Notes under the pieces: model-generated
The model's database searches: none
Told to the model about the DNA's origin: nothing
The model's input: only the letters and a program-made list of their open reading frames with translations
Made by a program: the position numbers and the translations under genes
DNA from: Acidimicrobiales bacterium
GTDB taxonomy: Bacteria; Actinomycetota; Acidimicrobiia; Acidimicrobiales; JACCXE01
Length of the DNA: 34,730 nucleotides
Direction: 5' to 3'
NCBI GenBank assembly: GCA_035546775.1
Contig: DASZWD010000024.1
Span: forward strand, 1-34,730
In this document: piece by piece, positions 1-34,730 of the stretch
Layout: every line of letters begins with the position of its first letter
How positions within the stretch are numbered: the first letter of the stretch is position 1

Positions 1-411
1 TTCGTCGACGCCCACCACCTCGAAGAATGGGAACACGGCGGCCGCACCGACATCGACAACCTCCTCCTGCTGTGCCGCTTCCACCACAACGCCATCCACC
101 ACCGCGGCTTCACCGTCAAGAAAGGCCCCCGCCAAACGTTCCGGTTCTTCAACCCCGACGGCATCGAACTCATCGCCGCCCCCACACCCGCCACACCCAC
201 CGGCACCATCCCTGCAACCGGTGCGTCAGGCCGACCGATCACACCCGACACCCCACTACCGAACTGGGACGGCCACCACCCCGACTACGCCACCGCCATC
301 GAAGGCCTCATGTGGCTCGAAGAACGCGCACAACCTCGACCCGGTGGCGGTGTAGCGGAGCGCGTCAGGCGATGTAGTTGCCGCCGTCGCAGACGATCGT
401 CTGGCCGGTGA
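1..411 (+). CDS. HNH endonuclease-like protein, C-terminal part (5' end outside window)
   Basis: Reading frame 1 is open from the first base to a TGA at 409-411. The translation begins FVDAHHLEEWEHGGRTDIDN and continues with LLLLCRFHHNAIHH. The HH, the Asn of the DNL segment and the C-x3-HH cluster are the metal-binding core of HNH nucleases of the type common in actinobacteria as DUF222/13E12-like proteins. In that family the HNH core lies near the C-terminus, so only the tail is visible here. After the core comes a Pro/Thr-rich stretch with no recognisable domain. The last 47 bases overlap the 3' end of the convergent SDR gene. Activity and target cannot be judged from the fragment. Confidence 0.75.
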   Translation, partial: FVDAHHLEEWEHGGRTDIDNLLLLCRFHHNAIHHRGFTVKKGPRQTFRFFNPDGIELIAAPTPATPTGTIPATGASGRPITPDTPLPNWDGHHPDYATAIEGLMWLEERAQPRPGGGVAERVRRCSCRRRRRSSGR

Positions 412-1111
412 TGTAGCCGGCGGCTTCCGATGCGAGGAACGCGAGGACGGGGCCGATATCGCGCTCGGGGTCGCCGAGGCGGCCGAGCGCGACGCGGGAT
501 TCGAGGAACGGCTTGAGGTCGGGGTTTTTGTGGAAGGCGTAGGACAGCGCGTCGGTGGCGGCGAGGGGCGCGATGCAGTTGACGGTGACGCCGTCGGGTC
601 CCCACTCGCGCGCCAGTGACATCGCGAGCCCGCGCTGGCCGGCCTTCACCGCCGCGTACAGCGGCAACGAATCGCTGCCTTCGATGCCCGCCGCGGAACT
701 CACGAGGATCAACCGGCCGCACTCGCTCGCCTTGAGATGTGCCGATGCCGCCTGCGCACACCAGATCGACGCCCACACCGCCGAGCGCGACGTCCGCTCC
801 CACTCGTCATCGCCCGCGTCCTCGACGCGGTATGGACGGCCGGTGCCGGTGAAGGCGTTGTGCACCATCACGTCGAGCCCGCCGAACTCGTCGACGCCCC
901 GCGCCACCGCGGCGAAGATCGCGTCGCGCGACAGCACGTCGGTTGGCACGCAGATCGCCCGGCCGCCCGCGGCGCGGATCTCCTCGGCGACGGGCTCGCC
1001 GTTGTCGGCGGTCCGCGACGCCACCACGACGGCGTGGCCGGCGGCCCCGAGTCCCAGCGCACACCCGCGACCGACGCCCCGGCCTGCGCCGGTGACGAGC
1101 GCGACGCTCAC
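365..1111 (-). CDS. Short-chain dehydrogenase/reductase (SDR)
   Basis: A 248-residue classical SDR, normal length. It shows the Rossmann nucleotide motif TGAGRGVGRG (residues 7-16), a catalytic Ser in LVSSAAG and the YxxxK pair in LYAAVKAG. The usual NNAG is altered to HNAFTG. The C-terminal DGG segment (VCDGGNYIA) is typical of the family. It presumably oxidises or reduces a hydroxyl/keto group with NAD(P)(H); substrate unknown. The frame stays open upstream, but GTG at 1111 is chosen because it overlaps the stop of the preceding half-SDR gene as GTGA (1108-1111), giving a complete Rossmann fold with a short N-terminus. The two genes are therefore likely co-translated. Confidence 0.85.
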   Translation of the reverse strand: MSVALVTGAGRGVGRGCALGLGAAGHAVVVASRTADNGEPVAEEIRAAGGRAICVPTDVLSRDAIFAAVARGVDEFGGLDVMVHNAFTGTGRPYRVEDAGDDEWERTSRSAVWASIWCAQAASAHLKASECGRLILVSSAAGIEGSDSLPLYAAVKAGQRGLAMSLAREWGPDGVTVNCIAPLAATDALSYAFHKNPDLKPFLESRVALGRLGDPERDIGPVLAFLASEAAGYITGQTIVCDGGNYIA

Positions 1112-1446
1112 AGCGTCTTGCCCGTCACGGCGCCGCTGCTGAGGAACTCGACGACGGCCGGCGCGGCATCGCCGACGATGCAGTTGACCGTGACGCCTTC
1201 GTCGGCCCACTGCCGCGCCGCGCTCAGCGCCAGGATCCGCACCGTCTCGCTCGCCGGCCCAACCGTCGCCGGCAGCACGAACACGACACGGCGCACGCCG
1301 TCGGCGCGGCCTTCCTGCAGCGCGCGCAGGGCGCCGCGCGCCGGCACGTCGTAGCGCGCCGCGATCTCGTCGTCGGTCCACGCCTCGATCGGCAAGGGAT
1401 CGTCCGGCACGTCGACGTGGTGCACCACGACATTGGGTTCGGCCAC
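1108..1446 (-). CDS. Half-size SDR-like protein lacking the nucleotide-binding half
   Basis: A 112-residue protein resembling only the C-terminal half of an SDR. RRVVFVLPATVG corresponds to the beta-5/catalytic Ser region, and LSAARQWADEGVTVNCIV to the helix and strand after the active site (compare LAREWGPDGVTVNCIA in the neighbouring SDR). FLSSGAVTGKTL matches the C-terminal FLASEAAGYITGQT segment. The glycine-rich motif is absent and the YxxxK pair is not recognisable, so it is probably not catalytic by itself. It may be a structural or regulatory partner of the downstream SDR, whose GTG start overlaps its stop by 4 bases. GTG start at 1446; only 17 bases separate it from the divergent cyclase gene. 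Confidence 0.65.
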   Translation of the reverse strand: MAEPNVVVHHVDVPDDPLPIEAWTDDEIAARYDVPARGALRALQEGRADGVRRVVFVLPATVGPASETVRILALSAARQWADEGVTVNCIVGDAAPAVVEFLSSGAVTGKTL

Positions 1447-1450
1447 GCCG

Positions 1451-1463
1451 TAGTTTGACGCGC
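1451..1463 (+). promoter_or_regulatory. Putative leaderless promoter of the cyclase gene
   Basis: TAGTTT at 1451-1456 fits the actinobacterial -10 pattern TAnnnT and is followed by exactly 7 nt and the ATG at 1464. There is no Shine-Dalgarno sequence. The same geometry recurs before four other genes of this window. No clear -35 element is seen. Confidence 0.4.
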
Positions 1464-2390
1464 ATGCCGGTCCCCGAGTCGTTCCGCGCCCTGGCGGCCA
1501 AGGTCAACAACTGGGGGCGGTGGGGCGACGACGACGAACGCGGCACCCTGAACCTGATCACCGACGACGTGCGCCGCCGCGCCGCCGCGCTGGTCAAGAC
1601 CGGCAAAGCCTTCCCCCTCGCCATCGCGCTGTCGGAGGACGGGCCGCAGCTCGGCTTCATCCCCGGGCGCGTCAACCCGACGCGCACGATGCACATGATC
1701 AACGAACCATCCTTCGGCGACCCGACGATGTTCTGTTCGAGCGACGACGCCGTCACCATGGGACTCCAAGCCGGCACGCACTGGGACTCGCTCGCCCACG
1801 TGTCCTACGACGGGCGCCTCTACAACGGCTACGACCCGGCGACGATCGACGAGCGCGGCGCGGCGAAGGGCGGCATCGACAAGATCGGCGCCCTCGTCGG
1901 CCGCGGCGTGCTGCTCGACGTGGCGCGGGCAAACGGCGTCGACCGCCTCGAACCGGGCTACTCGATCACCGGCGCTGATCTCGACGCCGCCGCCGAACTC
2001 GCACGGGTCACCGTCGAGCCCGGCGACATCGTGCTCATCCGCACCGGCCAGATGCAGCTCCTCCACGCCGGTGACAAGGTCGGCTACACGCACCCGAGCC
2101 CCGGCCCGTCGATCCACTGCGTCGAGTGGTTCCACGCCCACGACATTGCGGCGGCCGCCACCGACACGTTGGTCTTCGAGGCGTTTCCCGGCGACGACCC
2201 CGATTTCCTGCTGCCCGTCCACCTGCTCGACATCGTCGAGATGGGTCTCACGCAGGGACAGAACTGGGACCTCGAGGCGCTCGCCGTCGACTGCGCGCGC
2301 GACGGCGTCTACGCGTTCTTCCTCGGCGCCACCCCCGAGCCCTTCGTCGGTGGCCTCGGAGCCCCGGTTGCCCCTGTCGCCATAAAATAG
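1464..2390 (+). CDS. Cyclase-family metal-dependent hydrolase (kynurenine formamidase-like fold)
   Basis: A 308-residue protein of the cyclase family (PF04199 type). Its metal motif is clear: GTHWDSLAH at residues 104-112, equivalent to the family HGTHxDxxxH with the first His replaced by Ala (QAGTH). NPTRTMHMIN and VEWFHAHDIAAAATD are also family-like. Characterised members hydrolyse amides, lactones or cyclic diketones; the substrate here is unknown. ATG at 1464 is preferred over an in-frame TTG at 1455 because TTG lies inside the putative -10 box. The stop codon TAG (2388-2390) forms the first bases of a KstR-type box controlling the next gene. It sits upstream of a luciferase-like enzyme on the same strand, suggesting a shared pathway. 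Confidence 0.8.
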   Translation: MPVPESFRALAAKVNNWGRWGDDDERGTLNLITDDVRRRAAALVKTGKAFPLAIALSEDGPQLGFIPGRVNPTRTMHMINEPSFGDPTMFCSSDDAVTMGLQAGTHWDSLAHVSYDGRLYNGYDPATIDERGAAKGGIDKIGALVGRGVLLDVARANGVDRLEPGYSITGADLDAAAELARVTVEPGDIVLIRTGQMQLLHAGDKVGYTHPSPGPSIHCVEWFHAHDIAAAATDTLVFEAFPGDDPDFLLPVHLLDIVEMGLTQGQNWDLEALAVDCARDGVYAFFLGATPEPFVGGLGAPVAPVAIK

Positions 2391-2410
2391 AACGTGTTAC
2401 AGTTTTGCCG
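2388..2410 (+). promoter_or_regulatory. KstR-type box overlapping a leaderless promoter (LLM gene)
   Basis: TAGAACGTGTTACA at 2388-2401 matches TnnAACnnGTTnnA, the operator consensus known for mycobacterial KstR. The -10-like hexamer TACAGT (2398-2403) overlaps its right half and lies 7 nt before the ATG at 2411, so a bound repressor would cover the core promoter. The extension AGTTTTG after the box resembles that at 18984 and at the operator around 15705. Confidence 0.6.
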
Positions 2411-3541
2411 ATGGTGGAATTCGGGATTTTCAACAGCCTCTACCTGCCCCAGGTCCTGAAGGACAAGGACCCCGTCAACGCCGAGCACAACCGGCTGATG
2501 GACGAGATCGAGTGGGTGAAGGCGGCCGACCGATCCGGGTTCAAGTACACGTGGGCGACCGAGCACCACTTCCTCACCGAGTACTCGCACCTGTCGGCCA
2601 ACGAGGCGTTCCTCGCCTACGTGGCCGGCGTCACCAACCGCATCCACATCGGCAGCGGCATCTTCAACATCACGCCGCCGGTGAGCGCGCCGGCGCGCGT
2701 CGCCGAGAAGGTGGCGATGCTCGACCACCTCAGCGGCGGTCGTTTCGAGTTCGGCATGGGCCGCGGTTCGAGCTCGACCGAGCAGAAGGGCTTCGGCATC
2801 GACGACCCTGAGCTGACCCGCGAGATGTTCGACGAGGTCATCCCCGAGTTCAAGAAGATGTGGCGCGACGAGCCGTACTCGTTCGACGGCAAGTTCTTCT
2901 CGATGCCGGAACGCAACGTGCTGCCCAAGCCCTACACCAAGCCGCACCCGCCGATGTGGGTCGCCGCCGGCAGCCCGTCGACCTTCGAGAAGGCGGCGCA
3001 GATGGGCCTCGGCGTGCTGTGCTTCACCACCGGCTCCCCCAAGACGCTCGCCCCGCTCATCGAGACGTACAAGCGTGAGATCAAGAACGCCGAGCCCGTC
3101 GGCGAGTACGTCAACAACAACGTGATGGTCACGTCGCAGATGCTGTGTTTGGAGGACGGGCAGAAGGCGCGCGACATCGCCTGCAACATGACCAGCGGCT
3201 ACCACACGTCACTCGTATTCCGGTATCTCGACACGTTCCCCAAGCCACCGGGCATTCCCGAGTGGCCCGCGCTCATCCCCGACGCCACGCCCGAGCAGAT
3301 GGAGCAGTCGATCAAGAACGGGCTGACCACGATCGGCACCCCCGACGAGTGCGCGAAGTGCGTCCAGAACTACGCCGACATCGGCGCCGACCAGATCACC
3401 TTCGGCATGCTCAGCTCCACCATGCCCGTCGAGATCGCCGTCGAGGCGGTGGAGACGTTCGGCAAGTACGTCATCCCGCAGTTCGACACCGACCCGATGC
3501 ACTCCACCCAGCGCCAGCGCGAGGAGCAGCTCGGCTCTTGA
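2411..3541 (+). CDS. Luciferase-like (LLM) flavin-dependent monooxygenase
   Basis: A 376-residue TIM-barrel protein of the bacterial luciferase-like family. Family signatures are FKYTWATEHHFL (residues about 38-49), the strand and loop RIHIGSGIFN, the DHLSGGRFEFGMGRG segment (about 107-121) and PPMWVAAGSPSTFEKAA in the C-terminal half. Relatives use FMN or F420 for oxygenation or hydride transfer; which one cannot be told by eye. ATG at 2411 has no Shine-Dalgarno and follows a -10-like hexamer at the 7-nt spacing seen elsewhere. A KstR-type box immediately upstream suggests co-regulation with the steroid-type genes at 10-20 kb. It ends 7 bases before the stop of the convergent transporter operon, with no hairpin between. 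Confidence 0.85.
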   Translation: MVEFGIFNSLYLPQVLKDKDPVNAEHNRLMDEIEWVKAADRSGFKYTWATEHHFLTEYSHLSANEAFLAYVAGVTNRIHIGSGIFNITPPVSAPARVAEKVAMLDHLSGGRFEFGMGRGSSSTEQKGFGIDDPELTREMFDEVIPEFKKMWRDEPYSFDGKFFSMPERNVLPKPYTKPHPPMWVAAGSPSTFEKAAQMGLGVLCFTTGSPKTLAPLIETYKREIKNAEPVGEYVNNNVMVTSQMLCLEDGQKARDIACNMTSGYHTSLVFRYLDTFPKPPGIPEWPALIPDATPEQMEQSIKNGLTTIGTPDECAKCVQNYADIGADQITFGMLSSTMPVEIAVEAVETFGKYVIPQFDTDPMHSTQRQREEQLGS

Positions 3542-3548
3542 CCTGCGG

Positions 3549-4079
3549 TTAGGGGTTACACATCCCGCACGGCTTGAGCGTCGTGGTCGCGGGGTCGACG
3601 CGCTTGAGGCCGGTGCGGCCCTTCACGCTGGCGCAATCGGGACGGTGGTACAGCGTGCCCCGCGACGTCGTGACGTAGGCGACGGGCGCCACCAGGTCCG
3701 GTCGTTCGCCGCGGGCCAGCAGCTCTTCGATGCGCTCGAGCACCGCACGGGTCTCGGCCGTGTCGCGGCGCGTGGCGTGCACCAGCTGGGTCATCCAGTA
3801 GGCGAAGTAGGCGAAGCCACCGGCGAACACGAAGCCGAGGCCGAGCATGCCGCCGCTGATCGAATACGGAATCTGCTCGTACACGTTGGGCGTGTGCGAC
3901 GCGCCCCACCACCCGAGCACGATCATCACGAGCCCGAGCGGCGCGGCGATCGACCCGATGATGAGCAGCACCCGGGCTGCGTCGGTCGCCTGCGTGCGCG
4001 TGCGCAGCGACGAGATCGCCCGCGCCAGCCGTCGGTCCCGCTCGGTGTCCACGGTGATGTCCCCTGTCGTCGTCGTCAT
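3549..4079 (-). CDS. Small membrane protein with a C-terminal Ada-like zinc-ribbon motif
   Basis: A 176-residue protein. After a charged N-terminal helix it has two predicted membrane segments, at about residues 38-60 (VLLIIGSIAAPLGLVMIVLG) and 76-98. A Glu/Arg-rich helix follows (RAVLERIEELLARGE), then a tail with YHRPDC and LKPCGMCNP. The His, the Cys and the CxxC pair resemble the zinc site of the Ada N-terminal domain and of many short actinobacterial proteins. It is the last gene of the Liv-type operon, and its ATG overlaps the livF stop (ATGA). No characterised function is known to me; a role with the transporter is inferred from position only. Confidence 0.7.
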   Translation of the reverse strand: MTTTTGDITVDTERDRRLARAISSLRTRTQATDAARVLLIIGSIAAPLGLVMIVLGWWGASHTPNVYEQIPYSISGGMLGLGFVFAGGFAYFAYWMTQLVHATRRDTAETRAVLERIEELLARGERPDLVAPVAYVTTSRGTLYHRPDCASVKGRTGLKRVDPATTTLKPCGMCNP

Positions 4080-4789
4080 GCGGCCCCTCCGAGATACGCG
4101 GCGGAAACTTCTTCGGCGATGTCCTTCGGCTCGCCGACGTTGAGCACCACGCCGTGCGCCATGACGGCGGCGTAGTCGGCGACGGCGAGCGCCGTCTGGG
4201 CGAACTGCTCGACCAGCAGGATCGAGATGCCCTCGTCGCGGATCTGGCGCACGAGGTCGTACAGCTGCCCCACGATGATCGGCGCCAGGCCGATCGAGAT
4301 CTCGTCGAGCAACAGCAGCGAGGGTTCGGTCACGAGGGCGCGCGCCATCGCCAGCATCTGCTGCTCACCGCCCGACAGCGTGCCCGCCAACTGCTTGCGC
4401 CGTTCCTTCAGCCGCGGAAACCGGGTGAAGGCGCGCTCTTCGACGTCGCGCTGCCGCAGCCCGCCCTTGTAGGTCATCATGCGCAGGTTCTCGTTGACCG
4501 TGAGGTTGGGGAACACCCCGCGCCCCTCGGGGATGGTGCACACCCCGGCACGGGCCAGCTGCTCGGGCTCGGCCCCGTTGACGTGGATCCCGGCGACGTG
4601 CACGCAGCCGCTCGTCGGCTCGAGCCGCCCGCTGGCGACCTTGTGGATCGTCGACTTGCCGGCGCCGTTGGGACCGAGGAGCGCGAACACGCAGCCCGCG
4701 GGTACGGCGAAGGACACGCCGTGGAGCACTTCGATGCGGCCGTAGGCGGCGCGCACGTCGCGCAGTTCGAGGGCCGGCGCGGTCGTCAC
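4076..4789 (-). CDS. livF: Branched-chain-type ABC transporter ATPase, LivF family
   Basis: A 237-residue ABC ATPase. It carries Walker A GPNGAGKST (about residues 38-46), the signature LSGGEQQML, Walker B LLLLDEIS and the H-loop region ILLVEQ. The length, the IPEGRGVFPNLTVNENL segment and the pairing with LivG identify the LivF subfamily. It energises import by the LivHM channel, with LivG as the second ATPase. Substrates of this superfamily extend beyond leucine/isoleucine/valine to amides, aromatic acids and other carboxylates, so the name gives the family, not the cargo. GTG at 4789 overlaps the stop of the upstream surface-protein gene as GTGA. Confidence 0.92.
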   Translation of the reverse strand: MTTAPALELRDVRAAYGRIEVLHGVSFAVPAGCVFALLGPNGAGKSTIHKVASGRLEPTSGCVHVAGIHVNGAEPEQLARAGVCTIPEGRGVFPNLTVNENLRMMTYKGGLRQRDVEERAFTRFPRLKERRKQLAGTLSGGEQQMLAMARALVTEPSLLLLDEISIGLAPIIVGQLYDLVRQIRDEGISILLVEQFAQTALAVADYAAVMAHGVVLNVGEPKDIAEEVSAAYLGGAA

Positions 4790-6060
4790 GCCCCGTCCTC
4801 CCCCGGCAGCGTGCAGGCGATCTCGGCGGTCGGGTCGGCGAGCACCGCGGTGTTCAATCGCCGCATGCCGACGGCGAGCAGCAGCGCGGCGAGCGCGCCG
4901 AGCACCAGCGCCGCGGCCGACACCGGCTTGCCCGTCGCTGCGGCCGCCGTGGTGGGCAGGCTCACCGCGGGACCAGGGGTGCGCCGCCCGCCGCCCGACG
5001 TGTCACCCAAGCCGCCGAGCGCGGTCAGGTCGGGCCCACCGGTGAGCGCGTAGTCCAGGTTGCTGTTGTCGCCGAGCACGCCGGTGTCGGCGCCGCCGAC
5101 AAGGTCGCCGACGGCGTCGTCGCTCGACGACGCAGCCGACGCGGCGCGCGCCCCGCCGAGCACGAACCCGACGGAGTAACCCTGCTGCGTGACCGTGATG
5201 ATGAGCGAGTTGGCGCTCAGCACCGCGGCGGCACCGTTGATCTCCTTCGTCGCCGGGCCCAGGGTGACGCTGATCCCCGCCGAGGCCAGCGCCTGCTTCG
5301 CCACCTTCTGCAGCGCGGCGTCGAGCGGCTGGTTGGTCGAGCCGAAGTGCAGTCCCTTCTCGTCGATGGTGACGCCCTGTCCCATCACCGTGGCGCCGGC
5401 GATCGACGTGTGCGCCTCGCCGCTACCGGTCGTGCCGTCGCTGGTGGCCTTGGCCGTGCTCACCACCTGGTCGATCTGCAGCACGCCGGCCACGTTGAGG
5501 TTCTGCACGACGCTGCGCGCCGTTGCCACCGCGGCGCTGTCGGTGGCGCGCGTGCTCGAACTGGTCGTCAGCTTCTCGGCGGCGCCCGGCAACAGCGAGA
5601 GGCCCTGGGCGCCGGCTTCGGACTCGGCCGATGTGTTGTCGGCCCGCGAGCGCATCGTCATGCCCGGCACGTCGTAGGTGGTCGTGGGCGGGTCCTGGCC
5701 GGTGCGCGCTTCGGCGCGCACGGGATCCACGAGCAGCGCGGCGATCTCGGGTGGGAAGCCGGGCACCAGCAAGCCGAGCAGCGTGCCGCCGTTGGCGACG
5801 GTGGCGCCGGGCCACGCACTGCTCGCCAGGGCATAACCCGTCCCCGACTGCTGCGTCGTGCTCGCCTGCGGGATGTCGAGTTCGGGTTGGATGCGCTGGT
5901 CGGGGATCACGGTGAACACCTGCACGCCCCGGGCGTCGGCCGACATGTCGTAGCCGAGCAAACCTTCGGCGCCGGCGTGGGGTGCGTCGACGACGAACAG
6001 CGCCGCGCTCAACAGTCCGGCCACGACGCCGGCCAGCACGGTCCGGGCGCCGCGTCTCAT
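4786..6060 (-). CDS. Exported, C-terminally membrane-anchored surface protein in the liv operon
   Basis: A 424-residue protein I do not recognise. It has a signal peptide (MRRGARTV, hydrophobic core, likely cleavage after AGA at 29-31). A long Ala/Ser/Thr/Gly-rich extracellular part follows, ending in a low-complexity Gly/Pro/Thr linker. A hydrophobic segment at about residues 385-402 (VLGALAALLLAVG) is followed by MRR and a short cytoplasmic tail, giving type I topology. No enzyme motif is visible. The gene is wedged between livG and livF with 4-base overlaps on both sides, so it is made together with the transporter. It may present substrate to the binding protein, or span the cell wall. 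ATG at 6060 is chosen because it starts the signal peptide and overlaps the livG stop (ATGA). Confidence 0.75.
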   Translation of the reverse strand: MRRGARTVLAGVVAGLLSAALFVVDAPHAGAEGLLGYDMSADARGVQVFTVIPDQRIQPELDIPQASTTQQSGTGYALASSAWPGATVANGGTLLGLLVPGFPPEIAALLVDPVRAEARTGQDPPTTTYDVPGMTMRSRADNTSAESEAGAQGLSLLPGAAEKLTTSSSTRATDSAAVATARSVVQNLNVAGVLQIDQVVSTAKATSDGTTGSGEAHTSIAGATVMGQGVTIDEKGLHFGSTNQPLDAALQKVAKQALASAGISVTLGPATKEINGAAAVLSANSLIITVTQQGYSVGFVLGGARAASAASSSDDAVGDLVGGADTGVLGDNSNLDYALTGGPDLTALGGLGDTSGGGRRTPGPAVSLPTTAAAATGKPVSAAALVLGALAALLLAVGMRRLNTAVLADPTAEIACTLPGEDGA

Positions 6061-6782
6061 ACCGGCACGTCCAGTCCGAGATAGGCGGCCTGCACGGCCC
6101 CGTCGGCTTGCACCTGCGCCGGTGTGCCGTTGGCGATCAGGCGGCCGAAGTCGAGCACGTAGAGCTCCTCGCAGATGCGCATGACGAGTTCGACGTCGTG
6201 CTCGACGAGCAGGATCGCCATGCCGTCGACCGCCAGTTCGAGCAGCAGGTCCCCGAGGCCCTCCGTCTCGTCCGGGTCGAGACCCGAGCCGGGCTCGTCG
6301 AGCAGCAGCAGCTTCGGACGGATCGCCAGGGCGCGGCCCAACTCGACGAGGCGCGCCATGCCGGTGGGCATGGCGTCGACCGGCGCGTCGGCGACGTCGC
6401 GCAACCCGACGCGCTCCAGGATCTCGTCGGCCACGGCGCCGGGCTCTTCGGTGGCCGAGTCCCACGAGTTGCGGATCTCGGCGGCCACAAGGATGTTCTC
6501 GCGCGCGCTCAACGCGCCGAACACCTCGAGGCGCTGGAACGTGCGCCCGACGCGGCGCCGGGCGCGGTGGTGCGGCTTGAGCTTGGTGACGTCCTCGCCG
6601 TCGATGATCACGCGACCCCGTGTCGGCGCTTGCAGGCCGGTGATGACGTTGAACAGCGTCGTCTTGCCGGCGCCGTTCGGGCCGATCAGCCCGGTGACGC
6701 GTCCGGCTTCGGCGGTCAGGTCGACGGCGCTCAGCGCCGCGAGGACGCCGAAGCGCACGTCGACGTCGGCGACGTCAAGCAT
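6057..6782 (-). CDS. livG: Branched-chain-type ABC transporter ATPase, LivG family
   Basis: A 241-residue ABC ATPase. It has Walker A IGPNGAGKTT (about residues 33-42), the LivG-typical GRTFQRLEVFGALSARENI after the Q-loop, Walker B LLLLDEPGSGLDP and H-loop LLVEHDVELV. The signature position reads PTGMARLVELGRAL instead of LSGGQ; such relaxed signatures occur in actinobacterial LivG proteins. It pairs with LivF to drive the LivHM permease. ATG at 6782 begins directly with the ATPase domain and overlaps the livHM stop by 8 bases. The frame is open further upstream, but that part only shadows the permease gene. Confidence 0.92.
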   Translation of the reverse strand: MLDVADVDVRFGVLAALSAVDLTAEAGRVTGLIGPNGAGKTTLFNVITGLQAPTRGRVIIDGEDVTKLKPHHRARRRVGRTFQRLEVFGALSARENILVAAEIRNSWDSATEEPGAVADEILERVGLRDVADAPVDAMPTGMARLVELGRALAIRPKLLLLDEPGSGLDPDETEGLGDLLLELAVDGMAILLVEHDVELVMRICEELYVLDFGRLIANGTPAQVQADGAVQAAYLGLDVPV

Positions 6783-8676
6783 TGGTCGGCGCCACTTCGA
6801 ACTCGGCGGTCGGCTGCGCCTTCGACCCCTGGAGGCTGTCGCGCACCTTCTCGAGGTTCGGCCGCACCTCCGACGTCCAGCCGTTGGGGTTGCGCCCGAG
6901 GGCGATGGCGCCGAGGCCGGCGCCGAGGAACGACAGGCTCGGGATGCCGGGCAGCGCCCGCTGGATCTTGGGGAACAGCCCGAAGGTAAGACCGCCGAAC
7001 AGCGCGCCCGACACCGTGTTGACGCCGGCGACGTAGACCAGCAGCAGCAGCACGAGGCTCTGGAGGACGTCGAAGTCGTTGAGGCCAACCTGGCCGCGCA
7101 GGCCGCCGTAGAACGCGCCGGCCAGGCCGGCCATGGCCGACGACAACGCGAACAGGGCGAGCTTGGTGAAAGTCAGATTGAGACCGAGGGTGGCACACGC
7201 GGCGGGGCTCTCGCGCATGGCGACGACGCGCCGGCCGAATTTGCCGCGCCGCAACGCCAGCACGCCGATGCCGGCCAGCGCGAACGTGACGCACACCAGC
7301 ATGAAGAACGCCTTGTCGCCGTGGAACGACACCCCGAGGATCGACGGGCGCCCGACGGCGAGGCGGCCGCCGTAGCCGAACACGTTGTGGTTCTTGAAGA
7401 ACAGCGCGCTCATGCCCTGGGCGAAGGCGAGCGTCGACAGCGCCAGGTACAGGCCCTGCAAGCGGATCGCCGGCAGTGCAGCCAAGGCACCGGCCAACCC
7501 GGCGAGGCCGGCGGCCGCCAGGAACCCGAGGATCGACCCGCCGCCGAAGAACTTGCCCATCCCGAACGCGCCGATGCCGACGAAGGTCATCTGCGCCAGC
7601 GACACCTGGCCGCCATAACCGGTCAGCAGCACCAGCGACAGCATGATGAGCGCGAACACCACGCCCTGGCCGACGGTGAACAGGTCGACGGGCGACAGCA
7701 CCTGGGCGAGCACTCCGGCGATGGCGATGAACGCCGCGGCGCCGAGCAGCGACTCGCGCAGCGAGGCGACGCGCGGGGCGCGATGGGTCGTCACCACACG
7801 CCCGACGCGCAGACGCGCCTGGGGCAGGATCAGCAGCACGGCGTAGAGGAAGATGATCGGTAGCGCCGGCTTGACGATGTTGAGGATGTTCGAGGGCAGG
7901 TTGCCGATGGTGTGCGCTTCGGCGAGACCGAGGGCGATGCCGCCGACGAAGGTGAGCGGCAGGCTCTTGAGGCGGCCGACCATCGCCGCCGCGTAACCGT
8001 TGATGACGAGCAGCGTCAGCAGGATGATGTCGAGCGACACGAGCGGCGCCAGCAGGATGCCGGCGAGTCCCGCCAGCGACGCGCCGAGCGCCCAGCTGAC
8101 CGCGGCGACGCGATCGGGCGCCGCGCCGTTGAGCGCGGTGAGCTCAGGATCGTCGACGACGGCGCGCATCGCCGTGCCGATCCGGGTGCGGAACAGGAAC
8201 AGGCGCAGGAAGATGGCGACGAGGACCGCCACGCTCATCATCGTGAGCTGGTGATAGCTGACGTAGACGCTGAAGAGCTTCAGGCGGTGGCCGGCGAAGA
8301 ATTCCGGCATCGACCGCGGCTCGCCCGGATCCCACACCGCGGTGGCCACACCGATGCACGTCAGCAACAAGCCGAGCGTGATCACCAGCGTGGTCCCGAC
8401 GTTCGAGCCGTAGAGGCGGCGCATCAACACGCGCTGAATGCCGGCACCCAGCAGCGGGGCGATGACGCCGAGTACGACGACAAGGCCGAGCCACTGCGGC
8501 CAGTGATCCTTCACCGTCAGCTGCCAGTAGGTGAACGCCATCAGCATCCCGATGGCGCCGTGGGCGAAGTTGAAGATGCCCGACGTCGTGTACGTGACGA
8601 CGAGGCCGCTCGCCGTGAGCGCGTAGATGCACCCGGTGGCGATGCCGATGACGGTGTAGGCGAGGAACGAGGTCAC
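6775..8676 (-). CDS. livHM: Fused LivH-LivM permease of a branched-chain-type ABC transporter
   Basis: A 633-residue polytopic membrane protein. Residues about 1-290 form a LivH-type permease (GCIYALTASGLVVTYTTSGI, FNFAHGAIGML, RTRIGTAMRAVVDDPELTAL). Residues about 310-610 form a LivM-type permease (LLTGYGGQVSLAQMTFVGIG, GLYLALSTLAFA, FGRRVVAMRESPAACATLGL). The fusion occurs in various actinobacteria and supplies the whole transmembrane channel from one gene. GTG at 8676 follows the livK TAA with no gap. A short polar tail ending in PTNA runs into the livG start. Expected partners are LivK outside and LivG/LivF inside. Confidence 0.92.
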   Translation of the reverse strand: MTSFLAYTVIGIATGCIYALTASGLVVTYTTSGIFNFAHGAIGMLMAFTYWQLTVKDHWPQWLGLVVVLGVIAPLLGAGIQRVLMRRLYGSNVGTTLVITLGLLLTCIGVATAVWDPGEPRSMPEFFAGHRLKLFSVYVSYHQLTMMSVAVLVAIFLRLFLFRTRIGTAMRAVVDDPELTALNGAAPDRVAAVSWALGASLAGLAGILLAPLVSLDIILLTLLVINGYAAAMVGRLKSLPLTFVGGIALGLAEAHTIGNLPSNILNIVKPALPIIFLYAVLLILPQARLRVGRVVTTHRAPRVASLRESLLGAAAFIAIAGVLAQVLSPVDLFTVGQGVVFALIMLSLVLLTGYGGQVSLAQMTFVGIGAFGMGKFFGGGSILGFLAAAGLAGLAGALAALPAIRLQGLYLALSTLAFAQGMSALFFKNHNVFGYGGRLAVGRPSILGVSFHGDKAFFMLVCVTFALAGIGVLALRRGKFGRRVVAMRESPAACATLGLNLTFTKLALFALSSAMAGLAGAFYGGLRGQVGLNDFDVLQSLVLLLLVYVAGVNTVSGALFGGLTFGLFPKIQRALPGIPSLSFLGAGLGAIALGRNPNGWTSEVRPNLEKVRDSLQGSKAQPTAEFEVAPTNA

Positions 8677-10122
8677 TTAGCCGAAGTACCAGGGTCCGTC
8701 GTCGCAGCGGTAACCGTCCTTGGGTGAATCGATGCGCACGTACTTGCCGCCGGTGACCTTGAGCAGGATCCAGCACGCGGCGGGCCCCTTGGCCCCCGGG
8801 TTCGACGTGGCGAACAGCCCGCTGTCGTCGAAGTTGCCGATCTTCTTCACTTCGGCGTTGATGGCGGCCCGCGTCACCTTCGGGCCGACGTTCTCCATCG
8901 CCTGGAACAGCAGCCGACCTTCGGCCCACGCGTAGGCGGTGAAGATGTCGGGCGTGAACCCGGGCTTCACTTTCTGCACCCACTTGTCGAACAGCGCCAC
9001 CTCGGGGATCGAGGCCGCGTCCTCCCCGCCGTACATCGCGGTCGACGACGTCACCAGCATGCCGTCGGCGGCGCTGCCCGCCTTGGCGATCACGTCGGCG
9101 TCGTAGCCCGACCCGCCGACGAGGAAGACCTCGGGCTTGAAGTTCTGCGACTGCATCGCCTTGGCAAAGCGCGCCGCCGTCGCGTCGTCGACCGAGATCA
9201 GATACACCATCTTCACGCCGCTGTCGCGCATGCGCACGACGTCGGAGGTGAAGTCCGTCTCCGTCGAGCCGATCGCCCGGTCGTAGAGCCACTTGTAACC
9301 GACGCTCTCGCCCGCCGCCCGGTACCCCTTGTGCAGCTTGACCGCGGATGGGATGTCGGACTCGATGCTGCCGACCTTGGTGATCACGTCGGGGTTGTGC
9401 GCCTTGAAGTAGTTGAACGGGCCGAGGTCGCCGCCCTTGGCCGACGGCTGGATCGAGAAGTTCGTCGGCACGGCGAAGCGGGCGTCGCCCAGCGCATGGC
9501 TGAGGTCGGGGATCTTCGCCTGCGTGAGTTGGTCTGCCGCGGCGTCGTCGTAGAGCGAGAACGACCCGAGCATGGCGAACGCCTTGCCGATGAGGTCGAT
9601 GGTCTGCGTGCGGTTCTGGCCGGTGTCGAACTGGTCGTCGCGGGCGTCGAGCTTGAACGTGCGACCCCATAGGCCGCCGAGCGAGTTCTCGTAGGCGACG
9701 ACGGCCTGCGTGCCCACGACCGCGCCGGCGAACAGTCCCGGCACCGGGCCCGTGAGCGTGCTCACGTTGCCGAGGGTGATCGACGACGCGGTGACGCCGG
9801 TGTCGGTGGCGCCGCCGTTGCCGCCGGCGGGCAGAGCGTGCACGTTCACGTTCGACTGGCTCGCGCCGCCGCCGGCGCTCGTGGTGTTCGTCGTGTTGTT
9901 GCCGCTGCCACCCGACGACGTGTCGCCCGCCGCGAGGGTGGTGTCGGTCGACTGGTCGCCGCCCTCGTCGCTGCCGTCGACGCTGGACCCCTGCACGGCG
10001 GTGCCGGTTTGACCGGCGCGCACCGCGTTGCGTTGCGCGTCAGTCAGGCGGGCGCCGCACGCGCTCGCCAGCAGCGCGAGCACGAGCAGCAGAGGTGCGA
10101 CTCGAAGGTTGTGTCTCGTCAC
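8677..10122 (-). CDS. livK: Branched-chain-type substrate-binding lipoprotein, LivK family
   Basis: A 481-residue type I periplasmic-binding-fold protein. GTG at 10122 begins a lipoprotein signal peptide (VTRHNLRVAP, LLLVLALLASAC, lipidated Cys at 22); GGAGG and a run of G lie just upstream. The binding fold starts around residue 100 (ITLGNVSTLTGPVPGLFAGA) and continues with LIGKAFAMLGSFSLYDDAAA, then MVYLISVDDATAARFAKAMQ and AYAWAEGRLLFQAM. Between Cys22 and the fold is an unusually long Ser/Thr/Gly/Asn linker that would hold the domain away from the membrane. It is first in the operon, adjacent to livHM, and has its own promoter region. The ligand is unknown; amino acid-like, amide or carboxylate ligands are all possible. 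Confidence 0.88.
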   Translation of the reverse strand: MTRHNLRVAPLLLVLALLASACGARLTDAQRNAVRAGQTGTAVQGSSVDGSDEGGDQSTDTTLAAGDTSSGGSGNNTTNTTSAGGGASQSNVNVHALPAGGNGGATDTGVTASSITLGNVSTLTGPVPGLFAGAVVGTQAVVAYENSLGGLWGRTFKLDARDDQFDTGQNRTQTIDLIGKAFAMLGSFSLYDDAAADQLTQAKIPDLSHALGDARFAVPTNFSIQPSAKGGDLGPFNYFKAHNPDVITKVGSIESDIPSAVKLHKGYRAAGESVGYKWLYDRAIGSTETDFTSDVVRMRDSGVKMVYLISVDDATAARFAKAMQSQNFKPEVFLVGGSGYDADVIAKAGSAADGMLVTSSTAMYGGEDAASIPEVALFDKWVQKVKPGFTPDIFTAYAWAEGRLLFQAMENVGPKVTRAAINAEVKKIGNFDDSGLFATSNPGAKGPAACWILLKVTGGKYVRIDSPKDGYRCDDGPWYFG

Positions 10123-10151
10123 AGGCCCCCCATGCCTCCGTGGTGGTGCGA

Positions 10152-10193
10152 AATCTAACGCACCGTCAGAAACGGTGTGACGCACGTCACACC
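10152..10193 (-). promoter_or_regulatory. livK promoter with CRP/GlxR-type operator and a second inverted repeat
   Basis: A perfect inverted repeat GGTGTGACG-CA-CGTCACACC spans 10174-10193 and contains TGTGA-N6-TCACA (10176-10191), the canonical CRP-family site (GlxR/Crp in actinobacteria). A second repeat, CACCGT-cagaa-ACGGTG, lies at 10161-10177 and overlaps it. TAGATT (minus strand, 10157-10152) fits a -10 box and leaves a leader with GGAGG before the livK GTG. The CRP site centre is about 38 bases upstream of the expected start of transcription, near a class II activator position. Alternative: on the minus strand the same palindrome follows the ltp2-like TAA and precedes GTTTCT, so it could act as a weak terminator. 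Confidence 0.55.
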
Positions 10194-10198
10194 CATGA

Positions 10199-11368
10199 TT
10201 ATGCGGCCCCAAGGATCAGTCCGCTGGTCGGCACCCCGGTTCCGGCCGTGACCAGCACATGTTCGACCCACGGGAGCTGGTTCACGCTTGTCCCCCGGAT
10301 CTGGCGGACGGCCTCGGCGATGCCGTTCATCCCGTGGATGTAGGCCTCGCCGAGCTGGCCGCCGTTGGTGTTGATCGGCAGCTGACCACCGAGCTCGATG
10401 CCGGCCTCGACGATGAAGTCCTTCGCCTCACCCCGCCCGCAGAACCCGAACTCCTCGATCTGGCACAGCACAAAGGGGGTGAAGTGGTCGTAGAACACCG
10501 CGGTCTGGATGTCGGCGGGGGTGAGGCCCGACGTGGCCCACAGCTGCTCGGCCACCAGGCCCATTTCGGGCAACCCGGTCATGTCGTCGTCGTAGTAGCT
10601 CGTCATCATCTGCTGGTTGCGCGCCGCGCCCTGGGCCGCCGCCGTGATGACCGCCGGCGGGTTGGGACAGTCGCGGGCCCGCTCGAGAGTCGTGATCACG
10701 AGCGCCTGGGCGCCGTCGCTTTCCTGGCAGCAGTCGAGCAGGTGCAGCGGCTCGGAGATCCAGCGCGAGTTCTGATGGTCCTCGAGCGAGATCGGCTGCT
10801 TGTAGAACCACGCCGCGGGGTTGGTCGACGCGTGGAAGCGGTCGGCCACCGCGATGCGGCCGAAGTCCTCGCTGGTCGCGCCGAACTCGTGCATGTAGCG
10901 GCGGGCGAACATCGCCACCCACTGCGCCGGCGTGAGCAGCCCGTAGGGCGAGTACCAGCCGTAGTGGGCGCTCTCCGTGGTCGGCTCAGCGGGACGGCCC
11001 TGCACGCCGGCGCCGAAGCGGCGCCCCGAGCGCTCGTTGAAGGCGCGGTAACACACGACGACCTCCGCCACGCCCGTCGCCACCGCCATCGCCGCCTGCA
11101 TGACCGTGGCCGCGCCGGCCCCGCCGCCGTAGTGCACGCGGCTGAACAGCTTGAGCCCGTCCATGCCGAGTTGACGCGCCACTTCGATCTCGGGGTTGTT
11201 GTCCATGGTGAAGGTGACGAGGCCGTCGACCTCGGCCGGCGCGATGCCGGCGTCGTCGAGCGCCGCTTTCACCGATTCCACGGCGAGGCGCAGCTCGCTG
11301 CGCCCCGAGTCCTTGGAGAACTCCGTGGCGCCGATGCCGGCGATGGCCGTCTGCCCGCCGATGTTCAC
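10199..11368 (-). CDS. ltp2: Ltp2-like thiolase-fold aldolase (steroid side-chain retroaldolase family)
   Basis: A 389-residue thiolase-fold protein of the lipid-transfer/Ltp2 type. The nucleophilic Cys region of true thiolases is replaced by VHYGGGAGAATVMQAAMAVA. The C-terminal thiolase GHP motif is replaced by NGGQLGEAYIHGMNGIAEAV, with a Tyr in the EAYIHG segment. Both are expected of Ltp2, which cleaves the 17-hydroxy C22-CoA ester to androstenedione and propionyl-CoA in complex with the DUF35 part of ChsH2. GTG at 11368 overlaps the ChsH1-like stop (GTGA). Its order after ChsH2-like and ChsH1-like genes is that of the mycobacterial igr operon. The family is secure; the steroid substrate is inferred from context. 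Confidence 0.8.
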   Translation of the reverse strand: MNIGGQTAIAGIGATEFSKDSGRSELRLAVESVKAALDDAGIAPAEVDGLVTFTMDNNPEIEVARQLGMDGLKLFSRVHYGGGAGAATVMQAAMAVATGVAEVVVCYRAFNERSGRRFGAGVQGRPAEPTTESAHYGWYSPYGLLTPAQWVAMFARRYMHEFGATSEDFGRIAVADRFHASTNPAAWFYKQPISLEDHQNSRWISEPLHLLDCCQESDGAQALVITTLERARDCPNPPAVITAAAQGAARNQQMMTSYYDDDMTGLPEMGLVAEQLWATSGLTPADIQTAVFYDHFTPFVLCQIEEFGFCGRGEAKDFIVEAGIELGGQLPINTNGGQLGEAYIHGMNGIAEAVRQIRGTSVNQLPWVEHVLVTAGTGVPTSGLILGAA

Positions 11369-11751
11369 GGCATCTCCAGGGTGACGGTGCCGGTGACGTG
11401 GTCGCCGAGGTCGTTGGCGCCGCGCACGGCGACGGTCACGACGTTGCCCTCGACGGCCGTCACCTCGCCTGTCATCCGCATGGTGTCGCCGGGATAGTTG
11501 GGCGCGCCGAGACGAATCGCCACCTTGGTGATGCGCGCCGCCGGCCCGGCCCAGTCGGTGACGAAGCGGCCGACGAAGCCGTTGGTCGACAGGATGTTCA
11601 TGAAGATGTCCTTCGAACCGCGCTCGCGGGCGAGCTCGGCGTCGTGGTGCACGTCCTGGTAGTCGCGCGACGCGATGGCCGTCGCCACGATCAGCGTGCG
11701 CGTGAGCGGGATGTCGAGCGGCGGCAGCGTGTCGCCCACGCGCGCCGTCAT
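11365..11751 (-). CDS. chsH1: ChsH1-like MaoC hotdog enoyl-CoA hydratase subunit
   Basis: A 128-residue single hotdog-fold protein. ASRDYQDVHHD (about residues 32-42) contains the Asp and His of the MaoC hydratase dyad and is followed by GSKDIFMNILSTNGFVGRF, characteristic of ChsH1-type proteins. In mycobacteria ChsH1 supplies the catalytic residues of the ChsH1-ChsH2 heterotetramer, which hydrates the unsaturated three-carbon side-chain CoA ester. The adjacent ChsH2-like protein lacks the catalytic His, which supports the same division of labour here. ATG at 11751 overlaps the stop of the dehydrogenase small subunit (ATGA), and its own stop overlaps the next start. Confidence 0.82.
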   Translation of the reverse strand: MTARVGDTLPPLDIPLTRTLIVATAIASRDYQDVHHDAELARERGSKDIFMNILSTNGFVGRFVTDWAGPAARITKVAIRLGAPNYPGDTMRMTGEVTAVEGNVVTVAVRGANDLGDHVTGTVTLEMP

Positions 11752-12680
11752 CGGTACTGCTCCGCGAGCAGCGCGCCGAGACGGGCCAGTTGCGACGACG
11801 CACCCCCGAGCGCGTTGGCGATCTGTTTGCCCCACAGGAAGTAGCGGTGGATCGGGTAGTCGACGTCGGCGCCCATACCGCCGTGCAGGTGCTGGGTGGC
11901 GTACACGACGCGCTCGCCCCCCTCGGCCGCCCACCATTTGGCGATGGCGACTTCCTTGGACGCCTCGAGACCGTTGTCGAGCCGCCACGCCGCTTGCAGC
12001 ATCGTGACCTCCATCGCTTCGGTGTCGATGTACGCGTCGGCGGCGCGCAGCGCCACGCCCTGGAACGACGACAGCGGCTTGCCGAACTGCTCGCGCTGCG
12101 ACGTGTACTCGGCGGTGCGACGCAACGCTTCCTTCGCCACCCCCAGTTGCAGGGCGGCGAGCGCGACATGGGCCCGCTGGCGCATCCAGTCGACGTCGGC
12201 GCCGGGCAGCGGCTCGCCGCCGGTGAAGGTGATGTTCGCCGCGCCGCGCTGGTCGGTGGTGGCGACGACTTCGCGCTGGGGGTCTGACAGGAACACGCCG
12301 TCGGGGCGCACGACCAGCACGCGGTCGGCGACGTCGCCCGCGGGGACGGCGGTCGCTTCGAAGGCGGCGGTGAGCACCACGTCGCCCCGGACCACCGCCG
12401 GCAGCCACTCCTTCTGCTGCACGTCAGTGCCGAACCGGGCGAGCGGCAACGCCCCGAGGGCGATCGTCTCCAGCAACGGCACGTCGGCCAGGGCGCGGCC
12501 CTGCGCTTCGAGCACGAGGCACAGTTCGACGAGGCCGCGGCCGCTGCCGCCGTGGGCCTCGGGGATGCACAACCCGAGCAGGTCGGCATCGGCGAGATCG
12601 CTCCAGCCGCCCCCGCCGCCGAAGATCTGACCCGCCAGGTCGCGCAGCGCCCGCTGGTCGTCGTCGAGGTTGAAGTCCAC
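11748..12680 (-). CDS. Acyl-CoA dehydrogenase small subunit, ChsE1/FadE28-like
   Basis: A 310-residue half-type acyl-CoA dehydrogenase. It has the N-terminal helical domain (DDDQRALRDLAGQIFG) and a degenerate middle domain without the xSEPxAGSD flavin motif. The C-terminal helical domain is well kept: SQREQFGKPLSSFQGVALRA and HLHGGMGADVDYPIHRYFLW, the latter carrying the HGG that contacts FAD. Such proteins pair with a partner that has the opposite set of motifs to form alpha2beta2 enzymes with one FAD per heterodimer; the partner is presumably the product of 13597-14757. The GTG start shares one base with the stop of the ChsH2-like gene (TAGTG). In mycobacteria the two dehydrogenase genes are adjacent; here ChsH2 separates them. 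Confidence 0.8.
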   Translation of the reverse strand: MDFNLDDDQRALRDLAGQIFGGGGGWSDLADADLLGLCIPEAHGGSGRGLVELCLVLEAQGRALADVPLLETIALGALPLARFGTDVQQKEWLPAVVRGDVVLTAAFEATAVPAGDVADRVLVVRPDGVFLSDPQREVVATTDQRGAANITFTGGEPLPGADVDWMRQRAHVALAALQLGVAKEALRRTAEYTSQREQFGKPLSSFQGVALRAADAYIDTEAMEVTMLQAAWRLDNGLEASKEVAIAKWWAAEGGERVVYATQHLHGGMGADVDYPIHRYFLWGKQIANALGGASSQLARLGALLAEQYR

Positions 12681-13600
12681 TAGCTCGCCTCCACCGGGTG
12701 GAACTGCGGCAGCGTCAGCTCGTCGTCGAACTGCACCATCTCGCATTCGACCGCCATGCCGATGGTGACGTCGGCGGGGTCGACGCCCACGAGGTTCGAC
12801 ACCAGGCGCGTGCCTTCGTCGAGGGCGATCACCGCGACGACGAGCGGGTAGTCGAACGCCGGCACCTGGGGGTAGTGGTTGACCACGAAGCTGTAGACGG
12901 TGCCGCGCCCGGCCGACTCGACCGTGTCCCACTCCAGCGAATGGCACGCCGGACACATCGGGCCCGGCGGGTGGCGCAGCTTCCCGCACGCCGCACAGCG
13001 CTGGATCAGCAACTTGCCCTCGTTCACGCCGTCATACCAGAAGGCGTTGTCGTGGGTGATCGCCGGCCGCGGGCGGCGCGGCCGCGCCGGCGCCGCGGGG
13101 CGAGGCGCGAACTTGAGCATGCGGAAGCGCATCGTGCCGACGAGCTCGCCGTCCTGATCGCGGTACTCCTGGAGCGTCGTGACGAAGTGGCCGACGCCGA
13201 GTGCCGTCGTCTTCTCCTCCGAGATCGACTCGATGGTCGTGGTCGTCGTGATGACGTCGCCCGGGCGCAGGTAGCGGAAGTACTCCTGGTCGCTGTTGGT
13301 GGCCACGACCGACGTGAAGCCGGCGGCGTCGAGTTCACGGAACAGCGCGTCCTGCTCGGTGGCGCCGGTGCGACCGCCGAGGCCGCGCATCGACCACGCC
13401 TGCAGCATCGTCGGCGGCGCCACGATGCCGTCGTGACCCGCGGCGCGCGCCGCCGCGTCGTCGACGTAGATCGGGTTGGTGTCGCCCACCGCGTCACACC
13501 AGTGGCGGATCATGGCGGCGTTGACGGCGTCGAGCGCCACGCTCGGCGGGCCGATCACGCGGCCTTCATACGCGCGCACGCGTTCGAGAAAGTCGCTCAA
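12680..13600 (-). CDS. chsH2: ChsH2-like protein: MaoC domain fused to DUF35 (OB fold with Zn ribbon)
   Basis: A 306-residue two-domain protein. Residues 1 to about 165 are a MaoC-like hotdog in which the canonical GDxNPxH reads GDTNPIY, so the catalytic His is lost. Residues about 185-300 are DUF35: a rubredoxin-like zinc ribbon CAACGKLRHPPGPMCPAC followed by an OB fold (GRGTVYSFVVNHYPQVPAF). This is the architecture of ChsH2, whose MaoC half pairs with ChsH1 and whose DUF35 half binds Ltp2, channelling product from hydration to carbon-carbon cleavage. A TTG start at 13600 is chosen because it overlaps the upstream stop as TTGA, the spacing used throughout the operon, and gives a full N-terminal domain. 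Confidence 0.85.
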   Translation of the reverse strand: MSDFLERVRAYEGRVIGPPSVALDAVNAAMIRHWCDAVGDTNPIYVDDAAARAAGHDGIVAPPTMLQAWSMRGLGGRTGATEQDALFRELDAAGFTSVVATNSDQEYFRYLRPGDVITTTTTIESISEEKTTALGVGHFVTTLQEYRDQDGELVGTMRFRMLKFAPRPAAPARPRRPRPAITHDNAFWYDGVNEGKLLIQRCAACGKLRHPPGPMCPACHSLEWDTVESAGRGTVYSFVVNHYPQVPAFDYPLVVAVIALDEGTRLVSNLVGVDPADVTIGMAVECEMVQFDDELTLPQFHPVEAS

Positions 13601-14757
13601 CGCGCCTGCCGAGCCATTCCCAGGGCGCCAGCGGCCACGATCTCGCGCTGGACTTCGTTGACGCCGCCGCCGAAGGTGTTGATCTGCGCCGAGCGCCCGG
13701 CGCGCTCGAGCTCGCCCGCCAGCACCGCCCCCGGAGACCCGGCGCGGATCGCGCCGGCGGCCCCGACGACGCCGAGCAGCGTGCGGTACACGTCGACCGC
13801 CGTTTCGGTGCCGTACACCTTGACCGCGGAGGAGTCACCCGGCGCCAGCGATCCGTCGGCGACGGCCGCCGCCATGCGCCAGTTCATGAGGCGCATCGCT
13901 TCGAGCTTGGCGTAGGTGCGCGCCAGGTCGAGCTGCACCCACGGGATGTCGATGAGACCGGCCGCGGCGACGTAGCGCGCCGTGTCGTCCCACAACCGCA
14001 GCGCCAGACCACTGAACGCCGCGAGCCCGACGCGCTCGTGGTTGAGCTGGGTGGTGATCATGCGCCAGCCGGCGTTCTCCTCGCCGACGCGGTTGGCGAC
14101 GGGCACGCGCACGTCGGTGTAGTACGTCGCCGTCGTCTTGGTGCCGCCGACGGTGGTGATCGGGGTGTAGCTGAACCCGGGCGACGACGTCGGCACGAGC
14201 AGGATCGAGATGCCGCGGTGCTTCGGCGCGCCGGGGTCGGTGCGCACCGCCAGCCAGATGTAGTCGGCCTGGTCGGCCTGGCTGGTGAAGACCTTGTTCC
14301 CGTTGACGACGTACTCGTCGCCGTCGCGCACCGCCCGCGTCCGCAGCGATGCCAGGTCGGTGCCGGCTTCGGGCTCGGTGTAGCCGATGGCGAAGTTGAT
14401 GTCGCCGCGCACGATGCCGGGCAGGAACGCCGCCTTCTGCTCATCGGAGCCGAAGCCCATGATCGTGGGCCCGACGGTGTTGAGCGTCACGAACGGGAAC
14501 GGCGCGGCGGCGCGCTGCACTTCGTCGAAGAAGATGAACTGGTCCGTCGCCGGGCGACCCTGGCCGCCGAACTCGACGGGCCAGCCGACGCCGAGCCAGC
14601 CGTCGGCGCCCATCTGGCGCACGATGCGTCGGAACACCGGACCGCCCTCGGGGTCGGCCGCCAACTCGGCGCGCACCGCCGGCGTCAGGAGGCGCGCGAA
14701 GTAGGCGCGCAACTCCTGGCGCAGCGCCTGCTGCTCGGCGGTCTCCTGGAGGAACAT
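13597..14757 (-). CDS. Acyl-CoA dehydrogenase large subunit, ChsE2/FadE29-like
   Basis: A 386-residue acyl-CoA dehydrogenase, about the length I recall for FadE29. The N-terminal domain includes GWLGVGWPVEFGGQGRPA. The flavin-binding middle domain shows IGYTEPEAGTDLASLRTRAV and VNGNKVFTS. The C-terminus is INTFGGGVNEVQREIVA in place of the usual HGGxGY segment, which is instead found in the small subunit at 11748-12680. It would introduce the double bond into the side-chain acyl-CoA. It starts 11 bases after the SDR stop; ATG at 14757 is the only suitable start. The catalytic base cannot be assigned by eye. Confidence 0.83.
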   Translation of the reverse strand: MFLQETAEQQALRQELRAYFARLLTPAVRAELAADPEGGPVFRRIVRQMGADGWLGVGWPVEFGGQGRPATDQFIFFDEVQRAAAPFPFVTLNTVGPTIMGFGSDEQKAAFLPGIVRGDINFAIGYTEPEAGTDLASLRTRAVRDGDEYVVNGNKVFTSQADQADYIWLAVRTDPGAPKHRGISILLVPTSSPGFSYTPITTVGGTKTTATYYTDVRVPVANRVGEENAGWRMITTQLNHERVGLAAFSGLALRLWDDTARYVAAAGLIDIPWVQLDLARTYAKLEAMRLMNWRMAAAVADGSLAPGDSSAVKVYGTETAVDVYRTLLGVVGAAGAIRAGSPGAVLAGELERAGRSAQINTFGGGVNEVQREIVAAGALGMARQAR

Positions 14758-14768
14758 CGGTCGCGGCT

Positions 14769-15680
14769 TTACGCCTGCGAGCCGATCACCGGGACATTGG
14801 GCGTTGCCTTGGCCAGCAGGTCGCGCACCGCCGGGCCGATATCGGCCGGTTCCCACCGGTCGCCCTTGTTGATGTCGGGCCCGTGCTGCCAGCCGGTGGC
14901 GACCGAGATCTTGCCGCCGTCGACCTCGAACACCTGGCCGGTGACGTCGCGCGACTCGCGGCTGCCGAGCCACACGACCAGCGGCGCCACGTTGTCGGCG
15001 GCCATGGCGTCGAAGCCGTCCGTGGGCGTCTTCATGGCGTCGGGGAAGAGGTTCTCGGTCATGCGGGTGCGGGCGATCGGCGCAATGGCGTTGACCGTCA
15101 CGCCGTAGCGGCCGAGCTCGGCGCTGGCGACGCGCGACATCGCGGCGATGCCGGCCTTGGCCGCGGAGTAGTTGCTCTGGCCGACGTTGCCGAACAGTCC
15201 CGCGGCGGAGCTCGTGTTGACGATGCGGGCGTCGTTGGTCTCGCCCGCCTTGACGCGGTCGCGCCAGTAGTTGGCCGCGTGGTGCATCGGGGCGAACGTG
15301 CCCTTGAGGTGGACCTTGATCACGGCGTCCCACTCGGCCTCCGACATGCTCACGAGCATCCGGTCGCGCAGGATGCCGGCGTTGCACACCAGCACGTCGA
15401 GGCCGCCGAAGGCGTCGACGGCGGACTGCACCAAGCGGCCGGCGGCGTCGAAGTCGGAGACGTCGTCGCCGTTGGCGATCGCCTCGCCGCCCATGGCGCG
15501 GATGGCGTCGACCACCTCGCCGGCGGGCCCGGCCGAGCTGCCGGTGCCGTCGGGCTCGGCGCCGAGGTCGTTGACGACGACCTTGGCTCCCTGCCGCGCG
15601 AACTCCAGGGCGTGGCCGCGGCCGATGCCGCGTCCCGACCCGGTGACGATGACGACGCGGCCCTCGCAAATGCCCGACAT
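14769..15680 (-). CDS. Short-chain dehydrogenase (17beta-HSD4/Rv3548c-type)
   Basis: A 303-residue SDR with an extended C-terminus. It shows TGSGRGIGRG (residues 13-22), CNAGIL, the catalytic Ser in NTSSAAG and YSAAK. The insertion after beta-2 and the C-terminal GWQHGPDINKGDRWEPADIG segment are typical of long SDRs related to the 17beta-hydroxysteroid dehydrogenase type 4 module and to Rv3548c, which lies beside the igr genes in M. tuberculosis. It probably oxidises a hydroxyacyl-CoA or a steroid hydroxyl. It is the first gene after the palindromic operator. ATG at 15680 has a GGGAGGG ribosome site 6 bases upstream. Confidence 0.82.
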   Translation of the reverse strand: MSGICEGRVVIVTGSGRGIGRGHALEFARQGAKVVVNDLGAEPDGTGSSAGPAGEVVDAIRAMGGEAIANGDDVSDFDAAGRLVQSAVDAFGGLDVLVCNAGILRDRMLVSMSEAEWDAVIKVHLKGTFAPMHHAANYWRDRVKAGETNDARIVNTSSAAGLFGNVGQSNYSAAKAGIAAMSRVASAELGRYGVTVNAIAPIARTRMTENLFPDAMKTPTDGFDAMAADNVAPLVVWLGSRESRDVTGQVFEVDGGKISVATGWQHGPDINKGDRWEPADIGPAVRDLLAKATPNVPVIGSQA

Positions 15681-15701
15681 GTGACCCTCCCTAGAATTCC
15701 C

Positions 15702-15723
15702 AAACTAGAACAGATTCTAGTTT
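15702..15723. promoter_or_regulatory. 22-bp palindromic operator before the igr-like operon
   Basis: A perfect inverted repeat with 9-base arms: AAACTAGAA, CAGA, TTCTAGTTT. It abuts the stop codon of the KstR-like gene and lies 21 bases upstream of the SDR start. Read on the minus strand the core TAGAATCTGTTCTA (15719-15706) matches the KstR consensus except for one base. It is followed by AGTTTGG, as at the boxes at 2388 and 18984. Further CTAG and GAATTC repeats lie between it and the ribosome site. It most likely binds the adjacent TetR protein. Confidence 0.65.
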
Positions 15724-16308
15724 CTAGTCGCGCAGCAGCAACCGCGCCGCGAACTCGAGCTCTTCGCCCACCGCGCCCATCTGCGTCCAGCCGTTCACCC
15801 AGCCCAGCAGCGAGGCGAACCACACGTGGGCCAGCACACGCACGACGCCGTCGCGGATCTCGGGGTCGACGTCGACCAGCGGCGCCGAGAGCACCATCGA
15901 CACGATGTGTTGCACCTCGGCCTGGCACTCCGACACCGCCGGGTCCGGAGCAGTGATGGCGGTCACGAGGGCGGCGAAGAGTTCGGGGGCGCGGCCCGAC
16001 GCGCGGGTGATGCGGCGGATCACCGCGATCAGCCGGTCGAGCGGCTCGTCGGACGCGGCCACCGCCTTCGCCGGGGCGCTCTCGAGGCTGCGGGCCCACT
16101 CGAGCAGCGCGGCGGCGAGCAGGTGGTCTTTCGAGGAGAAGTAGCGGTAGACGGTGCCGAGGGCGACGTCGGCGCGCGCCGCCACGTCGCGCATCTGCAC
16201 CGCGTCGTAGCCGCCTTCGGTGGCGAGTTCGATCGCGGCTTGGATGACACGGGCGCGGCGGGCGTGCTGCGAGCGCGTCAGGACTTCGGGCTGAGGTGTG
16301 CTCGCCAT
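15724..16308 (-). CDS. kstR: TetR-family regulator, KstR-like
   Basis: A 194-residue TetR repressor. The N-terminal helix-turn-helix (about residues 20-58) reads EGGYDAVQMRDVAARADVAL then GTVYRYFSSKDHLL, strikingly like KstR, the cholesterol-catabolism repressor of mycobacteria. The C-terminal ligand domain also has the KstR-like VLAHVWFASLLGWVNG segment. KstR is released from DNA by the CoA thioester of a steroid side-chain acid. ATG at 16308 is preferred; an in-frame TTG at 16338 would overlap the divergent gene. The gene lies directly upstream of a palindrome with a near-KstR core and of the igr-like operon. The comparison is from memory and not an alignment. Confidence 0.75.
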   Translation of the reverse strand: MASTPQPEVLTRSQHARRARVIQAAIELATEGGYDAVQMRDVAARADVALGTVYRYFSSKDHLLAAALLEWARSLESAPAKAVAASDEPLDRLIAVIRRITRASGRAPELFAALVTAITAPDPAVSECQAEVQHIVSMVLSAPLVDVDPEIRDGVVRVLAHVWFASLLGWVNGWTQMGAVGEELEFAARLLLRD

Positions 16309-16331
16309 TACTTCGTTAGCTTTCCATTCCG

Positions 16332-16832
16332 ATGGCAACCAACCAGCGATCGCAGATCACGATGACCGACGCCGAGCGCGAAGCGTTCCTCAACTCGAGC
16401 CGCACCATGACCATGGCCACGAACGGTCCGAGCGGTCACCCGCACGTGGTGGCGATGTGGTTCGCCGTCGTCGACGGCGACATCTGGTTCGAGACCAAGG
16501 CGAAATCGCAGAAGGTGCAGAACCTGCGCCGCGACCCGCGCATCACCTGTTCGATCGAGGCGGGCAAGACCTACGACCAGTTGCGCGGCGTGTCGCTCGA
16601 AGGCACCGCCGAGATCGTCGACGACCCGGACGCGCTGTGGCGCGTCGGTGTGAGCGTGTGGAACCGCTACCAAGGCGAGTACTCCGACGAAGTGAAGCCG
16701 CTGGTGGAGTCGATGCTGCACAACCGCGTCGCCGTGCGCGTACACGCGACGCGCGCCCGCACGTGGGACCACCGCAAGCTCGGCCTGCCTGAGATGCCGA
16801 TCGCGGGTTCGACGGCGGGCGAACCCACCTAG
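16332..16832 (+). CDS. PPOX-class F420/FMN split-barrel protein
   Basis: A 166-residue pyridoxamine-phosphate-oxidase-like split barrel. GHPHVVAMWFAVVDGDIWFET and SQKVQNLRRDPRITCSIEAG are hallmarks of the F420-dependent reductase group (FDOR-B) common in actinobacteria. It probably reduces an activated double bond or quinone with F420H2; substrate unknown. It starts 23 bases from the divergent KstR-like gene. A TAGCTT hexamer 9 nt before the ATG could be its -10 box. Its TAG stop lies within the CTAG at 16829-16832 that also ends the convergent dehydrogenase gene. Confidence 0.8.
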   Translation: MATNQRSQITMTDAEREAFLNSSRTMTMATNGPSGHPHVVAMWFAVVDGDIWFETKAKSQKVQNLRRDPRITCSIEAGKTYDQLRGVSLEGTAEIVDDPDALWRVGVSVWNRYQGEYSDEVKPLVESMLHNRVAVRVHATRARTWDHRKLGLPEMPIAGSTAGEPT

Positions 16833-17806
16833 ACGGGCTCCGCCGCGAGCAGGGCGCCGAGCTTGCGCAGCTGCTTGGTGGCGCCGCCGAGGCTGAGCTC
16901 GAGTTGCTTGGCCCACAGGAAGTAGCGGTGCAGCGGGTAGTCGCGGTCGACGCCGATGCCACCGTGCAGGTGCTGGGCCGCGTGCACGACGCGCTGGCCA
17001 CCCTCGGCCGCCCAGAACTTCGCCACCGCCACCTCCGCCGCCGCCGGTAGCCCCTCGGACAGCCGCCACGCCGCCTGCCACAGCGTGAGGCGGATCGCTT
17101 CGGTGTCGATGTACGCGTCCGCGGCGCGCTGGCCCACGGCCTGGAACGTGCCGATCGGCTTGTCGAACTGCTGGCGCGAGCCGGTGTACTCGGCCGTCAT
17201 CGCCAGCGCCTGCTCGCAGCAGCCGAGCATCACCGCGCACGTGGCCACCGTCATACGCTGGAGCAACCACTCGACGGCGTCGGGCCCGCCGATCTGGGTC
17301 AGCGGCGCGTCGCGGAAGTCGAGGCGCGCCTCGGGGATGCCCGACGTCGTGTCGAGGCGCGTGCGCGTCACGCCCGGTCCTTCGAGGTCGAGCAGGAACA
17401 GGCCTTCGGGGGTGTCGACGAGCGCGTGCGACGCGTCGAGCCCGGCCGGGACGCAGATCTTGACGCCGTCCTGGGGGCTTTCGACCAGCGCGCTCGTCAG
17501 CACGCGGGCCGGGTCGTCGAGCAGGTCGGTGGCGCCGAAGTGGCGCAGCGCGGCGGCGGTGACCAGCGTCGGCAGCAGCGGGATCGGCGCGCTGAAGCGT
17601 CCGACCTGTTCGAGCATCAGGCACGTCGCCACGAAGCCGAATCCGTCGAGCAGGCCGGCCTGGGCGAAGGCCGCCCACGTGTCGCGGTCGAAGTAGGTGC
17701 CGGCGCGTTCGAGGGCGCGCAGGCGTTCGTGGGTGCACTTGTCGCCGAGGATCTGCGCGGCGAGATCGCGCGCCGCTTCCTCTTCTTCGCTGAAGGTGAA
17801 GTCCAT
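16829..17806 (-). CDS. Acyl-CoA dehydrogenase small subunit (second pair)
   Basis: A 325-residue half-type acyl-CoA dehydrogenase of the same kind as the product of 11748-12680. The N-terminal helical domain starts FSEEEEAARDLAAQI, the middle domain lacks the SEPxAGTD flavin motif, and the C-terminal domain keeps YTGSRQQFDKPIGTFQAVGQ and HLHGGIGVDRDYPLHRYFLW. It should pair with the large subunit encoded immediately upstream, since ATG at 17806 overlaps that stop by one base (TAATG). Similarity to the igr-like small subunit (WAAEGGQRVVHAAQHLHGG against WAAEGGERVVYATQHLHGG) points to duplication of the pair. The exact acyl chain is unknown. Confidence 0.8.
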   Translation of the reverse strand: MDFTFSEEEEAARDLAAQILGDKCTHERLRALERAGTYFDRDTWAAFAQAGLLDGFGFVATCLMLEQVGRFSAPIPLLPTLVTAAALRHFGATDLLDDPARVLTSALVESPQDGVKICVPAGLDASHALVDTPEGLFLLDLEGPGVTRTRLDTTSGIPEARLDFRDAPLTQIGGPDAVEWLLQRMTVATCAVMLGCCEQALAMTAEYTGSRQQFDKPIGTFQAVGQRAADAYIDTEAIRLTLWQAAWRLSEGLPAAAEVAVAKFWAAEGGQRVVHAAQHLHGGIGVDRDYPLHRYFLWAKQLELSLGGATKQLRKLGALLAAEPV

Positions 17807-18966
17807 TAGCGCAGGCTCCTTGGCATGCCGAGGCCGAACATGGCGATGAGGTCGCGCTGGACCTCGTTGACGCCGCCACCGAAGGTGAGGATGAGCAGGC
17901 TGCGGTAGTAGCGCTCGAGGCGCGCCTTGAGCACCGCTTCGGGTGAGTCCTGCGTGAGGTACGCGGCCTCGCCGATGATCTCGAACAGCAGGCGGAAGGC
18001 TTCGAGGTAGAACTCGGTGCCGAACACCTTCGTGGTCGACGCGTCGGCGATGTTGAGGCCGGCGCCCGTCGAGGCCGACCACGCCACCTTCCAGTTGATG
18101 AGCTTGAGGAACTCGAGGCGGGCGTAGACCCGCGCCAGGTTCATCTGCACCCACTCCTGCTCGATCAGCTTCGTTTCCTGCGCGTACTGGCGCACGTCGT
18201 GGAGCAGCGACTCGGGGATGCCCGTCGAGCACAGCGTCACCCGTTCGTGGTTCAGCTGGTTGGTGATCAGGTTCCAGCCGTTGTTCTCGCCGCCGACGCA
18301 GTTGGTGACGGGGACGCGCACGTCGTCGTAGAAGGTCTGGTTGATGTCGTGCTCGCTCAGCAGGTGCATCGGCTGCACCGAGAAGCCCGGCGTGTCGCGG
18401 GGCACGATGATGATCGAGATGCCCTTGTGCTTGGACACCTCGGGGTTCGTGCGCGCCGCCAGCCACACGTAGTCGGCGTCGCTCGACAGCGACGTGAAGA
18501 TCTTCTGGCCGTTGATCACGTACTCGTCGCCGTCGCGTACGGCGCGGGTGGTGAGCGACGCCAGGTCGGTGCCCGCACCCGGTTCGCTGTAGCCGACGCA
18601 GAACGTGATTTCGCCCCGCAGGATGCGCGGCAGGTAGTCGTTCTTCTGCTCGTCGGTGCCGAACTGCATGATCGTCGGCCCGACGGTGTTGATCGTCAGC
18701 ATCGGGACGGGGGCGCCGCAGCGCATCGACTCGTCGAAGAACACGAACTGCTCGATCTGGCTGCGGCCCTGACCGCCGTACTCCTTCGGCCAGCCGATGC
18801 CGACCCAGCCGTCGGCCGCCATCTGCTTGAAGATCCGCCGCGTGGTCGGGCCGACGCCGTGCTCCTTGCCCAGCTCCGCCTCGACCTCAGGCGTCAGCAG
18901 CTCGCGGTAGTAGGCCCGGAGTTCCTGGCGCAGCTTCTCCTGTTCCTCGGTGTAACCGATGTACAC
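17806..18966 (-). CDS. Acyl-CoA dehydrogenase large subunit (second pair)
   Basis: A 386-residue protein, the same length as the igr-like large subunit. It shows GWVGIGWPKEYGGQGRSQIE, VGYSEPGAGTDLASLTTRAV and INGQKIFTS, and ends LTFGGGVNEVQRDLIAM. It lacks the HGG segment, which the downstream small subunit provides, so the pair is expected to form an alpha2beta2 enzyme. GTG at 18966 is preceded by an excellent ribosome site, GGAGGAGG at 18971-18978, and is the first start with one. The gene is divergent from the Rv3520c-like gene, and a KstR-type box lies 18 bases upstream of the start, so both directions are probably controlled together. Confidence 0.83.
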   Translation of the reverse strand: MYIGYTEEQEKLRQELRAYYRELLTPEVEAELGKEHGVGPTTRRIFKQMAADGWVGIGWPKEYGGQGRSQIEQFVFFDESMRCGAPVPMLTINTVGPTIMQFGTDEQKNDYLPRILRGEITFCVGYSEPGAGTDLASLTTRAVRDGDEYVINGQKIFTSLSSDADYVWLAARTNPEVSKHKGISIIIVPRDTPGFSVQPMHLLSEHDINQTFYDDVRVPVTNCVGGENNGWNLITNQLNHERVTLCSTGIPESLLHDVRQYAQETKLIEQEWVQMNLARVYARLEFLKLINWKVAWSASTGAGLNIADASTTKVFGTEFYLEAFRLLFEIIGEAAYLTQDSPEAVLKARLERYYRSLLILTFGGGVNEVQRDLIAMFGLGMPRSLR

Positions 18967-18983
18967 GCGGCCTCCTCCAAAAT

Positions 18984-19006
18984 TGGAACGCGTTACAGTT
19001 TGGCAC
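18984..19006. promoter_or_regulatory. KstR-type box in a divergent promoter
   Basis: TGGAACGCGTTACA at 18984-18997 matches TnnAACnnGTTnnA. Toward the plus strand, TACAGT (18994-18999) overlaps the box and stands 7 nt before the GTG at 19007, the same arrangement as at 2388-2410, with AGTTTGG following. Toward the minus strand the box lies 18 bases from the dehydrogenase start. One bound repressor could therefore block both genes. Confidence 0.62.
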
Positions 19007-20005
19007 GTGAAGCTCGGCCTGCACATGGGGTACTGGGGTGCCGGTCCCCCGGCCAATCCGCTCGACACGATTCTCGAAGCGGAACGCCTGGGCTTCGACA
19101 GTGTCTGGGTCGCCGAGTCCTACGGCTCGGACGCCTTGACCCCCCTGGCGTGGTGGGGCTCGGCGACCTCGACGATCCGCCTCGGGACGAACCTGGCGCA
19201 ACTCTCGGCGCGCTCGCCGACCGCCATGGCGATGGCGGCGCTCACCCTCGACCACCTCTCGGGCGGGCGCTTCGTGCTCGGCCTCGGTGTGTCGGGTCCG
19301 CAGGTCGTCGAGGGCTGGTACGGCGAGTCGTTCGCCAAGCCGCTGGCCCGCACCCGCGAGTACGTCGAGATCATCCGCAAGGTGCTGGCCCGCGAGGCGC
19401 CCGTCACCAACGACGGGCCGCACTACCCGCTGCCCTATCCCGGCGGACTCGGGCTCGGCAAGCCGCTCAAGTCGATCGTGCACCCCTTGCGCCGCGACAT
19501 CCCGATCCTGCTCGGCGCCGAAGGCCCCAAGAACGTCGCGCTGGCGGCGGAGATCGCCGACGGCTGGTTCCCGATCTTCTACTCACCCCGCCACGACAAG
19601 ATGTACCGCGACGCCCTCGGCCCTGTGCGCGACGGCTTCGAGGTCAACGCCATGGTGACGGTGTCGATCGACGACGACGTCGAGCGCGCCGCCGACGCCC
19701 TGCGCCCGATGATCGCGTTGTACGTCGGCGGAATGGGCGCGCGCGAGATGAACTTCCACTTCGACGTGTTCTGCCGCATGGGCTACGAGGGCGAGGCCCA
19801 CAAGATCCAGGACCTCTACCTCGACGGTCATCAAGCCGACGCCATCGCCGCGGTCCCCACCGCGATGGTCGAGGAGATCTGCCTGATCGGCCCCGTCGCC
19901 AAGATCCGCGACGACCTCGAACTGTGGAAGTCCTCCATGGTCACCAGCCTCCTGACCAACGGCTCCCCCGCCCTCCTGCGCACCATGGCGGAACTCGTCC
20001 TCTGA
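19007..20005 (+). CDS. F420-dependent luciferase-like oxidoreductase, Rv3520c-like
   Basis: A 332-residue TIM-barrel LLM protein. The N-terminus KLGLHMGYWGAGPPANPLDT and the segments ESYGSDALTPLAWWG, ALTLDHLSGGRFVLGLGVSG and EGPKNVALAAEIADGW closely resemble Rv3520c, a predicted F420-dependent oxidoreductase that belongs to the KstR regulon of M. tuberculosis. It probably transfers hydride between F420 and a side-chain or ring intermediate; the reaction is not established. GTG at 19007 is chosen over an ATG at 18959 because the protein family begins there, and a -10-like box precedes it at 7 nt. It ends 5 bases before a strong bidirectional hairpin. Confidence 0.85.
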   Translation: MKLGLHMGYWGAGPPANPLDTILEAERLGFDSVWVAESYGSDALTPLAWWGSATSTIRLGTNLAQLSARSPTAMAMAALTLDHLSGGRFVLGLGVSGPQVVEGWYGESFAKPLARTREYVEIIRKVLAREAPVTNDGPHYPLPYPGGLGLGKPLKSIVHPLRRDIPILLGAEGPKNVALAAEIADGWFPIFYSPRHDKMYRDALGPVRDGFEVNAMVTVSIDDDVERAADALRPMIALYVGGMGAREMNFHFDVFCRMGYEGEAHKIQDLYLDGHQADAIAAVPTAMVEEICLIGPVAKIRDDLELWKSSMVTSLLTNGSPALLRTMAELVL

Positions 20006-20009
20006 CGCG

Positions 20010-20058
20010 CTTCTGTGAAGGATTTTCCGCCCTATGGGCGGAGAATCCTTCACAGAAG
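20010..20058. terminator. Near-perfect 23-bp hairpin between convergent genes
   Basis: Arms of 23 bases (20010-20032 and 20036-20058) pair with one mismatch (a possible G-U pair in RNA) around the loop TAT. The inner half is GC-rich (CCGCCC/GGGCGG), the outer half CTTCTGTGAAGG/CCTTCACAGAAG. It lies just after the plus-strand stop at 20005 and contains the minus-strand stop codon at 20050-20052. Function as a bidirectional terminator is likely despite the absence of a clear U tract. A dispersed palindromic repeat is the alternative. Confidence 0.65.
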
Positions 20059-20960
20059 TGAGGCGGCGAGGCGTTCGCTGTGGTGGTCGGCGGTGCCGAA
20101 GTGGGTGTCGAGGACCCAGGCGCGCTTGAGGAAGAAGTGCACGTCGACTTCCCAGGTGAAGCCCATGCCGCCGTGGACCTGGATGGCGGCTTTGCCGTTG
20201 CGGATGGCGGCCTCGCCGGCGGTGACCTTCGCCGCCGACACCGCCCGCGCCGGGTCGCCCACGGTGGGGTCGTCGACGGTGACACCGGCGGCGTAGACGG
20301 CGGCGCGCGCCACCTCGGTGCGCACCAGCATGTCGGCGAGCATGTGCTTGACGGCCTGGAACGAGCCGATCGGCTTGTCGAACTGCCGGCGCTCCTTGGC
20401 GTAGGCGACGGCGATGTCGAGCACCGCCTCGGACAGGCCGAGCTGCAACGCGGCGGTGAGCAGCGCGCCGTCGAGCCGGAACGGCGCGGCGTCACCGACG
20501 CGCTCCCCCGCCGGCAGGCGATCGACGCGCCACGCCGGCGTCAGCGCGTCGATCGGGCGCTCAACCCGCTCGCCGGCGACGGCCTGCGGGTCGACGGCGA
20601 ACACGCCGTCGCCGTCGAGCACGAGCAGCCGGTCGAGCACGTCGAGGTGCTCGACCATGGTGTCGCCCCGTTCCACGAGGCCGACGACGTCGCTCGCCCC
20701 CACCAGCTCGCTCGCCACCAGCGGCCCGGGCACACACGCCCGCCCCAGCTCTTCGAACACCAAAACCGCCTCGGCTGCGCCCAGGCCGACGCCCCCGGCG
20801 GTTTCGGGCAGGCGCAGGCTGAACACGCCGGCGTCGACGAGGTCCTGCCAGCCATCGCGCGTGAACCCGCCGCGCACGGTCTCCATCGGGAAGCGGCCCT
20901 CGCACAGCTTGCGCACGCCCGCTTGGAGGTCGACCTGATCGGCGCTCGGTTCGAGGTCCA

Positions 20961-20961
<1 letters not shown>
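20050..20961 (-). CDS. Acyl-CoA dehydrogenase small subunit (third pair)
   Basis: A 303-residue half-type acyl-CoA dehydrogenase. It has an N-terminal helical domain (PSADQVDLQAGVRKLCEGRF, LPETAGGVGLGAAEAVLVFE), a shortened middle domain without flavin-binding SEPxAGSD, and the C-terminal motifs YAKERRQFDKPIGSFQAVKH and IQVHGGMGFTWEVDVHFFLK. The HGGMGFTWE segment is closer to ordinary acyl-CoA dehydrogenases than in the other two small subunits, suggesting a separate lineage such as FadE27 or FadE18. ATG at 20961 overlaps the partner stop as TGATG. The last three codons and the stop lie inside the terminator hairpin. It is the final gene of the ten-gene operon. Confidence 0.8.
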
Positions 20962-22093
<1,132 letters not shown>

Positions 22094-22097
<4 letters not shown>

Positions 22098-22585
22098 AGC
22101 AACGCCGCCAGCTCGTCGACCATCGCTGCCACTTCCTTGGCGCACGCGACGACGACGTCGAGTTCGCCGCCTGCCGGGTCTTCCACGTTCTCCCACTCCT
22201 CGAGTTCGACCTCGGCCAGGTTGAGGGCGCGCACGTCGCCACCGACGGCCGGCAGGTCGCGCAACAGGCGGCGGATCGTCGCCGTCTTCCACGCCGCCTC
22301 GGGGTGCTCGCGCCGGACGTAGGCGACGTGGAACGTCTCGAAGCACACGATGAGATCGGCGTCGCGGGCGTCGCGCTCGCTTAGCTGCCGGCTGCGATGC
22401 GCCGGCACCGTGACGCCGAGTTCTTCGAGGGCGTGGCGCGTGCGCCAGCTCATGGGCAGCCCTTCGATCACCATCGTGCCAGCGGTCACGACGCGGGCCC
22501 ACCCCATGTGCGACAGCACGGCACCGGCCATGACGCTGCGCGCCGCGTTGCCCGTGCACACGAAGACGATCGACGCATCGCTCAC
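22094..22585 (-). CDS. Low-molecular-weight phosphatase/arsenate-reductase-family protein
   Basis: A 163-residue protein with the P-loop CTGNAARS (Cys10 to Ser17), the CX5R(S/T) signature of LMW tyrosine phosphatases and related arsenate reductases. The following MAGAVLSHMGWARVVTAGTM and HRSRQLSERDARDADLIVCF segments fit the fold. The usual C-terminal DPxG/DP region reads NVEDPAGGELD, placing the general-acid Asp plausibly. It may dephosphorylate a protein or small molecule. GTG at 22585 overlaps the preceding stop (GTGA); an earlier start would only add shadow sequence. Its presence within a catabolic operon is unexpected. Confidence 0.75.
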
Positions 22586-23382
22586 CAAAGCTGGTCGGTG
22601 TAGGTGTCGGTGCCGGGGATGGTGGGGATGAACGGCGAGGCCCACAGCAGCTTCGCCAGGCCGCTGCCCTCGAGCGCTTTGCCTTCGGCGGCGAAGCGGT
22701 CCCAGTCGTCGGCCGGGTCGGTGTCGGTGAAGAACAGCAGCATGAAGCGCCGCTCGACGCCTTCCTGCCGCGGTACGTCGCTCGGGGCGTCGACCAGCAA
22801 CGGGATCGGGGCGAAGCGACCGGCGAGCGCGATCGACGACCCGGTCATCAACTCGGGCAGACGCGTCGCTTGGTACCAGGCGTCGAGGTCTTCGTGGGTG
22901 GCGTCACCGACGAGTTCGCCCACGACGGTGACCAGCCCGCCGAAGCGGTGGTCGAAGGCCAACTCGATCGGCACACCGTCGTCGCCGTCGCGGGACTGCG
23001 ACCAGGCGAAGTTGTACAGCGCGGTGTGGATGTGGTCGCGCTCGGCGAACATGCGCCCGTTGGCGTGCAGCTTGTTGACCTGGTCGACGGCCCAGCGGTT
23101 CCACGCCCCGTGATGGCCGGCCAGCACCCAATAGATCGCCACATAGGAACCCGTCAGTGGGTCGGGGGTGATCGGCGAGTCGAGCGGGTAGCGCAGATCC
23201 TTGTACGGGCGCGTCGCCACGAACCGCTGGCCGGCGAACTGGTAGGGCCCGATCATGCAGCCGGCGTAGAAGTGGTCGCGCTCGTACCAGCGGTTGTAGG
23301 CCACCTCGTGTCCCTTGCGGGGTTCCACGAGCGTGTAGAGCATCGACCCCAGCCGGATCTCGTCGGTCTCGTTGCCGGCCAT
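22582..23382 (-). CDS. Dimeric alpha/beta-barrel (EthD-like) protein, tandem domains
   Basis: A 266-residue protein without a firm family name. The first half contains YTLVEPRKGHEVAYNRWYER then DHFYAGCMIGPYQFAGQRF. The second half, beginning near residue 125 (PIELAFDHRFGGLVTVVGEL), has DLDAWYQATRLPELM and ends in RFMLLFFTD. Both halves look like ferredoxin-like EthD/NIPSNAP folds, so the chain may form an internal pseudo-dimer. Such proteins act as small-molecule binding or decarboxylating/oxygenating accessories in catabolic clusters. ATG at 23382 directly follows the TGA of the FadD3-like gene with no gap. A shorter EthD protein is encoded on the other side of that ligase. Confidence 0.55.
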   Translation of the reverse strand: MAGNETDEIRLGSMLYTLVEPRKGHEVAYNRWYERDHFYAGCMIGPYQFAGQRFVATRPYKDLRYPLDSPITPDPLTGSYVAIYWVLAGHHGAWNRWAVDQVNKLHANGRMFAERDHIHTALYNFAWSQSRDGDDGVPIELAFDHRFGGLVTVVGELVGDATHEDLDAWYQATRLPELMTGSSIALAGRFAPIPLLVDAPSDVPRQEGVERRFMLLFFTDTDPADDWDRFAAEGKALEGSGLAKLLWASPFIPTIPGTDTYTDQLW

Positions 23383-24855
23383 TCAGATCTCCTTGCGCAG
23401 TTCGTGTTTCAGGACTTTGCCGCTGGCGTTGAGCGGCAGGGCGTCGACGCGGATGACGCGCCGCGGCACCTTGTAGTTCGCCATGCGCTCGCGGGCCCAG
23501 GCGATCAGTTCGTCGCCGTCGACGTCGCCGACGACGAAGGCCACGCCGACCTCGCCGAGCCGCTCGTCGGGCGCACCGACGACCGCCACCTGGCGCACGT
23601 CCGGGTGACCCAGCAGCGTGTTCTCGATCTCGGCCGGGTAGGCGTTGAACCCGCCGACGATGAACATGTCCTTCAGCCGATCGGTGATCTTGAGATAGCC
23701 CCGTGCGTCGAGCGAGCCGATGTCGCCGGTGTGCAGCCAGCCCTCCGCGTCGATGGCCTCGGCGGTCGCCGCGGGATTCTCGAAGTAGCCGCGCATGACG
23801 TTGTAGCCGCGCACGAGGATCTCGCCGCTCTCCGCGATGCGGATCTCGGTGTCGGGGATGGCGCAGCCCGACGTGGTGGCGATCGTCTCGTCGTCGTCGC
23901 CCGGACGGCAGATCGACACGACCCCGGTCGACTCGGTGAGGCCGTACGCCGTGACGATGTTCTCGTAGGTCAGCTCCTCGCGCAGGCGCCGGATCAGCTC
24001 GACGGGGATCGCCGCCGCGCCCGTCACGCACAACCGCAGCGACGACAGATCGACCTTGTCGCGGTCGGGGTGGTCGAGGATGGCCTGGTGCAGCGTCGGT
24101 GGACCCGGCAGCATCGAGATGCGCTCTTCGGCGATGCGGTGCAGCACCCTGCTGGCGTCGAAGACCGGTTCGGGCACGATGGTCGCGCCCTTCATGAGGC
24201 AGGCGAGGAAGCCGGCCTTGAACCCGAATGTGTGGAAGAACGGGTTGACGATCAGGTAGCGGTCGCCCGCGCGCAACCCCACGATCGAAGCCCACGCGTC
24301 GAAGACCCGCAGGGTCTGGCCGTGGGTGGTGACAACGCCCTTGGGCCGGCCCGTCGTGCCGGAGGTGAAGATGATGTCGGACACGTCGTCGGCGCCGACC
24401 TTGACGTCGACGTCGGCCTGCTGGGCCCGGAACTCGTCCCATGACGGGTCGCGGAACACCACGGTGCGCTCGAGGTCGGGCAGATCCTCGCCGGCGAGCA
24501 TGGCCGGGTAATCGGTGTCGAGAAATCCCTTGATGGTGAACAGCAGCCGCGCCCGCGCCGTGCGCAGCACGTAGGCGGCTTCGTCGCCCTTGAAGCGGGT
24601 GTTGATCGGCACGACGACGCCGCCCGCCGCCAGCACGCCGAGGGCGGCGAAGATCCACTCGCGCACGTTCGGCGCCCAGATCCCGGCGCGCTCGCCGGGT
24701 TGCAGCCCGGCGGCGACCACCGACGCGGCCGTGCGGTCGACCTCGGCGGCCAACTCGCGCCACGACAACCGCACGTCGCCGTCGACGAGCGCCTCGGCGT
24801 CACCGAAGGTGTCCGCCGCCCACTGCACCAACTCGGGAATCGTGGCCCACGTCAT
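23383..24855 (-). CDS. Acyl-CoA ligase, FadD3-like
   Basis: A 490-residue AMP-forming acyl-CoA synthetase. It carries the P-loop FTSGTTGRPKGVVTTH, the adenine motif VTAYGLTE, GWLHTGDIG, the hinge ITDRLKDMFIVGGFN and the catalytic Lys in NASGKVLKHEL. The stretches VNPFFHTFGFKAGFLACLMK and MLPGPPTLHQAILDHP resemble FadD3, which activates HIP, the C/D-ring propanoate left after A/B-ring degradation of steroids. The assignment is from remembered sequence and other ligases share parts of it. ATG at 24855 overlaps the EthD stop (ATGA). It is flanked by two EthD-type genes. Confidence 0.8.
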   Translation of the reverse strand: MTWATIPELVQWAADTFGDAEALVDGDVRLSWRELAAEVDRTAASVVAAGLQPGERAGIWAPNVREWIFAALGVLAAGGVVVPINTRFKGDEAAYVLRTARARLLFTIKGFLDTDYPAMLAGEDLPDLERTVVFRDPSWDEFRAQQADVDVKVGADDVSDIIFTSGTTGRPKGVVTTHGQTLRVFDAWASIVGLRAGDRYLIVNPFFHTFGFKAGFLACLMKGATIVPEPVFDASRVLHRIAEERISMLPGPPTLHQAILDHPDRDKVDLSSLRLCVTGAAAIPVELIRRLREELTYENIVTAYGLTESTGVVSICRPGDDDETIATTSGCAIPDTEIRIAESGEILVRGYNVMRGYFENPAATAEAIDAEGWLHTGDIGSLDARGYLKITDRLKDMFIVGGFNAYPAEIENTLLGHPDVRQVAVVGAPDERLGEVGVAFVVGDVDGDELIAWARERMANYKVPRRVIRVDALPLNASGKVLKHELRKEI

Positions 24856-25190
24856 AGGCGGTCGAAGATCACGTCGGGTTCCTCGGTGAGGACGAACTCG
24901 AGGCGCGACGCGTCGAGGAACTTTTCGATGTCCGCCGCGATCTCGGCGTAGTCGTCCTCGCGGATCGACGCGTAGAAGTCGTCGACCGACGCGAACCACT
25001 GGATCGTCACGCCGTCGTAGCCGTCGCCGTCGTCGTCGCCGCGCACGCGGTGGTTCTGCTCGTAGCGCAGGGCGTGCTGGCCGCTCCGGGTGCGGGCGAC
25101 GAGTGGGCCGTGCTCCTCGCGCCAGTAGCGGTGGAACTCGTCGGCCGCCATGCCGGGCTTGCGGCGCACGAAACAGATGAGCTTGATCAC
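24852..25190 (-). CDS. EthD-domain protein
   Basis: A 112-residue single ferredoxin-like domain. IKLICFVRRKPGMAADEFHR and YWREEHGPLV are the EthD signature, and the C-terminal half follows with IQWFASVDDFYASIREDDYA. EthD-type proteins are small dimeric barrels found beside oxygenases and dehydrogenases in catabolic operons; most have no proven reaction. GTG at 25190 is chosen because it overlaps the preceding stop as GTGA and starts the beta-strand of the domain. Confidence 0.78.
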   Translation of the reverse strand: MIKLICFVRRKPGMAADEFHRYWREEHGPLVARTRSGQHALRYEQNHRVRGDDDGDGYDGVTIQWFASVDDFYASIREDDYAEIAADIEKFLDASRLEFVLTEEPDVIFDRL

Positions 25191-26155
25191 GACAGCTGGG
25201 GCAGCACCTGCGACGCGATGAGTTCGAGACTCGGCCACGCCTGGTCCGGCGGCATGCCGCCGATGAGCGGGTGCAGGACGACCGAGCCCATCGGCCCGAG
25301 GTCACGCGCCAGCGCCACGCACTCGTCGGGCGTCACGATGACGTAGGTGCCTTCGGCCCGTAGTTGCTCGACGGTTTGGGCTTCGGAGTGCACGTGGCTC
25401 GTCTGCCCCTTGAGCTGCCACGAGTCGTAGACCTTCGTCTCGTACAGCAGGTACTCGCCCAACTCGGCCCACGCCTTGTCGGGGTCCTCGGCCACGTGCA
25501 CGAAGCCCGGCCCCTGCGGCAGCAGCACCATGCCGGGGCTCGTCCCGAGCCGCTCGCACTCGGCGTAGTAGATCTCCGACAGCTGCGGATCGCCGAGCGC
25601 CGGGAAGAACGACATGCCGTGCTTGGCGGCGCGGCGCGCCGCGTTGGGCGACGACCCGCCGATGAAGATCAGCGGATGCGGCTGGCTCAGCGGCCGCGGC
25701 GTGACGCGCACCGTGCGCCCCTGGTACTCGAAGGGCTCGCCGGTCCACGCCTGCTTGAGTACGCCGAGCATTTCGTCGAAGTCGTCGCCCCGTGACTTCC
25801 ACGGCCTGTCGAACATGGCGTACTCGCTCGGGCGGTAGCCGAGGCCGAGCACGAGCGACAGCCGCCCACCACTGACGAGGTCGAGTACCGCGATGTCCTC
25901 GGCGAGACGCAACGGATCGTGCAGCGGGGCGAGGATCGCCGCGATGTTGATCATGATGCGCTCGGTGGCACCGGCAATGGCGCCGGCCAGCACCAGCGGC
26001 GACGACAAGTAGCCGTCGTCCACGCCGTGGTGCTCCGACACCGTCACGCTGGCGAGGCCGTGCTGCTCGGCCCACGCACTCATGTCGAGGGCGGCGCGGT
26101 AGAGCTCACTAGGCGATGCCGGCGAGATCGACGGGCTGCGCATGTCGAAGCGCAT
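25187..26155 (-). CDS. Luciferase-like (LLM) flavin/F420-dependent oxidoreductase
   Basis: A 322-residue LLM protein. It shows SVTVSEHHGVDDGYLSSPLV, DIAVLDLVSGGRLSLVLGLG, YRPSEYAMFDRP and PHPLIFIGGSSPNAARRAAK. These fit the luciferase-like TIM barrel; the cofactor may be FMN or F420. It differs clearly from the other two LLM proteins of the window. The start is ATG at 26155, which shares one base with the ligase stop (TGATG); GTG at 26158 or ATG at 26164 are alternatives. It lies between two acyl-CoA ligase genes, suggesting action on a carboxylate or CoA-ester intermediate. Confidence 0.82.
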   Translation of the reverse strand: MRFDMRSPSISPASPSELYRAALDMSAWAEQHGLASVTVSEHHGVDDGYLSSPLVLAGAIAGATERIMINIAAILAPLHDPLRLAEDIAVLDLVSGGRLSLVLGLGYRPSEYAMFDRPWKSRGDDFDEMLGVLKQAWTGEPFEYQGRTVRVTPRPLSQPHPLIFIGGSSPNAARRAAKHGMSFFPALGDPQLSEIYYAECERLGTSPGMVLLPQGPGFVHVAEDPDKAWAELGEYLLYETKVYDSWQLKGQTSHVHSEAQTVEQLRAEGTYVIVTPDECVALARDLGPMGSVVLHPLIGGMPPDQAWPSLELIASQVLPQLS

Positions 26156-27789
26156 CACGAACATGGCCACTGGGAACCCCTTCCGTGGGCGTCGAACTCG
26201 GAGCGGAGCGCGGCGCGGTCGGCGTCGGTCATCGGTGTGAACGCCGGGTCGCCGCGCTCGGCGCGCCAGTAGACGGGATCGTCCGTCATCCACGCCTCCG
26301 CCCGCAGCGCCGCCTTCTGCACCTTGTTCGAAACCGTGAGGGGCATGTGGGGCACGAGGCGCACGAAGCGCGGCGCCCACTTGGTACCGAGGTCGGGCTG
26401 GGCGGCGAGAAACGGCGCCAGCGCGGCGGCGTCGAGCGTCGCGCCCGGCCGCAGTTCGACCACCGCCATCACCTGGTCGCCGCTGCGGGCGTCGGGCACG
26501 GCGAACACCGCCACCGCCGCGACGCCCGGCAGTCGCGCCAGGATGCGCTCGACCGGCGCGGCGGCGAAGTTCTCACCGTCGACGCGCAGCCAGTCGGCGT
26601 TGCGCCCGGCGAACCAGAAGAAACCCTGGTCGTCGCGATAGGCGAGGTCGCCCGACCAGTACCACCCGTTGCGCGAGCGCGCCGCGAACGCTTCCTCGTT
26701 GCGGTAGTAGCCCTCGAAGCGCTGGAGACCTTGGGTGTTGACGATCTCGCCCGTCGCCTCCTCGGCGTTGAGCAGCCGGCCCTGGGCGTCGAAGCGCGCC
26801 GGCGGGCACTCCTCCATCGTGTCGGGGTTGACCACGATCACGCCCGGCGCTCCGACGCCGAGCGCGCCGGCGGGCATGTCGGGCACGCGCTGGATGACCG
26901 CGCCGCCTTCGCTCGATCCGTAGCCCTCGATGATCTTGCATCCGAAGCGGCGCTCGAAGCGTTCGATGTCGAGGTCCGATGCTTCGTTGCCGAAGCCGCG
27001 TTGGAGGGGGTTGTCGGCGTCGTCGGGGCGCTCTTCGGTGCCGAGCACGTACGTGAGCGCCTTGCCGACGTAGGTGAAGTAGGTGGCGCCGTAGCGGCGT
27101 ACGTCAGCGAGGAAGCCGCTGGCGGAGAACTTCGGGGCCAGGGCGACGGTCGCACCGGTGCGCACCGCCGGGGCCCACAACGCCATCAGCGCGTTGCCGT
27201 GGAACAGCGGCATCGGCGCGTAACAGACGTCGTCGCGGTTGACGCCGTACTGGGCCTCGACGCGCTCGGCGATCGACGCCAGCCGGCCTTGCGTGCAGCG
27301 CACCGCCTTGGGCGCGCCGGTCGTGCCCGACGTGAACAGCAGCAGCAACAGCGTCTCGTCGTCGACCGCGGCGGGCGTGTGCTCGCGGTGATCGGTGACG
27401 AGTTGCTTGTACTCCGTCGAGCCGACGTCGAGCAACCGCACGCCGAGGTCGAGGCCGTCGAGGAGGGCGACGCCGGCCGCGTCGGTGACGATGAGCTGGC
27501 AGTCGGTGTGGCGAATGTCGTTGGCCAACTCGTCGCCGCGGCGCGTCGGGTTGATGCCGACGATCACCGCGCCGGCCAGCGCCGCGCCGCCCAGCCAGAA
27601 AGCGAACTCGGGCACGTTGTCGAGCAGCACGCCGATGTGGGGCGGGCCGTCGACGCGCAGCGCCTCGAACACCGCCGCCCGACTCGTGCTCTCGCGCACG
27701 ACGTCGGCCCACGTCCAGGATTCGTCACCGGCGAGCAGGCCGACGTGGTCGTCGTCGGCGCGCGCCGCGAGCAGCGCGGCGATGGTCAC
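26155..27789 (-). CDS. Acyl-CoA ligase, FadD17-like
   Basis: A 544-residue AMP-forming ligase. It has the P-loop FTSGTTGAPKAVRCTQ, the adenine motif EGYGSSEGG, SGDLAYRD and the hinge-like RNADWLRVDGENFAA. LLDNVPEFAFWLGGAALAGA, VIVGINPTRRGDELANDI and EERPDDADNPLQRGFGNE closely recall FadD17 of M. tuberculosis, which activates steroids with a five-carbon carboxylated side chain. The tail after about residue 505 (WMTDDPVYWRAERGDPAFTP) makes it somewhat longer than FadD17. GTG at 27789 overlaps the previous stop (GTGA). Together with heteromeric dehydrogenases this favours a C24-type steroid acid substrate, an inference. Confidence 0.82.
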   Translation of the reverse strand: MTIAALLAARADDDHVGLLAGDESWTWADVVRESTSRAAVFEALRVDGPPHIGVLLDNVPEFAFWLGGAALAGAVIVGINPTRRGDELANDIRHTDCQLIVTDAAGVALLDGLDLGVRLLDVGSTEYKQLVTDHREHTPAAVDDETLLLLLFTSGTTGAPKAVRCTQGRLASIAERVEAQYGVNRDDVCYAPMPLFHGNALMALWAPAVRTGATVALAPKFSASGFLADVRRYGATYFTYVGKALTYVLGTEERPDDADNPLQRGFGNEASDLDIERFERRFGCKIIEGYGSSEGGAVIQRVPDMPAGALGVGAPGVIVVNPDTMEECPPARFDAQGRLLNAEEATGEIVNTQGLQRFEGYYRNEEAFAARSRNGWYWSGDLAYRDDQGFFWFAGRNADWLRVDGENFAAAPVERILARLPGVAAVAVFAVPDARSGDQVMAVVELRPGATLDAAALAPFLAAQPDLGTKWAPRFVRLVPHMPLTVSNKVQKAALRAEAWMTDDPVYWRAERGDPAFTPMTDADRAALRSEFDAHGRGSQWPCS

Positions 27790-29282
27790 GCGTACCGCGA
27801 CCGCAGCTCGTGCTTCAGCACTTTGCCGGTCGGATTGCGCGGCAGCGCGTCGACGTGCACGACGCGCTCGGGCACCTTTTGGATCATCAGCCCCTTGCCG
27901 GTGAGGAAGTCGACGATCTCGACCAGCTCGATACGGTCGTCGGCGTCGACGCACACGACGACGGCGCAGGCGATCTCGCCCGCCGTTTCGTGCGGCAGGC
28001 CGATCACGGCGACGTCGACGATCTTCTCGTGGGTGAACAGGAGATCTTCGACTTCTTTCGCGCTGATGTTCTCGCCCTTGCGGATGATGATGTCCTTGAC
28101 GCGACCGGTGATGCGCACGTTGCCGGCGGCGTCGATCTCGCCGATGTCGCCGGTGCAGAACCAGCCGTCGTCGTCGAACGCGTCCTTGTCGAGTTCGGGG
28201 TCGAGGTAGCCCTTCATCAGCTGCGGCGCCTTCACGCGGATCTCACCGTTGTCCGCGATGCGCAGGTGCACGCCGCGGGTGGCGCGCCCTTCGGTCTCGG
28301 CCAGCACCTCGTCGGTGTCGTCGACACTGGCCATCGTGATGATCGGTGCCTCGGTAAGCCCGTAGCCCGACACGATGCCGACGCCGCCCAGCTCGCGTTT
28401 GAGGTCGTAGTGCAGCTGCGGCGGCTTGGGCGCTCCACCGCCGGGGAAGGCGCGCACGTCGGGGAACAGCGGGGTGTCGGGCTGGGCGCGCTGCGCCGCG
28501 AGGTACGCCATGTGGAACGTCGTGCCCGAGCCGGCGAGGGTGACGCCTTCGCGGGCCAGCACCGGCGGCGTCGCCACCGGGTCGAAGGCCTCGACGAGGA
28601 TGGTCGTGCAGCCTTCGAGCAGCGTCGAGAACAGCCACGTGATGCCGCCGATGTGGGTGAAGGGGAACACCAGACCGCTGCGGTCGTCGGCGGTGAGCGC
28701 GAGGCGCTCGTCCATGGCGATCGCCGTCGCCATGATCGTGGCGTCGGTGTGCTGGGCGCCCTTGGGGTCGGCGGTGGTACCCGACGTGTAGAAGAGCCAG
28801 CGGACGGGTTCGCCGCCCTCGTCGTGCCACGGCAGCAGCAGCGACGGGTCGGCGCCGGGGAGTTCCTTGTCGGCGGTCAGCACGGCGAGGCCGTTGATTT
28901 CGCCGGCGATCTCGTTGGCCATGGCGAAGAAGTCGAAGCCGCGCCACTCCGTCGGCACGATCAGCAGCTTCGTCTTGGCCTGGCGGCACACGAAGCCGAC
29001 CTCGCGCTGCCGGTAGATCGGCAGGATCGGGTTCTGCACCGCGCCGACGCGGGCGAGCGCGCCGACGAGCACGAACGACTCGATCCACGTCGGCAGCTGC
29101 CACGACACGACGTCGCCCTCGGCGATGCCGTGGGCTTCGAGACCGGCGGCGGCGCGCTCGACGTCTTCGAAGTACTCGGCGAAGGTGAGCGTGCGCTCGT
29201 CCTGGTCGACGAGCATGGTGGCGTTCGGCGTCGCGTGGGCGCGCTTGGCGATGAGGTCGACGAGCGACGTGGCTTCGATCAT
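27786..29282 (-). CDS. Acyl-CoA ligase (cyclohexanecarboxylate/medium-chain type)
   Basis: A 498-residue AMP-forming ligase. FYTSGTTADPKGAQHTD is the P-loop, SGYGLTEAP the adenine motif, GWFCTGDIGEID the following motif, ITGRVKDIIIRKGENISAKE the hinge and NPTGKVLKHEL the catalytic Lys region. SWQLPTWIESFVLVGALARV and NPILPIYRQREVGFVCRQA resemble cyclohexanecarboxylate-CoA ligase (AliA) and related FadD proteins. Substrate uncertain. ATG at 29282 overlaps the amidohydrolase stop (ATGA). It is the first of three distinct ligases in one operon, implying more than one carboxylate is activated. Confidence 0.85.
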   Translation of the reverse strand: MIEATSLVDLIAKRAHATPNATMLVDQDERTLTFAEYFEDVERAAAGLEAHGIAEGDVVSWQLPTWIESFVLVGALARVGAVQNPILPIYRQREVGFVCRQAKTKLLIVPTEWRGFDFFAMANEIAGEINGLAVLTADKELPGADPSLLLPWHDEGGEPVRWLFYTSGTTADPKGAQHTDATIMATAIAMDERLALTADDRSGLVFPFTHIGGITWLFSTLLEGCTTILVEAFDPVATPPVLAREGVTLAGSGTTFHMAYLAAQRAQPDTPLFPDVRAFPGGGAPKPPQLHYDLKRELGGVGIVSGYGLTEAPIITMASVDDTDEVLAETEGRATRGVHLRIADNGEIRVKAPQLMKGYLDPELDKDAFDDDGWFCTGDIGEIDAAGNVRITGRVKDIIIRKGENISAKEVEDLLFTHEKIVDVAVIGLPHETAGEIACAVVVCVDADDRIELVEIVDFLTGKGLMIQKVPERVVHVDALPRNPTGKVLKHELRSRYA

Positions 29283-31015
29283 CTGGTTTGCACCGTGCCG
29301 GTGAGGACCGTTGCCGTGTCGCGGCCCGACCGCAGGATCGTGCCGGGCGTCGCGCCGGTGGCGACCCCGTCGACGACGGTCTCGACGCCGTTGACCAGCA
29401 CGCGCACGATGCCGGTCGAATCGGCGGTGAGGCGCTTGGCGTCGCCCGGCAGGTCAGCGACCAGCGTGGCCGGCCCGGAGTCGATGGTGGCGGGGTCGAA
29501 CACGACGAGGTCGGCGTGGTTGCCGATGGCGATGCGGCCGCGGTCGCGCAGGCCGAAGAGGCGCGCCGGCGCGTCGGTGATCATCTGCACCGCCTTCTCC
29601 AGCGGGACGAGCCGGCGGCCGCGCAGCATGTCGCCGAGGAAGCGCGTGGTGTAGGGCGCCCCACACATGCGGTCGAGGTGGGCGCCGGCGTCGGAGCCGC
29701 CGAGCATCGCCCGGTCGTCGTCCCACACGCGCTGGCGCAGCGCCCAGGTGTCGTCGTCGTTGTCCGGCGTCATCGGCCACAGGACGGTGCGCAGCTCGTC
29801 GTTGCACACGATGTCGACCAGCACGTCGAAGGGATCGCCGCCGCGCTCGTCGGCGACGTCTTGCACGACGCGACCCTTCAGGCCTTCGTTGGCCGGCGAG
29901 AAGGTGTCGCCGATGACGTAGCGGCCGAAGTAGGTGAGGCGCTTGAACACGCCCGCCTGCGGGCTGCGGCCCTTTTCGATGAGGTCCTTGCGCACCTCGG
30001 GGTCGCGCAGCTTGGCCATGCGTTCGGGGACGGGAAGCCGCATGACGTCCTGCCAGCCGGGGATGAGGAACAGCGCGCAGTGGGTGCCGAAGCTCATGTT
30101 CATCGGGACCAGCACCGGCATGGTGAGCGCCACGATCTCGGCGCCGCGTTGGCGGGCGATGGTGGACGCTTCGAGCTGGCGCTCGACGCGCTCGGGGCTG
30201 CGGGCGTCGACGGTCAGCACGTTCCAGTTGATCGGCCTTCTTGCTGCCGCGCTCATGCCCGCCAGCAGGTCGATCTCGTCGTCGGAGAACTGGTCGAGGC
30301 AGCCCTGGACGATGCCTTCGAGGGTGGTGCCCTCGTGTTCGCCGACCGCCGCGCACAGCGCCAGCAGTTCGTCGGGGGTCGCCCAGCGGCTCGCGACGGG
30401 TTGGCCGTCGCCGTCGGAGTGGGTGCTCGACAGCGTGGTCGACAGGCCGAGGCCGCCGCTTTCGATCGAGGCGTGCAGGACGCGCACCATCTCGGCGAGC
30501 TGGTCGGGTGTCGCCTCGTTGCCGATGGCAGCGGCGCCCATGACGTAGCGGCGCAGGCCGCAGTGGCCGACGAGGAAGCCGGCGTTGACGGCGGTGGTGC
30601 CGTCGAGTGCGTCGAGGTACTCGCCGAAGCTCTCCCACTTCCACGGGACGCCGGTCTCGAGGGCCTCGAGGGGCATGCCCTCGACCTTGGCCATCATGCG
30701 GCGGATGTAGTCGGCGTCTTCCTCGTGGATGGGTGCCAGCGTGAAGCCGCAGTTGCCGCCGATGACGGTGGTGACGCCGTGCACGTTGGAGGGCGTGGCG
30801 TAGGGGTCCCAGAACAGTTGGGCGTCGTAGTGGGTGTGGGGGTCGACGAATCCGGGCGTGACGACGAGGCCGTCGGCGTCGAGGACGGTGTGCGCGTCCT
30901 CGTCAGCCGCGCCCATGGACACGATCCGGCCGTCGCGCACGCCGACGTCGCCGACGTAGCCCGGGGCGCCCGTTCCGTCGACGATCGTGGCGCCTCGCAC
31001 GAGGTAATCGAGCAT
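29279..31015 (-). CDS. Amidohydrolase, N-acyl-D-amino-acid deacylase family
   Basis: A 578-residue metal-dependent hydrolase. It has the N-terminal beta-sandwich strand YLVRGATIVDGTGAPG, the HTH metal pair at residues 60-62 (GFVDPHTHYDAQLFWDP), GGNCGFTLAP, the distal Asp in GGSDAGAHLD and the C-terminal GRIAIGNHADLVVFD. This fits the D-aminoacylase branch of amidohydrolases, which cleave amide bonds of N-acyl amino acids and related compounds. ATG at 31015 is preferred over ATG at 31024 because TACGAT lies exactly 7 nt before it, as at other leaderless starts here. It is the first gene of the ten-gene operon and follows a perfect 15-bp palindrome. Confidence 0.85.
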   Translation of the reverse strand: MLDYLVRGATIVDGTGAPGYVGDVGVRDGRIVSMGAADEDAHTVLDADGLVVTPGFVDPHTHYDAQLFWDPYATPSNVHGVTTVIGGNCGFTLAPIHEEDADYIRRMMAKVEGMPLEALETGVPWKWESFGEYLDALDGTTAVNAGFLVGHCGLRRYVMGAAAIGNEATPDQLAEMVRVLHASIESGGLGLSTTLSSTHSDGDGQPVASRWATPDELLALCAAVGEHEGTTLEGIVQGCLDQFSDDEIDLLAGMSAAARRPINWNVLTVDARSPERVERQLEASTIARQRGAEIVALTMPVLVPMNMSFGTHCALFLIPGWQDVMRLPVPERMAKLRDPEVRKDLIEKGRSPQAGVFKRLTYFGRYVIGDTFSPANEGLKGRVVQDVADERGGDPFDVLVDIVCNDELRTVLWPMTPDNDDDTWALRQRVWDDDRAMLGGSDAGAHLDRMCGAPYTTRFLGDMLRGRRLVPLEKAVQMITDAPARLFGLRDRGRIAIGNHADLVVFDPATIDSGPATLVADLPGDAKRLTADSTGIVRVLVNGVETVVDGVATGATPGTILRSGRDTATVLTGTVQTR

Positions 31016-31044
31016 CGTCGGCATCGTATCTGACGGTCCGTCAG
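31016..31044 (-). promoter_or_regulatory. Operon promoter with palindromic operator CTGACGG-a-CCGTCAG
   Basis: On the minus strand, a perfect 15-bp palindrome (31044-31030) is followed one base later by TACGAT (31028-31023), a TAnnnT -10 hexamer placed 7 nt before the ATG at 31015. A TetR-type repressor could bind the palindrome and block this promoter. The half-site CCGTCAG also occurs in the livK promoter (10163-10169). The binding protein is unknown; the sequence does not fit the KstR pattern. Confidence 0.5.
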
Positions 31045-31081
31045 GTTTGCGGCGGGCGGCCAGCGGGCGGTGCCGCCGCAA

Positions 31082-31101
31082 GGCCGGCGGGTTCGCCGGC
31101 C
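31082..31101. repeat. GC-rich hairpin GGCCGGCG-ggtt-CGCCGGCC
   Basis: Perfect 8-base inverted repeat with a four-base loop in the divergent intergenic region, upstream of both flanking promoters. No T tract follows on either strand. Function unknown. Confidence 0.5.
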
Positions 31102-31136
31102 ACGCCACCGCAAAGTGCTCTCGCCACGTGGGGGGT

Positions 31137-31218
31137 TGACCACTAGTTGCTTAAGTACCTGAATCGAACAGTGCAACGCCCCACTGTTCGATTCAGGTAC
31201 CTAGCTAACCAGTGGTCA
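31137..31218. repeat. 82-bp near-perfect palindrome between divergent genes
   Basis: Inner perfect 19-base arms (31155-31173 and 31182-31200, GTACCTGAATCGAACAGTG and its complement) flank an 8-base centre. Outer arms TGACCACTAGTT (31137-31148) and AACCAGTGGTCA (31207-31218) match at 11 of 12 positions, with an unpaired 6 by 6 bulge between. It is not between convergent genes, so a terminator role is unlikely. A cruciform, a protein-binding site, a MITE-like remnant or a dispersed palindromic element are possible. No target-site duplication is evident. The intergenic region 31045-31288 otherwise shows only the hairpin at 31082. Confidence 0.7.
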
Positions 31219-31288
31219 CACCCAGGTGTTGGGAGAGCCACCTCTTCGGGGCGGGCGGGCGGCAGCGAGCGGTGGCGGCGGCGTCGCC

Positions 31289-31301
31289 TACGGTCGGCGG
31301 A
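31289..31301 (+). promoter_or_regulatory. Putative leaderless promoter of the cytochrome b-like gene
   Basis: TACGGT (31289-31294) fits TAnnnT and is followed by exactly 7 nt and the GTG at 31302. No separate Shine-Dalgarno is present. Same geometry as the starts at 1464, 2411, 19007 and 31015. Confidence 0.4.
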
Positions 31302-31862
31302 GTGACGGTTCGGCGAGCGCTACGCATCGCGCTGTGGGTCGAGGTCGCCCTCCTCGGTGTGCTGACCGCCACCGGGCTGTGGCTCAGCTGGTACTTCCGC
31401 CCGACGCGGGTCCGGCTGTTCACCTTCGACCGGCAGGGCATGCCGTCGTCGATCTTGTGGGGGGCGCGCATCCGCGCCCTGCACATCCTGAGCGGCTCGC
31501 TGTTCATCTGGGGCGCCCTCGGCGTCCTGGGCCTCGCCATCGCCGCCGCCGTCCAAGACACGCGCGCCCCCCGCACCCGCATCTGGATCCTCGCCGCCGC
31601 GTTCACCGTCACCGCGTGGGCGACGTCGTTCACCGGCATCCTCCTGCCGTGGGACCAGCTGGCGCTGTGGGCGGTCCGTATCAACGGGAACTTCCACGGC
31701 ATGTGGACCGCGGCTTACAGCCACGACGTCCGGTTCATCCTCAGCGGCCACCGCGAGATCAGCCAGTCGCTCCTGCGCAACTGGTTCCTCACCCACGCCT
31801 TCGTGCTCCCGCCGCTGCTCCTCGCCGCGCTGGTCCAGCTCCGGCGCTCTACGAAGGATTGA
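31302..31862 (+). CDS. Cytochrome b N-terminal-like membrane protein
   Basis: A 186-residue protein with four hydrophobic segments. It begins VTVRRALRIALWVEVALLGV. RALHILSGSLFIWGALGV resembles cytochrome b helix B with a heme-ligand His, and TGILLPWDQLALWAVRINGN resembles the conserved GYLLPWGQ...WG...TN segment. THAFVLPPLLLAAL resembles helix D with a second His. Full cytochromes b use two His per helix for two hemes; only one per helix is obvious here, so one heme b is likely. No Rieske or cytochrome c partner gene is visible. GTG at 31302 is chosen because hydrophobic family sequence begins there; GTG at 31212 is an upstream alternative. The last 14 bases overlap the convergent alcohol dehydrogenase gene. 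Confidence 0.65.
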   Translation: MTVRRALRIALWVEVALLGVLTATGLWLSWYFRPTRVRLFTFDRQGMPSSILWGARIRALHILSGSLFIWGALGVLGLAIAAAVQDTRAPRTRIWILAAAFTVTAWATSFTGILLPWDQLALWAVRINGNFHGMWTAAYSHDVRFILSGHREISQSLLRNWFLTHAFVLPPLLLAALVQLRRSTKD

Positions 31863-32919
31863 TCGACAGCACGCCGCGGGCGACGTCGCCGTGGTGCAGG
31901 TCGTCGATGGCGGTGTGCACCTCGTCGAGCTTGTAGGTGCGCGTCACCAGCTCGTCGAGCTTGAGCCGCCCCGCCTTGTAGAGGTCGACGATCAGCTTGA
32001 AGTCGCGGTGCGGGCGCGCCGAGCCGTAGCGGCACCCCATGATCGTCTTGTCGAGGTACATCGACGACACGTTGAACGCCGCCTCCGTCCCCTGCGGCGG
32101 CACGCCGAGGATCACGCACGTGCCCGCCCAGTCGAGCAGGTCGACGGCGGTACGGATCAACGCCGGATGCCCGACGCACTCGAAGCTGAAGTCGACCCCG
32201 CCGCGGCAGATCGCCCGCACCCCCTCGGCGGTGTCGACCGACGACGCGTCCACGAAATGCGTGGCCCCGAAGGTGCGGGCCAACTCCTCCTTCGCCGGGT
32301 TGGTGTCGACGGCGATGATCGGCAGCGCGTCGGCCAGCCGTAGCCCCTGGATGACGTTGAGCCCGATGCCGCCGACGCCGATCACGACGGCAGACTGCCC
32401 GTGGGTCACCCGCGCCCGGTTGAGCACCGCACCCACACCGGTGACGACGCCGCAGCCGATGAGCGACGCCACCTCGAGCGGCACGCCCTTGTCGATGGGC
32501 ACGCACTGGTTCGCCTTCACCACGGTGTACTCGGAGAACGACGACACGTTGGCGAAGGCGAACGCCGCCTCGCCGTCGACGGTGAAGGGCTGCGGCCGCT
32601 GCCCGAACGTCGAGCGGCACATCGTCGGATGCCCGGCGTCGCAGTAGCGGCACGCGCCGCAGTTGCCCAGCGTCGACATCACGACGTGGTCGCCGACCTT
32701 CACCGACGTCACCGCGGCGCCGACCTCCTCGATCACGCCGGCGCCCTCGTGGCCCATCACGAGCGGCGTCGGGAACGGGATCGTGCCGTCGACCACCGAC
32801 AGGTCGCTGTGGCACACCCCCGACGCGGCAACGCGCACCCGCACCTCGTTCGGTCCCGGGTCGCGCACCTCGACGTCGCGCACGCGCGCCTCGGTCCCGT
32901 CGAAGACAACCGCCCTCAT
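31849..32919 (-). CDS. Zinc-dependent alcohol dehydrogenase (MDR family)
   Basis: A 356-residue medium-chain dehydrogenase. The catalytic zinc ligands appear in SGVCHSDLSV (Cys) and MGHEGAGVI (His, Glu). The structural zinc loop is GNCGACRYCDAGHPTMC with four Cys. The Rossmann motif is VIGVGGIGLNVIQG, followed by VDTNPAKEELARTFGATHFV. It resembles class III-like and mycobacterial AdhD-type enzymes and should oxidise a primary alcohol to an aldehyde. The aldehyde dehydrogenase gene directly upstream (ATGA overlap at 32916-32919) would complete oxidation to the acid, ready for CoA activation. ATG at 32919 starts the family's usual N-terminus RAVVFDGTEARVRDVEV. Confidence 0.9.
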   Translation of the reverse strand: MRAVVFDGTEARVRDVEVRDPGPNEVRVRVAASGVCHSDLSVVDGTIPFPTPLVMGHEGAGVIEEVGAAVTSVKVGDHVVMSTLGNCGACRYCDAGHPTMCRSTFGQRPQPFTVDGEAAFAFANVSSFSEYTVVKANQCVPIDKGVPLEVASLIGCGVVTGVGAVLNRARVTHGQSAVVIGVGGIGLNVIQGLRLADALPIIAVDTNPAKEELARTFGATHFVDASSVDTAEGVRAICRGGVDFSFECVGHPALIRTAVDLLDWAGTCVILGVPPQGTEAAFNVSSMYLDKTIMGCRYGSARPHRDFKLIVDLYKAGRLKLDELVTRTYKLDEVHTAIDDLHHGDVARGVLSINPS

Positions 32920-34373
32920 GACGTCCACACCACCGACTGCAGTTCCGAGTACGCGTGCAAGCCGAACGACCCCCCGTCGCGGCCGATGCCGCTCATCTTG
33001 AAGCCGCCGAAGGGCGCTTCGTGGTTGCGCTGCGCGGTGTTGATACCGACGTTGCCCGAGCGCAGCCGCTTGGCGACCTCCATGCCCTTGCTGTTGTCGC
33101 CGGTGAACACGTAGTCGTACAGACCGAACGGCGTCGAGTTCGCCAGCGCGATGCCCTCGTCGTCGTCGTCGAAGGCCAACGCCACGACGACGGGTCCGAA
33201 GATCTCCTCCTGCACCGGTGTCATGCCCTGCTTGCAGCCCGCCAGCAGCGTCGGGGCGACGTAGTAGCCGGGTGCGATGTCGGGCCGTGCCCCGCCGGCG
33301 ACGACCTCGGCGCCCTCGTCGCGCCCCGCCTGCACGTAGCCCTCGATGCGGTCGCGCGCCGCCGCCGAGATCACCGGTCCGACGAGGGTGTCGGGCGCCA
33401 GCGGGTCGCCGACCTTCAGGTACTTGGCCGCGCCGGCGAGCTTCTCGACGAGCTGGTCGTAGATGCCGCGCTGGGCGATCACCCGCGTCGGCGCCGTGCA
33501 GATCTGGCCCGAATGGAAGCCCCACGTCGACGCGATGCCGGCGACGGCGGCGTCGACCGATGCGTCGTCGAACACGAGCGCCGCGCCCTTGCCGCCGAGT
33601 TCGAGCAGCGTGCGCTTCATCGTGCGCGCCCCGACCTCGGCGATCTTCACGCCGATGGCCGTGGACCCGGTGAACGACACCATGTCGACGTCGGGCGACT
33701 CCACCAGCGCGGCGCCGGTGTCGGGCGACGACCCGGTGACCACGTTCACGACGCCGGGCGGGAACCCGGCCTCTTCGAGCACGGCGACGAGTTCGAGCAC
33801 CGCCAGCGGGTTCTGGGGCGCCGGCTTGATCACGACGGTGTTGCCCATCGCCAGGGCCGGCGCGATCTTGCCCGCGGCGTTGACGATCGGGAAGTTGTAG
33901 GGCGTGATGCACGCGACGACCCCGACGGGCTGGCGGATGGCGACGGCACCCACGATGCCGCCCGGGGCCAGCGCGGTGGCCTGCGCCTGCTGGGGCGGCA
34001 GCGGGATCTGGTTCGGTTCGACCTGGGCGTAGCGGCGGAAGCGCTGCGCCACGATCGGCACCTGCATGGTCGACGCGACGCGCATCGTGGCGCCCGTCTC
34101 GGCCTGCACCAGCGGCACGAGTTCGTCGTTGCGCGCCATCAGCAGATCGGCGGCGCGCGCCAGCAACGCGGCGCGCGCGTGCTGCGACGTGCGCGACCAC
34201 GCGTCGAACGCGTCGCGGGCCGCGGCGGCGGCCGCGTCGGCGTCGGCGCGTGAGCACTCGGGCGCGTGGCCCACGACTTCTTCGGTCGCCGGGTTGACGA
34301 CGGCGTAGGCCCCGTTCCCCGCCTCGACCCACGACCCACCGATGTGGACGTGGCCCTCCTTGACGGGGCTCAC
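32916..34373 (-). CDS. NAD(P)-dependent aldehyde dehydrogenase
   Basis: A 485-residue ALDH of standard length. It shows the substrate-channel Asn in ITPYNFPIVN, the Glu general base in LLELGGKGAAL, the nucleophilic Cys in GFHSGQICTAPTR, the EEIFGPVV motif and the C-terminal FGGFKMSGIGRDGG. It oxidises an aldehyde to a carboxylate; the chain length cannot be told. GTG at 34373 overlaps the stop of the upstream amidohydrolase-like gene as GTGA and begins VSPVKEGHVHIGGSWVEAG, the usual N-terminal strand. Acts with the adjacent alcohol dehydrogenase. Confidence 0.92.
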   Translation of the reverse strand: MSPVKEGHVHIGGSWVEAGNGAYAVVNPATEEVVGHAPECSRADADAAAAAARDAFDAWSRTSQHARAALLARAADLLMARNDELVPLVQAETGATMRVASTMQVPIVAQRFRRYAQVEPNQIPLPPQQAQATALAPGGIVGAVAIRQPVGVVACITPYNFPIVNAAGKIAPALAMGNTVVIKPAPQNPLAVLELVAVLEEAGFPPGVVNVVTGSSPDTGAALVESPDVDMVSFTGSTAIGVKIAEVGARTMKRTLLELGGKGAALVFDDASVDAAVAGIASTWGFHSGQICTAPTRVIAQRGIYDQLVEKLAGAAKYLKVGDPLAPDTLVGPVISAAARDRIEGYVQAGRDEGAEVVAGGARPDIAPGYYVAPTLLAGCKQGMTPVQEEIFGPVVVALAFDDDDEGIALANSTPFGLYDYVFTGDNSKGMEVAKRLRSGNVGINTAQRNHEAPFGGFKMSGIGRDGGSFGLHAYSELQSVVWTS

Positions 34374-34730
34374 TTGTCGAAGTCCAGCTCGAAGAGGCGG
34401 ATGGCGTTGCCGCGCACGATCTTGTAGATCACGTCGGGCGGCAGATGACCCATCAACTTCTTCGCCACCTCCAGCGTGTGGGGCCACGTCGAGTCGGAGT
34501 GCGGGTAGTCGGTCTCGAAGGTGATGTTGTCGACGCCAACGGCGTCGAGGTTGTTCAGCCCGTGGGCGTCGTCGAAGAAGCAACCTGTGATGTTCTTGAA
34601 GTAGTAGGTCGACGGCGGCTCGGGGATCTTGTCGGCCACGCCACCCCACGCCCGGTTGTCCTCCCACACCTTGTCGGCGCGCTCGAGGATGTAGGGGATC
34701 CAGCCGATCTGGCCTTCGCTGTAGGCCAGC
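34370..34730 (-). CDS. Amidohydrolase-2 (ACMSD-type TIM barrel), C-terminal part
   Basis: The frame runs to the window edge, so the 5' end is missing; about 119 codons are visible. LAYSEGQIGWIPYILERADK and the segment ITFETDYPHSDSTWPHT are typical of the amidohydrolase-2/ACMSD group. The Asp of ETDYPHSD is the conserved metal-binding Asp, and the C-terminal IVRGNAIRLFELDFDK also fits. Relatives decarboxylate or hydrolyse carboxylated intermediates, and many occur in actinobacterial lipid and steroid catabolic clusters. The stop overlaps the aldehyde dehydrogenase start by 4 bases, so the three genes at this end form an operon. Confidence 0.85.
   Translation of the reverse strand, partial: LAYSEGQIGWIPYILERADKVWEDNRAWGGVADKIPEPPSTYYFKNITGCFFDDAHGLNNLDAVGVDNITFETDYPHSDSTWPHTLEVAKKLMGHLPPDVIYKIVRGNAIRLFELDFDK

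Follow-up and report, generated by a model that had tools for sequence, protein, structure and literature searches.

A half-size pseudo-SDR gene overlapping a complete SDR gene in an Acidimicrobiales bacterium

The human heterotetrameric ketoacyl reductase (PDB 4cql, 4cqm) is built of SDR proteins, which we take to be HSD17B8 and CBR4, and the SDR active site is kept in both of its subunits. A heteromer of half-size pieces is known from steroid side-chain degradation, where ChsH1 and ChsH2 form a pair of half-size hydratases. Inactive subunits occur in BbsCD, the (alpha-hydroxybenzyl)succinyl-CoA dehydrogenase of anaerobic toluene degradation (PDB 7pcs), which, as far as the citing text describes it, is a heterotetrameric SDR with inactive pseudoenzyme subunits (10.1111/febs.16216, cited in PMC10818641) and belongs to a CoA beta-oxidation context (PMC10818641).

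Here we describe a gene for a 112-residue pseudo-SDR that lies directly upstream of a complete SDR gene in the window, by which we mean the whole 34,730-nucleotide stretch of Acidimicrobiales DNA that was analysed (Table 1). As in BbsCD, an inactive and an active SDR protein are encoded together, and here it is the gene context that points to an acyl-CoA substrate. Unlike BbsCD, the window copy is without half of the fold, and the organisms, and probably the substrates, differ. A PDB search with the active SDR brings up BbsD as a relative (E 3.3e-33); BbsC (7pcs chain A) was not among the 60 matches listed, nor among the structural matches listed. We call the pair, which is known here from its genes, a BbsCD-like arrangement and not a member of BbsCD. 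In contrast to the human reductase, one protein of the pair has lost the Lys and usually the Tyr. What recalls ChsH1/ChsH2 is a putative heteromer with a half-size piece in a pathway of similar kind, and the window has a ChsH2-like gene, but those proteins have the MaoC fold, which is unrelated to SDR, and represent a split of another kind. An earlier note on this DNA had called a dedicated non-catalytic SDR protein co-encoded with an SDR unusual; such a protein is real and conserved, but the arrangement has a published precedent in BbsCD, as that system is described in the citing text, and it is the half-size form that is a new variant. A literature search lying largely outside subscription papers found neither the pair family nor a half-size SDR subunit described.

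The short gene and its neighbours in the window

Table 1. Positions of the pair and of neighbouring genes in the window
Feature	Position	Strand	Remark
Frame cut by contig start	1-355	+	HNH-endonuclease-like by eye
Complete classical SDR, 248 aa, predicted active partner	365..1111	-	S-Y-K and TGAGRGVG, from sequence; GTG start inside stop of short gene
GTGA stop/start overlap of short gene and SDR	1108..1111	-	NTGA overlap in 60/70 relatives, with starts taken nearest the upstream stop
Half-size pseudo-SDR, non-catalytic partner, 112 aa	1108..1446	-	GTG start, TGA stop; beta4-alphaE-beta5-alphaF-beta6-alphaG only
PF04199 cyclase-like gene, divergent	1464..2390	+	17 bp from pair
Luciferase-like (LLM) oxidoreductase	2411..3541	+	After cyclase here and in G001
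ABC transporter genes, branched-chain amino acid type (ATPase, permease, binding protein)	4076-10212	-	
ChsH2-like MaoC+DUF35 protein	12680-13600	-	Steroid-side-chain-like catabolic gene
Acyl-CoA dehydrogenase	17806-19068	-	Steroid-side-chain-like catabolic gene
AMP-binding ligase	27786-29282	-	Steroid-side-chain-like catabolic gene

The 112-residue protein is without the marks of a catalytic classical SDR. The glycine-rich TGxxxGxG cofactor motif is absent, and Pro, Val and Ser stand at the columns of the catalytic Ser, Tyr and Lys. The earlier note had reported these absences, together with the GTGA overlap with a complete downstream SDR, and both observations hold; its statement that the protein matches only the second half of an SDR holds as well, with the small correction that this half is not entire, the C-terminal beta7 'DGG' segment being missing too. 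The downstream SDR matches adh_short_C2 (1.3e-45).

By itself the 112-residue protein is barely recognisable. A Pfam search with it matched no family, and NCBIfam gave a single match below the cutoff. In a PDB search residues 62-97 matched the SDR 7wbc at E 0.65 only, and two designed helical repeat proteins scored better (E 0.043 and 0.26). A search for relatives with this protein alone as query found none, and a profile of longer relatives succeeded, so that the homology call leans on those relatives. G001, the one same-genus comparison genome (the single other of the family, 77% complete), has the same gene order of SDR, longer upstream protein, divergent cyclase and LLM gene. Its upstream protein is a pseudo-SDR of 177 residues counted from the matching GTG, which is preceded by the bases GCGTCAAACTACGGC that the window shares, and the 112-residue protein matches it at E 1.5e-13. 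Profile A1, which was built from 13 upstream proteins with the window protein excluded, finds the 112-residue protein in its own genome at E 1.3e-12; a score of 103.8 bits comes from a profile that contained it. The protein is thus homologous to the dead SDRs, with their Glu at the position after the lost Lys (Lys+1) and their ARQW stretch, its E67 and W80 falling in invariant columns of an alignment with 70 relatives (A3), and its gene has the same place directly upstream of the partner SDR, with the NTGA overlap.

GC-rich DNA is rich in spurious frames, and 39 open reading frames of at least 60 residues overlap the first 6 kb, which could favour a chance open frame, or a frameshift or assembly fragment of the downstream SDR. 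We regard such an origin as scarcely credible in view of the protein-level match to G001, the start leader shared with it and the completeness of the downstream SDR. GC by codon position in the short gene (0.79/0.49/0.93) is similar to that of neighbour genes. A crude codon-usage caller also chose the gene (score 31, threshold 15), which is weak evidence because the same caller missed the SDR and the LLM gene.

The pair in other genomes

A search of genome contigs with profile A1 gave at least 536 relatives, the best 80 of which correspond to 79 loci. These were selected with two motifs, KS[AV]ARQWG and T[LI]x[AVL]DGGxWM, which biases the sample. In 75 of these 79 loci the gene immediately before that of a Ser-Tyr-Lys SDR encodes a dead SDR, and the pair is found also in Mycobacterium, Proteobacteria and Myxococcota. 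Four loci were not counted as pairs: L087 and L142 end before the partner is readable, L107 has a run of N, and L101 shows the SDR alone, at its contig start. Of 77 dead copies picked by the profile, all have lost the Lys and 62 have lost the Tyr, and every one has Glu at Lys+1; none of the 77 profile-picked partners has this Glu, the position being Ala, Gly, Ser or Asn instead. The genes overlap by exactly 4 nt (NTGA) in 60 of 70 pairs, a count in which the starts were those nearest the upstream stop, a choice that favours short distances but not a fixed frame. A third Ser-Tyr-Lys SDR follows the pair in several proteobacteria (L096, L103, L134, L137 and Azospirillum L178).

A less biased count starts from the active SDR. 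Searching 397 genomes of the order with it (E up to 1e-50) gave 62 places in 50 genomes, and in 57 of these a profile match lies directly upstream. Read singly, these 57 upstream proteins have all lost the Lys and 54 have lost the Tyr, while all have Glu at Lys+1; their partners are Ser-Tyr-Lys in every case, with Ala or Gly, never Glu, at Lys+1. The window, with its half gene, is the 58th of the 62 places with a dead SDR upstream. A run of N breaks the upstream copy in G038; G252 and G225:C67 begin at contig ends. The upstream frame in G288 is divergent (a 50.9-bit profile match); this frame (G288:C329) aligns poorly at the catalytic columns, with no Tyr or Lys visible. The earlier note had reasoned that loss of the short gene in relatives that keep the SDR would indicate a decaying pseudogene; such loss was not seen, since the dead SDR is upstream in 58 of 62 partners and the other four are one N-interrupted copy, one weak divergent frame and two at contig edges. 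A second short copy in G179 proved only apparent, as it is truncated by a contig end.

The lack of a Pfam family or curated match might suggest an independent small protein of unrelated function that lies upstream of the SDR by chance, and the heteromer with the SDR is one that we infer. This is very improbable, however, as the pairing is near universal in the order, extends across phyla with a fixed overlap, and the tree places the dead subunits in a single group. Among the SDR frames read in the window's own genome, in 18 loci (L181-L198) out of 32 matches, there was no second pseudo-subunit; these SDRs, taken as a control, keep Tyr and Lys except L195, and the Glu mark is in none. The exception (L195, G000:C30) is an SDR with Ser and Arg at the Tyr and Lys positions.

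A quick maximum-likelihood tree (78 rows) puts the 34 dead copies on one side of a branch with SH-aLRT 100; the 34 partners are set off by another branch (SH-aLRT 96), and 10 other SDRs stand apart. Myxococcota, most Proteobacteria, Mycobacterium and some Acidimicrobiia groups recur in both halves, which differ for Sphingomonas and some basal rows. This pattern probably reflects one old duplication, followed by joint inheritance of the dead and the active SDR. L067 and L131, titled as a Bifidobacterium breve MAG, group with Acidimicrobiia, and their titles look wrong. The window dead copy has a long branch and is not beside G001, so that its place among the dead copies is unsure; even so, it groups with them and not with its own SDR, which further argues against a fragment. 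As dead and active copies are separate clades and the SDR is complete, the short gene is no part of the SDR split off by a frameshift, in agreement with what the earlier note had concluded from the complete downstream gene.

Losses and constraint in the window lineage

Compared with G001, the window copy is without 36 residues after the first two and without the last 10; a further 10 are missing at the beta5-alphaF loop in two gaps, then 6 and 3, and all these deletions are in-frame. At 112 residues it is the smallest, against 177 in G001 and 166–255 in the 70 aligned relatives. The alignment (A3) held the window and 70 of 73 references, which omitted L001, L033, L098, L101, L107, L141, L142, rows with X and duplicates; alignment A4 used 60. 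The part before beta4 spans 6–87 residues in the relatives and 7 in the window, where row starts in A3 are profile limits and not verified gene starts, and this range makes loss within the cofactor half common. From the beta5 Pro to the ARQW Trp, 70 of 70 relatives have exactly 32 residues, and it is here that they are most alike (identity 0.54); G001 keeps the 32, but the window copy has 22. After the ARQW Trp the relatives have 66–87 residues and the window 32, G001 being already short there, with an altered C-terminus. The beta7 'DGG', which does not vary among the 13 rows of A1 and is present in G001, is gone. The window copy is therefore cut in segments that are full-length in 70 of 70 relatives. 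The earlier note had proposed a search for conserved half-SDR/SDR pairs in relatives; what is conserved is the pairing of a pseudo-SDR with an SDR and not the half size, and since only the window has 112 residues, its pair represents a lineage-specific reduction.

What is left is modelled by AlphaFold2 as a compact beta4-alphaG core (mean pLDDT 92.2, pTM 0.84), a fragment model that is not proof of lone folding, with elements E6-10, H25-48, E53-58, H64-83, E86-91 and H96-102. The model resembles SDR structures with Z up to 13.7 over 110 residues, as a partial fold, and Foldseek gave it no match at E 0.001 or better (best E 4.0e-3). For the 226-residue relative from L064 the model is that of an SDR (pLDDT 93.9), with structural matches at Z up to 28.0.

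These losses raise the question of whether the dead subunit is disappearing in the window lineage. The short frame may not be needed as a protein, and would stay open because ribosomes have to terminate at GTGA for the SDR to be started; the NTGA overlap gives such a reason for its retention. Deletions in segments of invariant length, the loss of DGG, and the likewise shortened and altered C-terminus of G001 speak for erosion. So does acceleration in the window lineage, where both subunits evolve faster than in G001, with the whole pair undergoing change. Counts of unique changes (window to G001), taken against five outgroups, were 18 to 7, 20 to 11, 10 to 8, 20 to 10 and 18 to 7 for the dead gene, and 29 to 20, 30 to 17, 29 to 20, 31 to 10 and 36 to 16 for the SDR; those of the cyclase (23 to 24, 28 to 20) and LLM gene (4 to 8) were not clearly higher in the window. 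NG86 values of dN/dS between window and G001, a method in which some dS were saturated or undefined, were 0.56/0.99 for the dead gene, 0.28/0.82 for the SDR, 0.17/0.88 for the cyclase and 0.07/0.54 for LLM. The window SDR is altered at 10 positions kept by 95–100% of 44 partners and by G001, one of the changes being Lys164 in alphaF to Met. The dead subunit of the window is likewise without a conserved Lys in its alphaF.

Against erosion, conserved residues are preferentially kept. At positions where G001 shows the family consensus, the window has retained it in 17 of 19 conserved columns (>=70%) compared with 17 of 33 less conserved ones (Fisher p 0.0067); the mirror test, of G001 where the window has the consensus, gave 17 of 19 and 17 of 26 (p 0.086). 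The dN of the dead gene relative to that of its partner (2.20 for window and G001) lies inside the 5–95% range (1.39–2.63) of 728 other, non-independent pairs, as is usual for intact pairs, even if both genes are accelerated here, and the codon composition is gene-like. Taken together, we consider an eroding remnant, perhaps a gene that died recently, to be a real possibility, but not a probable one. The reading that we favour, with some reserve, is that the gene encodes the catalytically dead member of an ancient SDR enzyme made from two genes, and that this lineage has cut this member down to the portion of the fold with alphaE and alphaF.

Possible role of the pair

Because a dead partner precedes a working SDR in many bacteria of several phyla, the 112-residue protein is probably a structural subunit or its fading remnant, rather than a stray gene fragment. 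The helices alphaE and alphaF form the usual Q-axis dimer interface of SDRs. A possible role for the dead protein could be to pack onto the active SDR through alphaE and alphaF, both proteins being made together through translational coupling, and to stabilise or shape the active SDR while itself binding neither NAD(P) nor substrate. The fixed beta5-alphaF segment and the variable part before beta4 are what one would expect if alphaF were important and the cofactor half were not. The dead subunit of this genus no longer has the cofactor half, the active-site loop, the substrate loop and the C-terminal strand, and what is left of it can most likely still dock onto the partner SDR.

The active SDR is likely to be a hydroxyacyl-CoA or alicyclic alcohol dehydrogenase, as suggested by a handful of neighbourhoods. 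In Caulobacter (L106:3766-7475, + strand) two acyl-CoA dehydrogenases lie directly upstream of the pair and a MaoC-like gene is nearby. The pair neighbours an acyl-CoA dehydrogenase and an enoyl-CoA hydratase in Mycobacterium, a CoA-transferase and a thiolase in L064, a thiolase and a ferredoxin in G001, and P450, Rieske and flavin genes in Azospirillum. A cyclase homologue adjoins the pair also in G001 and in L064 and L068, the latter being two of the 79 loci. Since the genes sit among CoA beta-oxidation and ChsH2-like genes, the SDR may oxidise a hydroxyl, probably that of a hydroxyacyl-CoA or an alicyclic or steroid-like intermediate.

We tentatively propose a cross-phylum, unnamed class of SDRs that would function solely in heteromers, each translated together with a dead partner, and for which Glu next to the lost catalytic Lys would be the mark. 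The window partner, a half-fold of 112 residues serving for docking alone, would then be a minimal pseudo-subunit at the limit of such a design. Annotation can label both genes 'SDR family oxidoreductase', as in Azospirillum B510, where the upstream protein is without the Tyr and Lys, and SDRs of this class expressed alone may for this reason misbehave or seem inactive. Should the dead partner prove necessary, the catabolic SDRs of this class from Actinomycetota and Pseudomonadota would have to be studied as pairs. The sizes of the dead subunits, falling from about 250 to 112 residues, show which part such a subunit can do without and which part it keeps.

Follow-up and report, generated by a model that had tools for sequence, protein, structure and literature searches.

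A putative KstR-type operator at an igr-like steroid operon in Acidimicrobiales, and a directional one-base form that may merge operator and promoter

The window considered here, a 34,730-nucleotide stretch of DNA from an Acidimicrobiales bacterium, carries a TetR-family regulator gene, a short palindrome and a run of genes for side-chain degradation, along with further oxidoreductase genes and two additional motif matches. The features are as follows.

2388 to 2401, no strand: exact KstR-motif site TAGAACGTGTTACA, found by motif, before an LLM-family gene (ATG 2411)
10199 to 11371, minus strand: Ltp2-type lipid-transfer/aldolase protein (profile PRK07855, 693 bits)
11371 to 11751, minus strand: MaoC-like hydratase, ChsH1-like (Pfam MaoC_dehydratas, 34 bits)
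11748 to 12683, minus strand: acyl-CoA dehydrogenase, ChsE-like (NCBIfam acyl-CoA dehydrogenase models)
12680 to 13600, minus strand: MaoC/ChsH2 fusion (Pfam FAS1_DH_region, zf-ChsH2 and OB_ChsH2_C)
13597 to 14757, minus strand: acyl-CoA dehydrogenase, ChsE-like (Pfam)
14769 to 15680, minus strand: SDR heading the operon (PRK07791 type, 477 bits), counterpart of a Tsukamurella SDR at the Rv3548c position
15685 to 15691, minus strand: putative ribosome binding site of the SDR, AGGGAGG-like, with CCCTCCC in the congener too
15702 to 15723, no strand: putative KstR-type operator AAACTAGAACAGATTCTAGTTT (symmetry, KstR core match, recurrence and conservation)
15724 to 16308, minus strand: KstR-type TetR repressor gene, 194 aa (Pfam, PDB relatives, NCBIfam and tree)
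16332 to 16832, plus strand: F420-dependent PPOX-class oxidoreductase of the Rv1155 type, divergent from the regulator (TIGR03618, 99.6 bits)
16829 to 17806, minus strand: second of two acyl-CoA dehydrogenase genes behind the 18984 site (domain match)
17806 to 18966, minus strand: acyl-CoA dehydrogenase (FadE) behind the 18984 site (domain match)
18984 to 18997, no strand: exact KstR-motif site TGGAACGCGTTACA, found by motif, between FadE (minus) and LLM (plus)
19007 to 20005, plus strand: LLM F420-dependent oxidoreductase of the Rv3520c type (profile, 456 bits)

The Ltp2, ChsH1/ChsH2-like and ChsE-like genes all lie together and constitute an igr-like set. As in the igr operon of Mycobacterium tuberculosis (Rv3540c-Rv3545c), Ltp2, a MaoC/ChsH1-like protein, a ChsH2-like protein and two acyl-CoA dehydrogenases are encoded in a row. 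Unlike that operon, the set includes no CYP125/P450, two P450 genes being located instead at KstR-type sites on another contig of the genome (C18); its ChsH2 carries a fused dehydratase domain, and an SDR stands at its head. This SDR has a 67% match to a Tsukamurella SDR, the second in a pair of SDR genes that diverges from echA20-ipdAB-type genes and holds the position of Rv3548c/Rv3549c. The gene order of Nocardia farcinica was read by homology. Directly downstream of the operon (4076-10212) is a transporter of the branched-chain amino acid ABC type, comprising a substrate-binding protein, permease and ATPase, which possibly serves a steroid-derived substrate.

The palindrome AAACTAGAACAGATTCTAGTTT has perfect arms of 9 nt each, separated by a spacer of 4 nt. 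It directly adjoins the stop codon of the regulator gene (15724), and the ATG of the SDR (15680) follows 21 bp further on along the minus strand. The initial annotation had described just such a palindrome with 9-base arms, abutting this stop codon and preceding the SDR, with a core one base removed from the KstR consensus; the coordinates 15702-15723 bear this out, as does the core itself (TAGAACAGATTCTA, compared with TnnAACnnGTTnnA for KstR). Symmetry by itself is common in this G+C-rich window, where 14 perfect 9-nt-arm palindromes (spacer 0-10) occur against 8.0 in Markov shuffles. AT-rich arms, on the other hand, are unique to AAACTAGAACAGATTCTAGTTT among these palindromes and have an expectation of 0.0 over 20 shuffles. 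A chance palindrome was rejected as an explanation, as it accounts for neither the AT-rich arms nor the KstR sequence match, although symmetry is frequent here. A KstR2 site was also rejected, the KstR2 operator AnCAAGnnCTTGnT having no match in the window with one mismatch allowed. The sequence match is the stronger part of the case, because CTAGAACNNNTTCTAG occurs exactly only four times in the 3.7-Mb genome, with three of the four at steroid genes. Judged by its sequence, the focal palindrome very probably serves as an operator.

The regulator is read from an ATG at 16308 to the stop at 15724, and within its 194 residues Pfam recognizes TetR_N (61 bits, cut-off 24) and TetR_C_20 (51 bits, cut-off 26.5). 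Its best relative in the PDB is M. tuberculosis KstR (5aqc, E 4.7e-30), and the second best among solved structures is 3bjb, a TetR protein of Rhodococcus RHA1 whose function is unassigned in its entry. A KstR-like recognition region had been noted in the initial annotation; YDAVQMRDVAARADVALGTV is indeed present, and the helix-turn-helix region is identical to KstR at 31 of 50 positions, compared with 16 of 50 for KstR2 (the KstR2 sequence having been checked against PDB entry 4w1u). The best NCBIfam model is likewise KstR (NF033703), at 140.6 bits against an equivalog cut-off of 280, and the protein is therefore filed as KstR-type and not as a KstR equivalog. The same cut-off is missed by other likely KstR proteins, from Rhodococcus sp. 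(214 bits) and Nocardioides (272 bits). The KstR score from a profile search whose query contained M. tuberculosis KstR was left out of the evidence. A phylogeny against KstR and KstR2, proposed earlier as the check on this assignment, gives a consistent answer: in a tree of 119 rows the regulator falls with M. tuberculosis KstR in a 112-row clade (support 97/90), with KstR2 outside it, as are most of the TetRs encoded in the same genome. Within this clade an Acidimicrobiales branch (98/92) stands beside an Actinomycetia branch, and L009, a TetR of the same genome on a long branch, lies at the base inside the 97/90 node. One-to-one orthology with KstR is not claimed, because the group of RHA1 3bjb and Streptomyces proteins is closer to M. 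tuberculosis KstR than is the window protein.

Sites resembling the focal palindrome are distributed over other steroid loci of the genome. Beyond 15702-15723 itself, CTAGAACNNNTTCTAG is matched at C18:18242, between a P450 gene and echA19, where the full 16 bp of the focal site recur; at about C18:2759, between a P450 gene and the steroid 3-ketoacyl-CoA thiolase gene fadA5 (622 bits); and at about C47:21537, before an amidohydrolase gene. The exact core TnnAACnnGTTnnA is found at 15 places genome-wide, including the FadA5/P450 site and 18984 and 2388 in the window, compared with 5 in a reversed control, and part of these matches will be due to chance. A further candidate, CTAGAAAAGCTTCTAG at C60:126534, is palindrome-like without the AAC half and was set aside. 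In M. tuberculosis, KstR sites are located at Rv3515c/Rv3516 (echA19), Rv3520c/Rv3521 and Rv3545c/Rv3546 (PMC1995591). The FadA5/P450, FadE/LLM and EchA19 sites parallel these, and are accordingly counted for a KstR-type regulon.

The first 19,120 positions of C18 (L079) form a steroid gene cluster with three KstR-type sites, encoding two P450s, FadA5, FadD, FadE, an EchA20-like protein, an IpdA-like CoA-transferase, a nitronate monooxygenase, a FadA6-like protein and EchA19. The SDR/echA20 gap remaining on this contig has neither a KstR nor a KstR2 motif. In a whole-genome search for ring-opening genes, the KshA_C model gave no match, and a model of HsaC-type extradiol dioxygenases matched only at C3:1146 (218 bits, below cut-off). 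Side-chain and C/D-ring genes are present in the genome despite this result, and the ring-opening step may be carried out by other enzymes or be missing.

The arrangement is also conserved. In the congener the whole of it is syntenic, with an identical 16-mer at the kstR-SDR position and a counterpart of the 18984 site at L083:12468, and with a spacer of different sequence and length before the SDR (24 nt, compared with 21 nt in the window). The order kstR-site-SDR is kept in another family as well (L051). Among 64 Acidimicrobiia-type loci, 37 sites with 10 or more of the 12 positions matched lie near regulator genes against 2.0 expected, and in other actinobacteria the figures are 46 and 0.6. 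The order was surveyed in 198 genomes, 62 with a close homologue of the regulator and 136 without: the exact canonical palindrome is found in 37 of the 62 regulator-positive genomes and 8 of the 136 negative ones (p 4e-16), and the form with the focal deviation, TAGAATnTGTTCTA (hereafter the T-form), in 17 of 62 and 0 of 136 (p 4.8e-10); the genomes of one order are kin and not independent, so that these p-values overstate certainty. KstR-type sites thus track the regulator gene across the order.

The one-base deviation has a pattern of its own. In sites of the form TAGAA[A/G/T]nnGTTCTA, T is the deviating base in 36 of 43 cases from regulator-positive genomes, compared with 4 of 34 elsewhere (p 1e-10). 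Where a recognized steroid gene starts within 200 nt, the TAGAAT half is oriented toward the gene 15 times, away from it once, and stands in a divergent position twice. Since shared ancestry makes the genomes non-independent, the count was also reduced to family-gene pairs, which leaves 9 against 1 (one-sided binomial ~0.01). The deviation is therefore a recurrent, directional form of the operator and not noise.

Operators overlapping the −10 region have been described in mycobacteria (PMC1995591). On the minus strand, the upstream half of the focal palindrome reads TAGAAT (15719-15714), ending 33 nt before the ATG of the SDR, with TTGCTG situated 16 nt upstream of it. TAGAAT fits the actinobacterial −10 form, TAnnnT, and could possibly serve as a −10 box inside the operator; TAGTTT, at the 3′ edge of the palindrome, is another −10 candidate. 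The LLM gene at 19007 begins with a GTG, and TACAGT of the 18984 site precedes it by 7 nt. In all, four sites of this genome other than the focal one (window 2388 and 18984, about C18:2760 and about C47:21538) have a TAnnnT on their downstream edge, separated by 6 or 7 nt from a start codon. A spacing of 6-7 nt is as would be expected of leaderless transcripts, and these placements suggest that the operator overlaps a likely −10 box in different ways.

A different reading of the T-form, inside the same regulatory model, is that it is merely a weakened operator giving graded, leaky repression, with no promoter role for TAGAAT. Although one substitution in the conserved AAC/GTT half should reduce affinity, plain weakening predicts neither the great excess of T over A or G nor the prevailing orientation to the steroid gene, and we regard this reading as unlikely, if still worth weighing.

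Several further observations concern T-form operators in the relatives. In two genomes (G072 and G020; L175/L184 and L185/L188), echA19 is preceded by two such operators, repeated in tandem at a distance of 24 bp. A few bases upstream of the T-form operator there is often a TTGCC(G)-like stretch and, after it, A-rich bases (L164-L189), possibly a −35 element. In several genomes, T-form operators also precede an unrecognized gene whose product shares the start MELLYRRS or similar (L167, L169, L180); this gene is likely a further member of the regulon.

The initial annotation had proposed that the side-chain operon is controlled locally, by its own neighbour. Extended to a full alternative, the regulator would be an operon-specific TetR, a KstR paralogue dedicated to the SDR/igr-like operon, with the other sites under another protein. 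The close gene neighbourhood, the score below the KstR equivalog cut-off and the two or three KstR-like proteins found in many relatives are all compatible with this. In its own genome (97.5% complete), however, the regulator is the sole TetR_C_20 protein, with no second one recovered in the own-genome search and only one close homologue; the next-closest TetR is 34% identical over 93 residues, and among the 20 best TetR hits the best match to KstR2 scored about 56 bits. By these comparisons the regulator would be the genome's single KstR-type repressor, grouped with KstR and not KstR2. An operator identical to the focal one is moreover placed between P450 and EchA19 on another contig, and an operon-specific TetR is improbable. 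Of the earlier proposal, the part that stands is that the site is placed to control the SDR/igr-like operon; that the control is merely local does not, given matching sites at FadA5/P450, P450/EchA19, FadE/Rv3520c-type LLM and other genes, and a single KstR-like protein found. The focal site thus appears to belong, as one of several operators, to a wider steroid regulon of the KstR type and not to a private circuit. Least probable is that the palindrome is mainly an intrinsic terminator or structural element ending the regulator gene, unrelated to KstR-type repression: it is a perfect inverted repeat adjoining a stop codon and ends in TTT on the minus strand, but its AT-rich arms provide no G+C-rich stem, the same 16-mer occurs in the divergent P450/EchA19 promoter where no gene ends, the congener keeps the palindrome without contact to the regulator stop codon, and the sites track the regulator gene across genomes.

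In mycobacteria, the KstR (Rv3574/MSMEG_6042) regulon resembles that of the window in several ways: its repressor has TetR_N and TetR_C_20 domains, and the recognition helix is nearly the same; TAGAACnnGTTCTA-type palindromes lie at the −10 region or over it (predicted, in the window); sites are found at the counterparts of EchA19, Rv3520c and FadA5/P450; and the side-chain operon is under control of the repressor (again predicted here). There are differences as well. Mycobacterial KstR and the window regulator are 34% identical, the latter below the NCBI KstR cut-off; the window operator bears the T deviation, and its operon is headed by the SDR of the Rv3548c position. Mycobacterial kstR is divergent from fadE34, whereas the window regulator gene lies directly upstream of the SDR/igr-like operon. 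Mycobacterial kstR is also typically autoregulated, while no site with at most one mismatch lies upstream of the window regulator gene (the 23-bp gap 16309-16331), nor in the same position of the congener. Several relatives have a KstR-type site before a FadE-kstR gene pair. Part of this gap, which the window regulator gene shares with the divergent PPOX gene, is preserved in the congener (CGTTAGCTTTCCA), and TAGCTT stands 9 nt before the PPOX start; a promoter of non-KstR type may be situated there. KstR2 is similar to the window protein in being a TetR repressor of cholesterol catabolism, and differs in its operator, absent from the window, and in its place outside the clade of the window protein. 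In mycobacteria, KstR2 (Rv3557c) controls Rv3548c and Rv3549c (PMC3068626).

Taken together, it is highly probable that a KstR-type repressor binds 15702-15723 and related sites at other steroid genes, with the operator probably fused to a promoter and the repressor presumably released by a ligand. The family of the regulator, the conservation of the operator, its co-occurrence with the regulator gene and its placement at steroid genes can all be read directly from the sequences. As proposed, a dimer of the regulator would bind the focal palindrome and the CTAGAAC-type palindromes at other steroid genes; with the operator covering the probable promoter of the SDR/igr-like operon, the bound repressor would block RNA polymerase. 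KstR leaves DNA when a steroid CoA thioester accumulates, and here too a steroid-derived CoA thioester would free the repressor and turn the side-chain genes on. The change from C to T on the SDR strand would convert a TAGAAC half into TAGAAT, a likely −10 box, so fusing operator and promoter. A more specific reading, with about even chances of being correct, combines, for Acidimicrobiales, a directional KstR operator whose half site is a −10 box (TAGAATnTGTTCTA facing the gene) with the takeover, by the single KstR-type repressor, of one or more genes placed under KstR2 in mycobacteria, the SDR of the Rv3548c position among them.

No paper covering both KstR and Acidimicrobiia was found in the literature searched, and Acidimicrobiia are absent from a genome survey of steroid degraders; as far as we could find, a KstR-type regulon in this order is apparently unreported. 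The steroid regulon characterized in mycobacteria and known in other Actinomycetia would thereby be extended to a mostly uncultured order in which little steroid work has been done, with two predicted variations: a directional T-form operator, and an SDR moved from KstR2-type to KstR-type control. The latter suggests that the division of control between KstR and KstR2 is perhaps not universal, and the former provides a case, open to testing, in which a single base would fuse an operator with a −10 box. Regulator and operator together provide a sequence marker by which the steroid genes of this order may be found.
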